From NCBI GenBank assembly GCA_021201095.1, contig JAJQFO010000061.1, positions 1-43,573 on the forward strand: DNA of 43,573 nucleotides, read 5' to 3'. Shown here piece by piece: positions 1 to 43,573 of this stretch. The notes beneath the pieces were generated by a model. It did no database searches and was not told where the DNA came from. It was given only the letters and a program-made list of their open reading frames with translations. Origin of the DNA: Lachnospiraceae bacterium (GTDB lineage Bacteria; Bacillota; Clostridia; Lachnospirales; Lachnospiraceae). A program made the position numbers and the translations under genes. Within the stretch, counting starts at the first letter, position 1. Each line of letters opens with the position of its first letter.

Positions 1-489
1 AGCAGATTCATCCCCATACAGCATCCATGCAGCCCCCACCCCCAGTGTTTCTTCTATTTTCCGTGCGTACCGGATTGTCATCTGGTTCCTGCCGGATATA
101 ACATCATTCAACAGCGCAACCGATGTATGAGTCCTTCTTGCAAACTCCCGCTGGCTGTATCCGCTCTCCTCATATGCCGCCCGCAGCCTTTTTCCTCTTT
201 CCCTGCTGCTTTCTTCAAACGCAGGCTGCTCCGCTCCCTTTTCTCCCGACAGCCAATCCCTGCTTACTCCGTATTCACTGCATATTTTGTCTGCCATCTC
301 TTCACTGACCGGCAGTATTCCTTCTTCCACACGATTGATTTGCTGGTACGTATAACCGATCTTCGCTCCAAATTCAGTTCTCCTCAAACCAAGTTTCTCC
401 CGCAACTGTCTGACTTTATCTTTTTTATATCCTTTTTTTGTGCTTTCTTCATTTTTGCTTCCATTATTTATAGATACTTTATTTGACAT
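1..489 (-). CDS. Tandem-HTH XRE-family transcriptional regulator, 3' end missing
   Basis: The frame is open from an ATG at 489 to the left edge, giving 163 residues with no stop, so the C-terminus is outside the window. After a polar Lys/Asn/Ser-rich N-terminus of about 22 residues there are two helix-turn-helix units. The first (about residues 25-77) has the Xre pattern ending in GVSRDWLSGE. The second (about 97-160) has SQREFARRTH, a DVISGRNQMT turn and GVGAAWMLYGDES. Two consecutive Xre units in one chain suggest a DNA-binding regulator that reads an extended or repeated operator. The Shine-Dalgarno is weak (GGCGGTAGTAGG just before ATG). The gene lies outside the palindrome-bordered block at 545-5280, so it may belong to the host chromosome or to a neighbouring element. 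The target is unknown. Confidence 0.85.
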   Translation of the reverse strand, partial: MSNKVSINNGSKNEESTKKGYKKDKVRQLREKLGLRRTEFGAKIGYTYQQINRVEEGILPVSEEMADKICSEYGVSRDWLSGEKGAEQPAFEESSRERGKRLRAAYEESGYSQREFARRTHTSVALLNDVISGRNQMTIRYARKIEETLGVGAAWMLYGDESA

Positions 490-544
490 CCTACTACCGC
501 CTTTTATCATTTCTATTGGTTGTTGTGATAATATTTGTCATGCA

Positions 545-585
545 CAGAAAGTGACGGATAATTAGGGATTATCCGCTACTTTCTG
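545..585. repeat. Left copy of a palindromic element (inverted relative to 5244-5280)
   Basis: The stem CAGAAAGT (545-552) pairs with ACTTTCTG (578-585), and CGGATAAT (555-562) pairs with ATTATCCG (568-575). Two non-Watson-Crick positions separate the helices and the loop is about 5 nt. The core GTGACGGATAATTAGGGAT recurs as its reverse complement at 5244-5280. Neither flank has a U-tract, so this is not an ordinary terminator. Confidence 0.85.
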
Positions 586-638
586 CGGTCCTGAGCGCAT
601 GTTTTGCCTAAAAATGAGTCTATGAAGGATAGTTTCAA

Positions 639-1358
639 TCAGTCTGAATTGTTACTATATTGCCCCGGTGCCAGTTTATGTTCCTCAAGAACATTTACGA
701 TTTCCGAATGTATGGCATCCGGGCTATTGTTGCCGTTGATTGCAATAAGATTTTCATCTTGAACAATCTGCTCATAATAATATAGAAGCCGATTAACGCC
801 AACATCCGACTGAAAATGGACGATTCGCCCATCAGCTCGATGCATATTCCGTTCTATTAGCGTAGAGCCATCGACTTTTATGTAAAATGATAAATCTGGC
901 TTCCGGGTGTCGTAATGTAATTGCTTTAGCCATTTATATGGACATCCAAATGCAGATTTTGTGGCTACATCATCATAATAATACTTATCACAGATTAAAA
1001 ATTTGCCATCCGCCAATAATGGTTCAAGGACATATTTGTTCCACTGGACATAAGAATAATACGCGATATACGCAGAGAGAGCTGTCAATTTAATATCCGT
1101 TCCCTGAGGAATGGATTCCAGTATGCTCATGACAATATCGCTTTCATTTGAATGCAATCTAAAGCGAGTATGTATTACATCAAAATCTTTGAAATAATTA
1201 TAATACCTGCTAAGATCGCTCCCAACCTGATAATCAAAGTCCGGCATGACATCGTATACCGAAGCTGTTTTAAAACCATTTGCAGCATAATCCTGCAGCA
1301 ATTTTTTGATTTGGGTTGTTTTGCCGGCTCCATCCGGTCCAAAGATTGTAACAAGCAT
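639..1358 (-). CDS. Thymidylate-kinase-like P-loop protein
   Basis: This 239-residue protein has a Walker A GPDGAGKTT at residues 7-15 and DKYYYDD at 124-130 in the place of the DRY/DR(F/Y)xxS-type motif of dTMP kinases. Both sit in the fold order of that family, and the length is close to the usual 200-220. It is probably not the housekeeping Tmk: it is encoded with a STAND ATPase and a nucleotidyltransferase, and the middle of the protein is unusually Tyr-rich. Such divergent members are often phosphotransferases of unknown substrate. The start has a strong Shine-Dalgarno (AAGGAGG, 10 nt upstream). It diverges from the ATPase gene with only 32 bp between the start codons, so the two probably share a control region. 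Confidence 0.7.
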   Translation of the reverse strand: MLVTIFGPDGAGKTTQIKKLLQDYAANGFKTASVYDVMPDFDYQVGSDLSRYYNYFKDFDVIHTRFRLHSNESDIVMSILESIPQGTDIKLTALSAYIAYYSYVQWNKYVLEPLLADGKFLICDKYYYDDVATKSAFGCPYKWLKQLHYDTRKPDLSFYIKVDGSTLIERNMHRADGRIVHFQSDVGVNRLLYYYEQIVQDENLIAINGNNSPDAIHSEIVNVLEEHKLAPGQYSNNSD

Positions 1359-1390
1359 ATGATCAATACCTCCTTAAAGGCTAATCTGTT

Positions 1391-3853
1391 ATGAAATTTA
1401 AAAGCATATTTAATAGACAAGATATAAAATTTATGGACAGAACCGATATCATTGAAACGGTAAAACTTGAATATCAGCACCTGTCTTTTGAAAATAATTA
1501 TTATAAAGTGCTTTCTATCTATGGAATGGGCGGCATTGGAAAATCACGTCTTTTGAGTGAAATAAAAAAAATCCTTGATGAAAGGATGAAGGCAGAACAC
1601 ACTAATATAACAATTTTAAACCTTTCCCTGGAAATAGCTGACAGTACAATCCTGCTAAACGCGATTGTACATCTGCGAGGCCAAATTCCATATGCATGCC
1701 CGTTGTTTGATTATGCGTTTTTTGCATATTGGAATCGGGTTCAGGTAACAAAGCTTAATGAAGATTATTTTAAAACCGTAAAATCACAATGGTTTGAATA
1801 CCTTAAAGACTTTGGCGCCCTTATAAGCATTCCCTTATCTGGATTTCAGGAATTCGTCAATATACCATTAGATAAAATGGCGGAGATTGCGGAAAAAACA
1901 TTCCAAAAAGTAAAAACTACTTATTATAGCCACATTTTTAATGGTAGAATGCTCGAGATTTCAAGTCTCACTGCGAAAGAACTATACAGTTCATTAGGAG
2001 GGTTGCTTGGAATGGAAATCAACCGCCTTTATCATAACAAAAAATTGATTATAATTGTTGATGCATATAAACAGTTTTCTGACACAACTGTTAAGGACTG
2101 GCTATTGGATTTAGTGGAAAGTTCTTATACAGGGCTTTTTATTATAGCCGGTCGTGAAAAAATCAGATTTCCTTTTCTGAAAAAGAATGAACTGATATCC
2201 TACGAACTCAAAGAACTTCCAGAAGAGGAAGCAAGCAAACTTTTACTGGAAAGTATACCTGGCATCGACACAAACTCGGTTAGGAATATTGTTTCTATTT
2301 CAGATGGTATCCCTATCTATCTGGAGCTGGCAATTAATACATATCAAAGCACTGATATGCTCCATAGTCCACATAAAGCTGAGATGATCTTTTATAAGGA
2401 CAAAAACGAAATAATTGATCGGTTCTTTAGCCATCTACCTGAAAACGAGCGTGAATTCATGCTCGGATTATCATTTGTGCAGGTATTTGATCGGGAAATA
2501 TTTTTAATGCTGCTTTCTCTGTTTCCAACTACTACATGCCTGGCATATGATGACATTCATTCCCTGTCACTCGTAACAAATATTGAAAACGAAGAAAACT
2601 TATACAAGATACATAATGTAATTCACAATAACGTAATCCACATCCTTCCTTATGATACGCGCTATGATATTTTTCAAAAATATTTAAACCACATAGCGAG
2701 CAGGACAATATTCGGTGCAAGTGACAATCAGATTATAATACTGTATAAACACCTGATTCAGTTGATTATAGATAATGAATTCAATCTCCAGACAAACGAT
2801 ACTGAACGATTGCTTGACATTTTCTTTACAATAAAGCAAACTCGGATTGTGATAATGCCAGTTGAAATCAGCGATTTTTCCAAATATGAACCTCTCAAAG
2901 ATGTTTACTGGTTTACTAAAGCAATTTCTGAAGAACGGGCTGATACAAAAGTAAGAGTATCTTATCTTGAGAAGATTGACAGCAGTAACAATTATCTGGG
3001 CAAGCATAATAAGTCGCTACAAATAATTAGCGGATACCTTAACCAGTGGCTTGGGGACGGTACAATCCTTGTTTCGAACCTGCAAAATATCATTCCGACA
3101 TTAAAATCTACGGAAATTCGCGAATGGTATTATGCCCAGGCAATAATTTTCATGGCAGACCATCATACGATAATTGGCAACTTTAAGCAGGCGAAAGCAA
3201 TACTCGAACCGTTTCAGGAAGAAATCAGAAACTACCCAGAACAGGAAAACAGTATTTTTCAGTCATTGAGGCATATGGGGCATATGTATCGCTTCAACCT
3301 GCTATTTGATGATGCAAAGAGGTATTATCTGGCTACGCAGGATACCAATCACAAATATAAAAACTCAATACAGGAAGTATATATTCGCACTAATCTATGT
3401 GAAACGGACTGTTACCTGTTACCAGATTTTTTGTATAAGGAAAACTGTTTTTCCGGCTTGAAGCTGGCAAAAACACTGGATGACGCGAAAAGCATGGCCA
3501 AAATCTATTATTCCATGGCTATTGCTTATATTCATTTGAAAAAATATAAGCTGGCACGTAAATATATCCACAAAAGCCTGTATTACAGCAAAAAGGATGG
3601 ATATGAGCTGGGGCTCTTGTCGCCAATGCTGGCGGAACTGTATTTACAATATGCATTAGGACAACCGTTGCAGGTAACCAATTTCAGGTTATTATTGGAC
3701 AAAGTAAAGGTATACCAGTTCCTTTGGCTTCCGGTAGCGATAATGCAGAATGATGATTTCAGGATTAATGAAATCCATTCACAATTTGAATGGATTGATT
3801 TTGACCAGACTTTAAAAACGTATAATAAATTTTTCACGCTAATTGAATCTTAA
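1391..3853 (+). CDS. STAND/NB-ARC-like ATPase with C-terminal helical (TPR-like) repeats
   Basis: An 820-residue protein. Walker A is GMGGIGKS at 45-52. A Walker B-like strand KLIIIVDAYKQF lies near 218-229 and an IIAGRE strand (sensor 1-like) at 251-256. The motif GIPIYLEL at 306-313 matches the GxP motif of STAND NTPases. About residues 340-430 look like a winged-helix linker, and the rest is helical with TPR character (for example paired helices near 590-690 and 700-760). STAND ATPases act as signal sensors or scaffolds, and several bacterial ones are anti-phage sensors. No effector domain such as a nuclease, TIR or protease is obvious at either end, so output may pass to the neighbouring enzymes. 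It is the only long plus-strand gene in the window and overlaps the next gene convergently by 20 bp. Confidence 0.75.
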   Translation: MKFKSIFNRQDIKFMDRTDIIETVKLEYQHLSFENNYYKVLSIYGMGGIGKSRLLSEIKKILDERMKAEHTNITILNLSLEIADSTILLNAIVHLRGQIPYACPLFDYAFFAYWNRVQVTKLNEDYFKTVKSQWFEYLKDFGALISIPLSGFQEFVNIPLDKMAEIAEKTFQKVKTTYYSHIFNGRMLEISSLTAKELYSSLGGLLGMEINRLYHNKKLIIIVDAYKQFSDTTVKDWLLDLVESSYTGLFIIAGREKIRFPFLKKNELISYELKELPEEEASKLLLESIPGIDTNSVRNIVSISDGIPIYLELAINTYQSTDMLHSPHKAEMIFYKDKNEIIDRFFSHLPENEREFMLGLSFVQVFDREIFLMLLSLFPTTTCLAYDDIHSLSLVTNIENEENLYKIHNVIHNNVIHILPYDTRYDIFQKYLNHIASRTIFGASDNQIIILYKHLIQLIIDNEFNLQTNDTERLLDIFFTIKQTRIVIMPVEISDFSKYEPLKDVYWFTKAISEERADTKVRVSYLEKIDSSNNYLGKHNKSLQIISGYLNQWLGDGTILVSNLQNIIPTLKSTEIREWYYAQAIIFMADHHTIIGNFKQAKAILEPFQEEIRNYPEQENSIFQSLRHMGHMYRFNLLFDDAKRYYLATQDTNHKYKNSIQEVYIRTNLCETDCYLLPDFLYKENCFSGLKLAKTLDDAKSMAKIYYSMAIAYIHLKKYKLARKYIHKSLYYSKKDGYELGLLSPMLAELYLQYALGQPLQVTNFRLLLDKVKVYQFLWLPVAIMQNDDFRINEIHSQFEWIDFDQTLKTYNKFFTLIES

Positions 3854-4307
3854 CAGTAGGAAGGTCATTAAGATTTCTTAATTTGTCTGTACATTGTTGT
3901 GGCTCTGAGGAAAATACAATGGTTACGTCTTGTGAGTTTACATTATATATCCTGATTATTAAAGCACTATTTCCCTCAACAGAACTGATGGCATCTGAGC
4001 TTTCTACCGTGAGAAGCAGAGGCGGTTTCTCCAAGCCTGATGCTTCTAAGGAATGGTGCCAGTTAACAAATCGTTCCGGTTCACAGATAATAATAGTGGG
4101 ATTAAATCCCATTATTTCTTCTTTTGAAGCATTTTGAGAAAATAGCTGATACCTGTATTTCATCTGCTGAATATAAGGAATCAATGTGCTGAAAGATATC
4201 TTTTCGCTTTGTAAAAAAGCAATTCGTGCCTCCGATTCGGCCAGTCCGTTCAGAAGAATGACCAGATTCGGATATTTTGAATAATTTGTTATAGATATGT
4301 GATTCAT
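3834..4307 (-). CDS. Conserved-looking protein of unknown function, cassette member
   Basis: A 157-residue protein that I do not recognise. It has alternating predicted strands and helices (NLVILLNGL, TIIICEPERF, PLLLTVESSD, ALIIRIYNV, TIVFSSEP), suggesting a small alpha/beta fold. There is no signal peptide or membrane segment. Its ATG overlaps the stop of the upstream nucleotidyltransferase gene by 4 bp (ATGA), so the two are almost certainly translated together and may act as a pair. Its 3' end overlaps the ATPase gene tail-to-tail by 20 bp, an arrangement that argues the whole block is compacted and inherited as a unit. Confidence 0.6.
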   Translation of the reverse strand: MNHISITNYSKYPNLVILLNGLAESEARIAFLQSEKISFSTLIPYIQQMKYRYQLFSQNASKEEIMGFNPTIIICEPERFVNWHHSLEASGLEKPPLLLTVESSDAISSVEGNSALIIRIYNVNSQDVTIVFSSEPQQCTDKLRNLNDLPTVKIQLA

Positions 4308-5197
4308 ACGGTTTCGTTCCCTTCCCAGTAGTGGGCGATGAGTTTTCGAATGATATTTACCTGATTTCCTATTTGGAAAACTTCAATTTCTCTGTCAAGG
4401 CCGGATTTTATGGCCTTGTTTTGACATAAATATTCTAACAACTGAATATCCAATAATTTCGCAAGCCGGTAAGAGTTATCTGCTTTCGACTGTTTCATGG
4501 TTTCTTTATCAACTGCATCAAGTGCTGATAAATAAAACAAAATGCAATGTGAAATGAAATAGTCTTCTGATCCCTGCTTTGACAAGGATAAAAGAATTCG
4601 TTCATATTGTTCATAAGGTTTGATATTCTGGCACAGGTCACAATCAAAGGCTCCAAGATTGTTATAATTTTTCTCGAAAAAAATAGAACTTTTGAATGAG
4701 TTCTTATTATTTAGCAGTAAATCTTCATCGTTGATATAAAGCTTGGCGAATCCATCCTTTAACATTACTTCGCTTGCTTTTTCTATACAATCGGAACTAA
4801 CCAGGAAATCAACATCCCTTAATATACGCCAGCTTGTACATTCTGGAAACAATTGAAGTATGATGATTCCTCTGATTGGATATGCAATGATGTGATTTTG
4901 AGTAAACGAGTCTTCGACTTCGCAGGTTCTCGAAATCAGGAATTGGTTATGCCGGATATTACCATAATATGCGCGTTCCCAGACAACCCGTAAGGTGGAA
5001 GGCAGCAGAAATAAGTAATGTTGTTCTAACAAATTTTTATATACTAGAAATACTGTCTTTTCCTGTATTGCTATTTGAAAAACTTTAAACCAGTTTACAT
5101 TATTTTTAATAAAATGTTCAATCCTTCTGCGCTTTAAGCAGTCTATTTGGAGGCTGCTTAATACAATCGTTAAAGCATGTTCACTTTCCATAGTCAT
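4304..5197 (-). CDS. Nucleotidyltransferase-family protein (NTP_transf_5-like)
   Basis: A 297-residue protein. The motif RILRDVDFLV at about 124-133 carries the two catalytic-type acidic residues (D128, D130) of the DNA polymerase beta nucleotidyltransferase superfamily. A preceding IRGIIILQLFPE matches the KGxxL...ly element of the 'uncharacterised nucleotidyltransferase' family (PF14907), and FDCDL near 184-188 could supply the third Asp. The length fits that family. Substrates of this family are not established, and members occur in peptide-modification, polysaccharide and conflict loci. The start is preceded only by a weak AGAGA. It is translationally coupled to the downstream 157-residue protein. 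No lasso or other RiPP precursor is visible nearby. Confidence 0.7.
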   Translation of the reverse strand: MTMESEHALTIVLSSLQIDCLKRRRIEHFIKNNVNWFKVFQIAIQEKTVFLVYKNLLEQHYLFLLPSTLRVVWERAYYGNIRHNQFLISRTCEVEDSFTQNHIIAYPIRGIIILQLFPECTSWRILRDVDFLVSSDCIEKASEVMLKDGFAKLYINDEDLLLNNKNSFKSSIFFEKNYNNLGAFDCDLCQNIKPYEQYERILLSLSKQGSEDYFISHCILFYLSALDAVDKETMKQSKADNSYRLAKLLDIQLLEYLCQNKAIKSGLDREIEVFQIGNQVNIIRKLIAHYWEGNETV

Positions 5198-5243
5198 ATG
5201 TCTCTGTTAATGAATTTTGGGAAATCTATATGAATCACTCCGT

Positions 5244-5280
5244 AAAAGTAACGGATAATCCCTAATTATCCGTCACTTTT
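5244..5280. repeat. Right copy of the palindromic element
   Basis: AAAAGT (5244-5249) pairs with ACTTTT (5275-5280), and CGGATAAT (5252-5259) pairs with ATTATCCG (5265-5272), with loop CCCTA. Its reverse complement matches the left copy at 545-585 over nearly the full length, including the asymmetric loop. The two copies are therefore true inverted repeats bordering about 4.7 kb. Confidence 0.85.
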
Positions 5281-5336
5281 CTCGCAGCAAAACACACCGC
5301 AAATTTTTGTTGACCAGCGTATATCAGCGTAAATTG

Positions 5337-6029
5337 TTAATCCTCTGCATCACCTGCAAAGCTCTCCCACTCTTCATATTCCTCTTCCTCATATTCTTCA
5401 TACTCTTCTTCCTCGTACCAGTCCTCTTCCACACAACCGTGGAAATAGTCCAGCACCTCACATCCATCCTCCTGCATCCATTTCCAGACCTGAGCACGTC
5501 TTTCCGGGTGTTCATTCAGGTATGTCTTCATCTGGCTTCCACACGGATGCACTTTACAATCCTCGTCTCCGTCCAGTATCCATCCGATTCCAATTCCAAG
5601 CCCCTCGCAAATATCCTCATCGAAAAAATCCCCAATCCACGCCTCGCCCTTTTTCAATTTCTCTATGGTTTCACTGCGAAGGCCCATTTTATACTTCATG
5701 TAATCATGCAGGCGGCTTTCCCCTATCTCCGATTCCAAACGTTTGAACTGCTCGATCTGTTCCTTTTTTTCTACTTCCGGATAGTATTTCGGCATCCGCT
5801 TCCCATCCTCATCCAAAAGTGCGTCGCGTCCTATCCGTATTACTGTTCTTCTGCCGCAAAACGGTATCTCAACAGAAACTCGGTTAGTGGACAGCCTGCT
5901 TACCACAATGCCATCTCTGCCCTCAAACGGTCCCGACGCTACAGTGATTTTTTCTCCGACTGCCGGACGTTGCTCCGGCGGCAGTGTCCGAAAATCAGGC
6001 ATTTGTTTTTGGGTTTTCTTCTGTCTCAT
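5337..6029 (-). CDS. KOW-domain protein with Xre-like middle and acidic Glu/Tyr tail
   Basis: A 230-residue protein. Residues about 22-70 form a KOW/NusG-C-terminal-like unit (VGEKITVASGPFEGRDGIVV, followed by a basic strand-rich stretch and IGRDALL). KOW units bind ribosomal proteins, RNA polymerase partners or RNA. Residues about 95-155 are helical, and ICEGLGIGIGWILDGDED resembles the last helices of an Xre domain. The last 35 residues are almost entirely Glu, Tyr, Asp and Trp. No NusG N-terminal (NGN) domain is present, so it is not a standard NusG or LoaP. The start has GAGGAGGG about 11 nt upstream. The role could be transcription or translation modulation. The function is unassigned. 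Confidence 0.6.
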   Translation of the reverse strand: MRQKKTQKQMPDFRTLPPEQRPAVGEKITVASGPFEGRDGIVVSRLSTNRVSVEIPFCGRRTVIRIGRDALLDEDGKRMPKYYPEVEKKEQIEQFKRLESEIGESRLHDYMKYKMGLRSETIEKLKKGEAWIGDFFDEDICEGLGIGIGWILDGDEDCKVHPCGSQMKTYLNEHPERRAQVWKWMQEDGCEVLDYFHGCVEEDWYEEEEYEEYEEEEYEEWESFAGDAED

Positions 6030-6277
6030 GTTTACAAATACCCTCCTCTTGTTGTAATGCGTATGCAGGCAATTAGTATACTTTATTTATCAATTCTATA
6101 ATACTAAAAGACCCGCACTTCCTATTACCATTGAAGCTCTCGTCACTTTTTCTTTCGTAACAAAGCACGAGAGAATAAATAGAGTTTCAAGTTTCAGCGG
6201 AAGTCTCGATTCAACTTAGAAGCTCTGAAAAACTGTACTAAAATAACTCACAACCATCATCTGTACTGCTTACTTAT
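6030..6277. other. Intergenic region with a small inverted repeat
   Basis: This lies between the DUF4062 gene stop and the KOW gene start. CTCTCGT (6137-6143) pairs with ACGAGAG (6167-6173), and inside it CTTT pairs with AAAG, giving a modest hairpin with no U-tract. The region probably holds the KOW gene promoter, but I cannot fix -35/-10 boxes with confidence. Confidence 0.35.
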
Positions 6278-7747
6278 TCATTCACAAACAAAAATCAATT
6301 CTCTCTTTTCTGGTTCTTCGTATTCCGCACACATCAAAGTCACCTTTGCTCTGAATTCGCCTTTCTGTTTTGGAATAATGTATATGCCCCCAAAGCAGCC
6401 AGATGTACTGTGCAAGATCCCATTATCCGACTCGACTTTCACAACATTACCAACAATGGTAAGTGATTCATCAAAGGGGCGGCTGTCTATTTGTGTCAGT
6501 GGCGGAATAGAAGCCCAGTCAAAAGCATTCCCGCCATCATACGCTGCCCGACTATACCTGTCAAACTGTGCAAAAACATTTTCCATAACACTCTCTGACA
6601 TATGCTTTTTGGCTTTGAGTTCTCTTTCGTATGCAAGCTCCTCCAAATTCTGAGGCCGTTTCAGTTCAACAGGTTTTTTCATATCTTTTATATTTTCTAT
6701 TTCAAAGACAGCAATCTCCTTCGGAAATTCAATAGAAACCAACACATCTGTAGCTTTCGCATTTCCAGCATTGCAAACCGAAAGGGTCACAGCAATTCCG
6801 CAATCTTGAGCCAGATGATAAGCTTTATATTTTCTCAAATATGCCTCTAATTCCTCTTCACTTGGAAGATCCTCATTATATTTTTTAATATCCTCCTCCG
6901 TGATATATGCAAGGGTTTCGTCCGAAAAATTCTCCATGTTCACAGGTAAATATTTTCGTCGGATTGCTTCGGTATGGACTGTAAGCATTCTCAGATGAAT
7001 CTTTCCATCCTCGCCCATTCGTATATTATCCCTACGGTCGTATAAATGAGTATCTTCCTCTTCATCCTCCGGCGTATCCGCCGCAAGAGAAATCTCAAGT
7101 CTCGGTCTCCTGATTGACCGGACTGAATTCTGCTTTAGTTCATAGTTTTCCTGGATGAGCTTCTTGTTCTCTTCCGTCAAGTCCCGAACCTGATCAGTGA
7201 GTTCCGTAAGCGTTTTCAAGCTTTTCTCAACATCTATTACATCTCCCCTGATCCAGCCTGGGCGCCGGGTTCTGGAAATCTGCTTGTAAAGGGAATCTGT
7301 CACCTTCCAAGCCAATTCATCATTGTTCTTCCAGGTATCTACAAGTCGTCCATCCCTCACAAATCTCTTAAATGCCTCAAGCTTTTCCGGATTCTCTTTT
7401 TCCATGTCAGCAGGTTTGACACAAACATCTTCTTCTATGATGAATGCAAGCACCGGGATCTTCTTTTCCAATGCATACCGGAACTCTCTCTCCGTATAGC
7501 TGATCCCCGCAAATTCCCCTGAATTAATAACTGTACCATATCTTTGTCCGACAATCAGGACATAATAATCCGAGGAATCAATAGTCTCTTTAATAATCTG
7601 CCACTGTTCTTCATTTGCCGCACCAAACAGTTCCATGCCAACAGGAAAATTATACATGGACAGGATAGCATCTCGAACCTTTGCACGAGACTCTTTAAGG
7701 TCAGTATACGTAGACGATATAAAAATCTGGTATTTTGGGGATATCAT
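6278..7747 (-). CDS. DUF4062 (TIR-like N-terminus) protein with coiled coil and C-terminal beta domain
   Basis: A 489-residue protein from ATG 7747, chosen over a TTG one codon upstream because GGGAGG lies 6-7 nt before it. The N-terminus YQIFISSTYTDLKESRAKV, then VGMELFGA and SDYYVLIVGQRYG, is the DUF4062 signature (PF13271). This domain is structurally related to TIR/toll-type Rossmann folds and is common in defence and STAND contexts. Residues about 165-205 are charged heptads (LTDQVRDLTEENKKL), a likely coiled coil. The C-terminal 250 residues include CNAGNAKATDVLVSIEFPKEI, a beta-sandwich-like pattern. The gene follows rdrB copy 1 by 121 bp on the same strand, so it may be co-transcribed with that RADAR module. 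A catalytic role is not proven. Confidence 0.75.
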   Translation of the reverse strand: MISPKYQIFISSTYTDLKESRAKVRDAILSMYNFPVGMELFGAANEEQWQIIKETIDSSDYYVLIVGQRYGTVINSGEFAGISYTEREFRYALEKKIPVLAFIIEEDVCVKPADMEKENPEKLEAFKRFVRDGRLVDTWKNNDELAWKVTDSLYKQISRTRRPGWIRGDVIDVEKSLKTLTELTDQVRDLTEENKKLIQENYELKQNSVRSIRRPRLEISLAADTPEDEEEDTHLYDRRDNIRMGEDGKIHLRMLTVHTEAIRRKYLPVNMENFSDETLAYITEEDIKKYNEDLPSEEELEAYLRKYKAYHLAQDCGIAVTLSVCNAGNAKATDVLVSIEFPKEIAVFEIENIKDMKKPVELKRPQNLEELAYERELKAKKHMSESVMENVFAQFDRYSRAAYDGGNAFDWASIPPLTQIDSRPFDESLTIVGNVVKVESDNGILHSTSGCFGGIYIIPKQKGEFRAKVTLMCAEYEEPEKRELIFVCE

Positions 7748-7868
7748 CAAGCACCTCCCGGAGTTTTTTTTTGATTATTTTGCATCTGAAGATTCCATAA
7801 GAATCACGGCTTGATCTGTCGTTGCTTAATACAATCGTCATCTCCTGCCGTGCAATATAAGATCTGCT

Positions 7869-10826
7869 CTAATTCGCCGGTTTCCGTTCTTGAAAGCTTT
7901 GCAGATTGCCCATTTTTCTTACCTCGTCCAGCCACTCATAAACCTTAGTTCTTTTGTATTTAGGATTGCCATCCGCTCCTTTCTCCTGTTCAAGAGCGCA
8001 TGCCATTAAGGCATATTCATTTTCAATTGATGTGCTGAAATCTCCTTTATCGTCCGTGTTGATGGAAACAGACAACTGTGGACATTCTTCCTGCAATTTC
8101 TGGTCTTCTTCCAGGTGATTGTTATACCACCGTACAATCGGATGCTCCTGATAGGAACCCAGCCCCGCTATCATATAATTTGATGAAGGGTTGCATTCTA
8201 TTGAAATCCCTTTTTTCGCAATCTTTTGCTGCATGATTTTCTGCAAATATTCTGCACCCTCTACCCAGCATTCCGGCAGATGAATCTCTTTACGCACCTT
8301 TCCTTTTTCATAAACCATCGGCGCATAATGGTAAGCCCAATATAAATGTGTCACTTCTTGTATCTTACGTTTTCCTTCCATCCGCGGATATAGATCATTG
8401 ATCTCATAACCGTCAAAAGACTTTTTTCCCCAATAAGAAAATTGTATGGCGGATGGTTCTAAATAAACACCAGTTTCATAGCACTCCGGGTTGTCACCAC
8501 GAAGCTGCCACGCTTCATAATAGGTCCGAATGTTGTAATTGTCTTTGTATGCCTTTACACAATCCCCATACAGCTCATAAAAATTCGTATTAAACTCTGT
8601 CTCAATAAAGCTTCGCAATTCATCAATATTAACATTTATATGAGATTTTCCCAACTGGTGATACATCCAGGCCAGATTATCCAGATAATCCTGCACAGGT
8701 AAATAAATCAGATTGTGCTTACTGTTATAATAATGCCTGACATCTAGCCCCATTGCCAATGCATGGCCAAGACGGTCGCCACAGCTCAGATTCAAGAATT
8801 TAACAGCTTCATCAATTGCCCTGAGTCCATCCACAATATCCAAAAAATCTTCTCCTACATGGTATGTGGCACGAAGCTGCGGCATTATTTCCTTATCACA
8901 ATACGGCATATTGTCGTCTACGCAATGCTTCTTCAAATAACGAAAAGCCTGTGCAAACACCTCCGGTCTGCAGCCAATTTCACTTGAGCAAGCATCAATT
9001 CCTAATACCCTTTTCCCTTCATTCGGAAACTTCTCCCTTAATTCCACAATGCTTTCCGCCTGTCTCCTGACCTGCTGGCGTTTTCGGTAATTACGGCAAG
9101 TATATGAATCTTTAGCCCTTTTCAACTCAGAATCTTCTGATTTTACAAAATGGTAGACAAAATAATATCGCTTATCATCAATCACATTATCAATCAGCCG
9201 AATATCATCTCTGTCTTCTGTGGCTGAATCACGTGGAACAATCCGTATTTCCAGATTCTTCAGCCATCGGTTTGAAAGCGTATCCTCAATTGCCAGTTTC
9301 AGTATCCGTTGCTTATCATTGGCACTTACCAGAAAAAGCTTCTTCCTTCGATCATAATTCTGGAAATTTTTGAATCCGATTCTTTCATTGGATTGTATCA
9401 TCTCACTTCTCATGGATTCCTTTATAACAATGTACGCGTAAAACCAGTTCAACAGCTTCTGATTTTTTCCAGCGTTATAATATGCGTTTTGATACATACA
9501 ATACAAAAAAAATCTTTCACTCCGCAACTGTTCGCGAGCCCCGGAATCCCCATTGCCATATTCATAGTCCGGCACGCCGGCAAAAATATAGTCTGTTTCC
9601 TTTCCCAGGTTAGCCTTCCACTTCAACGAATTGATGGCTATCTGTAGCTGCTCTTTGTGAAGCAATAGCTCCTGCTCATTCTTGACCCAGCTTTCTACCG
9701 TGTCTTCCGTAAGTTCTTCCCATAAGTACTTATAATAATCCGGACATAGAATATACTGTAGCGCATGCAATGGGATAGGATTTTCAGAAATGAGAATATC
9801 TTCCAGCCATTCCCAGCAGCAATTCCCTTTCCCAGCCAGATTTTCAAACGGTCCGATTCCCTCCATCTCTGACAAAAAACTGCCGATTCGTACTGAAAGA
9901 TTTTTCTGAGAATTCAATGTATCCGAAATCAGCCGTGTCTGATTTTTCTGAAACAACCTGCTCCATTCGTATTTCCTTCCGGCCTGTTTCAGTTCGCGTA
10001 AAACTTCCTCACAATCCGGATCTATCCCCCTTTCCACCAATGCTTTACGATCCCTGGAAGGGAACAGTTCATACTCGCCAAGCTGAATCTGGCAATCACA
10101 GATTTTTGTAAACAAAAAAAGCCGAATCAATGCGGCTTGAAGGTACTGTATTTCCAATGGATTTTCCGTGTATTTCTGATCATACATTCTGTTTACATGC
10201 AATTTATTCTCATTCAGTTCCTGCAGTTGCTGATAAATATCTGGATCGTCCGTATGATTCATCATCTTAATCCAGCTAAGGCAAAAATGAGGTGAGGAGG
10301 CCCACAGATGAGTGTGATTATCCGAAAGTTCCTGCTGCAACAGCTTTTTCAAATAAAAGTTATTATGTCCGATCACAACCGGCCAGGAAAATGATGTTCT
10401 TTTTCTCTTTGTTCTCAGATCATCTGCCGCACAATAAGCCGTTGTCAATGAATCTTCACTTACCTTTACAGTAAGTTCTCTCCAGTCGAGCAAATGACTG
10501 TACCTACACAATACCTCACTGCCGCTCGTAAGCAGAACCTTATCCACAATCAATAATATCAGATCAAAGATATTAAGCGACCGAATATAAAAATCAGATA
10601 TTCCAATGTCTACATCAAAATATTTCTTTTTTGCTTCATCTGTCATATCCAATAGCGCATAATAGAAATTTTTCAATTCATCCTCAGTATATTCTGTCGC
10701 ATACGCACGGGCAATCTTTTGAAACTGTTTTTCCGATACCAGATCATACCGAATATTTTCCTTTAATATATCCCTTGGCGAAATTCTCTTGAGCAACAAT
10801 TCCACCGCCATTTTTATATTTACCAT
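7869..10826 (-). CDS. rdrB: RADAR RdrB-like adenosine deaminase superfamily protein, copy 1
   Basis: A 985-residue protein from ATG 10826. GGGAGA lies 7 nt upstream of this ATG, whereas the ATG five codons earlier has no Shine-Dalgarno. All metal and catalytic motifs of adenosine deaminases are present in order. They are HTH (171-173, in DNHTHL), HVGE (656-659, zinc His plus general-acid Glu), LGHA (His 688), ECNPSSN (877-883, like the E.CP.SN motif) and NTDDKG (TDD, 924-926). The chain is over twice the length of housekeeping Add, with large N-terminal and internal insertions, as in RdrB. RdrB is known to deaminate adenine nucleotides or RNA to inosine during phage infection, working with the RdrA ATPase. 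It starts 47 bp after the rdrA copy 1 stop. Confidence 0.85.
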   Translation of the reverse strand: MVNIKMAVELLLKRISPRDILKENIRYDLVSEKQFQKIARAYATEYTEDELKNFYYALLDMTDEAKKKYFDVDIGISDFYIRSLNIFDLILLIVDKVLLTSGSEVLCRYSHLLDWRELTVKVSEDSLTTAYCAADDLRTKRKRTSFSWPVVIGHNNFYLKKLLQQELSDNHTHLWASSPHFCLSWIKMMNHTDDPDIYQQLQELNENKLHVNRMYDQKYTENPLEIQYLQAALIRLFLFTKICDCQIQLGEYELFPSRDRKALVERGIDPDCEEVLRELKQAGRKYEWSRLFQKNQTRLISDTLNSQKNLSVRIGSFLSEMEGIGPFENLAGKGNCCWEWLEDILISENPIPLHALQYILCPDYYKYLWEELTEDTVESWVKNEQELLLHKEQLQIAINSLKWKANLGKETDYIFAGVPDYEYGNGDSGAREQLRSERFFLYCMYQNAYYNAGKNQKLLNWFYAYIVIKESMRSEMIQSNERIGFKNFQNYDRRKKLFLVSANDKQRILKLAIEDTLSNRWLKNLEIRIVPRDSATEDRDDIRLIDNVIDDKRYYFVYHFVKSEDSELKRAKDSYTCRNYRKRQQVRRQAESIVELREKFPNEGKRVLGIDACSSEIGCRPEVFAQAFRYLKKHCVDDNMPYCDKEIMPQLRATYHVGEDFLDIVDGLRAIDEAVKFLNLSCGDRLGHALAMGLDVRHYYNSKHNLIYLPVQDYLDNLAWMYHQLGKSHINVNIDELRSFIETEFNTNFYELYGDCVKAYKDNYNIRTYYEAWQLRGDNPECYETGVYLEPSAIQFSYWGKKSFDGYEINDLYPRMEGKRKIQEVTHLYWAYHYAPMVYEKGKVRKEIHLPECWVEGAEYLQKIMQQKIAKKGISIECNPSSNYMIAGLGSYQEHPIVRWYNNHLEEDQKLQEECPQLSVSINTDDKGDFSTSIENEYALMACALEQEKGADGNPKYKRTKVYEWLDEVRKMGNLQSFQERKPAN

Positions 10827-10872
10827 ACTCGTTTCTCCCATAGCGAAAGAGGATAAATCTCACCATACACCA

Positions 10873-13350
10873 TCAAAACTCATCATCTGTATGTATTGCT
10901 CCCATCCGCAGAGTGCTCACGCAGGCATCCGCACAATAAGAAACGGTTTCCCCAAACCATTTCCAGTCTTTTTCTGTGAAAGAAATGTCAAACACCATCT
11001 GGACAAACGGACATGCTTTGAAATTATTCGCCAGTTCCATTCCTGAACCATACTCACGATCCTCTTCCATTAACGTTTTTTCAATCTGAGTAAATAATTC
11101 CCGGAGGACATTCCACAATTCTCCTCCTGTGATGCTCCCCCTGCTGTCTACATGCATCCGCGTTTTTACACGCTGCAAGACACTGGAATAAATGTCCGTA
11201 TACTGAAAAGGAAGAGCCATCCCTCCCGATGTCACTGCCCAGGCCTTATAAGAAGATTCTAATATGGACATCTCTGAAATCACTCTTTTTGCATCTTCCG
11301 GCCTGCAATTCCACCCTGCACGCAAAAGGGCGCCAGCCACAGCTTCATGAATCTGATCAAAATAGTTTTCCCAATTATAGGAATTCTTTATAAATGCAAG
11401 AATATTAAAGTTGCAGTTTGCATTCTGAAAACAGAACGCCATCTGACCATTCGCTCCCGTTTCTTTCAGAGAAAGCCTGAGCGGCTCTACCTCCTCATAT
11501 TCTGAGGTAAACTGTTCAAAGCAAAAGCAGAACCATTCCAACTTAGTCAATATCTGGGGATGCGAATAAAATTCATCTCCAATATCTCCTTTTCCTCTTC
11601 GCCACGGAAACTGAATCTGTGCATTCCGAAGGTTTATTTTTTCCATGCATCCCCACAATCTCGGTTGTATATTTTCCGTCACTGCTTTCGAGCGTTCCGA
11701 CTCATTTTTATCAATATCTTCCTTTACCAGCCTTGGTACCAGATCATTCGACCAGCTCCCAGCCCAGCTATAACCCAGCAGCAAGTTCATTTGTTTCTGC
11801 TTCTCTTTCGAATCCTCTAAAAGATAGATTTTCTGCGTTTTACATGTATACAATATTAGTATCGCTTCTGCAAAGTGGAGTTCCTCCTGCCCTTCCGTTC
11901 CAAAATCATTTAAACTATTTAACAGTTCCCCATATCCACGCTGGAACAAAAATGCTGGTTTCCTTGGGTTATATCTCAAAAAGCCGTAGACCTGTGCTGC
12001 CCTCTGCGCCTGATGCTGCTCTGACATTTTATTCAGATATTCAAGTGCCTGATTGGCAAGTTCCTGATCTTCAAACCTGCTTAGCCACACGAACTCCTGA
12101 TAATAATCCTTCCGAAGCTTCATATACGCCACACGCTGTACGAAATCCTCCAGAAACCGGTCGCAATTGCGCCCTAACTTCTCCCGCTGTGAACGAAAAG
12201 ACGGTTTTTCAAGATTCTTATTCAGGAAGCTGAAATAGCCGTTCAGTTCCCTTAAAGAAAGCGGTTCCAGCAAATGTGGAGCAGATGATGTAATATTAAA
12301 AAGCATTCCGGTTCTATCCTTTATCAGGTGAAATAATGACTGCTTTACCGTGTCTCTATTCCGGTCAGCATCATCAAGCACAACACGCCATTGAGCTGAC
12401 ATCCCCGATATATGATCTCTAATATTAGGCATATAAATTCTGCGCTGAATCGGAAGCAGTTTTTCCAGATATTCGCGTGAATAAGTTCGTACATAATCCA
12501 ACTTGTAATCGTCAAACTCTTTATGAATAGACGGGAAGAGATTGTGCCCGGACTTCTGGGTCAGATATTCCATCTGTTCGTATTTGATGGCAACTATCAC
12601 AATCACATTTTTCACGGCGACATAACGATAGATACGTTCCAGATTCTGAAGACCAAGCTGTACATTCATATCAAGATCATCAACGCAAACCACCAGAAAA
12701 CGGTCTATTTTCTCATACCTGTTGCACAAAGCAGCGCCATTCATGACATCCAGATATTTTTTAGCGAGCATCTGAAATTCTTCGGCCAGTTCTACACTGC
12801 ATGCAAATTGCTTCAGTGTAGACAGCGACGGCTGATTCATCGAAAGGTCGCGTTCCTGATTTTTTATCATCTGATGATGTTCATATACCTTATTAAACTG
12901 CTGAAAAAGATCTGAGATTCCATCCATCCGCAGCTGCTTGTCCGGCCCATGATAATCTTTATTGCTCTGCTCTACGTTATTGAGCATTCTCGCCAGAATT
13001 ACATCAAAAACATCTTCCCTGGCGTCCAAAAGGGAAGCATCAACTCTCTCAATCAGATTAAACTGAACCTTGCCATTGTCATTCTCGCGGAATTTAAATT
13101 CTCCTTCCTCCATCGCCTTATAAACAGAAGACATGACTGAAGTTTTCCCACTTCCCCGATTCCCAATCAGGCTGATAACATCCCCATGCTTTTTATCTTT
13201 CTCCGAGACAATACTGCCGATCACGCCCTCGACCTGACTGTATACCTCCGCAAAAATAGACTCGCTGAATTTTTTGTAATCCTCAATTCTCTCCTCCGCA
13301 TCCGACTGGATTCTGACATATCGTTCTGTGCTGTTCTTCTTCTCTCTCAT
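10873..13350 (-). CDS. rdrA: RADAR RdrA-like KAP/AAA-type ATPase, copy 1
   Basis: About 825 residues from ATG 13350. I chose this start because AGGGGGG lies 8 nt upstream. An ATG at 13368 overlaps the previous gene's stop (ATGA) and is the alternative. Walker A is GNRGSGKT at 63-70 and Walker B is VVCVDDLD at about 220-227, both as in KAP-like ATPases. The long helical C-terminal half has no other recognisable enzyme motif. RdrA is the ATPase partner that assembles with RdrB to give the RADAR anti-phage complex. The gene is directly coupled to the TPR gene upstream and followed 47 bp later by rdrB copy 1, giving the fixed order TPR-rdrA-rdrB also seen in module 2. Confidence 0.82.
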   Translation of the reverse strand: MREKKNSTERYVRIQSDAEERIEDYKKFSESIFAEVYSQVEGVIGSIVSEKDKKHGDVISLIGNRGSGKTSVMSSVYKAMEEGEFKFRENDNGKVQFNLIERVDASLLDAREDVFDVILARMLNNVEQSNKDYHGPDKQLRMDGISDLFQQFNKVYEHHQMIKNQERDLSMNQPSLSTLKQFACSVELAEEFQMLAKKYLDVMNGAALCNRYEKIDRFLVVCVDDLDMNVQLGLQNLERIYRYVAVKNVIVIVAIKYEQMEYLTQKSGHNLFPSIHKEFDDYKLDYVRTYSREYLEKLLPIQRRIYMPNIRDHISGMSAQWRVVLDDADRNRDTVKQSLFHLIKDRTGMLFNITSSAPHLLEPLSLRELNGYFSFLNKNLEKPSFRSQREKLGRNCDRFLEDFVQRVAYMKLRKDYYQEFVWLSRFEDQELANQALEYLNKMSEQHQAQRAAQVYGFLRYNPRKPAFLFQRGYGELLNSLNDFGTEGQEELHFAEAILILYTCKTQKIYLLEDSKEKQKQMNLLLGYSWAGSWSNDLVPRLVKEDIDKNESERSKAVTENIQPRLWGCMEKINLRNAQIQFPWRRGKGDIGDEFYSHPQILTKLEWFCFCFEQFTSEYEEVEPLRLSLKETGANGQMAFCFQNANCNFNILAFIKNSYNWENYFDQIHEAVAGALLRAGWNCRPEDAKRVISEMSILESSYKAWAVTSGGMALPFQYTDIYSSVLQRVKTRMHVDSRGSITGGELWNVLRELFTQIEKTLMEEDREYGSGMELANNFKACPFVQMVFDISFTEKDWKWFGETVSYCADACVSTLRMGAIHTDDEF

Positions 13351-13364
13351 CTTGTGTACCCCCC

Positions 13365-14564
13365 TCATTCACGCCTTTTTGCCATGTCAAATAGCCCTCT
13401 CGATTCAAACTCTGTCAACAGCGCATATTTTTCCTCACTTGTCCAATCCTCATCGTTCGGACTACGGAAAAACTCATCAAAAAACCTGTTATTGGCGATA
13501 ACTTTTCCCAGTTTCTGAACCGCGTTTTCCATATATAATGCGAGCTTTGGTTCCTCCCACCAGACCCGGTATATCTCCTCCAGCCTTCTGTAGGATTTTA
13601 TCAGATACTCCAGATGTATCGGCTGATAATTCAGATATTTCGTTTCATTTTGGAAAATTTGATCCATTTTTATAAATTCAGCAGTTGCATCTGTAACATT
13701 TCCTTTTGAAAAATCCAAAAGTGCCACTTTGTATAGGGATCGATAGTTCCAAGGTGCAAGAGAGAATGATTTCTTATAAAACTCTAAAGCTTTCTCCCTG
13801 TCATCCTCCATCTTTTCATAATACCTGCCCAGCCGATAGGAAACATAGGCATCCCAAAAACTATCAAGATTCTTCGCTCTTTCGTAAAAAATCCGGCTGG
13901 TCGAATAATACTGCCAGTAACTGTCCGCAACATTTGCAGTGAGGACATAGCCCTGTCTGCAGTTACTGTTTGTCAGGCCCAATAAGAAAGCCCCATCCAG
14001 AAGTTCGCCAACATTAAAACGCGGCTCCTTTCCAAGTTTCTGGCATAAATTATTCACTTTGTTTTTACAGTTGATAAGAAAATATCGGTACCAGACGTCC
14101 GTCTGTACTGAATGTTTCGTGCATTTTTCCAGAATCGCAATTGCCTTAAAAAAAGCACTCCTGCATCGCTTCAGGCGAGACGGCGATGGATCATAAAAAT
14201 ATCTTTCCAGACAATTCCAATGTACAAGATCTGCTTCCACGTACGCGTCCGCCAGAACATCCAGTGCGCACGGAATCACTTCCTGATCCGCTTTAAAAAC
14301 GGAACGAATTGCTTCATTCAACAAATATTTTTCATTTATTTCCCACCGATCATCCACCTCTATGTCCGACCAGTGCCACTTTTTTCGAATATCCAGGTGC
14401 GTCTCCGGCTCTGTCAAAGACGCGCCCGCATACGTTGTATCCTCAAAAGGCTTCGCTTCGCTTTTTACGACAAAGACGCCGCATAATTTAAAAAATTCCG
14501 CAAAAAACAGATAGTTGGCATTATCAGCCGGATTGATTATAATATTTATATTCTTAAAGCGCAT
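13365..14564 (-). CDS. TPR protein with possible TIR-like N-terminus, candidate third RADAR component, copy 1
   Basis: A 399-residue protein. The N-terminal 60 residues have a Rossmann-like strand-helix-strand pattern (NINIIINPADN, a FFAEFFKLC helix, VFVVKSE). From about residue 125 the protein is helical. It is homologous to the protein at 20834-22198. Compare YRLGRYYEKMEDDREKALEF and APWNYRSLYKVAL here with YRIGKQMEIIQREEEAAKAY and NPLNFRALFKLAA there, and HLEYLIKSYRRL with ELEYVSKCYALL. These are TPR-type repeats. Both copies precede an rdrA gene, and here the stop overlaps an ATG of rdrA. A sensor or adaptor for the RdrA/RdrB machine is my inference. TIR catalytic residues cannot be assigned. 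Confidence 0.65.
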   Translation of the reverse strand: MRFKNINIIINPADNANYLFFAEFFKLCGVFVVKSEAKPFEDTTYAGASLTEPETHLDIRKKWHWSDIEVDDRWEINEKYLLNEAIRSVFKADQEVIPCALDVLADAYVEADLVHWNCLERYFYDPSPSRLKRCRSAFFKAIAILEKCTKHSVQTDVWYRYFLINCKNKVNNLCQKLGKEPRFNVGELLDGAFLLGLTNSNCRQGYVLTANVADSYWQYYSTSRIFYERAKNLDSFWDAYVSYRLGRYYEKMEDDREKALEFYKKSFSLAPWNYRSLYKVALLDFSKGNVTDATAEFIKMDQIFQNETKYLNYQPIHLEYLIKSYRRLEEIYRVWWEEPKLALYMENAVQKLGKVIANNRFFDEFFRSPNDEDWTSEEKYALLTEFESRGLFDMAKRRE

Positions 14565-14691
14565 CTAACGACCCATACCTCTCAAACTGCCTGCTATTAC
14601 TATTCTATGCCGCCGAAGAAAAATAATACATCAGTAACTGTTTTTTTACATTATTGAAGATGTCCACAATATGCAAAAATGCATCTTTTTT

Positions 14692-14732
14692 ATTCAATTT
14701 TACATTTTCTGCGTCAAAATACAAAATTGAAT
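14692..14732. promoter_or_regulatory. Long AT-rich inverted repeat upstream of module 1
   Basis: ATTCAATTTT (14692-14701) pairs with AAAATTGAAT (14723-14732), and ATTTT (14704-14708) pairs with AAAAT (14716-14720), around CTGCGTC. It lies about 130 bp upstream of the 399-residue TPR gene. A near-palindrome ATGCAAAAATGCAT (14671-14684) sits beside it. The right arm includes ATACAAAATTG (14719-14729), a 10/11 match to ATACAAAAATG in the operator-like repeat before the XRE gene. A binding site for that regulator is plausible. An RNA hairpin is the alternative. Confidence 0.5.
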
Positions 14733-14831
14733 CATATTAACACGCCATTACGAGTTTTACAAGATATTTTCAATAATTTTGGAAATTCCCGAAAAATAGA
14801 TCGACACGCAACCGCGCTTTCACAACATAAA

Positions 14832-17800
14832 TTACCAGATATTTCCAAACCCGGTCGGGATCTTCAAAAAAGACTGCATGTTTCCCATTTTACGCACATT
14901 CTGAACCCAATCATATATATCCGACTTCTTATAGATGCAATTTCCATTTGCATCCCGAACGTTCCCAAGCGCACTGACAATCAGTGCATACTCATTTGCA
15001 AGTTCTGTTGAAAAAACACCCTGATTATCTGTATTGATTGAAACATTCAGTTGTGGGCATGCTTCCAGTTTTTCCGGATCATTTGTCAGCCCTTTATTAA
15101 AGAAGCGTATAATTGGATGGTCGTCATACGAATGAACCCGATTAATCATAATATTAGAAGACGGATTTGTCTCAATCCCGATTTCACGATGCGCGATATC
15201 CTTCTGCAATTCTTTCTGCACGATACAGATTGCATCTATCATAAAATCCGGAATCTTTATTTTCTTTGTCTTATCCCCAAGAATTCTGACTCCCTCATTA
15301 TAGTGATAGAAATGATTCATAATAACAGCAGGCAGAATATAGCGGATTTCCTTTTCCTCTGGATAAGAATGATTGATACTGTAATCTTCCCAAAGTGACT
15401 TTATATTTCTTTCACGATTATAATAGCCATCTGCATACAGGCCAGGATCATCTCCCCTCAGCATCCAGGAATAATAATAAGTATCTATATTGACATCGAA
15501 TGGCATCGTGCCGTCTTTTGGAATTTCTCCATACCGCTCATCATTGATACAGGCTTCACGGATTATCTTTTTTATGTATTTCATTTCCAGTGCTTTTCCA
15601 TATATCAGGGAAAAATACAGCTGGAATTCCCGCCGGAGATACTCCAGCAACGGTTCTACTCCTGTTATTCGATATTCAATCAGCTTATGATACAACCACA
15701 CTACATTATCCAGATAATCCTGATAGCGTATATTAACCATGTTTCCCGTTTGACGATACCATTCCCTCGGCTCCATACCCAGCACGGTACAATGTCCCAT
15801 GCGGTCTCCGTAATCCAGATTTAAAAAACGGATGGCTTCATCAATCGCCCTCAGGCCATCCACTATATCCTGGAACACTTCCCCCACATGGTAAGTCATA
15901 CGCAGCTGGGGCAGCTGAGGCTTCTGGCTCAATCCCTGATAACAGGAGTGATTGCGGAGTACCCGATAAGCTGTGGCAAACACTTCCGGTCTGCATCCAT
16001 CCTCATTTGAACAAGTATCGATTCCTCTTACACGCTGGGCCACCTCCGGATTTGATTTGCGTAGCTGGATTAACGCTTCTGCCTGCCTGCGAACCTCGCA
16101 TCTTAAATCATAATGGCGGCAAAACATATGCCCAAAGCCATCATGCTTTTCCAGCGTATCGTCACGTCGTTTTGAAAAATGGAACACATAATAATACGGT
16201 CTCGTCTCATCTATCTGCTCTGTATGAAAAGTTCCCTCTTCTGATGCATCCTCTGCCCAGTCAGGAGGAAAAAATTGAGCAGAATGGGTAGCGTTTGTTA
16301 AATTATTCGCACGTTCGATAGGCTTTATATTCGGAAATCCGATGCTCTGGTCATACTTCTTGATCCATTCTGCATTTTCGGCGCAGGTGTTTCCAGGTTT
16401 AATCCGTATCTCCAGACTCCTGATTACCTGATACCGAAATACTGCTTCTACCGCGATCCTCGCCAGTTCTTCTGCCGAATATTCAGGAGTAAACCATGTC
16501 TTTCTGGCATTATAAGCCCGAAAATTAAGAAAACCTTCCCTGTCGTTACTTTGCAGCAGCTCCATCCGGAAAGCTTCCTTTATCACCAGATATGCATAAA
16601 ACAAGGAATAATGCCGGTCACTCAATCTTTCCAGGCCGCTGTATCGTCTTCGGAACATCTGATACAAAAGCCATCTTTCCCCAATCATCACTGCATCCGC
16701 CTGCTGGTCTTTGTACCAGCTGCCGGCAGCATTCATCGCATAATCTTTATTTTCGCGATTTCCCTCATGAAGAAAGCCATTGATAATCCTCTGCAGGTCG
16801 TTTCTACTGTCAGAAAGTTCCGGAGATTTCAGCAGATATTCCAATTCCTCGTATGTCTGTCGGCTCCATTCTTTTTCATAAAAAGAAATGTCCCCGGATC
16901 TAAAAATCCAGGCACATTCCTCCAAGGGCATTTCACCGTATTCTTCTTCTTTCAAATAATCCAGAATTCTATGAAGCTTAAGTTCCCTGTGATTCCGCTG
17001 AAGATATACAATATCATCTATTTCTTTTTCATAAAATTCCATGCCACTAAAGAAATGCTCCCACTTCCAGCCCTGCCGTCGAAGCGTGTCTTCAAACAAC
17101 CAGTAAAAGCCCGGACAATTCCTTCTGCATTCCCTTTTGAAAGCTTCTGTCGGATATCTTCGCTCATTTTCATGCTCCAGCAGGAAAGCTTCCACCTGCT
17201 CTTTTTCGAAAAGATATCCCAGAAGCCAGTCCCAACAGGCGGTATATTCTCCCAGCCGAATCATTTGATTCGTCAGTTCCGAGAACAAGAACACACGGAT
17301 CAGGGCTGCCTTCAGATGCATCATCTGAAATTTTCGCTCATCCGGTTCGTATTTATGACTGGCATGAACCACCCTCTGTGAACTTTCCATCTTCTGTACC
17401 TGCCGCGATACAGCCGGATCATTCACCTTGTTCATCAGGGTCAGCCATGACAAATCAAAATAATGTGTCGAAGCGAAAAGGTGAAAATGGTTGTCAGAAA
17501 TCCCCTCATCCATAATTTTATTCAACTGGGCGTTATTGTGGCCTGTCACGGTCTTCCATGTATAAGTATTCCTGATCTTGCCATGCTTGTAATCAATATT
17601 CGCATATTTGGCAGCGACAAAAATGCTGCTGTCAACCTTATTCGTCACTTCGCGCCAGACCTGAAGATACTGAAAACGGCATACAGCTTCCTCATGCCTG
17701 TTCACAAGCACAAGTCTCGCGAACAGGTCAACAAGCTCATATAGGTTCAGCGATATCTTTTCCCTGGGTTGAAACTTCCTGCCATCCTCCTCGCCCAATT

Positions 17801-17999
17801 CCATATCTACCCGATCCCTGAGATGCTGGATTCTTCTTCCATTATCAGCCTCATCCGAAGTGGGCTCACTGACAAAATACAATTCTTCTATCAATTGTTC
17901 ACGCAGGCTGTCATACTGCACTTCATCTCTGATAATCGCATCCGGCGATATACAGCGAAACAGCCTGATAATCGTATTGCATAACTCGTCCATAGTCAC
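14832..17999 (-). CDS. rdrB: RADAR RdrB-like adenosine deaminase superfamily protein, copy 2 (TDN variant)
   Basis: 1055 residues from a GTG at 17999. AGGGAG lies 5 nt before this GTG, and an ATG two codons on (17993) is the alternative. Motifs are HFH (171-173), HVGE (704-707), MGHC (His 736), ETNPSSN (943-949) and NTDNQG (990s). The first Asp of the usual TDD (D991, zinc ligand) is kept, but the second is Asn (N992). In characterised adenosine deaminases that second Asp contacts the purine ring. The rest aligns with copy 1, for example the VRRQAE helix, the GCRPEVFA segment and the DIVDGLRAIDEA helix after HVGE. The start is 17 bp from the rdrA copy 2 stop, so the two are an operon. It may have changed substrate preference or be partly impaired. 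Confidence 0.85.
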   Translation of the reverse strand: MTMDELCNTIIRLFRCISPDAIIRDEVQYDSLREQLIEELYFVSEPTSDEADNGRRIQHLRDRVDMELGEEDGRKFQPREKISLNLYELVDLFARLVLVNRHEEAVCRFQYLQVWREVTNKVDSSIFVAAKYANIDYKHGKIRNTYTWKTVTGHNNAQLNKIMDEGISDNHFHLFASTHYFDLSWLTLMNKVNDPAVSRQVQKMESSQRVVHASHKYEPDERKFQMMHLKAALIRVFLFSELTNQMIRLGEYTACWDWLLGYLFEKEQVEAFLLEHENERRYPTEAFKRECRRNCPGFYWLFEDTLRRQGWKWEHFFSGMEFYEKEIDDIVYLQRNHRELKLHRILDYLKEEEYGEMPLEECAWIFRSGDISFYEKEWSRQTYEELEYLLKSPELSDSRNDLQRIINGFLHEGNRENKDYAMNAAGSWYKDQQADAVMIGERWLLYQMFRRRYSGLERLSDRHYSLFYAYLVIKEAFRMELLQSNDREGFLNFRAYNARKTWFTPEYSAEELARIAVEAVFRYQVIRSLEIRIKPGNTCAENAEWIKKYDQSIGFPNIKPIERANNLTNATHSAQFFPPDWAEDASEEGTFHTEQIDETRPYYYVFHFSKRRDDTLEKHDGFGHMFCRHYDLRCEVRRQAEALIQLRKSNPEVAQRVRGIDTCSNEDGCRPEVFATAYRVLRNHSCYQGLSQKPQLPQLRMTYHVGEVFQDIVDGLRAIDEAIRFLNLDYGDRMGHCTVLGMEPREWYRQTGNMVNIRYQDYLDNVVWLYHKLIEYRITGVEPLLEYLRREFQLYFSLIYGKALEMKYIKKIIREACINDERYGEIPKDGTMPFDVNIDTYYYSWMLRGDDPGLYADGYYNRERNIKSLWEDYSINHSYPEEKEIRYILPAVIMNHFYHYNEGVRILGDKTKKIKIPDFMIDAICIVQKELQKDIAHREIGIETNPSSNIMINRVHSYDDHPIIRFFNKGLTNDPEKLEACPQLNVSINTDNQGVFSTELANEYALIVSALGNVRDANGNCIYKKSDIYDWVQNVRKMGNMQSFLKIPTGFGNIW

Positions 18000-18016
18000 C
18001 CCGGCTCCCTGCCTGT

Positions 18017-20743
18017 CTAATCAACTGATGTAAGATATGTTTCATCATTGAATGCCTGCATGACATTCTCAAGGATAAAATGGGTAACTGTTCTTTCAGG
18101 AGGAAGTCCATTTGAGCCTTCCGTCTCCATATCCAGCAGCCACTGATAAAATGGAGACAACCGAAAAGCTTTCTCGAAGCTCTCCGCCGTATCCGTTAGC
18201 CTGTAAGCTGAGTCAATGGTTTTAAGATGTTCACAGAATCGTTCGAGCATCCTTTTGAAAGCCGTAATAAAGCTATCTGAATTTCCCAGCCGTGTCATGA
18301 CGATTGCCGGCATGTTTTCTGCTCTGCATTCCTGAAAGACCCTTTTAATTAAATTATATGTAAGATCGAGGTTATAGAGCGGCAGCATAAACGAGCCATG
18401 TTCCCTCTCCCAGGAATAAAATTCCTCCCGAAAAGTGCCAAACGTATCCCGCAGCGTTTGCATAGCAGTCTCCATAAGGGACCGTCTCTCAGCATATGGC
18501 TCAGTTTCCATAGCAACAGCCGCCGCACTGTTCATCATACGTTCTATCTTTCCGAGAAATTCTGCATAGCAAAATGTATATTTCAAAAAAGCAGTAAGTT
18601 CAAAATCCCCCTTCGTATGCTCCTCTTTTATTGAGAATTCCAGCCGGTTCTCAATTCTCTCACATTTCATGTCCTCATCCGGCCAAACCATTGTATCTGT
18701 ATGCAGCATACAAAGAAACAGGAACCTCCTGAGTTCGTTGTAGAAGCAAGCGGCGTTTTCCATCTCAAACGATGCGTCAAAGCTAATCCGATTATTATCA
18801 ACATATCCCACTATATATTCTTTTCTCTGTCCATACTGGATCTGAGACGGTTCCTGGACCGGAATTACCTCCGGGAACAAATATTCCGCCCATTTGCCAC
18901 ATACCGAACGGCCAATCATGCCTTTCAGGATCTGATGGCATTCCAGAAACTCTGTCTCGCGTTCCCCAAGGACAGGCCGTCCTGCTGCTTCCCCGGATGG
19001 CTGCAGCAATTCATAGCACCTGCTCCAGCCAATCCTGCTTTTAGCAAACTGGTATCTGCGGTAAGTTCCGGTCAGATAGATTGTGAACGAATAAAGGATA
19101 CAGCTTACAAGGTTTCGCGAATATCCGCCATTTTCCCGCGTCATATGGTACAGGCTGTGTACCAGTTCTGCATAGCTATAAGGAACCCTGCTGTTATCAA
19201 GTACCGGATCATCTGATATGATTCCCTTTTCGGCATCAGCCACCAGTTCGGGGCGTTCCTGTCGCAGACGCCGGCTTAACGGAATCGTTTTCCGACAGAT
19301 TTTCTGGACAAGCATTTCCGCACGCCGATCTATTTCATATTCCTGCAACGAACGAAACATCTGGTATTCTTCTGCCCGATTCAATTTGTCATGAACAAAC
19401 CGGAAATAAAAATCCTCCTTCATCCGCTCTATGTTCTTTTCAAATTTTTCCAGTTCCTCCCGTTTAGGCAGCGCATGGTCATAAGCTTCCATTTCCATCA
19501 AAAGTTCCGAAACATTATAAAGAGCCCGCAGTGTCCTCGGCATGAAAAAGTGCCTCTTTTTGCCCTCCCAGTCAAAATAAATCCCGGTTCGTTCGCCCAG
19601 AAAAGCAAGGCTGAATTCCTTGATTGACAAGAATTTCTGCTCCTGGAAGGGTTTCAGGACATTCCCCTTCCCCTCAAGTTCAATCCGGATTCTCTTTTCA
19701 TTCTCCAGATCTTTATTATTCCATTCAGGCATATACAGCCGCGTAAAAATCGGAAATGTTTTTTCTACAAACTGAGACGCAATTGTCCTGACTCCCTCAT
19801 TTCCCTCATCATACTGCTCTTTAAAATAATCCACGCAGTGATTATAAAGATTCTGTTCGTTATAGGTCGTCATCACTATCACGCCGGGAACTGTCAAATA
19901 TTTATAAATGCAATTCATAATCTTGTAACAGCCCCAGTTCCATACACCCTTTTCTTTTTTCTGCTTTGCCATATCCAGATCGTCAATCATAATCACCAGA
20001 TAGGACTCTCTGGCATTGGCGGCATAATCATTTTCCCCTTCCAGCGTCTCCAAATACAAATGCACAAGATCCTCAAAGCTGCCTCGAAGCTTCTGGCTGC
20101 TTGCAAGATTTTTCAGCTTCTCAAAAGTCGAATACCCTTCGTATTTCCGCACGTTCTGATTCAGGGAAACGAAATCTTCATAAACCCTGTCAAATCTGTC
20201 AAAAAGCATCCGGTTATCGTAGCCATTGAGCTTCGATGAGTTTCTTCTGGTACGTGCCTGAACTACTGCGTACATATTCGCAAGAATCAGAGCAAAGATA
20301 TCCTCAGACTCTTCCAGTTCGGACGCATCAATACAGTCAAGTACATGGAACTTCAAATTGCCTCCCTGAAGTTCTTCCCGGAAACGTATATCTCCCGCGC
20401 TTTGCGTCTTATCACCTCCAGAATACCTGCGTAATGCCATCGCAAAAGAATTCATTGAAGAGCTCTTTCCGGTTCCTCTTCTCCCCACAAATGAAATAAT
20501 GTTCGAAAGTTCAAATTCCGCACTGTTGTGCTCCGTATTCCACCTGTTCCGCAAACGCGCATACTCTCTATTCGCAAGGATGATCTCCTCCGTCAGTTTT
20601 GTCGCGTAATCATATACGGATGAAAAAACGGAATTTTTGAACTGTGAATAATCTTCACACACAATTCCATTCGAAAGCAACTTTTTTAAAGACAGGATTC
20701 GATACCGGCTCATATCATCCAGATTTTCTTCCGTTCTTCCCAT
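18017..20743 (-). CDS. rdrA: RADAR RdrA-like KAP/AAA-type ATPase, copy 2
   Basis: A 908-residue protein with Walker A GRRGTGKSS at 87-95 and Walker B VIMIDDLD at about 250-257, followed by a VIVMTTYNEQ strand (sensor-like). Both motifs and the surrounding order (a DASELEESEDIF segment after Walker A, matching DASLLDAREDVF in copy 1) show that the two RdrA proteins are paralogues. The C-terminal 600 residues are helical and poorly conserved between copies. The Shine-Dalgarno GAGGGAG lies 7 nt from ATG. It is separated from the upstream TPR gene by a terminator-like hairpin, and rdrB copy 2 follows after 17 bp. It is expected to be the ATPase partner of the 1055-residue deaminase. Confidence 0.82.
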   Translation of the reverse strand: MGRTEENLDDMSRYRILSLKKLLSNGIVCEDYSQFKNSVFSSVYDYATKLTEEIILANREYARLRNRWNTEHNSAEFELSNIISFVGRRGTGKSSSMNSFAMALRRYSGGDKTQSAGDIRFREELQGGNLKFHVLDCIDASELEESEDIFALILANMYAVVQARTRRNSSKLNGYDNRMLFDRFDRVYEDFVSLNQNVRKYEGYSTFEKLKNLASSQKLRGSFEDLVHLYLETLEGENDYAANARESYLVIMIDDLDMAKQKKEKGVWNWGCYKIMNCIYKYLTVPGVIVMTTYNEQNLYNHCVDYFKEQYDEGNEGVRTIASQFVEKTFPIFTRLYMPEWNNKDLENEKRIRIELEGKGNVLKPFQEQKFLSIKEFSLAFLGERTGIYFDWEGKKRHFFMPRTLRALYNVSELLMEMEAYDHALPKREELEKFEKNIERMKEDFYFRFVHDKLNRAEEYQMFRSLQEYEIDRRAEMLVQKICRKTIPLSRRLRQERPELVADAEKGIISDDPVLDNSRVPYSYAELVHSLYHMTRENGGYSRNLVSCILYSFTIYLTGTYRRYQFAKSRIGWSRCYELLQPSGEAAGRPVLGERETEFLECHQILKGMIGRSVCGKWAEYLFPEVIPVQEPSQIQYGQRKEYIVGYVDNNRISFDASFEMENAACFYNELRRFLFLCMLHTDTMVWPDEDMKCERIENRLEFSIKEEHTKGDFELTAFLKYTFCYAEFLGKIERMMNSAAAVAMETEPYAERRSLMETAMQTLRDTFGTFREEFYSWEREHGSFMLPLYNLDLTYNLIKRVFQECRAENMPAIVMTRLGNSDSFITAFKRMLERFCEHLKTIDSAYRLTDTAESFEKAFRLSPFYQWLLDMETEGSNGLPPERTVTHFILENVMQAFNDETYLTSVD

Positions 20744-20769
20744 ATATTTTCTCCCTCGATTTTTGCTAT

Positions 20770-20818
20770 AAAAAACGCAACAGTTCAGAATCGCGAAAAT
20801 TCGTTGTTCTGAACTGTT
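20770..20818 (-). terminator. Terminator-like or attenuator hairpin between TPR gene 2 and rdrA copy 2
   Basis: AACAGTTCAGAA (20779-20790) pairs perfectly with TTCTGAACTGTT (20807-20818), a 12-bp stem. Read on the minus strand it is followed after GCG by six Us (20770-20775). It begins 15 nt after the TPR gene stop and ends only 26 nt before the rdrA ATG. That leaves no room for a full promoter downstream of it, so partial read-through or RNA stabilisation is likely. Confidence 0.8.
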
Positions 20819-20833
20819 ACGAATACTTCTCTA

Positions 20834-22198
20834 TCAAGAACAAGTAACGTTCAATTTTTCTAGTTTGTTTTTTATTGCGTTTTTAGTCAGACGCTCCTCA
20901 ACACATTCACAGAAAGCGTTCCAGTCTGGAACCTCAGAATACATTGCGCTCAAATATTTGTTTTTTCTTACACACTGTTTGACCTGCTCCACCCGCCTGT
21001 AGCAAAACACCATATCCTCTTCCCGGTTTCCAAGGTATTCATCGATTCTTCCAAGCAGCGCATAACATTTACTTACATACTCAAGCTCCAGCGGGGGTAA
21101 AAAAAGCACCTGCTTTTCAAACCTGCTGTCATCATCTGTGTTTAGCTGCAAAATATTCAAAATTCCCTTTAAATACTCGGCCGACTTACTCCATTCTTTT
21201 CTCCGGAACTGATCCGCTGCCAATTTAAAAAGTGCTCTGAAATTCAGAGGGTTCATCATATAGGAAATTCGATATGCCTTAGCTGCCTCCTCCTCGCGCT
21301 GGATAATCTCCATCTGCTTCCCTATCCTGTAATAATGAAAGCTGTTGCATAGATTCACATCACATGTCTTCGTACAGTTCAGAAGATAGGATATGGAAAA
21401 AGATTTGTATGACCGGTCAAGGCTGGAAATTTTTGCTTTAAGATTCTCTACCATGTAGAAATCATCCACATAATCATAAACGCTTTCCAGCTGTTCCAGC
21501 ACTTTCCCCGTTCCATATGTGCGTTCAATCTTGAGAAGATTACAATATTCATTCACCTTTCGCTTGCAAAAGCACAAAGCATAAGCCAGATATTCCATCC
21601 CATCATACTTCTGCTTTTCAATAAGTCCTTCGCGAAAGTCCTCAAGACACTTAATGATACTTTTCCAGCCGCCATACCTGTCTGTCTTTTCCAGAGAACC
21701 TTCTGCTTTTTTGATTTTCTCAGCCTCTTTATCAACAAGCATTCTCATCGAGTAAATGCCACTTGCCAGGCGGTGTAACACGTTGTATTTACAATATATC
21801 TGAATAAGTTTATTAAACACTTTCCTGCTGTCGGAGGACAGTCGAGGGGAGAATTCCTGGAAAATTTCTTTCCATGCATTTACAAGCAAATCATCTCGTA
21901 ATACCGGCTTCTTTTTCCCATTTTGAGGAACCCATAATTCTTCTACAGGCACATGAACGTGGACATCTGATTGCTGACTAAATCTCCTTTCCCACGTGCC
22001 ATCCTGATCTCCAATATAGATAACAAAATCAAATGTTCCTGTATCTTTTGCAATCACTTCATTCAACTTGTCATCGTGCTCATTAAATATAAATATAAAA
22101 AACGAGAAGCCGGTCCATTTCAGAAATTCCTTAAAGTATACCGCTTCCGCATAATCTTTCGACGCGCAGACCACACAGGCCTCTCTTAAACCGCGCAT
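20834..22198 (-). CDS. TPR protein with possible TIR-like N-terminus, candidate third RADAR component, copy 2
   Basis: A 454-residue protein. Residues 5-75 alternate strand and helix (ACVVCAS, then an amphipathic AVYFKEFLKW helix, FSFFIFIFNE, FDFVIYIGD), compatible with a TIR or flavodoxin-like fold. Residues about 110-440 are helical, with TPR units such as AAKAYRISYMMNPLNFRALF and WSKSAEYLKGIL. It is the paralogue of the 399-residue protein in module 1. Its Shine-Dalgarno GGAGG is 8 nt from ATG. It is the first gene of module 2 and lies 59 bp downstream of the XRE regulator. A role in sensing infection or loading RdrA is inferred from conserved position only. Confidence 0.65.
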   Translation of the reverse strand: MRGLREACVVCASKDYAEAVYFKEFLKWTGFSFFIFIFNEHDDKLNEVIAKDTGTFDFVIYIGDQDGTWERRFSQQSDVHVHVPVEELWVPQNGKKKPVLRDDLLVNAWKEIFQEFSPRLSSDSRKVFNKLIQIYCKYNVLHRLASGIYSMRMLVDKEAEKIKKAEGSLEKTDRYGGWKSIIKCLEDFREGLIEKQKYDGMEYLAYALCFCKRKVNEYCNLLKIERTYGTGKVLEQLESVYDYVDDFYMVENLKAKISSLDRSYKSFSISYLLNCTKTCDVNLCNSFHYYRIGKQMEIIQREEEAAKAYRISYMMNPLNFRALFKLAADQFRRKEWSKSAEYLKGILNILQLNTDDDSRFEKQVLFLPPLELEYVSKCYALLGRIDEYLGNREEDMVFCYRRVEQVKQCVRKNKYLSAMYSEVPDWNAFCECVEERLTKNAIKNKLEKLNVTCS

Positions 22199-22257
22199 AA
22201 AGCAATCCTCCAGTTTTCTTTTTACAGTATATAATATGCCAGCCGCTGAATAAAAGT

Positions 22258-23295
22258 CTAACTGTTATCCATGCTTTCGCGCAACAATTCATAAGTCAAA
22301 GCGTCATCCTCCTCCCTAAGCGAGGTCTGAAACTCCGCCGTAGAAAGATCCAGAAAGAACGACATCAGTTTTGCCCGTTCCGATCTGCTCATCCTCTTAT
22401 CACCTTTCCGTATCGTACTTTCATCAATCGTGTAATACTCTTCCACTGGTGCATATCTTAAAATCCTGTTAAGCCTGTCCCCATCCCTGTCTTCCTGTGA
22501 TAAAAGGCTGTCCATCTCACTTCGGCGAACCAGTATCTCATCGGAATTCAAACGCAGATAGGGAATAATCTGCTCCAGCTTCTCTTTCCCCAGTTTCTGT
22601 CTTGAAAGGAAAATACGATTGGCAACCGGATGCTTCTTTTCTCCGGCTGATACAGTCAGAACGAGTCCCAGACGACATTCCGCCTGCTTTATAAGGAAGC
22701 TTCGGTGTCTGAATTCCACCATGGATACCTCTCCAATCTGTTCATTCGAAAGAAGGCAGAACGCAGTAGAAAGCTTCGTAGAGATCACCATCTGTCCTTC
22801 ATAAGTCTTTACTCTCGGCAACCCATTCCTGTTCTTTTCACCCGTATCCAGCCGGAACAACACTTCACATATTTCCTCATCAGAAGAAGCTGAAAACATA
22901 AGCTTCCCTTCCAAGATTTTGTTTTCAAATGGCGAAGTACTGTGAAAGTACGTGAAGTAAGAATTCCCAAGATACCCCTCAAATGCAGGATCTCCCGGTT
23001 CTGTAATAAACGAAGTACCAGAAAGGCGAAATCTGTGGTACTGCGCACTCTCATTCACAAAATAATCTACCGGGCAGCCCAAAACTTCCGAAAAAGCAGT
23101 GATCTGATACAAAGATATCGGTGTTTTCTCCGTATAAAGTCTGGAAAGCTCCGGCTGGCTGATTTTGTACCCACGCTCCTCACACATCCTACGCAGTTTA
23201 GCCTGATTAATATGCTGCTCGTCCAGTTTCTTCCTTATTCTCTTCCAGACTGCACTCGAAAACTCCTGCTTTGTTTTCCATTCCTGTTTTTCCAT
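22258..23295 (-). CDS. XRE-family regulator at the head of the RADAR locus
   Basis: About 345 residues from ATG 23295, chosen because AGGGGGA lies 7 nt upstream. An ATG 13 codons earlier lacks a Shine-Dalgarno. The HTH spans about residues 13-80 (LDEQHINQAKLRRM, KISQPELSRLYT, ITAFSEVLGCPVDYFV). The remaining 260 residues form an alpha/beta C-terminal domain I do not recognise. It contains a recurrent EEICEVLFRLDTGEKN-type strand pattern and may be a ligand or partner-sensing part. The gene has its own sigma-A-like promoter and palindromes upstream, and the TPR-rdrA-rdrB genes follow in the same direction. It is the likely repressor or activator of the defence locus and probably autoregulates. 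Confidence 0.8.
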   Translation of the reverse strand: MEKQEWKTKQEFSSAVWKRIRKKLDEQHINQAKLRRMCEERGYKISQPELSRLYTEKTPISLYQITAFSEVLGCPVDYFVNESAQYHRFRLSGTSFITEPGDPAFEGYLGNSYFTYFHSTSPFENKILEGKLMFSASSDEEICEVLFRLDTGEKNRNGLPRVKTYEGQMVISTKLSTAFCLLSNEQIGEVSMVEFRHRSFLIKQAECRLGLVLTVSAGEKKHPVANRIFLSRQKLGKEKLEQIIPYLRLNSDEILVRRSEMDSLLSQEDRDGDRLNRILRYAPVEEYYTIDESTIRKGDKRMSRSERAKLMSFFLDLSTAEFQTSLREEDDALTYELLRESMDNS

Positions 23296-23406
23296 CTTCG
23301 CATCCCCCTGGTCATACCAGATCACACAAACCATGCACTCATAATGCGTGTGCCGGCGAATTATCAGGTAGGGCCAGCGACAATCTTATCAGACGATAAA
23401 TTAACA

Positions 23407-23444
23407 TATACAAAAATGTATGTGTTTTCATTCATTTTTGTATA
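23407..23444. promoter_or_regulatory. Perfect 12-bp inverted repeat, operator candidate
   Basis: TATACAAAAATG (23407-23418) and CATTTTTGTATA (23433-23444) are perfect inverted arms with a 14-bp spacer. They lie between the predicted promoter and the XRE start codon, about 20-60 bp downstream of the expected transcription start. This is a suitable place for autorepression. Confidence 0.65.
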
Positions 23445-23471
23445 AAATTCATGCGTCTAAAAAGACAACGC

Positions 23472-23500
23472 ATTCTATCACGATCAACCTTTTTTAACAA
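23472..23500 (-). promoter_or_regulatory. Sigma-A-type promoter for the XRE/RADAR genes
   Basis: On the minus strand there is TTGTTA (23495-23500 complement), a 17-bp spacer and TAGAAT (23472-23477 complement), with a TG one base before the -10 box (extended -10). The predicted start near 23465 gives a 5' leader of about 170 nt before the XRE ATG. Confidence 0.6.
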
Positions 23501-23551
23501 CAACTATTTTTGATCACAGCGTAGAAATATCGCTGGTTCTTTAAGCTAGTA

Positions 23552-23568
23552 TTGTGCAAATTGCACAA
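23552..23568. promoter_or_regulatory. 17-bp perfect palindrome upstream of the promoter
   Basis: TTGTGCAA-A-TTGCACAA is perfectly symmetrical about its central base and sits about 50 bp upstream of the -35 box. It is in the 368-bp gap between the SLATT-like gene and the XRE gene, a position typical of an activator or remote operator site. The rest of that gap is AT-rich with no other coding signal. Confidence 0.55.
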
Positions 23569-23663
23569 ATTCTATCCTATAAAAACATAAATCTATTCTC
23601 TGTACATTTTGTAAATTTATTTCGAACGAATGTTCTTGTGAGCAATCCTCAAGATTATTCGAA

Positions 23664-24293
23664 TCAGGAATCACCATCCGATTTTTTCGCAAGCTCAAAA
23701 ATATCAGTCAATGTTTTCTCCCGGTCCTCCATGTTCTTCACGAATTTTGCTATATTTTCATCTTCGATTTTAAGAGCCTTTTCCATAAATATCCTGTTTG
23801 CATCGCCAGAACCCGCAAAATCACCAGTCTTCAGCAGATACTGCAACATTTCCATCTCCATTTTATGCTTATGTTCCTGGTGTCTGACCCAGGTCTGCTG
23901 GTATTGCTTAATGTCCAGCCATTTCGCCACAAGAGAAGCTGCCAATATCGCCATCAGCAGCACCGCCGCACCGGTCAGATAGCCAGCCCAGTTCGTCTGC
24001 AGAATTACCTCAGAAAGCTTCCCCTCACATGCAGCCGCTACAATTTTAATGATGGAACTCAACACAGGAATTGCTATCAGAACCAACAGGAAAATCCATT
24101 TGTACCGAAAATTTTTCTCCTTGTTTTCACGCGCTTTTCTACACACATCAATATATGTCTTTTTATAACAATCTCGGAAAAACATCTCCTCTTCTGATTC
24201 ACTACTGTGAGTTCGAATCCATTCCTGCTCCCACATTGTCAGAAAACCGACATCATTCATATTCTTGCTATTATCATCGTTATGTTTTTTCAT
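23664..24293 (-). CDS. SLATT-like two-TM membrane protein
   Basis: A 209-residue protein. A soluble, charged N-terminus is followed by TM1 (about 66-86, IFLLVLIAIPVL) and TM2 (about 103-124, GYLTGAAVLLMAILAA). The cytoplasmic helical C-terminus begins with KWLDIKQYQQTWVRHQEHKH and ends in charged helices. This layout, a pair of TMs followed by a W..R/H-rich helix and a G(D)F near residue 155, fits the SLATT/DUF4231 two-TM effector class. SLATT membrane proteins are known accessory partners of some RADAR systems. The Shine-Dalgarno GAGGG is 9 nt from ATG. Family membership rests on topology and motif shape, so other two-TM proteins remain possible. Confidence 0.6.
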   Translation of the reverse strand: MKKHNDDNSKNMNDVGFLTMWEQEWIRTHSSESEEEMFFRDCYKKTYIDVCRKARENKEKNFRYKWIFLLVLIAIPVLSSIIKIVAAACEGKLSEVILQTNWAGYLTGAAVLLMAILAASLVAKWLDIKQYQQTWVRHQEHKHKMEMEMLQYLLKTGDFAGSGDANRIFMEKALKIEDENIAKFVKNMEDREKTLTDIFELAKKSDGDS

Positions 24294-24422
24294 AAATATG
24301 TACCCTCGTAAAATAAATTAAAATGATAATGTTCTCCATGATTCTCCCAGTTATAGAAAAAGCCGGAATCACAAAAAACAATCATCCATCTTTGCTTTGT
24401 CGTTTGATACTTACCCATTATA

Positions 24423-24444
24423 ATAGAGCCATCAAAGGCTCTAT
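24423..24444 (-). terminator. Hairpin after the SIR2 gene
   Basis: ATAGAGCC (24423-24430) pairs with GGCTCTAT (24437-24444) around a 6-nt loop, about 75 bp past the SIR2 gene stop. The following minus-strand sequence is TATAATG, only weakly U-rich, so termination may be inefficient. Confidence 0.5.
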
Positions 24445-24517
24445 CTATTAACAACTCCTATTTATCATACAAAAACCGATTATCCTCAATTTCCTGATTC
24501 GCCGATCTTAAAATTCA

Positions 24518-26860
24518 TCATCTCTCTACAATTATGCCATCCTTTCCCTTCATGAAATGCTCCTGATTCGAAATTTGTTTTAATATCTGTGTTATTTGTT
24601 CTACATTAGCATCCTCTGCCCCCCAAGGTGCTTTTTTCACCATCTTTAAATATTTTTCACCGTATATTTGGGCAGCAATTGTATTACCCAGTCTAAAATT
24701 CAAACGAGTAGCCACTTCAGCCGCCATAATAGCCTGCCAGCACTCTGTTGGGTCTTCACACATACACAATGCTAATTCAGCTTGATATATAGCCAGTTCA
24801 AGCTGCTCCTTGTTTTCGGACAATACATAATTAAGTTTGGAAAGGCTTCCTAATGTGCCAGCAAGGTAATCAAAACGTCCTGATTTAAATTGTAAAATCA
24901 GACAATTCCCGTAACAAATCCTCGCATCATAAAGTGCTCGCATATATTGAGCCATATCCTCACATTTATTTGCTCTCTCAGAAAACATCCCTGCTGCACA
25001 GTCAAAAAACATTTCAGCTTTCTCAAATTGTCCATCTGCAGACAATTTTCCACCAATATCCAATAAATATTGTAAGCTATGCGTGCACTCCCCCAAGTCA
25101 TACATTTCCTTTGCTTTTCTGCCTTCCTTACACGATAATATAGCACGTTGTCCATAAGGATCCCATAAATTTGGCACATCATATGGCAAAACAAAGTTCA
25201 TATGGCCATTAGGAAGCGGTTCTTCCTCCCGACATGCCTTCACATCATCTTCTAGTTCTTTCAGCATCAACTCATATTTTTTTTTGTTCAGACATAGCGG
25301 TATTAATTGTTTCATTTTCTTTATTGAGTCTTCCATCAGCTTCTTCTGCCCCAGGAAAAAATACATACGAACAAGTGCAAAATTAATCGAATACAGTTCC
25401 TCTGCGCATCCTCCATGTTCACCAATACGTCTGGCACATTCCGTCATTGCAAGATAATGTAACGGCTTTATTGGGTCAAACTCCTTTTTCCTAAATTTTA
25501 TAGATGCCATATTTGAAAGAGTAACCGCCATGTTCATATAATGTCTTCCAAGATAAGCGCAATAAAATGATCTGGAATAGTATTCATATGCCTCGTCAAT
25601 CCGATCCTCATATGTAACAATTATTGAACCTTTTCTGTTTAGAATTGTTGATCTGTTAACAGCCCTCTCTCTAAAAGCAGGATCTAGTTCATCCCCTCTT
25701 TTTCCGCTTTGCTTTAAAAAAGTTTCATATGAATCCAAAAAGGTCAGTTGCTCTTCGCAATATTCAAGAGCATCTTCTTTTCTGTCTCGTAGCTGGGCAA
25801 AAAGTGCAAGTTCAGAATAGAGGGAAAGGGACTGAAACATGTATAAAGGATTTTCATTTTTCCACTTTTTTAGAAAAGGTTTTATACGGCTGACAATGCT
25901 TTCAGATTTCTGCGAATCCCCCATTATTTCGCATAATTCTATACACATACCAAGGCATGCTTTTTTACCAATTGCTTTACTCTCAAGTAACTCTCTGATC
26001 TTATTTTCAGCATTCTCACGAAAATTATTTTCAATTTTCAAACCAGAGAACGTTTCCTCACGCATTTCCCATCCCATAGATGTATAAAACTCCGGCAGTT
26101 TTTTTTGAATAACTTTAATGTTTAGCTCTTTTATCAAGCCAATTGTAATATCATTAAAAGTACTGCCCGGATGAGCAATCCATGTAATACCATATCCATT
26201 CTTTTTATTAGATTGTATCGGTATGTAGTCTGAGCCAAACAAATAGTCTTCTCCAGAAAAGCCCATGAATAAAATATGGTTTTCTGCAAAAAGCGTTTTT
26301 AAAATATACCTTTTTTCTTCAGAAAGGCCCTGCATTTTTTGGCTAACGGTATCTATGGCATACAGTGGATTGTCTGCACTACCATGTATTTTAAAAATCG
26401 GAAAATCATCTTGCAGCGAATCAACAGTAAACTCGCTTGACATCGTAAATGAGTGCGCCAGAATTCCCTTATTGATAAATGCCTTTTCAATCAAAGTGTC
26501 AAAATTTGTTGTAATGATAGCCTTAAGTATCCCTTTCTCTGCCAAGTCCGCCAACATATTATGATGAATGTTTGGCTGAACACCATCAAGCAAAGAGAGC
26601 AAAGGAAAATAACTTTTTCCGGCTATGCGATTAACAAAAAATTCTGATATACTTGTTACCGGTATTGTCCTTACAGCTTTTTCCACATCCAGCAGATTTT
26701 CACTTTCCCCTATTTCCTCAGCCCCCAATTTCCCTATCATCTCTATTAATAGTTGATTATAGTCCCACCAACTTGGAAGATTTGCCGGAGTATCCTTTGA
26801 AATGCCAGCACCCGCAACAACTACCAGTTTTTTCTTTTCAATCGCTTCGCTTAGTTCCAT
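24518..26860 (-). CDS. SIR2-domain protein with C-terminal TPR-like repeats
   Basis: 780 residues from ATG 26860. A TTG 27 codons upstream is possible but lies in what looks like a gene remnant. SIR2 motifs are GAGIS (17-21), TTNFD (117-121), KIHG with the catalytic His (157-160) and GFSGED (200-205). Thus NAD binding and the histidine needed for NAD hydrolysis are kept. From about 290 on the protein is helical with TPR pairs (for example the EDALEYCEEQLTFL and DEAYEYYSRSFYCAY helices). SIR2 proteins with a helical sensor region are known defence effectors that deplete NAD on phage infection. This one lacks a P-loop, so it is not a STAND protein. It is in the same direction as the SLATT/XRE/RADAR genes. 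Confidence 0.8.
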   Translation of the reverse strand: MELSEAIEKKKLVVVAGAGISKDTPANLPSWWDYNQLLIEMIGKLGAEEIGESENLLDVEKAVRTIPVTSISEFFVNRIAGKSYFPLLSLLDGVQPNIHHNMLADLAEKGILKAIITTNFDTLIEKAFINKGILAHSFTMSSEFTVDSLQDDFPIFKIHGSADNPLYAIDTVSQKMQGLSEEKRYILKTLFAENHILFMGFSGEDYLFGSDYIPIQSNKKNGYGITWIAHPGSTFNDITIGLIKELNIKVIQKKLPEFYTSMGWEMREETFSGLKIENNFRENAENKIRELLESKAIGKKACLGMCIELCEIMGDSQKSESIVSRIKPFLKKWKNENPLYMFQSLSLYSELALFAQLRDRKEDALEYCEEQLTFLDSYETFLKQSGKRGDELDPAFRERAVNRSTILNRKGSIIVTYEDRIDEAYEYYSRSFYCAYLGRHYMNMAVTLSNMASIKFRKKEFDPIKPLHYLAMTECARRIGEHGGCAEELYSINFALVRMYFFLGQKKLMEDSIKKMKQLIPLCLNKKKYELMLKELEDDVKACREEEPLPNGHMNFVLPYDVPNLWDPYGQRAILSCKEGRKAKEMYDLGECTHSLQYLLDIGGKLSADGQFEKAEMFFDCAAGMFSERANKCEDMAQYMRALYDARICYGNCLILQFKSGRFDYLAGTLGSLSKLNYVLSENKEQLELAIYQAELALCMCEDPTECWQAIMAAEVATRLNFRLGNTIAAQIYGEKYLKMVKKAPWGAEDANVEQITQILKQISNQEHFMKGKDGIIVER

Positions 26861-27096
26861 AATATAATGCTCTTTCCCTGATAATTTCTCCACATTTGTT
26901 GTAATGTGGATATTCCCAAAAGGCAGGTCACGCTCCTGCAAGGCTTTTACATCAGCAGCGTATGTTGTAACACGGCTGATTAGTGTTCCGTGAAATTCGT
27001 ATAGTCTGCCCCATCAAACATGCGCAGGTCTACGACTGCTGAGATTTCTGTGCTGATAAATCGCCAGCCATCAAATCTCGCCCTTAATTTGTCCAC
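26861..27096 (-). pseudogene. Possible gene remnant upstream of the SIR2 gene
   Basis: From a GTG at 27096 the frame reads about 40 protein-like residues (including DGWRFISTEISAVVDLRM and DGADYTNFTEH), then stops. The next frame continues with ISRVTTYAADVKALQERDLP and NIHITTNVEKLS straight into the SIR2 start. This looks like one small protein broken by a frameshift near 26980. I do not recognise the family. CCACAT/ATGTGG (26890-26909) forms a small hairpin inside it. Confidence 0.3.
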
Positions 27097-27111
27097 GCAG
27101 TTCGCTTATGG

Positions 27112-27843
27112 TTATTCGCTCATTTTCTTTTCCAATTGCGCAACATACTCTTTCGCCTGAACATCCTCCGGACTAAGCTTCAACACCATTCTATAGTCTT
27201 CTAATGACGCTTTATCCTTTCCTAAGTACATATACAAAGAACCTCTGTTTTTATATGCCAATAAATAAGATGGATCCAAATTTACCGCTTTATTAAAATC
27301 TGCCAAAGCTTGCTCATACTTTTTAAGCGCACTATAAGCAGCTCCCCTGTTATTGTATGCAATAGGATTACGCGAACTCAATTTTACTGCTTTTTCAGAA
27401 TCCTCTAATGCTTCTGTATACCTCTTCAAATAGAGATACAAGCCACCTCGATTAATATACACATCTGCATATAAAGGATCTATTTCTACCGTTTTGCTAT
27501 AATCTTTCAGTGCTTCCTCATGGTTACCAGTTTTTTTGTATAAATTTGCTCTGTTAAAATATGTACTTGCGTAAGATGGGTCTAATGTTTCAGCTCTGCT
27601 ATAATCAAAAAAAGCTTTTGAATAATTCTGTATTTGAGCGTAAACACTGCCACGGTTACAAAAAGCGATAGATAGAACAACTAAACATAGAGTAAGCACA
27701 CCAGCGAAACGAGGAATCCATGAAATCTCTCCATATATAGTAACAACAGATCCAATACCTCCCATTGCAAACAAAACTGTCGCGCCGCTCAGAAGTGCTT
27801 TTATCGAAATTTTTTCCTCTGTAATATTATCCGTATCTGCCAT
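27112..27843 (-). CDS. Membrane-anchored TPR protein
   Basis: A 243-residue protein. Two hydrophobic segments (about 18-38, and 45-62, including a LTLCLVVLSIAF stretch) are followed by at least five canonical 34-residue TPR units. They are recognisable by repeats of YFNRANLYKKTGNHEEALKD, YINRGGLYLYLKRYTEALED, YNNRGAAYSALKKYEQALAD and YKNRGSLYMYLGKDKASLED. The class is protein-protein interaction scaffolds. The repeats end at the C-terminus with no enzyme domain. The start is well supported (AGGAG 3-4 nt before ATG). Its first 21 bases recur in inverted orientation at 28894-28914. Confidence 0.85.
   Translation of the reverse strand: MADTDNITEEKISIKALLSGATVLFAMGGIGSVVTIYGEISWIPRFAGVLTLCLVVLSIAFCNRGSVYAQIQNYSKAFFDYSRAETLDPSYASTYFNRANLYKKTGNHEEALKDYSKTVEIDPLYADVYINRGGLYLYLKRYTEALEDSEKAVKLSSRNPIAYNNRGAAYSALKKYEQALADFNKAVNLDPSYLLAYKNRGSLYMYLGKDKASLEDYRMVLKLSPEDVQAKEYVAQLEKKMSE
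27823..27843 (-). repeat. 21-bp inverted repeat, arm at the TPR gene start
   Basis: The first seven codons of the TPR gene read ATGGCAGATACGGATAATAT(T). The same 21 bases with one mismatch (A for G at position 12) occur on the plus strand at 28894-28914. The two arms bracket the 280-codon membrane-protein region. Confidence 0.7.
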
Positions 27844-27889
27844 TATTTATCTCCTATTTAGCAAATAATAATGCGGAACATGATTTATC

Positions 27890-27994
27890 TTAATCAGGTA
27901 CTTTCATCAATGAAACATATAATTCCTTGTCCTTGACACTATTCGCATTTCCTTTTTCTTTAGCAACAATCTGATCTGAAAGAGCTAATTTCAT
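27890..27994 (-). CDS. Small ORF or C-terminal remnant, 34 residues
   Basis: The ATG at 27994 opens MKLALSDQIVAKEKGNANSV and ends SLMKVPD before TAA. The frame extends upstream without a stop to just after the preceding gene (GTKGCAFVESTKH), so this may be the tail of a lost gene rather than a true small protein. There is no clear Shine-Dalgarno. It lies between the membrane coiled-coil gene and the TPR gene. Confidence 0.3.
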   Translation of the reverse strand: MKLALSDQIVAKEKGNANSVKDKELYVSLMKVPD

Positions 27995-28044
27995 GTGTTT
28001 AGTAGATTCAACAAATGCACATCCTTTTGTTCCGATTTTTTAAT

Positions 28045-28845
28045 TCATTCATATTTATTCAAAGATTCTTCAATTTCTCTGCTAATATTATTAACTTGCA
28101 ACAACTGGTAGCGAATATCTTTTTCTTGTTCATTATCTTTACAAATCAAATCAATATTTTTATTCAAAAATTCTTTCTCTGTATCTTTTATTAACTCATA
28201 TGTATTCTTGACCCGAAACAAATCAACGCCATCAGCAACGTTTTCTGTTCTTATACATTGATCTTTATTATTCATAAGTATCTTTATTTTCTGAGAGGCC
28301 TTGGCTATATAATGTAGTACTTCAAAATAATAAAACTGCAACATTGTTTGCTTATATGTTTCAGAATGAAACTGACTCAATATAGTAGCTTCATATGATT
28401 GTCGATATTCCTGTGCAACAAGAATACAATCACATGCGATATTATCAAAATCTTTCTTGATTTTTTTCATGTTTGCATCACTTTTGTCCGTACTTTTCAC
28501 TTTCAATTCTCCAATAAGTTTAGGAACAAATGGAGATATATGATCGTAAAGCAAATACGCAAGAATAAAAACGAAGCAAAAAGCCAACGCTTGAATCAGG
28601 ATATTTTCGATCTGGTTTAATGTTCCAGATACGTTTGATGTAGTTGCTGAAGTTGCGGAGGACACCATAGATAAATCAGCAAATGCAACATTATTGATTA
28701 AAGCCGAAAAAATAGTTGCAAATATAGTGTTTGAAATCTGATTCTTTTGTCTTTCCTCAGTTTTCTTATTATTCGATGTTATATTTTCCATATCAACGGA
28801 AAGTCTATACCTTAAACGCTCAAAATTTCTAAATTCACCTTCCAT
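28045..28845 (-). CDS. Membrane protein with helical cytoplasmic region, unknown function
   Basis: 266 residues from ATG 28845, chosen because GGGAGG lies 5 nt upstream. In-frame ATG codons further 5' have no such site. A charged N-terminus is followed by a weakly hydrophobic stretch (TIFATIFSALINNVAFADL) and a clear TM (about 85-107, with ALAFCFVFILAYLLYD). The remaining 150 residues are Lys/Glu/Gln-rich helices with coiled-coil character. I recognise no family. It is flanked by the two arms of the 21-bp inverted repeat. Its neighbours are a TPR protein and another unknown protein in the same direction, so a small membrane-associated system is possible. Confidence 0.6.
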   Translation of the reverse strand: MEGEFRNFERLRYRLSVDMENITSNNKKTEERQKNQISNTIFATIFSALINNVAFADLSMVSSATSATTSNVSGTLNQIENILIQALAFCFVFILAYLLYDHISPFVPKLIGELKVKSTDKSDANMKKIKKDFDNIACDCILVAQEYRQSYEATILSQFHSETYKQTMLQFYYFEVLHYIAKASQKIKILMNNKDQCIRTENVADGVDLFRVKNTYELIKDTEKEFLNKNIDLICKDNEQEKDIRYQLLQVNNISREIEESLNKYE

Positions 28846-28893
28846 AGATACCTCCCATTTTACAACTTGTACCATTCTGCTTTGCATATACTT

Positions 28894-28914
28894 ATGGCAG
28901 ATACAGATAATATT
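28894..28914 (+). repeat. 21-bp inverted repeat, second arm
   Basis: The plus-strand ATGGCAGATACAGATAATAT(T) matches, with one mismatch, the minus-strand start of the TPR gene at 27823-27843. This copy is in the gap between the unknown 196-residue gene and the membrane-protein gene, where it opens no convincing gene. Confidence 0.7.
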
Positions 28915-28918
28915 TATG

Positions 28919-29509
28919 TTAAAATTTGCTGCTCAACGGACATCCTGCGGAAAACAAATCATCAAATAAATATCGATTTAACGCGGACTGATTCTCCTCA
29001 TTTTCTTTATACCAAATCTCATACTGCTGGCTCTGTTCTCTATAAAATACGTCTCTTTTGATTTTTCCGACTTGTTCTTTTAGATCCACAGGTAAATCAT
29101 ATTGCCCCTTCATCTCTTCAACAAGTTGAAAAATAATCCGAAACAAATATGCCTGCCTATATGGAATTTTAACATAATAAAATCTATTACTTTTTGATAT
29201 GGAAGGATTGTTGAAAATTCTAATCAGTGATGAAACCTCTCGTTTAGAGAAACGATTATACCTCCTGGAATATTTCCTATTCGCTTCTTCTCGAATTGCC
29301 ATATAAGCGTTTCCCATTTCATTTCTTCCATAATTTTTATGTCTTCCAATGTAAAGATATAACTGTTTCAGATTTACTCCAGCATTATTTGCATCTACAT
29401 CCAACAACGCTATCCTCTGATAACGAATGTACTTCACTTCTTCGAATTTTATTCTCGGCATATTTTTATCTGATGTCCATTTGATATAAGGAACATCTCT
29501 CCTTCCCAT
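28919..29509 (-). CDS. Hypothetical basic protein
   Basis: A 196-residue protein that I do not recognise. It is Arg/Lys/Tyr-rich with no membrane segment. It has a short VKYIRYQRIALLDVDANN strand region early, then helices with RKYSRRYNRFSKREVSSLIR and QAYLFRIIFQLVEEMK. There is no clear Shine-Dalgarno for the first ATG, and an internal ATG 16 codons later is an alternative start. The basic, helical make-up would fit nucleic-acid binding, but this is only composition. It is the first gene of a short same-strand group with the membrane and TPR proteins. Confidence 0.5.
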   Translation of the reverse strand: MGRRDVPYIKWTSDKNMPRIKFEEVKYIRYQRIALLDVDANNAGVNLKQLYLYIGRHKNYGRNEMGNAYMAIREEANRKYSRRYNRFSKREVSSLIRIFNNPSISKSNRFYYVKIPYRQAYLFRIIFQLVEEMKGQYDLPVDLKEQVGKIKRDVFYREQSQQYEIWYKENEENQSALNRYLFDDLFSAGCPLSSKF

Positions 29510-29541
29510 AAATATGTTTCATCTATTGGTAATGCACCATG

Positions 29542-29744
29542 TCAACCAAACAATTCCGGTAGTTGAGCCTTGTTTCTTGCAACCTGACGAGCAAAAAACT
29601 CCCATTGTTGTATCAACTGCCGAAACTGTTCCGATTTGAAAAATCATCAACATCCCCTTCAAGATCAAACTCCGGAATATAAGCTACCAATACTCCTTTT
29701 TTCATGCTTCCATCTTCAATGACACCCTTTTCCCTTATATTCAC
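29542..29744 (-). pseudogene. Small gene downstream of fkp broken by a one-base frameshift
   Basis: From GTG 29744 the frame reads NIREKGVIEDGSMKKGVLVA and then YIPEFDLEGDVDDF. The following frame continues SEQFRQLIQQWEFFARQVAR and NKAQLPELFG before TGA. The join is at a run of five Ts near 29645, and one extra T would restore a single 67-residue protein. I do not recognise it. Either the gene has decayed or the homopolymer was miscalled. It begins 2 bp after the fkp stop. Confidence 0.5.
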
Positions 29745-29746
29745 CG

Positions 29747-32650
29747 CTATCTATCAAATAAAAAACAACATTCCCAAACATCGACTCCGCTGTCCTGAAA
29801 TACTTCGTTCAGCCGCGCCCTCAAATCTTCTTTTGTAATCCCTTTTTTGAGAACCACCTGCAGGAATCCGCCGCCACCGGCACCACAAATCATTTTGCCG
29901 TCTATCAGGTCGTGGATGACTGCGAAAATCTGGTCGATGCAGGTGTTCGTGCTGCCTGCATCGATGTGCTGGCTCTCCTGCCAATGCTGTGTCAGAAGTC
30001 CTGCAAAACCATCCACATTCCCCTTTTCCAATTCAAAACGCATCAGAACAGCCAGCCGCTGGATCGCGTCGTGGGCTTTTAGGGATGTCTCGTCATTGCA
30101 GATATACTTCCCGACCACATCCCGGAGGAGGTTCCGCGCCAGGCGTCTCTGCCCTGTGTAGATAAGTGCAAATCTATCATTCAGCTCGGCTACGGTTTCC
30201 TCGCTGATGGCAAGCGGTGTGCAGGTAATCTTCTGGGATAACCCCGGCCTTGTGGTGACCATCTTGATGCCTGGTACAATTCCGCCGACCTGATCCTGCC
30301 AGCCGCCGCCTGTGGACATGAGCTGCTCCATACACAGTACCCGCTCGAACACTTCCTCATCCGTCGGCTCCTGCCCCATTGCCTGCAACAGAGCTTTCAC
30401 ACATGCCCCGGCAAGTATGGAACTGGTGCCGAGACCGCTGCCTTTTGGAATGTCAATCACCCTTGTGTTCATGTACATTCCGCCGCCAAGACGGTCACAA
30501 AGGTCTACCACAGAAGGAACTTCATTCGTTCCCTCTGCAGGTATCACCCCGCAGGCGATCAGCGCAGCTTTGTGTAGCGCAAACGGGTCGGATGGGTTCC
30601 GACAATCCTGCAGTTCTTCTAATTTATCAAACTCTTTATAGCTCCCAATGTCTGTGCTTGCCAATGTGATCACCGGCATATCCAGATGTTTCACTGTCGC
30701 TTCAATCGGCAAGCGACCATTCAAAGAAATGGCTGCATTCAACACCGTCCCGCCGTTTTCCATGCAATATGGAGGTGTGTCGCTCCAGCCGCCGCCCCAA
30801 TTCACACGAACCGGAAGACTCACAATCACGTCCCGTTCCAGATGATATTCGGTAAACTGTACGCTCTCCATCGCTGCCGCCAGTGTTGCATCGCAGATTG
30901 TGCCAAAGCACATGTCACTGTACTTATTCTCGTCTGTTATCTTCCAGAGGTAATTGTATATGCGGATCAACCGGCTGAATTCATCCAGCTTACTGATGTC
31001 CTGCTTCTTCGCCCGATCCAGGAGATATTCCACCGTGTGGCGGTCGATATCCGGGTACTGAGCCTTTACCTTCTCTGCAGGCACACCATTCTCTATATTC
31101 TCAAGAATGGCCTCGGCCACCACCTGCTCGTACAGATTCTCCTGCCACGGAAGGATAGCCGTAACATCTGCCTGATTGAAACTATCTTTGAGGCTGAGGA
31201 GTTCTCTCTCAGATTCCTTCCCACCGGCCAGCTCCAGGGTTTCCTTCACTGCCTCTTCTATAGTATCGCACACCGGATACAGCTTCGCCGTCCACAGCAC
31301 CTCACCGATTTCATTACCGAACAGCTTACTTTCCTTCGGGTTATCCTCTACGCCATACATCCGGCAGACAAATTTTCCGTTCTTCAGCTTCAGCGCGTGG
31401 AGTACCGCACCGTCCGGCACCGTTTCTCCGTTCAGAGTTACTCCCGAAATAACACAAGCCTTTCCGATAGTACTTCCCCGGTGAATACGGCTGTCCTCAA
31501 TATAACTGCCCTTTCCTACCTTCGCCCTTCTGCTGATGTAGCTGTTGCTGACCGCATACTTCTGCGGCGCCAGGTTTGAATTAATTGTGCCTGACCAGTC
31601 CAGGAACCGATACTCGTCCATACCGTCCGTCATCAGGTGCAACAGTTCTCTTGTCGTCCCAAAATGGATGAAAGATGCCGGGGAAAGGCGAATCAGCTTC
31701 ATGGAGTACGGTGACAGCACGTTCCAGAGAGCTGTCCGGCAGTCATGCAGCTCGTCTGTAAAGCTGCCTTCCGGTTTCTCTTCATAGAACTGCTCCAACG
31801 TAGAATCAGATGCCAGAGGGTAAAGGAAATCTGCATAAAACGACAGGCAGGCATCCGGGTTCACGAACTGATGATACTTCTCTTCCGTATCGATCAGCCC
31901 GTACAGATCATCTAAAACATCCGGCCGCAGGATGACTGCGCCTGTGTCGATATCCACCATGCCGCGTCCATCCACCGCGCCGCAGCTTCCGAGCATTTCC
32001 ACGGTCTGCTTGTGCAGGAAACGACCAACGTTCCCGTCCCCATCCTTCAGATATGCCCCATGGTTCTTCCCGGTCTCGACTTTCTCCTTTATGGAAAGAG
32101 CCGCTGCTCCTGCTCCGTAAAAATCAATCTGCAGGGCGTTGAAAAGAAGCAGCACATCTCCGGAGCAGACCAGCATTCCCTCGGAAATACGACTTGCCAC
32201 TGTACTCATGCCGATTAAAAACTCGTCAAACAATGTCGAGCGTCGCCCACCCGGCAGAAGCCTTGGAACCGGCGAGAACAGCTTCCCACAGGCTGAATAC
32301 TGCGGCACACGTTTGCTGTCTCCACCGGAATGGATGACAAGAATGCGCTTTCCGTTTAACTCTCCTGCATGATGCTTCACATACCGGATTGCAGAAAAGG
32401 TTGCACCACCACTGCCAACCCTCTGGCCGCCCAAGTCCGGGATTACCACATAGTGCGTCCTTGAAGATATCTGCCCCTTTCCAAGCCGATGTTCAATCTG
32501 CATCTCATAAGACTTCGCCTGGTCGTCATTGCTCGCCGTCAAGATCACATAATCCCACACTGGCAGTTTTTCATTCGCCAACGTTTCCATGTAAAAGTCG
32601 AGAGCATCCCGGTAGGACTGCTGCTCAAAAAGCGTTGTATACTGATTCAT
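29747..32650 (-). CDS. fkp: Bifunctional L-fucokinase / fucose-1-phosphate guanylyltransferase (Fkp)
   Basis: A 967-residue protein, the length of Bacteroides Fkp (about 950). The N-terminal half is the guanylyltransferase, with GSGGATF and SGGDSKRVPQYSACGK near residues 75-120. The middle has a left-handed-helix-like stretch (YISRRAKVGKGSYIEDSRIH). The C-terminal third is a GHMP kinase with GGGWSDTPP (619-627), the ATP loop GSGLGTSS (737-744) and CGAGGGGF (922-929). The enzyme phosphorylates free L-fucose and activates it as GDP-fucose. FucU lies just upstream and a fucosyltransferase-like gene farther upstream, so the product is probably used for surface glycan. AGGGG lies 4 nt before ATG. 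Confidence 0.9.
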   Translation of the reverse strand: MNQYTTLFEQQSYRDALDFYMETLANEKLPVWDYVILTASNDDQAKSYEMQIEHRLGKGQISSRTHYVVIPDLGGQRVGSGGATFSAIRYVKHHAGELNGKRILVIHSGGDSKRVPQYSACGKLFSPVPRLLPGGRRSTLFDEFLIGMSTVASRISEGMLVCSGDVLLLFNALQIDFYGAGAAALSIKEKVETGKNHGAYLKDGDGNVGRFLHKQTVEMLGSCGAVDGRGMVDIDTGAVILRPDVLDDLYGLIDTEEKYHQFVNPDACLSFYADFLYPLASDSTLEQFYEEKPEGSFTDELHDCRTALWNVLSPYSMKLIRLSPASFIHFGTTRELLHLMTDGMDEYRFLDWSGTINSNLAPQKYAVSNSYISRRAKVGKGSYIEDSRIHRGSTIGKACVISGVTLNGETVPDGAVLHALKLKNGKFVCRMYGVEDNPKESKLFGNEIGEVLWTAKLYPVCDTIEEAVKETLELAGGKESERELLSLKDSFNQADVTAILPWQENLYEQVVAEAILENIENGVPAEKVKAQYPDIDRHTVEYLLDRAKKQDISKLDEFSRLIRIYNYLWKITDENKYSDMCFGTICDATLAAAMESVQFTEYHLERDVIVSLPVRVNWGGGWSDTPPYCMENGGTVLNAAISLNGRLPIEATVKHLDMPVITLASTDIGSYKEFDKLEELQDCRNPSDPFALHKAALIACGVIPAEGTNEVPSVVDLCDRLGGGMYMNTRVIDIPKGSGLGTSSILAGACVKALLQAMGQEPTDEEVFERVLCMEQLMSTGGGWQDQVGGIVPGIKMVTTRPGLSQKITCTPLAISEETVAELNDRFALIYTGQRRLARNLLRDVVGKYICNDETSLKAHDAIQRLAVLMRFELEKGNVDGFAGLLTQHWQESQHIDAGSTNTCIDQIFAVIHDLIDGKMICGAGGGGFLQVVLKKGITKEDLRARLNEVFQDSGVDVWECCFLFDR

Positions 32651-32769
32651 TTTCCCCTATTTTTCCTCTTTCGTAGCTTATTCCAATTCCTCCATCACAG
32701 CATTACAATTCATACAGAGATTCAAAACTCCCTGCTTTAAACCTCGCTGTTTTTCAAACACATCTTTCT

Positions 32770-33204
32770 TCAGACCACACCCTTGACCAGCAGCAGATTC
32801 CCATACTGCCGCTCCTCGCCGGTCTGAATGACCACATAGGCTTTCTTCGCCCGCTCATAAAACGCGAAACGCTCCATCCGCTCGAAATCTGCATTCTCTC
32901 CTGCAACTCTCAGCAGCTTCGCATAAGCATCCCAGATGACCGGCTCCTTCATCCCTTTTGCCTTGTCACCATCCGTCAGCTCCATGACTACAGCCGGCTT
33001 TTCAGTATAAGTATCAAGCGGGAACAGCGGTAAAATTGCTTCCAGGAACTGGCTCCCATCCATCCCCGGACACCGGATGACTCTCTGACCCATCGTCTCC
33101 GCCGGGAAATTTGCATCCGCAATCACAATCTCATCCCCATGCCCCATATCACACAGGATTTTCAACATATCTCCAGTCAACCGCTTACTGATATTCTTCA
33201 GCAT
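32770..33204 (-). CDS. fucU: L-fucose mutarotase (FucU/RbsD family)
   Basis: 144 residues from ATG 33204. GGAGGGAG lies just upstream, and earlier in-frame starts lack a site and would add an unrelated Arg/Gly/Trp-rich leader. The family signature is clear: LTGDMLKILCDMGHGDEIVI with the catalytic-type His, ADANFPAE, then the C-terminal YAKLLR...FERMERFAFYERAKKAYVVIQTGE and YGNLLLVKGVV. RbsD/FucU proteins interconvert sugar anomers, and FucU speeds alpha/beta L-fucose exchange so that the kinase gets its anomer. The adjacency to fkp supports fucose over ribose. Confidence 0.88.
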   Translation of the reverse strand: MLKNISKRLTGDMLKILCDMGHGDEIVIADANFPAETMGQRVIRCPGMDGSQFLEAILPLFPLDTYTEKPAVVMELTDGDKAKGMKEPVIWDAYAKLLRVAGENADFERMERFAFYERAKKAYVVIQTGEERQYGNLLLVKGVV

Positions 33205-33355
33205 GACTTCTCCCTCCTCTATTTTACTTTGCCAACCACGCAAGCCTGTGTTCATCCAGCCGCCGCGCCCAGCATGTAACCAATTCACCACACAGGCCAA
33301 ATGTTATCTTAATCACCAACTCGCGGAACACCAGCTTTCTACCTACGCCGCGTCT

Positions 33356-34302
33356 TTACTTCTCTTCTATGTCCTCCACACTCTCGTTCCCTTTACTCCT
33401 CCAGTTCCTTCTAAACTCTGAAGGGTTCATCCCTTCCACCTTCTTAAATACTCTCGAAAAGTAATTGCTATCTTCATAACCACACTCACGCCCTATCTGC
33501 TCGATGGAGAGAGATGTGAACCTAAGCCTCTCCTTCGCCCTCCCACTCTTACAAGCCCTATGTAGCTTCCCACGGACATACCATAAGCCTCTTTGAAGCA
33601 TCTCGATACATAGTTTTTATTGAAATGGAAGTGGTCGGCGAGGAGTTCCAGGGATAATGGGTCTTGATAGTGTGTGTCGATGTAGGACTTTATTTCTCCT
33701 ACGTCTATCCGGTCTACACTACCCACATTCACAGCTGGTCTGTCCTCATTCTCCTCATACACAGTCTCAGCAAACAGCAAACCGACCAGTTCGTTCAGCA
33801 ATGAGTTTATTTCCACATCGCGGATGTAGGATTCTGATGAGGCTGTGGTGTATAAGCTATTCAAGAGCGAGATGAACACACTGCTTTCTTCCGGATGAAA
33901 GACTGGTCTGCCGCCCCGCTCACAGTATTTATTGTAGATGGCAGGCATTGAAGGTCCGTTCATATGACACCATGAGATGATCCACAGGTCTTCCGATGAT
34001 GACTGTGAATAACCTTTCCGGCAGTCGATAAAGCACATATCTCCTTCACACAGTTCATAGTGAACGCCGTTATACTCCAACCATCCAGCTCCGTCCAATA
34101 CCATAAAGAACAGGTACGATGACAGGTGATCCCTTCCGCTCACGTGCGGCCTTAAGGCGGTGAGATGGCCGGCTTCTTGAAGCCAGAGCAGGGAAGAACG
34201 AGCGAAGGATGATGGCGTATAGAGAACCCGTGATGAAGTTACATCACTGCCTGAGTAGAAAAGGGTATTGATGGGATTATTTGATTGCTGCATTTCTTGC
34301 AT
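33356..34302 (-). pseudogene. AraC-family regulator with a frameshift between its two HTH motifs
   Basis: ATG 34302 has AAAGGAG 8 nt upstream. The N-terminal part is a cupin-like sensor (HVSGRDHLSSYLFFMVLDGA, then ELCEGDMCFIDCRKGY). The first AraC helix-turn-helix follows (SLELLADHFHFNKNYVSRCF, then KEAYGMSVGSYI). The frame then breaks at a GGG run at 33556-33558. One extra G would join it to ACKSGRAKERLRFTSLSIEQ, then GRECGYEDSNYFSRVFKKVE and GMNPSEF, the second HTH. Length and spacing then match AraC regulators exactly. It probably once controlled the fucose genes beside it. A sequencing error in the G-run would give the same picture. Confidence 0.8.
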
Positions 34303-34342
34303 TTCTGGAACTCCTTTCCCTACTGTGATTAACACACTCCTC

Positions 34343-34897
34343 TTACGTCCTCGAACTTCCTGCCACCGGTTCCAGCTTATCATGAAGCTTTCTCTCTATC
34401 TGTGGAAGGCAATACTTGTAATATTCCTTCGGTATGCTTTTATCTATAGGAAAAGCATAACAAATAAGATACGGCTTCAAAAACACCCTCTTTGGATGTG
34501 ACAAGCTGAGTGCTGAAATCCCTTTGTTACCCACATGCTCGGCAAGCCTTACATATAGGGATTTACTCACGCAGCTTCCAACATATAAGCAATCGCCCTC
34601 GATATCTTTGTTTTCATGTTTGAATCCCGCACTTTTAACTTCCATCCATTGCCTTATCTGCCTGCGTGGAATCAAGCAATCATTTTTCAAAACAAAAGCA
34701 TAAACACCCTTTTTGCCTATTAACTCTCTCGGTCGAGCTGTCTCCTCTAATGTTTCGATTGGAATCATTGTAGGGAACAGAATCGAAGAAGCCTCGCCAT
34801 CATGAAGTCTCTCGTACATCCCCTGGGCTTCAATCTCTATTTCTGCATCTAGGGCTTTCATAAGTTTTAGTATTTGGCTGTCTTCTTGTTTGTTCAT
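34343..34897 (-). CDS. GIY-YIG-like domain protein
   Basis: A 184-residue protein. GVYAFVL at 64-70, LYVGS at 104-108 and RLAEHVG at 117-123 follow the spacing of the GIY-YIG nuclease core (GIY, YIG-like, then R..H). A long insert lies between the first two motifs, and the catalytic Glu is uncertain. This family includes homing, restriction and repair nucleases, and divergent members with unknown roles. Its ATG overlaps the stop of the membrane-protein gene by 4 bp, and that gene in turn overlaps the acyltransferase gene, so all three are one translation-coupled unit. It may form a two-component system with the membrane protein, unrelated to polysaccharide synthesis. Confidence 0.6.
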   Translation of the reverse strand: MNKQEDSQILKLMKALDAEIEIEAQGMYERLHDGEASSILFPTMIPIETLEETARPRELIGKKGVYAFVLKNDCLIPRRQIRQWMEVKSAGFKHENKDIEGDCLYVGSCVSKSLYVRLAEHVGNKGISALSLSHPKRVFLKPYLICYAFPIDKSIPKEYYKYCLPQIERKLHDKLEPVAGSSRT

Positions 34898-35462
34898 TTG
34901 CTCTTTTTCTTCTTAACCTCTTCCCAGCGTTCCTTTTGAACTATTTTCTCTTCCAAATAGTCAACCCGGTTACGTAGAACGATAACCACAGTAAGCACCG
35001 TAAAGACAGCGATTAATCCGGCATCTACCCACAGGCTCTTCTCTTTCAAGTCTGAAAAATCCAGATACAGCACCGAAAGTACGAGGCAGCATAACGTTAA
35101 CAGCATGAAGTGGCTTACAACAGGTTTCTTTATCTTATTGGCACTCGCATCAGCCATATCTTCCTGAAATAACCGCCGCTCCCATTCGATGTCAATATAT
35201 GGTTCACAAAACACTAGCAAATATGCTCCTTTGCGGATGATCCCGGTCAAGTGATCCTTCTCGATTGCAGAAAGTGGAATGATAACCACATAGGGAATCA
35301 GAAAAACAATAGGATTACTCTGTGAGAAAGCAAAAGCCAGAACTGCTGCAGTAGTAGCAAATAGGATGCTCCTGCTGGCGCTGATGTAGTCCCATTCCTT
35401 ATTGATTTCTTCTCTGATCAATTTGTATTCTTCCAGTTTCTCTGTTCTGGATGGTGTGTTAG

Positions 35463-35466
<4 letters not shown>
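34894..35466 (-). CDS. Multi-TM membrane protein of unknown function
   Basis: A 190-residue protein. The N-terminal EEYKLIREEINKEWDYIS helix is followed by two TMs (about 32-65, ILFATTAAVLAFAF and IVFLIPYVVIIPL). Next is a soluble loop with YLLVFCEPYIDIEWERRLF, then two more TMs (about 120-165) and a Lys/Glu-rich tail. This 2+2 TM layout with a central WE motif occurs in uncharacterised Firmicute membrane proteins, but I cannot name the family. It overlaps its neighbours by 4 bp on both sides (acyltransferase upstream, GIY-YIG-like downstream). GAGG lies 8 nt before ATG. Confidence 0.6.
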
Positions 35467-36521
<1,055 letters not shown>

Positions 36522-36711
36522 TTGTCAACCACCTTTTGAAAATATTCAAATTTCTTCTTTTCCATATTTTTCAAACGCAGTTGCAATTACCTAATGCTTG
36601 TCATAATGCTAATTTGGCTCTTGGGGAAAATTTGTTTGTATTATGAATATCTCGGTATTTCAAACCTCGGAAAATCACTGAATTCAGGTCGTCCAAAAGA
36701 GGGCTCTTAGT

Positions 36712-37650
36712 CTATAGTTTAATAACTTTTTCGTACTGATTATTATTAAACAACATTGCTGCTAATGGCACGTTTGAATCTCCACATATAAGGGAATCGC
36801 ACTTCGATAAATAATATGCATCACGTAAAACTTCTAGCCCAAGCTTGTATCTATGTTGATCTCTAGGACACCCTTTGGCCAAATGTACCCCTACTATATC
36901 ACCTTTCTCCGCTCTATAGGAATCACAAAAGAAAACATGCGAACCATACTCTTCATTAAATCTGTCCGTAATAGCTTGCTCATCTGTACAAAGAAAAATA
37001 TTTTTATAATAACTCATTTGCATTATTTTGTTGATTTCGTCTATAAAGCATTCAACCTTTTTGGGGCGTGGATGACCTTTACAATAATTCATATCTGTTC
37101 CTCTAATATGAACCCCTAAATTTTTCCCATCTAATGATTTATTCATTTCTTTCCATTGATAATCAAACTTCTCAACAATTTCCTGCCTAATCAAAATATT
37201 TTCAGCAATAACTTTGTTAAGTTCAGCTATTTTGTCCGCTGTAAGTAGTTGCTTCTTTCCAACGTACTGTACAGTATATTCACTTGGATATAAGCAACTG
37301 GATAATATCACATTATTAGCAACATACGCTTTTTCGAGGCTACTTTTCTCAGGTTGGTAAAAATAATATTCCCAGCTATTCATTGTTCCATTTACAGGTT
37401 CACATTCATTATAAACAGTTGGATAGTTTTTCATATCAACCACTGGAAAATAGCCTTTTCTTCTTGCATAATTAATATGACCCAGAACATAAAGATAGTT
37501 AGAGAAAAAGCCACTATCACCATTCCTTCTAATAATGTAATACGTTTCCTTTTCCTTTTTGTCACGGCTTATTTTTTTTTCAGGGTATTTTCCGGTACAT
37601 TGGTTTCGTAAATATCTAAGCTGGCTTTTGATTTTATTGATTAGCATCAT
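36712..37650 (-). CDS. Fucosyltransferase-like glycosyltransferase
   Basis: A 312-residue protein. LGVHIRGTD at about 178-186 matches the conserved H.R.TD/GD donor-binding motif shared by alpha-1,2, alpha-1,6 (NodZ-like) and protein O-fucosyltransferases. NIFLCTDEQAI near 215-225 and CDSLICGDSNVPLAAMLF near the end fit the GT-B C-terminal domain, where an S/G-N/S loop binds GDP-fucose. There is no signal peptide or TM, so it acts in the cytoplasm on a lipid-linked glycan. The nearby Fkp supplies GDP-fucose, which supports the call. The exact linkage and GT family cannot be set from motifs alone. Confidence 0.65.
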   Translation of the reverse strand: MMLINKIKSQLRYLRNQCTGKYPEKKISRDKKEKETYYIIRRNGDSGFFSNYLYVLGHINYARRKGYFPVVDMKNYPTVYNECEPVNGTMNSWEYYFYQPEKSSLEKAYVANNVILSSCLYPSEYTVQYVGKKQLLTADKIAELNKVIAENILIRQEIVEKFDYQWKEMNKSLDGKNLGVHIRGTDMNYCKGHPRPKKVECFIDEINKIMQMSYYKNIFLCTDEQAITDRFNEEYGSHVFFCDSYRAEKGDIVGVHLAKGCPRDQHRYKLGLEVLRDAYYLSKCDSLICGDSNVPLAAMLFNNNQYEKVIKL

Positions 37651-37692
37651 TTTTTGCCCTCCAAAAACTATTTACTAATTGATGAATTCTCT

Positions 37693-38718
37693 TCATCGTT
37701 GTACTCTTCCGCTTCCACCGTTATTAAGCAAACTTTCAACATCAGCCACTGTGGTTCTGTTATAGTCACCCTCAATAGTGTGTTTTAGGCAGCTTGCTGC
37801 AACAGCAAAATCGATAGCATCCTGGCACTGTTTTCCGGTAATCAACCCATATATAAGACCTGCTCCAAAGCTGTCACCACCACCAACACGATCCACAATC
37901 TGAATATCATACTTTCTTGAAAAATACGCCTTATCTTCTGCTGAACTGTACAGCATTCCGCTCCAACCGTTCACACTGGCTGAATAGCTCTCTCGAAGAG
38001 TAATAGCGACATACTTGCAACCGTATCTGCTGCATATTTCCTTTGCAACGGATTCGTATCCTGCTTTGTTCAGTTTCCCTGTCTCGACGTCGTTATTATC
38101 GGGCTTGATACCCAGAACTTTGTCGGCATCCTCCTCATTGGCAATGCAAACATCCACATAAGGCATCAGCTCTTTCATTACGGATTTTGCTTTTTCACTA
38201 CTCCATAGGTTTTTCCTGTAATTCAAGTCACAAGACACCGTGATACCTTTCGCCCTGGCTGTCTTCACTGCATCCAAGCAAATCTCTGCCACGTTATCAG
38301 ATAGTGCTGGATTGATGCCAGTCCAGTGAAACCACTCTATGCCTTCAAAGATGCTATTCCAATCGAAGTCGGAACGCTGTGCCAAAGCAATGTCCGAATA
38401 TGCCCGATCATATATTACTTTTGAAGGGCGCTGCGATGCCCCCTTCTCAAGATAATACAATCCCATCCGGCCATCACCGTAGACAATCTTACTTGTGTCC
38501 ACGCCAAAATAACGCATGGAGCTGACCGCTGCTTTACCAACAGCTCCATCCGGCAGTTTTGTAAGAAATGCTGAGTCTAATCCAAATATAGCAAGAGACA
38601 CTGCCACATTCGCTTCGCCACCGCAGAACGTAGCATCAAGGCTATCCTTTTGGAACAGCTTCGTGTATCCGGGTGCTGCAAGCCTTAATAATATTTCTCC
38701 AAAAGACAATACTTTCAT
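37693..38718 (-). CDS. PfkB-family sugar kinase (KdgK-like)
   Basis: A 341-residue protein. The PfkB N-terminal signature is present (FGEILLRLA, then CGGEANVAVSLAIFG), and the C-terminal signature VGGGDSFGAGLIYG contains the catalytic Asp. A KdgK-like context (SCDLNYRKNLW, NEEDADKVLGI) suggests 2-keto-3-deoxy-sugar acids as substrate. It lies 11 bp after the aldolase gene and in the same run as kdsB, so it may act on the keto-deoxy sugar or its precursor in the glycan pathway rather than in catabolism. AAAGGAT immediately precedes ATG. Confidence 0.82.
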   Translation of the reverse strand: MKVLSFGEILLRLAAPGYTKLFQKDSLDATFCGGEANVAVSLAIFGLDSAFLTKLPDGAVGKAAVSSMRYFGVDTSKIVYGDGRMGLYYLEKGASQRPSKVIYDRAYSDIALAQRSDFDWNSIFEGIEWFHWTGINPALSDNVAEICLDAVKTARAKGITVSCDLNYRKNLWSSEKAKSVMKELMPYVDVCIANEEDADKVLGIKPDNNDVETGKLNKAGYESVAKEICSRYGCKYVAITLRESYSASVNGWSGMLYSSAEDKAYFSRKYDIQIVDRVGGGDSFGAGLIYGLITGKQCQDAIDFAVAASCLKHTIEGDYNRTTVADVESLLNNGGSGRVQR

Positions 38719-38729
38719 ATCCTTTTACC

Positions 38730-40310
38730 TCAATCAATTACCACAAACCTCGGTGTTGTAATATATTCAATAGCTATTTCATTCTTATACTCGTTCAAAA
38801 CCTCAGTCATGCCCGCATTCATTGCCTCGAACACAGCTTTCAGAGTATAGAAGTTCATCCTTTCATCAGCGAAATTCGTATTAGGGTCCTTAGAGTACCC
38901 ATCAATGCCAGCAATATAAACCTTTTTTGCGCCCAGTATGATCAGATACTTTACAAGCATCAAACCTGCATTGTCTCTTACAGCTTCATTGTCATTAAGC
39001 AGCACCTTATATTTTGTTTGGAGGTAGGCATCGACCGTAGGAATATTTGAAGTAACAATACATTTACTGCGATTGGCGACATCTAACTCTCTGAAACGAC
39101 GCAGGTTGCTAAGGAAAATGTAGTCGGTCTCAAACTCAGCATAATCAAAATTAATGCTTATGGTCACATCGGCATCGTCTTTAGCGCATTCGATAATCTT
39201 ATCCTTCTCATCCACTGAGCTTCTCCCAGGAGCAATGATAAGGACAGATTTTCCTGATATTTGGGCTTTTAAATCATTCAGATGCGTTTCTTGCACACAT
39301 CCTGTAGCCATATACTTGATATACAGTTCTTCGATGTAATCCTTATCATAACTTACACGCTTATCGTCATCCATCAAGGAGAATATCTCATCCATGCTTT
39401 CTGCCGTAAGCGTTTTTTTTGCATCAAGATAAATAGCATAATTCGGATGAGCATTATACTTTGCAGATAAATAATTTGACAGTGAGTATCCCCAAGGATT
39501 TCTTTGATAAAACCCATTTAATATTTCATCTATGATGGACAGCAAAGGCTTAAGTTCATATTTTCCATCAGCATTTTCATTTAGGTATTCAACAAAAAGC
39601 TCGGTATTAAGATTGCCCGCTCCTCGGCCCATACCGTACACAGATGAATCAATAATCAGATCTCTGTCTGTCTGGATATGAACAAGGCTCTGAGCGTTTG
39701 AATACGCAAGCTGCATATTATTATGTGAATGAAATCCGATTTTTATTGTGTCCTTAAGGTTATGCTCCACCATATAGAACAATCTGGTTAAATCCTTTTG
39801 CTTCATCATGCCAAAGCTGTCTACAATATAGAATGCATACGGCTCTACCTGGTTTACACGGCGAATCAAATCAAGGAATTCTTCATCCGTATAACTCACA
39901 GAAACCATTGCCTGAATGAATACCTTGTAGCCTTTTTCCTTCACTATGCGACAGTCTTCCAAGCCACCAAGTCTGTCTTTTTTATGGAAAGCGACACGGA
40001 TTCCGTCAATCGAGCTTCCATCGTAAACTGGAAGATCTTCCGGTACAAACTTTCCGTGATCAGCCAACATAACAAATATCTTTCCATCCCTTTTCTCCGG
40101 AATGATCTGCGCAACCTGGTTAAGAGACGTGAATCTTGTCCGGTTCTTATCATACTCCACAGTGTTCACAAAGAAGCCGCACTCAATAATATCAATATTG
40201 GCTTCTATCAGCCCGCTGACTATCTTTTTTTCATTTTCAAATCCGAAATGACAATCATTGCAATAGCCGCCATCCCGAAGTGTACAGTCCAAAGCCTGTA
40301 TGTGTTTCAT
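38730..40310 (-). CDS. DRE-TIM metallolyase/aldolase with C-terminal Rossmann-like domain
   Basis: A 526-residue protein. Residues 1-290 are an HMGL-like TIM barrel: DCTLRDGGY (8-16, the metal and catalytic DxxxRD), GFHSHNN with the second metal-binding H.H, and GMGRGAGN. This is the 4-hydroxy-2-oxovalerate-aldolase class, enzymes that form or cleave C-C bonds to pyruvate. Residues about 350-520 are an added alpha/beta domain (SVLIIAPGRSSVDEKDKII, then YIFLSNLRRFREL, GAKKVYIAGIDGYS) resembling DUF115-type folds. It sits 15 bp after kdsB. I infer that it makes a 3-deoxy-ulosonic-type sugar by pyruvate condensation, which KdsB then activates. The acceptor aldehyde is unknown. Confidence 0.75.
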   Translation of the reverse strand: MKHIQALDCTLRDGGYCNDCHFGFENEKKIVSGLIEANIDIIECGFFVNTVEYDKNRTRFTSLNQVAQIIPEKRDGKIFVMLADHGKFVPEDLPVYDGSSIDGIRVAFHKKDRLGGLEDCRIVKEKGYKVFIQAMVSVSYTDEEFLDLIRRVNQVEPYAFYIVDSFGMMKQKDLTRLFYMVEHNLKDTIKIGFHSHNNMQLAYSNAQSLVHIQTDRDLIIDSSVYGMGRGAGNLNTELFVEYLNENADGKYELKPLLSIIDEILNGFYQRNPWGYSLSNYLSAKYNAHPNYAIYLDAKKTLTAESMDEIFSLMDDDKRVSYDKDYIEELYIKYMATGCVQETHLNDLKAQISGKSVLIIAPGRSSVDEKDKIIECAKDDADVTISINFDYAEFETDYIFLSNLRRFRELDVANRSKCIVTSNIPTVDAYLQTKYKVLLNDNEAVRDNAGLMLVKYLIILGAKKVYIAGIDGYSKDPNTNFADERMNFYTLKAVFEAMNAGMTEVLNEYKNEIAIEYITTPRFVVID

Positions 40311-40325
40311 GCTGACTGTTCCTCC

Positions 40326-41090
40326 CTATTTATTACTTATCTCTCCAGCCTCGATTTTAGCAGCAACAATCGACCTGACCTTCTCCAAATCATTTGGTGT
40401 GTCCACAGCAACGGTTTCAGAGTCTACTTCAATATACTGAACTTTGTAACCGTTCTCGATAAAGCGTAAAATCTCTATATCTTCTACGGCTTCGACTTTA
40501 GCCTTGCCATATTTCATTCCATAGTCGCAATAAAACTGTAACGCTTTCGGCTTAAACCCATAAACACATACCTGCTTATAGTAAGCGTAATCAAGGTTTC
40601 CCTTCGGATAAGGAGCAGTCGCTCTGGTAAGGTATACGCCAATACCATCCTTATTCGTAATAACCTTCGGCACTGTGAAATTCACTACATCAATCGGGTC
40701 ATTAATCTTTGTCATCAGGTTAGATATCTGCAAATCCGAATTCGTATAGAACGGTGTGATTGCCGCCTTAATTGTAGATGGTTCAAGCAGAGGTTCATCG
40801 CCCTGAATATTAACAATCAAGTCTGCAGGAATTTTACGAGCGACCTCCCCTATACGATCAGTACCCGTCTTATGTGAGTCAGAAGTCATAATAACCTCAA
40901 CTCCAAGTGACTGGCAGGTCTCAAAAATCTTATCGTCATCCGTAGCTACATACACAGCATCAAAATCATCTACCTTCTTGCATTGCTGGTATACCCACCA
41001 AATCATAGGCTTACCGCAGATGTCTGCTAAAGGCTTGCCAGGAAAACGGGACGACTTGTAACGTGCGGGAATAACTCCGATAATTTTCAT
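40326..41090 (-). CDS. kdsB: KdsB-like CMP-sugar (3-deoxy-ulosonate) cytidylyltransferase
   Basis: A 254-residue protein of the usual KdsB length (about 250). IPARYKSSRFPGKPLADICG at residues 7-26 binds CTP. VYVATDDDKIFE, SHKTGTDRIGEVA and IVNIQGDEPLL are the KdsB core motifs, including the metal-binding Asp in QGDEP. It should couple CMP to a 3-deoxy-ulosonic sugar. Kdo is normally a Gram-negative outer-membrane sugar. In this apparently Firmicute capsule locus the substrate is more likely a related sugar made by the aldolase next to it. GGAGG lies about 11 nt before ATG. Confidence 0.85.
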   Translation of the reverse strand: MKIIGVIPARYKSSRFPGKPLADICGKPMIWWVYQQCKKVDDFDAVYVATDDDKIFETCQSLGVEVIMTSDSHKTGTDRIGEVARKIPADLIVNIQGDEPLLEPSTIKAAITPFYTNSDLQISNLMTKINDPIDVVNFTVPKVITNKDGIGVYLTRATAPYPKGNLDYAYYKQVCVYGFKPKALQFYCDYGMKYGKAKVEAVEDIEILRFIENGYKVQYIEVDSETVAVDTPNDLEKVRSIVAAKIEAGEISNK

Positions 41091-41122
41091 AATTTTCTAT
41101 TCCTCCTTGATTAATGTGTTTT

Positions 41123-42565
41123 CTATTTACCCATCTTAAACAAATCAATAATTTGGTTTCTCTTAATAAACGCGATTCCAAGTATAACGGCAATAATAAA
41201 ATATCTAAAAAATATGTGGCTATATAAGAGAATACTCCCAATTGATAAAGCCAAGGTACCAAGAAGCGTCAACCAAATTATGCAAGAATTAAACACTCGT
41301 TCTCCAAAGTGCGTAAGTTCGATTTTCTTCATTTTCCTGTAGTGCATGACAAAATAGAGCAAATACGAAGCTAGTGTGGTGTATGCAGCAGCTTGGTAAT
41401 TAAACAATTTAAGAAATGCTATATTTAAAATAATGTTAACTATGGATATCACAATTGAAGTGGTTGAAATATAATTTGTTTTTTCAAAATATAGCTGAAA
41501 GTTGATAAATATATCCGCAGCAAATTGAAGAAAGACACTACATGCAAGAGGAGGTACAACATACATGGCTTCTCGGTAATCTCTTGCCGCAAAAATCCAA
41601 ATTACCTCCGGAGCAATTAATGATAAGCATATTACAAAAAATCCAAATACTAGCAACATTAAATTTATGTTTCTTTTCAGACCCACGGATCTTTTTTTCT
41701 CTATTTCTTTATACATCCAAGGTGTAAGTGTCTGAATAAGTGAGCTTTTAATCATATTGAACATATATGCTAGACCGCGACCGACGCCATAAATTCCAGC
41801 TTGAGAGGTGGTGCAAAAATAATTTATCATTATTACGTCAGATGACGATAACAGAACAGACGATAAAAAATGAGGCACCAAAGCAACATTAAATTTCAGG
41901 GAATATGACCACATTTCTTTATCATATAAACATTTTCCTTTTCTCAGATTATGAGCAAAAATAAATGCAGATATAGTAACAGAGACTGCGATTATTGAAT
42001 AAATGCGTGCATAACCTCGATTTTGAGACACTAAAATAGCTCCAATACTAATAAGCGGGGTTGCGAGCCCTCCAAGTAATGATATAGCAATAACGCTTTT
42101 ATATTTATATTCAAACCTCATCCTAACAGTATAGAATTCTCTGGCTGGGGTTATTGCAAACTCCAAAAACATAAAGAACATTATTATAGTCGGAAGTCCA
42201 ATAATATTAATCCACAAATTCTGAGTAAAATAATAAATAGCAAACCAGACAATTGCCAATAATACAGATAACCCCTCTAAGGCTGAAACATATCTATCTC
42301 TCAAATTTTTATACTTAATCATTGCATTATTAAAAACGCCTGATGCCAAATTCATTGTAACGATAATTCTTAAAATCGAATACCATGAATTATACAAATT
42401 ATATATACCATAGTCCTCAGTGCTAAGGAGGCGGGTAAAGATTGGAGTAGTTATAGATGTAATGCCTTTTTGAAGTAAGCTACATATAACAAACCAAAAT
42501 CCAGATTTTACCTCCAGAGGCATCTTTTTGTATTGCAGCCAGATCTTTTTCATTCTTCTAATCAT
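41123..42565 (-). CDS. Polysaccharide flippase (Wzx/MOP superfamily)
   Basis: A 480-residue polytopic protein with about 12-14 TMs. The N-terminus is typical of Wzx (LLQKGITSITTPIFTRLLST, then DYGIYNLYNSW). The C-terminal half has regularly spaced TMs (LLVFGFFVICLSLIAPEVIW, IISIVNIILNIAFLKLF). These transporters flip lipid-linked repeat units across the membrane. The start overlaps the stop of the upstream glycosyltransferase by 4 bp (ATGA). An ATG four codons on is an alternative. No Wzy polymerase is seen within the window, so it should lie upstream beyond the right edge. Confidence 0.88.
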   Translation of the reverse strand: MIRRMKKIWLQYKKMPLEVKSGFWFVICSLLQKGITSITTPIFTRLLSTEDYGIYNLYNSWYSILRIIVTMNLASGVFNNAMIKYKNLRDRYVSALEGLSVLLAIVWFAIYYFTQNLWINIIGLPTIIMFFMFLEFAITPAREFYTVRMRFEYKYKSVIAISLLGGLATPLISIGAILVSQNRGYARIYSIIAVSVTISAFIFAHNLRKGKCLYDKEMWSYSLKFNVALVPHFLSSVLLSSSDVIMINYFCTTSQAGIYGVGRGLAYMFNMIKSSLIQTLTPWMYKEIEKKRSVGLKRNINLMLLVFGFFVICLSLIAPEVIWIFAARDYREAMYVVPPLACSVFLQFAADIFINFQLYFEKTNYISTTSIVISIVNIILNIAFLKLFNYQAAAYTTLASYLLYFVMHYRKMKKIELTHFGERVFNSCIIWLTLLGTLALSIGSILLYSHIFFRYFIIAVILGIAFIKRNQIIDLFKMGK

Positions 42566-43573
42566 AATAATCCTCGGTAAAAATCTTTATATGCCTTTTC
42601 CACATCTCTTACAGTGCAAAACCTGTTAAATAATGCATCTCCATGATCATCTGGATACATAGCCTTAAAATCTTCAAAGCTTTCAAAGCTATTATCTTTT
42701 ACATCAGAAAATTTATCGTTTGGATCATACGCATATCTGTATACAGTAGAATTCAAGTAGATAAGCTCGTTAAATACAGCAGAACATGTAATAATTGAAA
42801 AATCTACTCTTTTTGAATACTCTAGAATACTTTCACTTTTTTCGCTATTACCGGCATAATAATCATAATTAATCTGATCAAAATATTCTGTTCCCTTGTA
42901 ATTTGGATGATATCGTACAATATATTTGTATCCCAAATATTTTGCGATTTTATTCCCCATTTTAATTAGTGGGATGTTATGCGTTTCATACATGGCACCA
43001 TTTAATATTATTCCAAATAGATTCTGCTTATTTCTTAATGAATTTCGTTCAACTCCAATATAGGCAGGAATTCCAACTATTTTTAATTTATCTTCAGTTA
43101 GTCCTGAATTTATAGCTTTTTCTTTCTCATCCAAATTCCAAAGAAGATAATATTTTGCGTTAGAAAATCTAAATTCTATTCCTAACTCGTCTAGCGTTGC
43201 CTCTTTTGGATTATATCCACCAAAAGCTCCATGTTCCATAGTGACAGTGGTTATCCCTTTGCTATTTGCCCTTTCAATGATTATATGTTCAGCTGATGAA
43301 ACATCATCAAAAACTGTTACATTGTAATATGAATAAATATCAAATTTAGCAATCGTATCATATACAATTCTTGCTTTTAAAATTTCCGTTGATGCAACTA
43401 ATTTAATCCAAAAATTTCCGCTCGTTTCTTTCAGTAAGGTTAATGTTTTATTTATGTAACGGATATTTTTTTTCACTTCATGAATGCTCGTCTTATGAAA
43501 CCGATCCGAAGCATATACAGAGCATGCATTTTCTACGCAAGAATAGATTTTTTCATACAGCCGTATATAATCT
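42562..43573 (-). CDS. Capsule-type glycosyltransferase, 5' end missing
   Basis: The frame is open from the stop at 42562 through a GTG at 43476 to the right edge (upstream residues DYIRLYEKIYSCVENACSVY and ASDRFHKTSIHE), so the protein starts outside the window. At least 336 residues are present. TVTMEHGAFGGYNP is the HG-A/G loop found in KpsC/KpsS-like and TagF-like GT-B enzymes. KIVGIPAYIGVERN and YIVRYHPNYKGTEYF (R.HP) match the nucleotide-sugar-binding half, and SIITCSAVFNELI matches the T.S.s...E element. Such proteins transfer sugar or glycerol phosphate to the growing surface polymer. KpsC/S are Kdo transferases, a suggestive link with the kdsB-like gene here. Confidence 0.7.
   Translation of the reverse strand, partial: DYIRLYEKIYSCVENACSVYASDRFHKTSIHEVKKNIRYINKTLTLLKETSGNFWIKLVASTEILKARIVYDTIAKFDIYSYYNVTVFDDVSSAEHIIIERANSKGITTVTMEHGAFGGYNPKEATLDELGIEFRFSNAKYYLLWNLDEKEKAINSGLTEDKLKIVGIPAYIGVERNSLRNKQNLFGIILNGAMYETHNIPLIKMGNKIAKYLGYKYIVRYHPNYKGTEYFDQINYDYYAGNSEKSESILEYSKRVDFSIITCSAVFNELIYLNSTVYRYAYDPNDKFSDVKDNSFESFEDFKAMYPDDHGDALFNRFCTVRDVEKAYKDFYRGLL

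Follow-up and report, generated by a model that had tools for sequence, protein, structure and literature searches.

Why should one bacterium keep two complete RADAR-type operons side by side, and would they act as one machine or as two? This question is raised by contig JAJQFO010000061.1 of a Lachnospiraceae bacterium, whose whole analysed stretch of 43,573 nucleotides is referred to here as the window. On its minus strand, the gene order TPR protein, RdrA-like AAA+ ATPase and RdrB-like deaminase occurs twice (22198–14832 and 14564–7869). The explanation considered best, with a slightly better than even chance of being right, is that the locus encodes two separate, differently triggered TPR-RADAR complexes, arranged in tandem under one Cro/CI-type regulator.

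Organization of the Tandem Modules

All features given with coordinates here lie on the minus strand. Module A comprises a TPR protein (20834–22198, 454 aa), an RdrA-like AAA+ ATPase (18017–20743, 908 aa) and an RdrB-like adenosine deaminase that begins with GTG (14832–17999, 1055 aa). It is followed by an intermodule gap of 267 bp (14565–14831), which contains promoter-like and operator-like sequences, and then by module B, with its own TPR protein (13365–14564, 399 aa), ATPase (10873–13368, 831 aa) and deaminase (7869–10841, 990 aa). All six frames are open and the catalytic motifs are intact in both modules; rdrB lies directly downstream of rdrA on the same strand, at a distance of 17 bp in module A and 31 bp in module B. 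Modules of the same order occur singly in 17 relatives. The proposal of two complete RADAR-type modules in tandem, made in the first-pass annotation, is thus borne out by open frames, preserved motifs and homology to RADAR.

The assembly is a draft of 362 contigs with a contamination of 5.35%, as might be expected if assembly or binning had fused two genomes. Nevertheless, third-position GC is alike from the SLATT gene through module B (0.42–0.50), and an assembly fold-over is unlikely since the window is free of N and the modules share no exact repeat longer than 18 bp. Such an artefact is regarded as extremely improbable.

Relationship to Known RADAR Systems

Like the RADAR systems of E. coli, C. 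rodentium and S. suis, each module encodes an AAA+ RdrA followed by RdrB, a zinc-type adenosine deaminase that shares their active-site motifs. It differs from them in the extra TPR gene placed first in the operon, in the tandem arrangement and in its profile scores. The curated NCBIfam equivalog cut-offs (NF041743/NF041744) are 600 bits for RdrA and 800 bits for RdrB. The RdrB copies of modules A and B reach 170 and 186 bits and the RdrA copies 43.8 (E 1.2e-11) and 77 bits, so that RADAR matches were obtained for both copies, as had been anticipated, but far below the curated cut-offs. With PADLOC models, RdrA-B and RdrB-B score 43 and 121 bits, and RdrA-A has no match at 0.01. RdrB-A matches PDB 8fnv (E 1.9e-26), and an RdrA profile of 19 rows, run against PDB sequences with an E limit of 0.1, matched just two (E 1.5e-21 and 1.7e-20), both of them the RADAR ATPase (entries 8fnt/8fnw/8hr7). 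According to the accessible text of the structural study, active RADARs themselves share only 22–28% identity in their conserved parts (PMC9994260). Because the scores lie so far under the cut-offs, modules A and B are, as judged from their sequences, a divergent RADAR subtype and not the curated equivalogs. Cad1/CARF-ADA proteins, compared by profile matches only, likewise have an adenosine deaminase domain and give a weak profile match in that part; the window proteins differ in that CARF is absent from their Pfam matches.

The motif series predicted earlier could be located in every copy. Walker A and the DDLD-type Walker B start at residues 87 (GRRGTGKSS) and 253 (IDDLDM) of RdrA-A, and at 69 (GNRGSGKTS) and 229 (VDDLDM) of RdrA-B. 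The HxH, HVGE, GH, PSSN and TD motifs start at 168 (SDNHFHL), 703 (YHVGE), 731 (GDRMGH), 943 (ETNPSSN) and 987 (SINTD) of RdrB-A, and at 173 (SDNHTHL), 660 (YHVGE), 688 (GDRLGH), 882 (ECNPSSN) and 926 (SINTD) of RdrB-B. Motifs for the histidine tetrad and the catalytic glutamate are therefore found in both deaminases. In copy A, three of these five residues were aligned, H704, E707 and H736 standing opposite E. coli RdrB H498, E501 and H530 (counted by hand), the roles of which are given in the accessible text of PMC9994260; the HxH pair was assigned by motif. With the catalytic motifs the same in both copies, nothing points to the different substrates that had been suggested. Different triggers, likewise suggested, would be compatible with the findings.

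RdrA-A departs from its family after Walker B, with A259 where 18 of 19 sequences have N and N277 where 17 of 19 have E; RdrA-B conforms at these positions. Given these deviations in its sequence, module A may function poorly or in another way. A stronger version of this idea leaves defence to module B only and sees in module A a copy that is decaying or has a regulatory role. It would fit the deviations, the absent PADLOC match and the terminal branches, which are longer for A than for B in every tree, although A has no close relative and this in itself lengthens them. This version is very improbable, since the three frames of module A are open over 454–1055 codons and the module retains Walker A, Walker B, the deaminase motifs and the conserved residue R406.

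The TPR Protein as a Probable Third Component

The TPR proteins of modules A and B score 359 and 369 bits with a family HMM that was built including their own sequences. A TPR gene precedes rdrA directly in both window modules. In the RdrA tree, which is divided by a branch with 100/99 support, all 17 other rows on the side of the window modules share this arrangement and none of the eight rows across the branch does; the tree excludes L103, a broken locus with a split RdrA and no TPR gene. The corresponding clade of the RdrB tree has the TPR gene in 17 of 18 cases, and a TPR profile run at E up to 10 found no further match among 749 ORFs. The TPR protein and RdrB also diverge together (r 0.91 for all 19 modules and 0.70 when thinned to 15; none of 5000 permutations was as high). 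On account of this one-sided distribution and co-divergence, the TPR protein looks like a real third component rather than a neighbour. We propose TPR-RADAR as a RADAR subtype, putatively defined by a TPR gene directly before rdrA and by the supported RdrA-tree branch.

The predicted model of TPR-B (pLDDT 82) forms a TPR-like superhelix, and the structures listed as fold matches are TPR-like chains and chains with other helical repeats. The start of the modelled protein contains a small alpha/beta part and a long stretch with pLDDT below 50. A TIR-like first domain, guessed from the sequence, is not claimed in view of these helical-repeat matches and the low pLDDT at the start. By analogy, the TPR protein may serve as a sensor. 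The accessible parts of the open-licence RADAR literature name neither a TPR gene nor tandem modules (PMC9994260, PMC7699616, PMC11676413, PMC12948488, PMC10952713, PMC13327615).

Divergence and Origin of the Two Copies

The two modules are only distantly related. In BLASTP, RdrB-A and RdrB-B share 33% identity (E 2e-166), RdrA-A and RdrA-B 22% (E 7e-34), and the TPR proteins 22% over 222 columns (E 1e-9), all E values being those of single comparisons. Module B groups with the single module of Sporofaciens musculi (L006) in the RdrB (100/100), RdrA (100/100) and TPR (99/96) trees. An exclusive sister relationship of A and B was rejected by AU tests (p 0.0006 for RdrB, 3e-8 for RdrA and 0.0085 for TPR), which rules out a recent duplication and agrees with the earlier view that the copies are too diverged for one. 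The trees suggest that the two modules came together from separate lineages, or that they are a very old pair, one member of which was lost in the Sporofaciens line. The latter scenario is kept because the tests did not reject a grouping of both A and B with the Sporofaciens module (p 0.29 for RdrB, 0.25 for RdrA and 0.45 for TPR).

Duplication in place followed by divergence, with copies co-specialised to form mixed RdrA/RdrB assemblies, would account for the identical gene order and, if old and followed by loss, for the unrejected three-module clade. However, the AU tests reject, for each of the three proteins, a pairing of A with B that excludes the Sporofaciens module, and few of the 171 module pairs fall below the A–B identity (12% for RdrB, 22% for RdrA and 20% for TPR). 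The A–B identity thus stands at the low end among modules of different genomes and gives no support to the mixed RADAR assemblies envisaged in the first-pass annotation. Nor is the identity profile of RdrB-A tied to RdrA or TPR of module B (r 0.01 and 0.10). We consider this origin, together with mixed assemblies, improbable. The RdrB-A profile is followed by neither RdrA-A (r −0.17) nor TPR-A (r −0.01), the module B equivalents being 0.71 and 0.78, and the unity of module A therefore rests on gene order.

A second RdrB is absent from the fetched stretches of all 46 other distinct RdrB loci. These derive from 47 stretches (one duplicate), 11 of which have less than 5 kb on one side, and as at most two candidates per genome were scored, extra copies are perhaps undercounted. 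The tandem pair is known from one genome only; of the idea that both copies form separate clades that recur together, their different tree places were recovered and their recurrence was not. No phage record matched RdrB-B and two viral contigs have a relative. Seven plasmid records matched RdrB-B, the best from Aureibacter (465 bits across 78% of the query) and the other six with 104–164 bits; TPR-B matched no plasmid record at 0.001.

Regulator and Operator-Like Sites

A 358-aa regulator (22258–23334) is encoded 59 bp before module A. It has an N-terminal helix-turn-helix of the Cro/CI type, scoring 20.7 bits with Pfam HTH_26, slightly below the cut-off of 22, and, from its predicted model and fold match, a C-terminal beta-barrel. 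Members of its family also adjoin RADAR at L006, to whose regulator it is 33% identical, L047 and L145. A RADAR-specific role was rejected, as none of eight further family loci among the matches listed has RADAR genes in its stretch.

Upstream of the regulator lie a promoter-like sequence P1 (23472–23500; TTGTTA, 17 bases, TAGAAT, with TG before the −10) and an operator-like double palindrome O1 (23407–23444). P1 scores 9/12, which is weak evidence with 52 sites of its grade against 43.5 expected. The intermodule gap contains P2 (14734–14762; TTGTAA, 17 bases, TAATAT, with TG before the −10), which was read from the sequence and, with 4/6 per hexamer, lies under the scan threshold and is absent from the scan list, together with a second double palindrome, O2 (14670–14706), the first half of which is degenerate. 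No RNA family matched anywhere in the window, and folding of the gap as RNA gave no signal (z −0.93).

When the site before the Sporofaciens regulator was used as sole query, O2 ranked first (25/32 letters) and O1 second (23/32) in the 43.6-kb window. In 60 Markov windows the top scores ranged from 20 to 24, all below that of O2, and a score of 25 was not attained in any of 1000 gap-sized shuffles; O1 alone is within chance over the window, as five of the 60 null windows score at least 23. The double site alone is informative, because the loose motif TATRCA-N4-TGYATR is by itself not rare (40 matches against 26 expected, with 40 or more in 3 of 100 shuffles). The −10-like hexamer is 28 bases from the site at O1, O2 and L006, an equality that is partly built in since the L006 hexamer was chosen from the alignment register. 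The Sporofaciens module is the nearest relative of module B (RdrB 51% identity) and resembles the window in regulator family and operator-like site, but it is one module with a site before the regulator alone. New here is that the two best window matches to this double palindrome lie before the window's own regulator gene and in the gap before module B. Neither these sites nor the regulator and the SLATT gene figure in the first-pass annotation. Taken from the sequence, one regulator may control both modules through O1 and O2.

Alternatively, chance may have brought two unrelated defence modules, each with its own control, together in a defence island, and the operator likeness would then be accidental. 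This would be in line with the nearby SIR2-TPR gene, with a pair repeated at no other locus examined, and with O1 scoring in the null range and no higher than a site of 23 at L010, a locus without this regulator. It does not readily explain why the two best sites for an outside query fall in the two regulatory gaps, or why O2 tops every null window and gap shuffle, and we judge it unlikely.

Neighboring Genes

Upstream of the regulator, a SLATT-type protein (23664–24293, 209 aa) with two TM segments may be a RADAR accessory; it scores 39 bits with NCBIfam SLATT_1 (cut-off 41) and 27.9 bits with Pfam DUF4231 (cut-off 24.7). SLATT-associated and Csx27-associated RADAR subtypes are described in the accessible text of PMC7699616. 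The window may resemble the former in having a SLATT-type gene near its modules, homologues of which directly adjoin 5 of the 17 single TPR modules; it differs in that its SLATT gene does not adjoin RdrA/RdrB and that the accessible text names no TPR gene. A SIR2-TPR protein, another defence-like gene, is also encoded in the neighborhood. A DUF4062 gene, with a relative near just one other RdrB locus (L112), was left out of the system.

Proposed Mechanism and Implications

In the favoured explanation of two complexes under one regulator, RdrB would be the deaminase core of each module, converting ATP/dATP to ITP/dITP, RdrA its activating AAA+ partner, and the TPR protein a module-own sensor or adaptor coupling a phage cue to RdrA. 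The regulator would bind two double palindromes, one at its own promoter and the other in front of module B, and would thereby repress both modules and release them together. Two receptors of different specificity with the same outcome could widen the phage range while leaving a costly toxic activity under one control. A more specific form pictures a two-receptor array, in which independently acquired TPR-RADARs share one ligand-sensing repressor and a copied operator, one signal arms both and different phage cues fire them, the TPR protein being the trigger-specific receptor of a further RADAR subtype; taken jointly, this is possible but rather doubtful.

The trigger of RADAR is given as unclear in the accessible text of the structural study (PMC9994260). 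Modules each carrying their own fast-diverging TPR subunit provide a concrete candidate receptor for it, and a genome with two TPR-RADAR modules offers an internal comparison of TPR role and phage range. The regulator and its pair of sites, if real, would illustrate the joint arming of two RADAR machines, an arrangement that deserves interest in view of the cost to be expected from runaway ATP deamination.

Organization of the Two Modules

Gene calling recovered six open frames on the minus strand at the positions given by the first-pass annotation. Module A comprises the TPR protein (20834-22198), the RdrA-like ATPase (18017-20743) and the RdrB-like deaminase (14832-17999), and module B comprises the same set at 13365-14564, 10873-13368 and 7869-10841, respectively. 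Genes within a module are spaced by 17-90 bp or overlap by 4 bp, and module A is separated from module B by 267 bp. A 17-nt inverted repeat (14692-14732, 88% complementary, 7 nt between arms) lies between TPR-B and P2, the promoter-like sequence of this gap, and overlaps the first operator half.

Upstream, 59 bp before module A, is a Cro/CI-type regulator gene (22258-23334), whose family combines a helix-turn-helix with an eight-stranded barrel; similar barrels include that of the cyclic dinucleotide receptor Cap15, and RADAR was found near none of eight regulator relatives elsewhere. A SLATT-type gene (23664-24293) is also located upstream, and a DUF4062 gene (6278-7750) downstream. The protein at 24518-26941 carries a SIR2_2 domain and TPR repeats (Pfam) and is ThsA-like by PADLOC (50 bits), likely representing another defence gene. 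A fucose pyrophosphorylase/kinase-like protein (29747-32650) lies in a stretch of 0.46-0.53 GC, marking a compositional break from the 0.34-0.37 at about 24-30 kb. At 639-3853 a thymidylate-kinase-like protein is encoded, and the adjoining opposite-strand gene matches NB-ARC weakly (20 bits, cut-off 23.5).

Relationship to RADAR

PADLOC matched RdrB of modules B and A at 121 and 104 bits and RdrA-B at 43 bits, and gave no match for RdrA-A at 0.01. RdrB-A matched E. coli RdrB structures (E 1.9e-26), with H704, E707 and H736 opposite H498, E501 and H530 when counted by hand on the alignment; the latter are described as zinc and catalytic residues (PMC9994260). When a profile of 19 RdrA rows was searched against the PDB up to E 0.1, two sequences were retrieved, both named Archaeal ATPase, from 8fnt/8fnw and from 8hr7 and its kin; 8fnw and 8hr7 contain the structural match of RdrB-A as well. 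Because of the profile scores and the matches of both proteins to RADAR structures, the homology of both modules to RADAR is firm. The earlier assignment to RdrA/RdrB holds as homology, but neither copy reaches the NCBIfam cut-offs, with 186 (B) and 170 (A) bits against 800 for RdrB, and 77 (B) and 44 (A) bits against 600 for RdrA. We class the modules as a divergent RADAR subtype. Among experimentally active RADARs, identities of only 22-25% in the RdrA ATPase part and 24-28% in the RdrB C-terminal part have been reported (PMC9994260). RdrA-A has an insertion just after Walker B, where A259, K263 and N277 are also changed; 17-18 of 19 relatives agree at these positions.

Standalone, Csx27-associated and SLATT-associated forms of RADAR have been given (PMC7699616), and Csx27 and SLATT are also named with RADAR as membrane proteins (PMC11676413). 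Neither TPR-associated nor tandem RADAR was found in the available portions of the open-licence literature. An RdrA-RdrB-SLATT set lacking the TPR gene occurs on plasmid pAT1 of Aureibacter tunicatorum (Bacteroidota; L117), annotated as two hypothetical proteins and a SLATT domain protein.

The TPR Protein as a Third Gene

Gene calling and iterated profiles yielded 47 other loci (46 distinct) with RdrB of at least 400 aa, and the TPR gene stands directly before rdrA in 17 distinct ones. In the RdrA tree of 27 rows, every TPR-bearing row, namely the two from the window and those of 17 single modules, falls on one side of a branch (support 100/99), and none of the eight rows across it has the gene. 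L103, left out of this tree, is a broken module (11372-13982) with RdrA read in two frames, no TPR gene and RdrB otherwise intact; in the RdrB tree it falls inside the same clade, so that TPR accompanies 17 of the clade's 18 other rows there. The TPR profile, searched against 749 ORFs even at E 10, found no further protein, with HMMER filters dropping most weak matches.

Identities of the TPR protein correlated with those of RdrB across 19 modules (r 0.91) and across 15 after thinning (0.70), and none of 5000 permutations was as high. Pfam TPR_12 was matched at 0.01 by 10 of 19 TPR rows, and TPR-B itself had no Pfam match at this threshold. Its predicted fold (pLDDT 82) opens with a small alpha/beta region, modelled in part with low confidence, and includes a TPR-like superhelix; fold search returned many tied matches, uninformative on function.

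Ancestry of Modules A and B

In all three trees module B forms a pair with the lone Sporofaciens musculi module (L006), with supports of 100/100 (RdrB), 100/100 (RdrA) and 99/96 (TPR). The first-pass view that the copies are too diverged for recent duplication was borne out by tree tests, which rejected A and B as exclusive sisters (p 0.0006 for RdrB, 3e-8 for RdrA, 0.0085 for TPR). A grouping of A, B and L006, chosen after the first tree had been inspected, was not rejected (p 0.29, 0.25 and 0.45, respectively), so the pair may stem either from an ancient duplication, module A having since been lost in the Sporofaciens line, or from independent joining of the two modules. One RADAR-type RdrB was found in the Sporofaciens genome.

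The copies share 35.6% (RdrB), 20.7% (RdrA) and 18.0% (TPR) identity, and lower values are seen in only 12%, 22% and 20% of 171 module pairs. Within RdrA, identity is 16.7% in the C-terminal part, proposed as the sensing part (PMC9994260), versus 24.9% in the AAA part, the same direction as the family medians (19.9 and 27.1). Across 17 other loci, the identity profile of RdrB-B tracks RdrA-B (r 0.71) and TPR-B (r 0.78), a tie probably arising through L006; that of RdrB-A tracks partners of neither module (r -0.17 to 0.10).

Frequency of RdrB and of the Pair

RdrB at 60 bits or more was detected in 15/397, 3/47 (one an 87-aa fragment), 15/392, 1/398 and 17/396 genomes in five overlapping draws, with a two-row query in the first two and a 19-row query in the others; the window's own genome is counted in all except the fifth. 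Matches below 60 bits came mostly from frames of 300-400 aa, lie towards the model's C-terminal end and are probably ordinary adenosine deaminases. Two RADARs of differing kind also occur in each of four other genomes (G029, G176, G1197 and G345), either on separate contigs or at a distance of 0.8 Mb (locus pairs L043/L059, L144/L148, L045/L046 and L049/L050). Recurrence of the two copies together was not seen, as no examined locus except the window holds two modules together.

Proposed Mechanism

The analysis demonstrates the homology and motifs, the order of the genes, the separate ancestry of the modules, their association with TPR and the likeness of the operator-like sites, double palindromes before the regulator and in the gap. 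In the working model, the regulator would repress at both sites, the TPR protein may serve as receptor or adaptor, RdrA would gate the RdrB deaminase, each RdrB would deaminate ATP, and modules A and B would form separate complexes.
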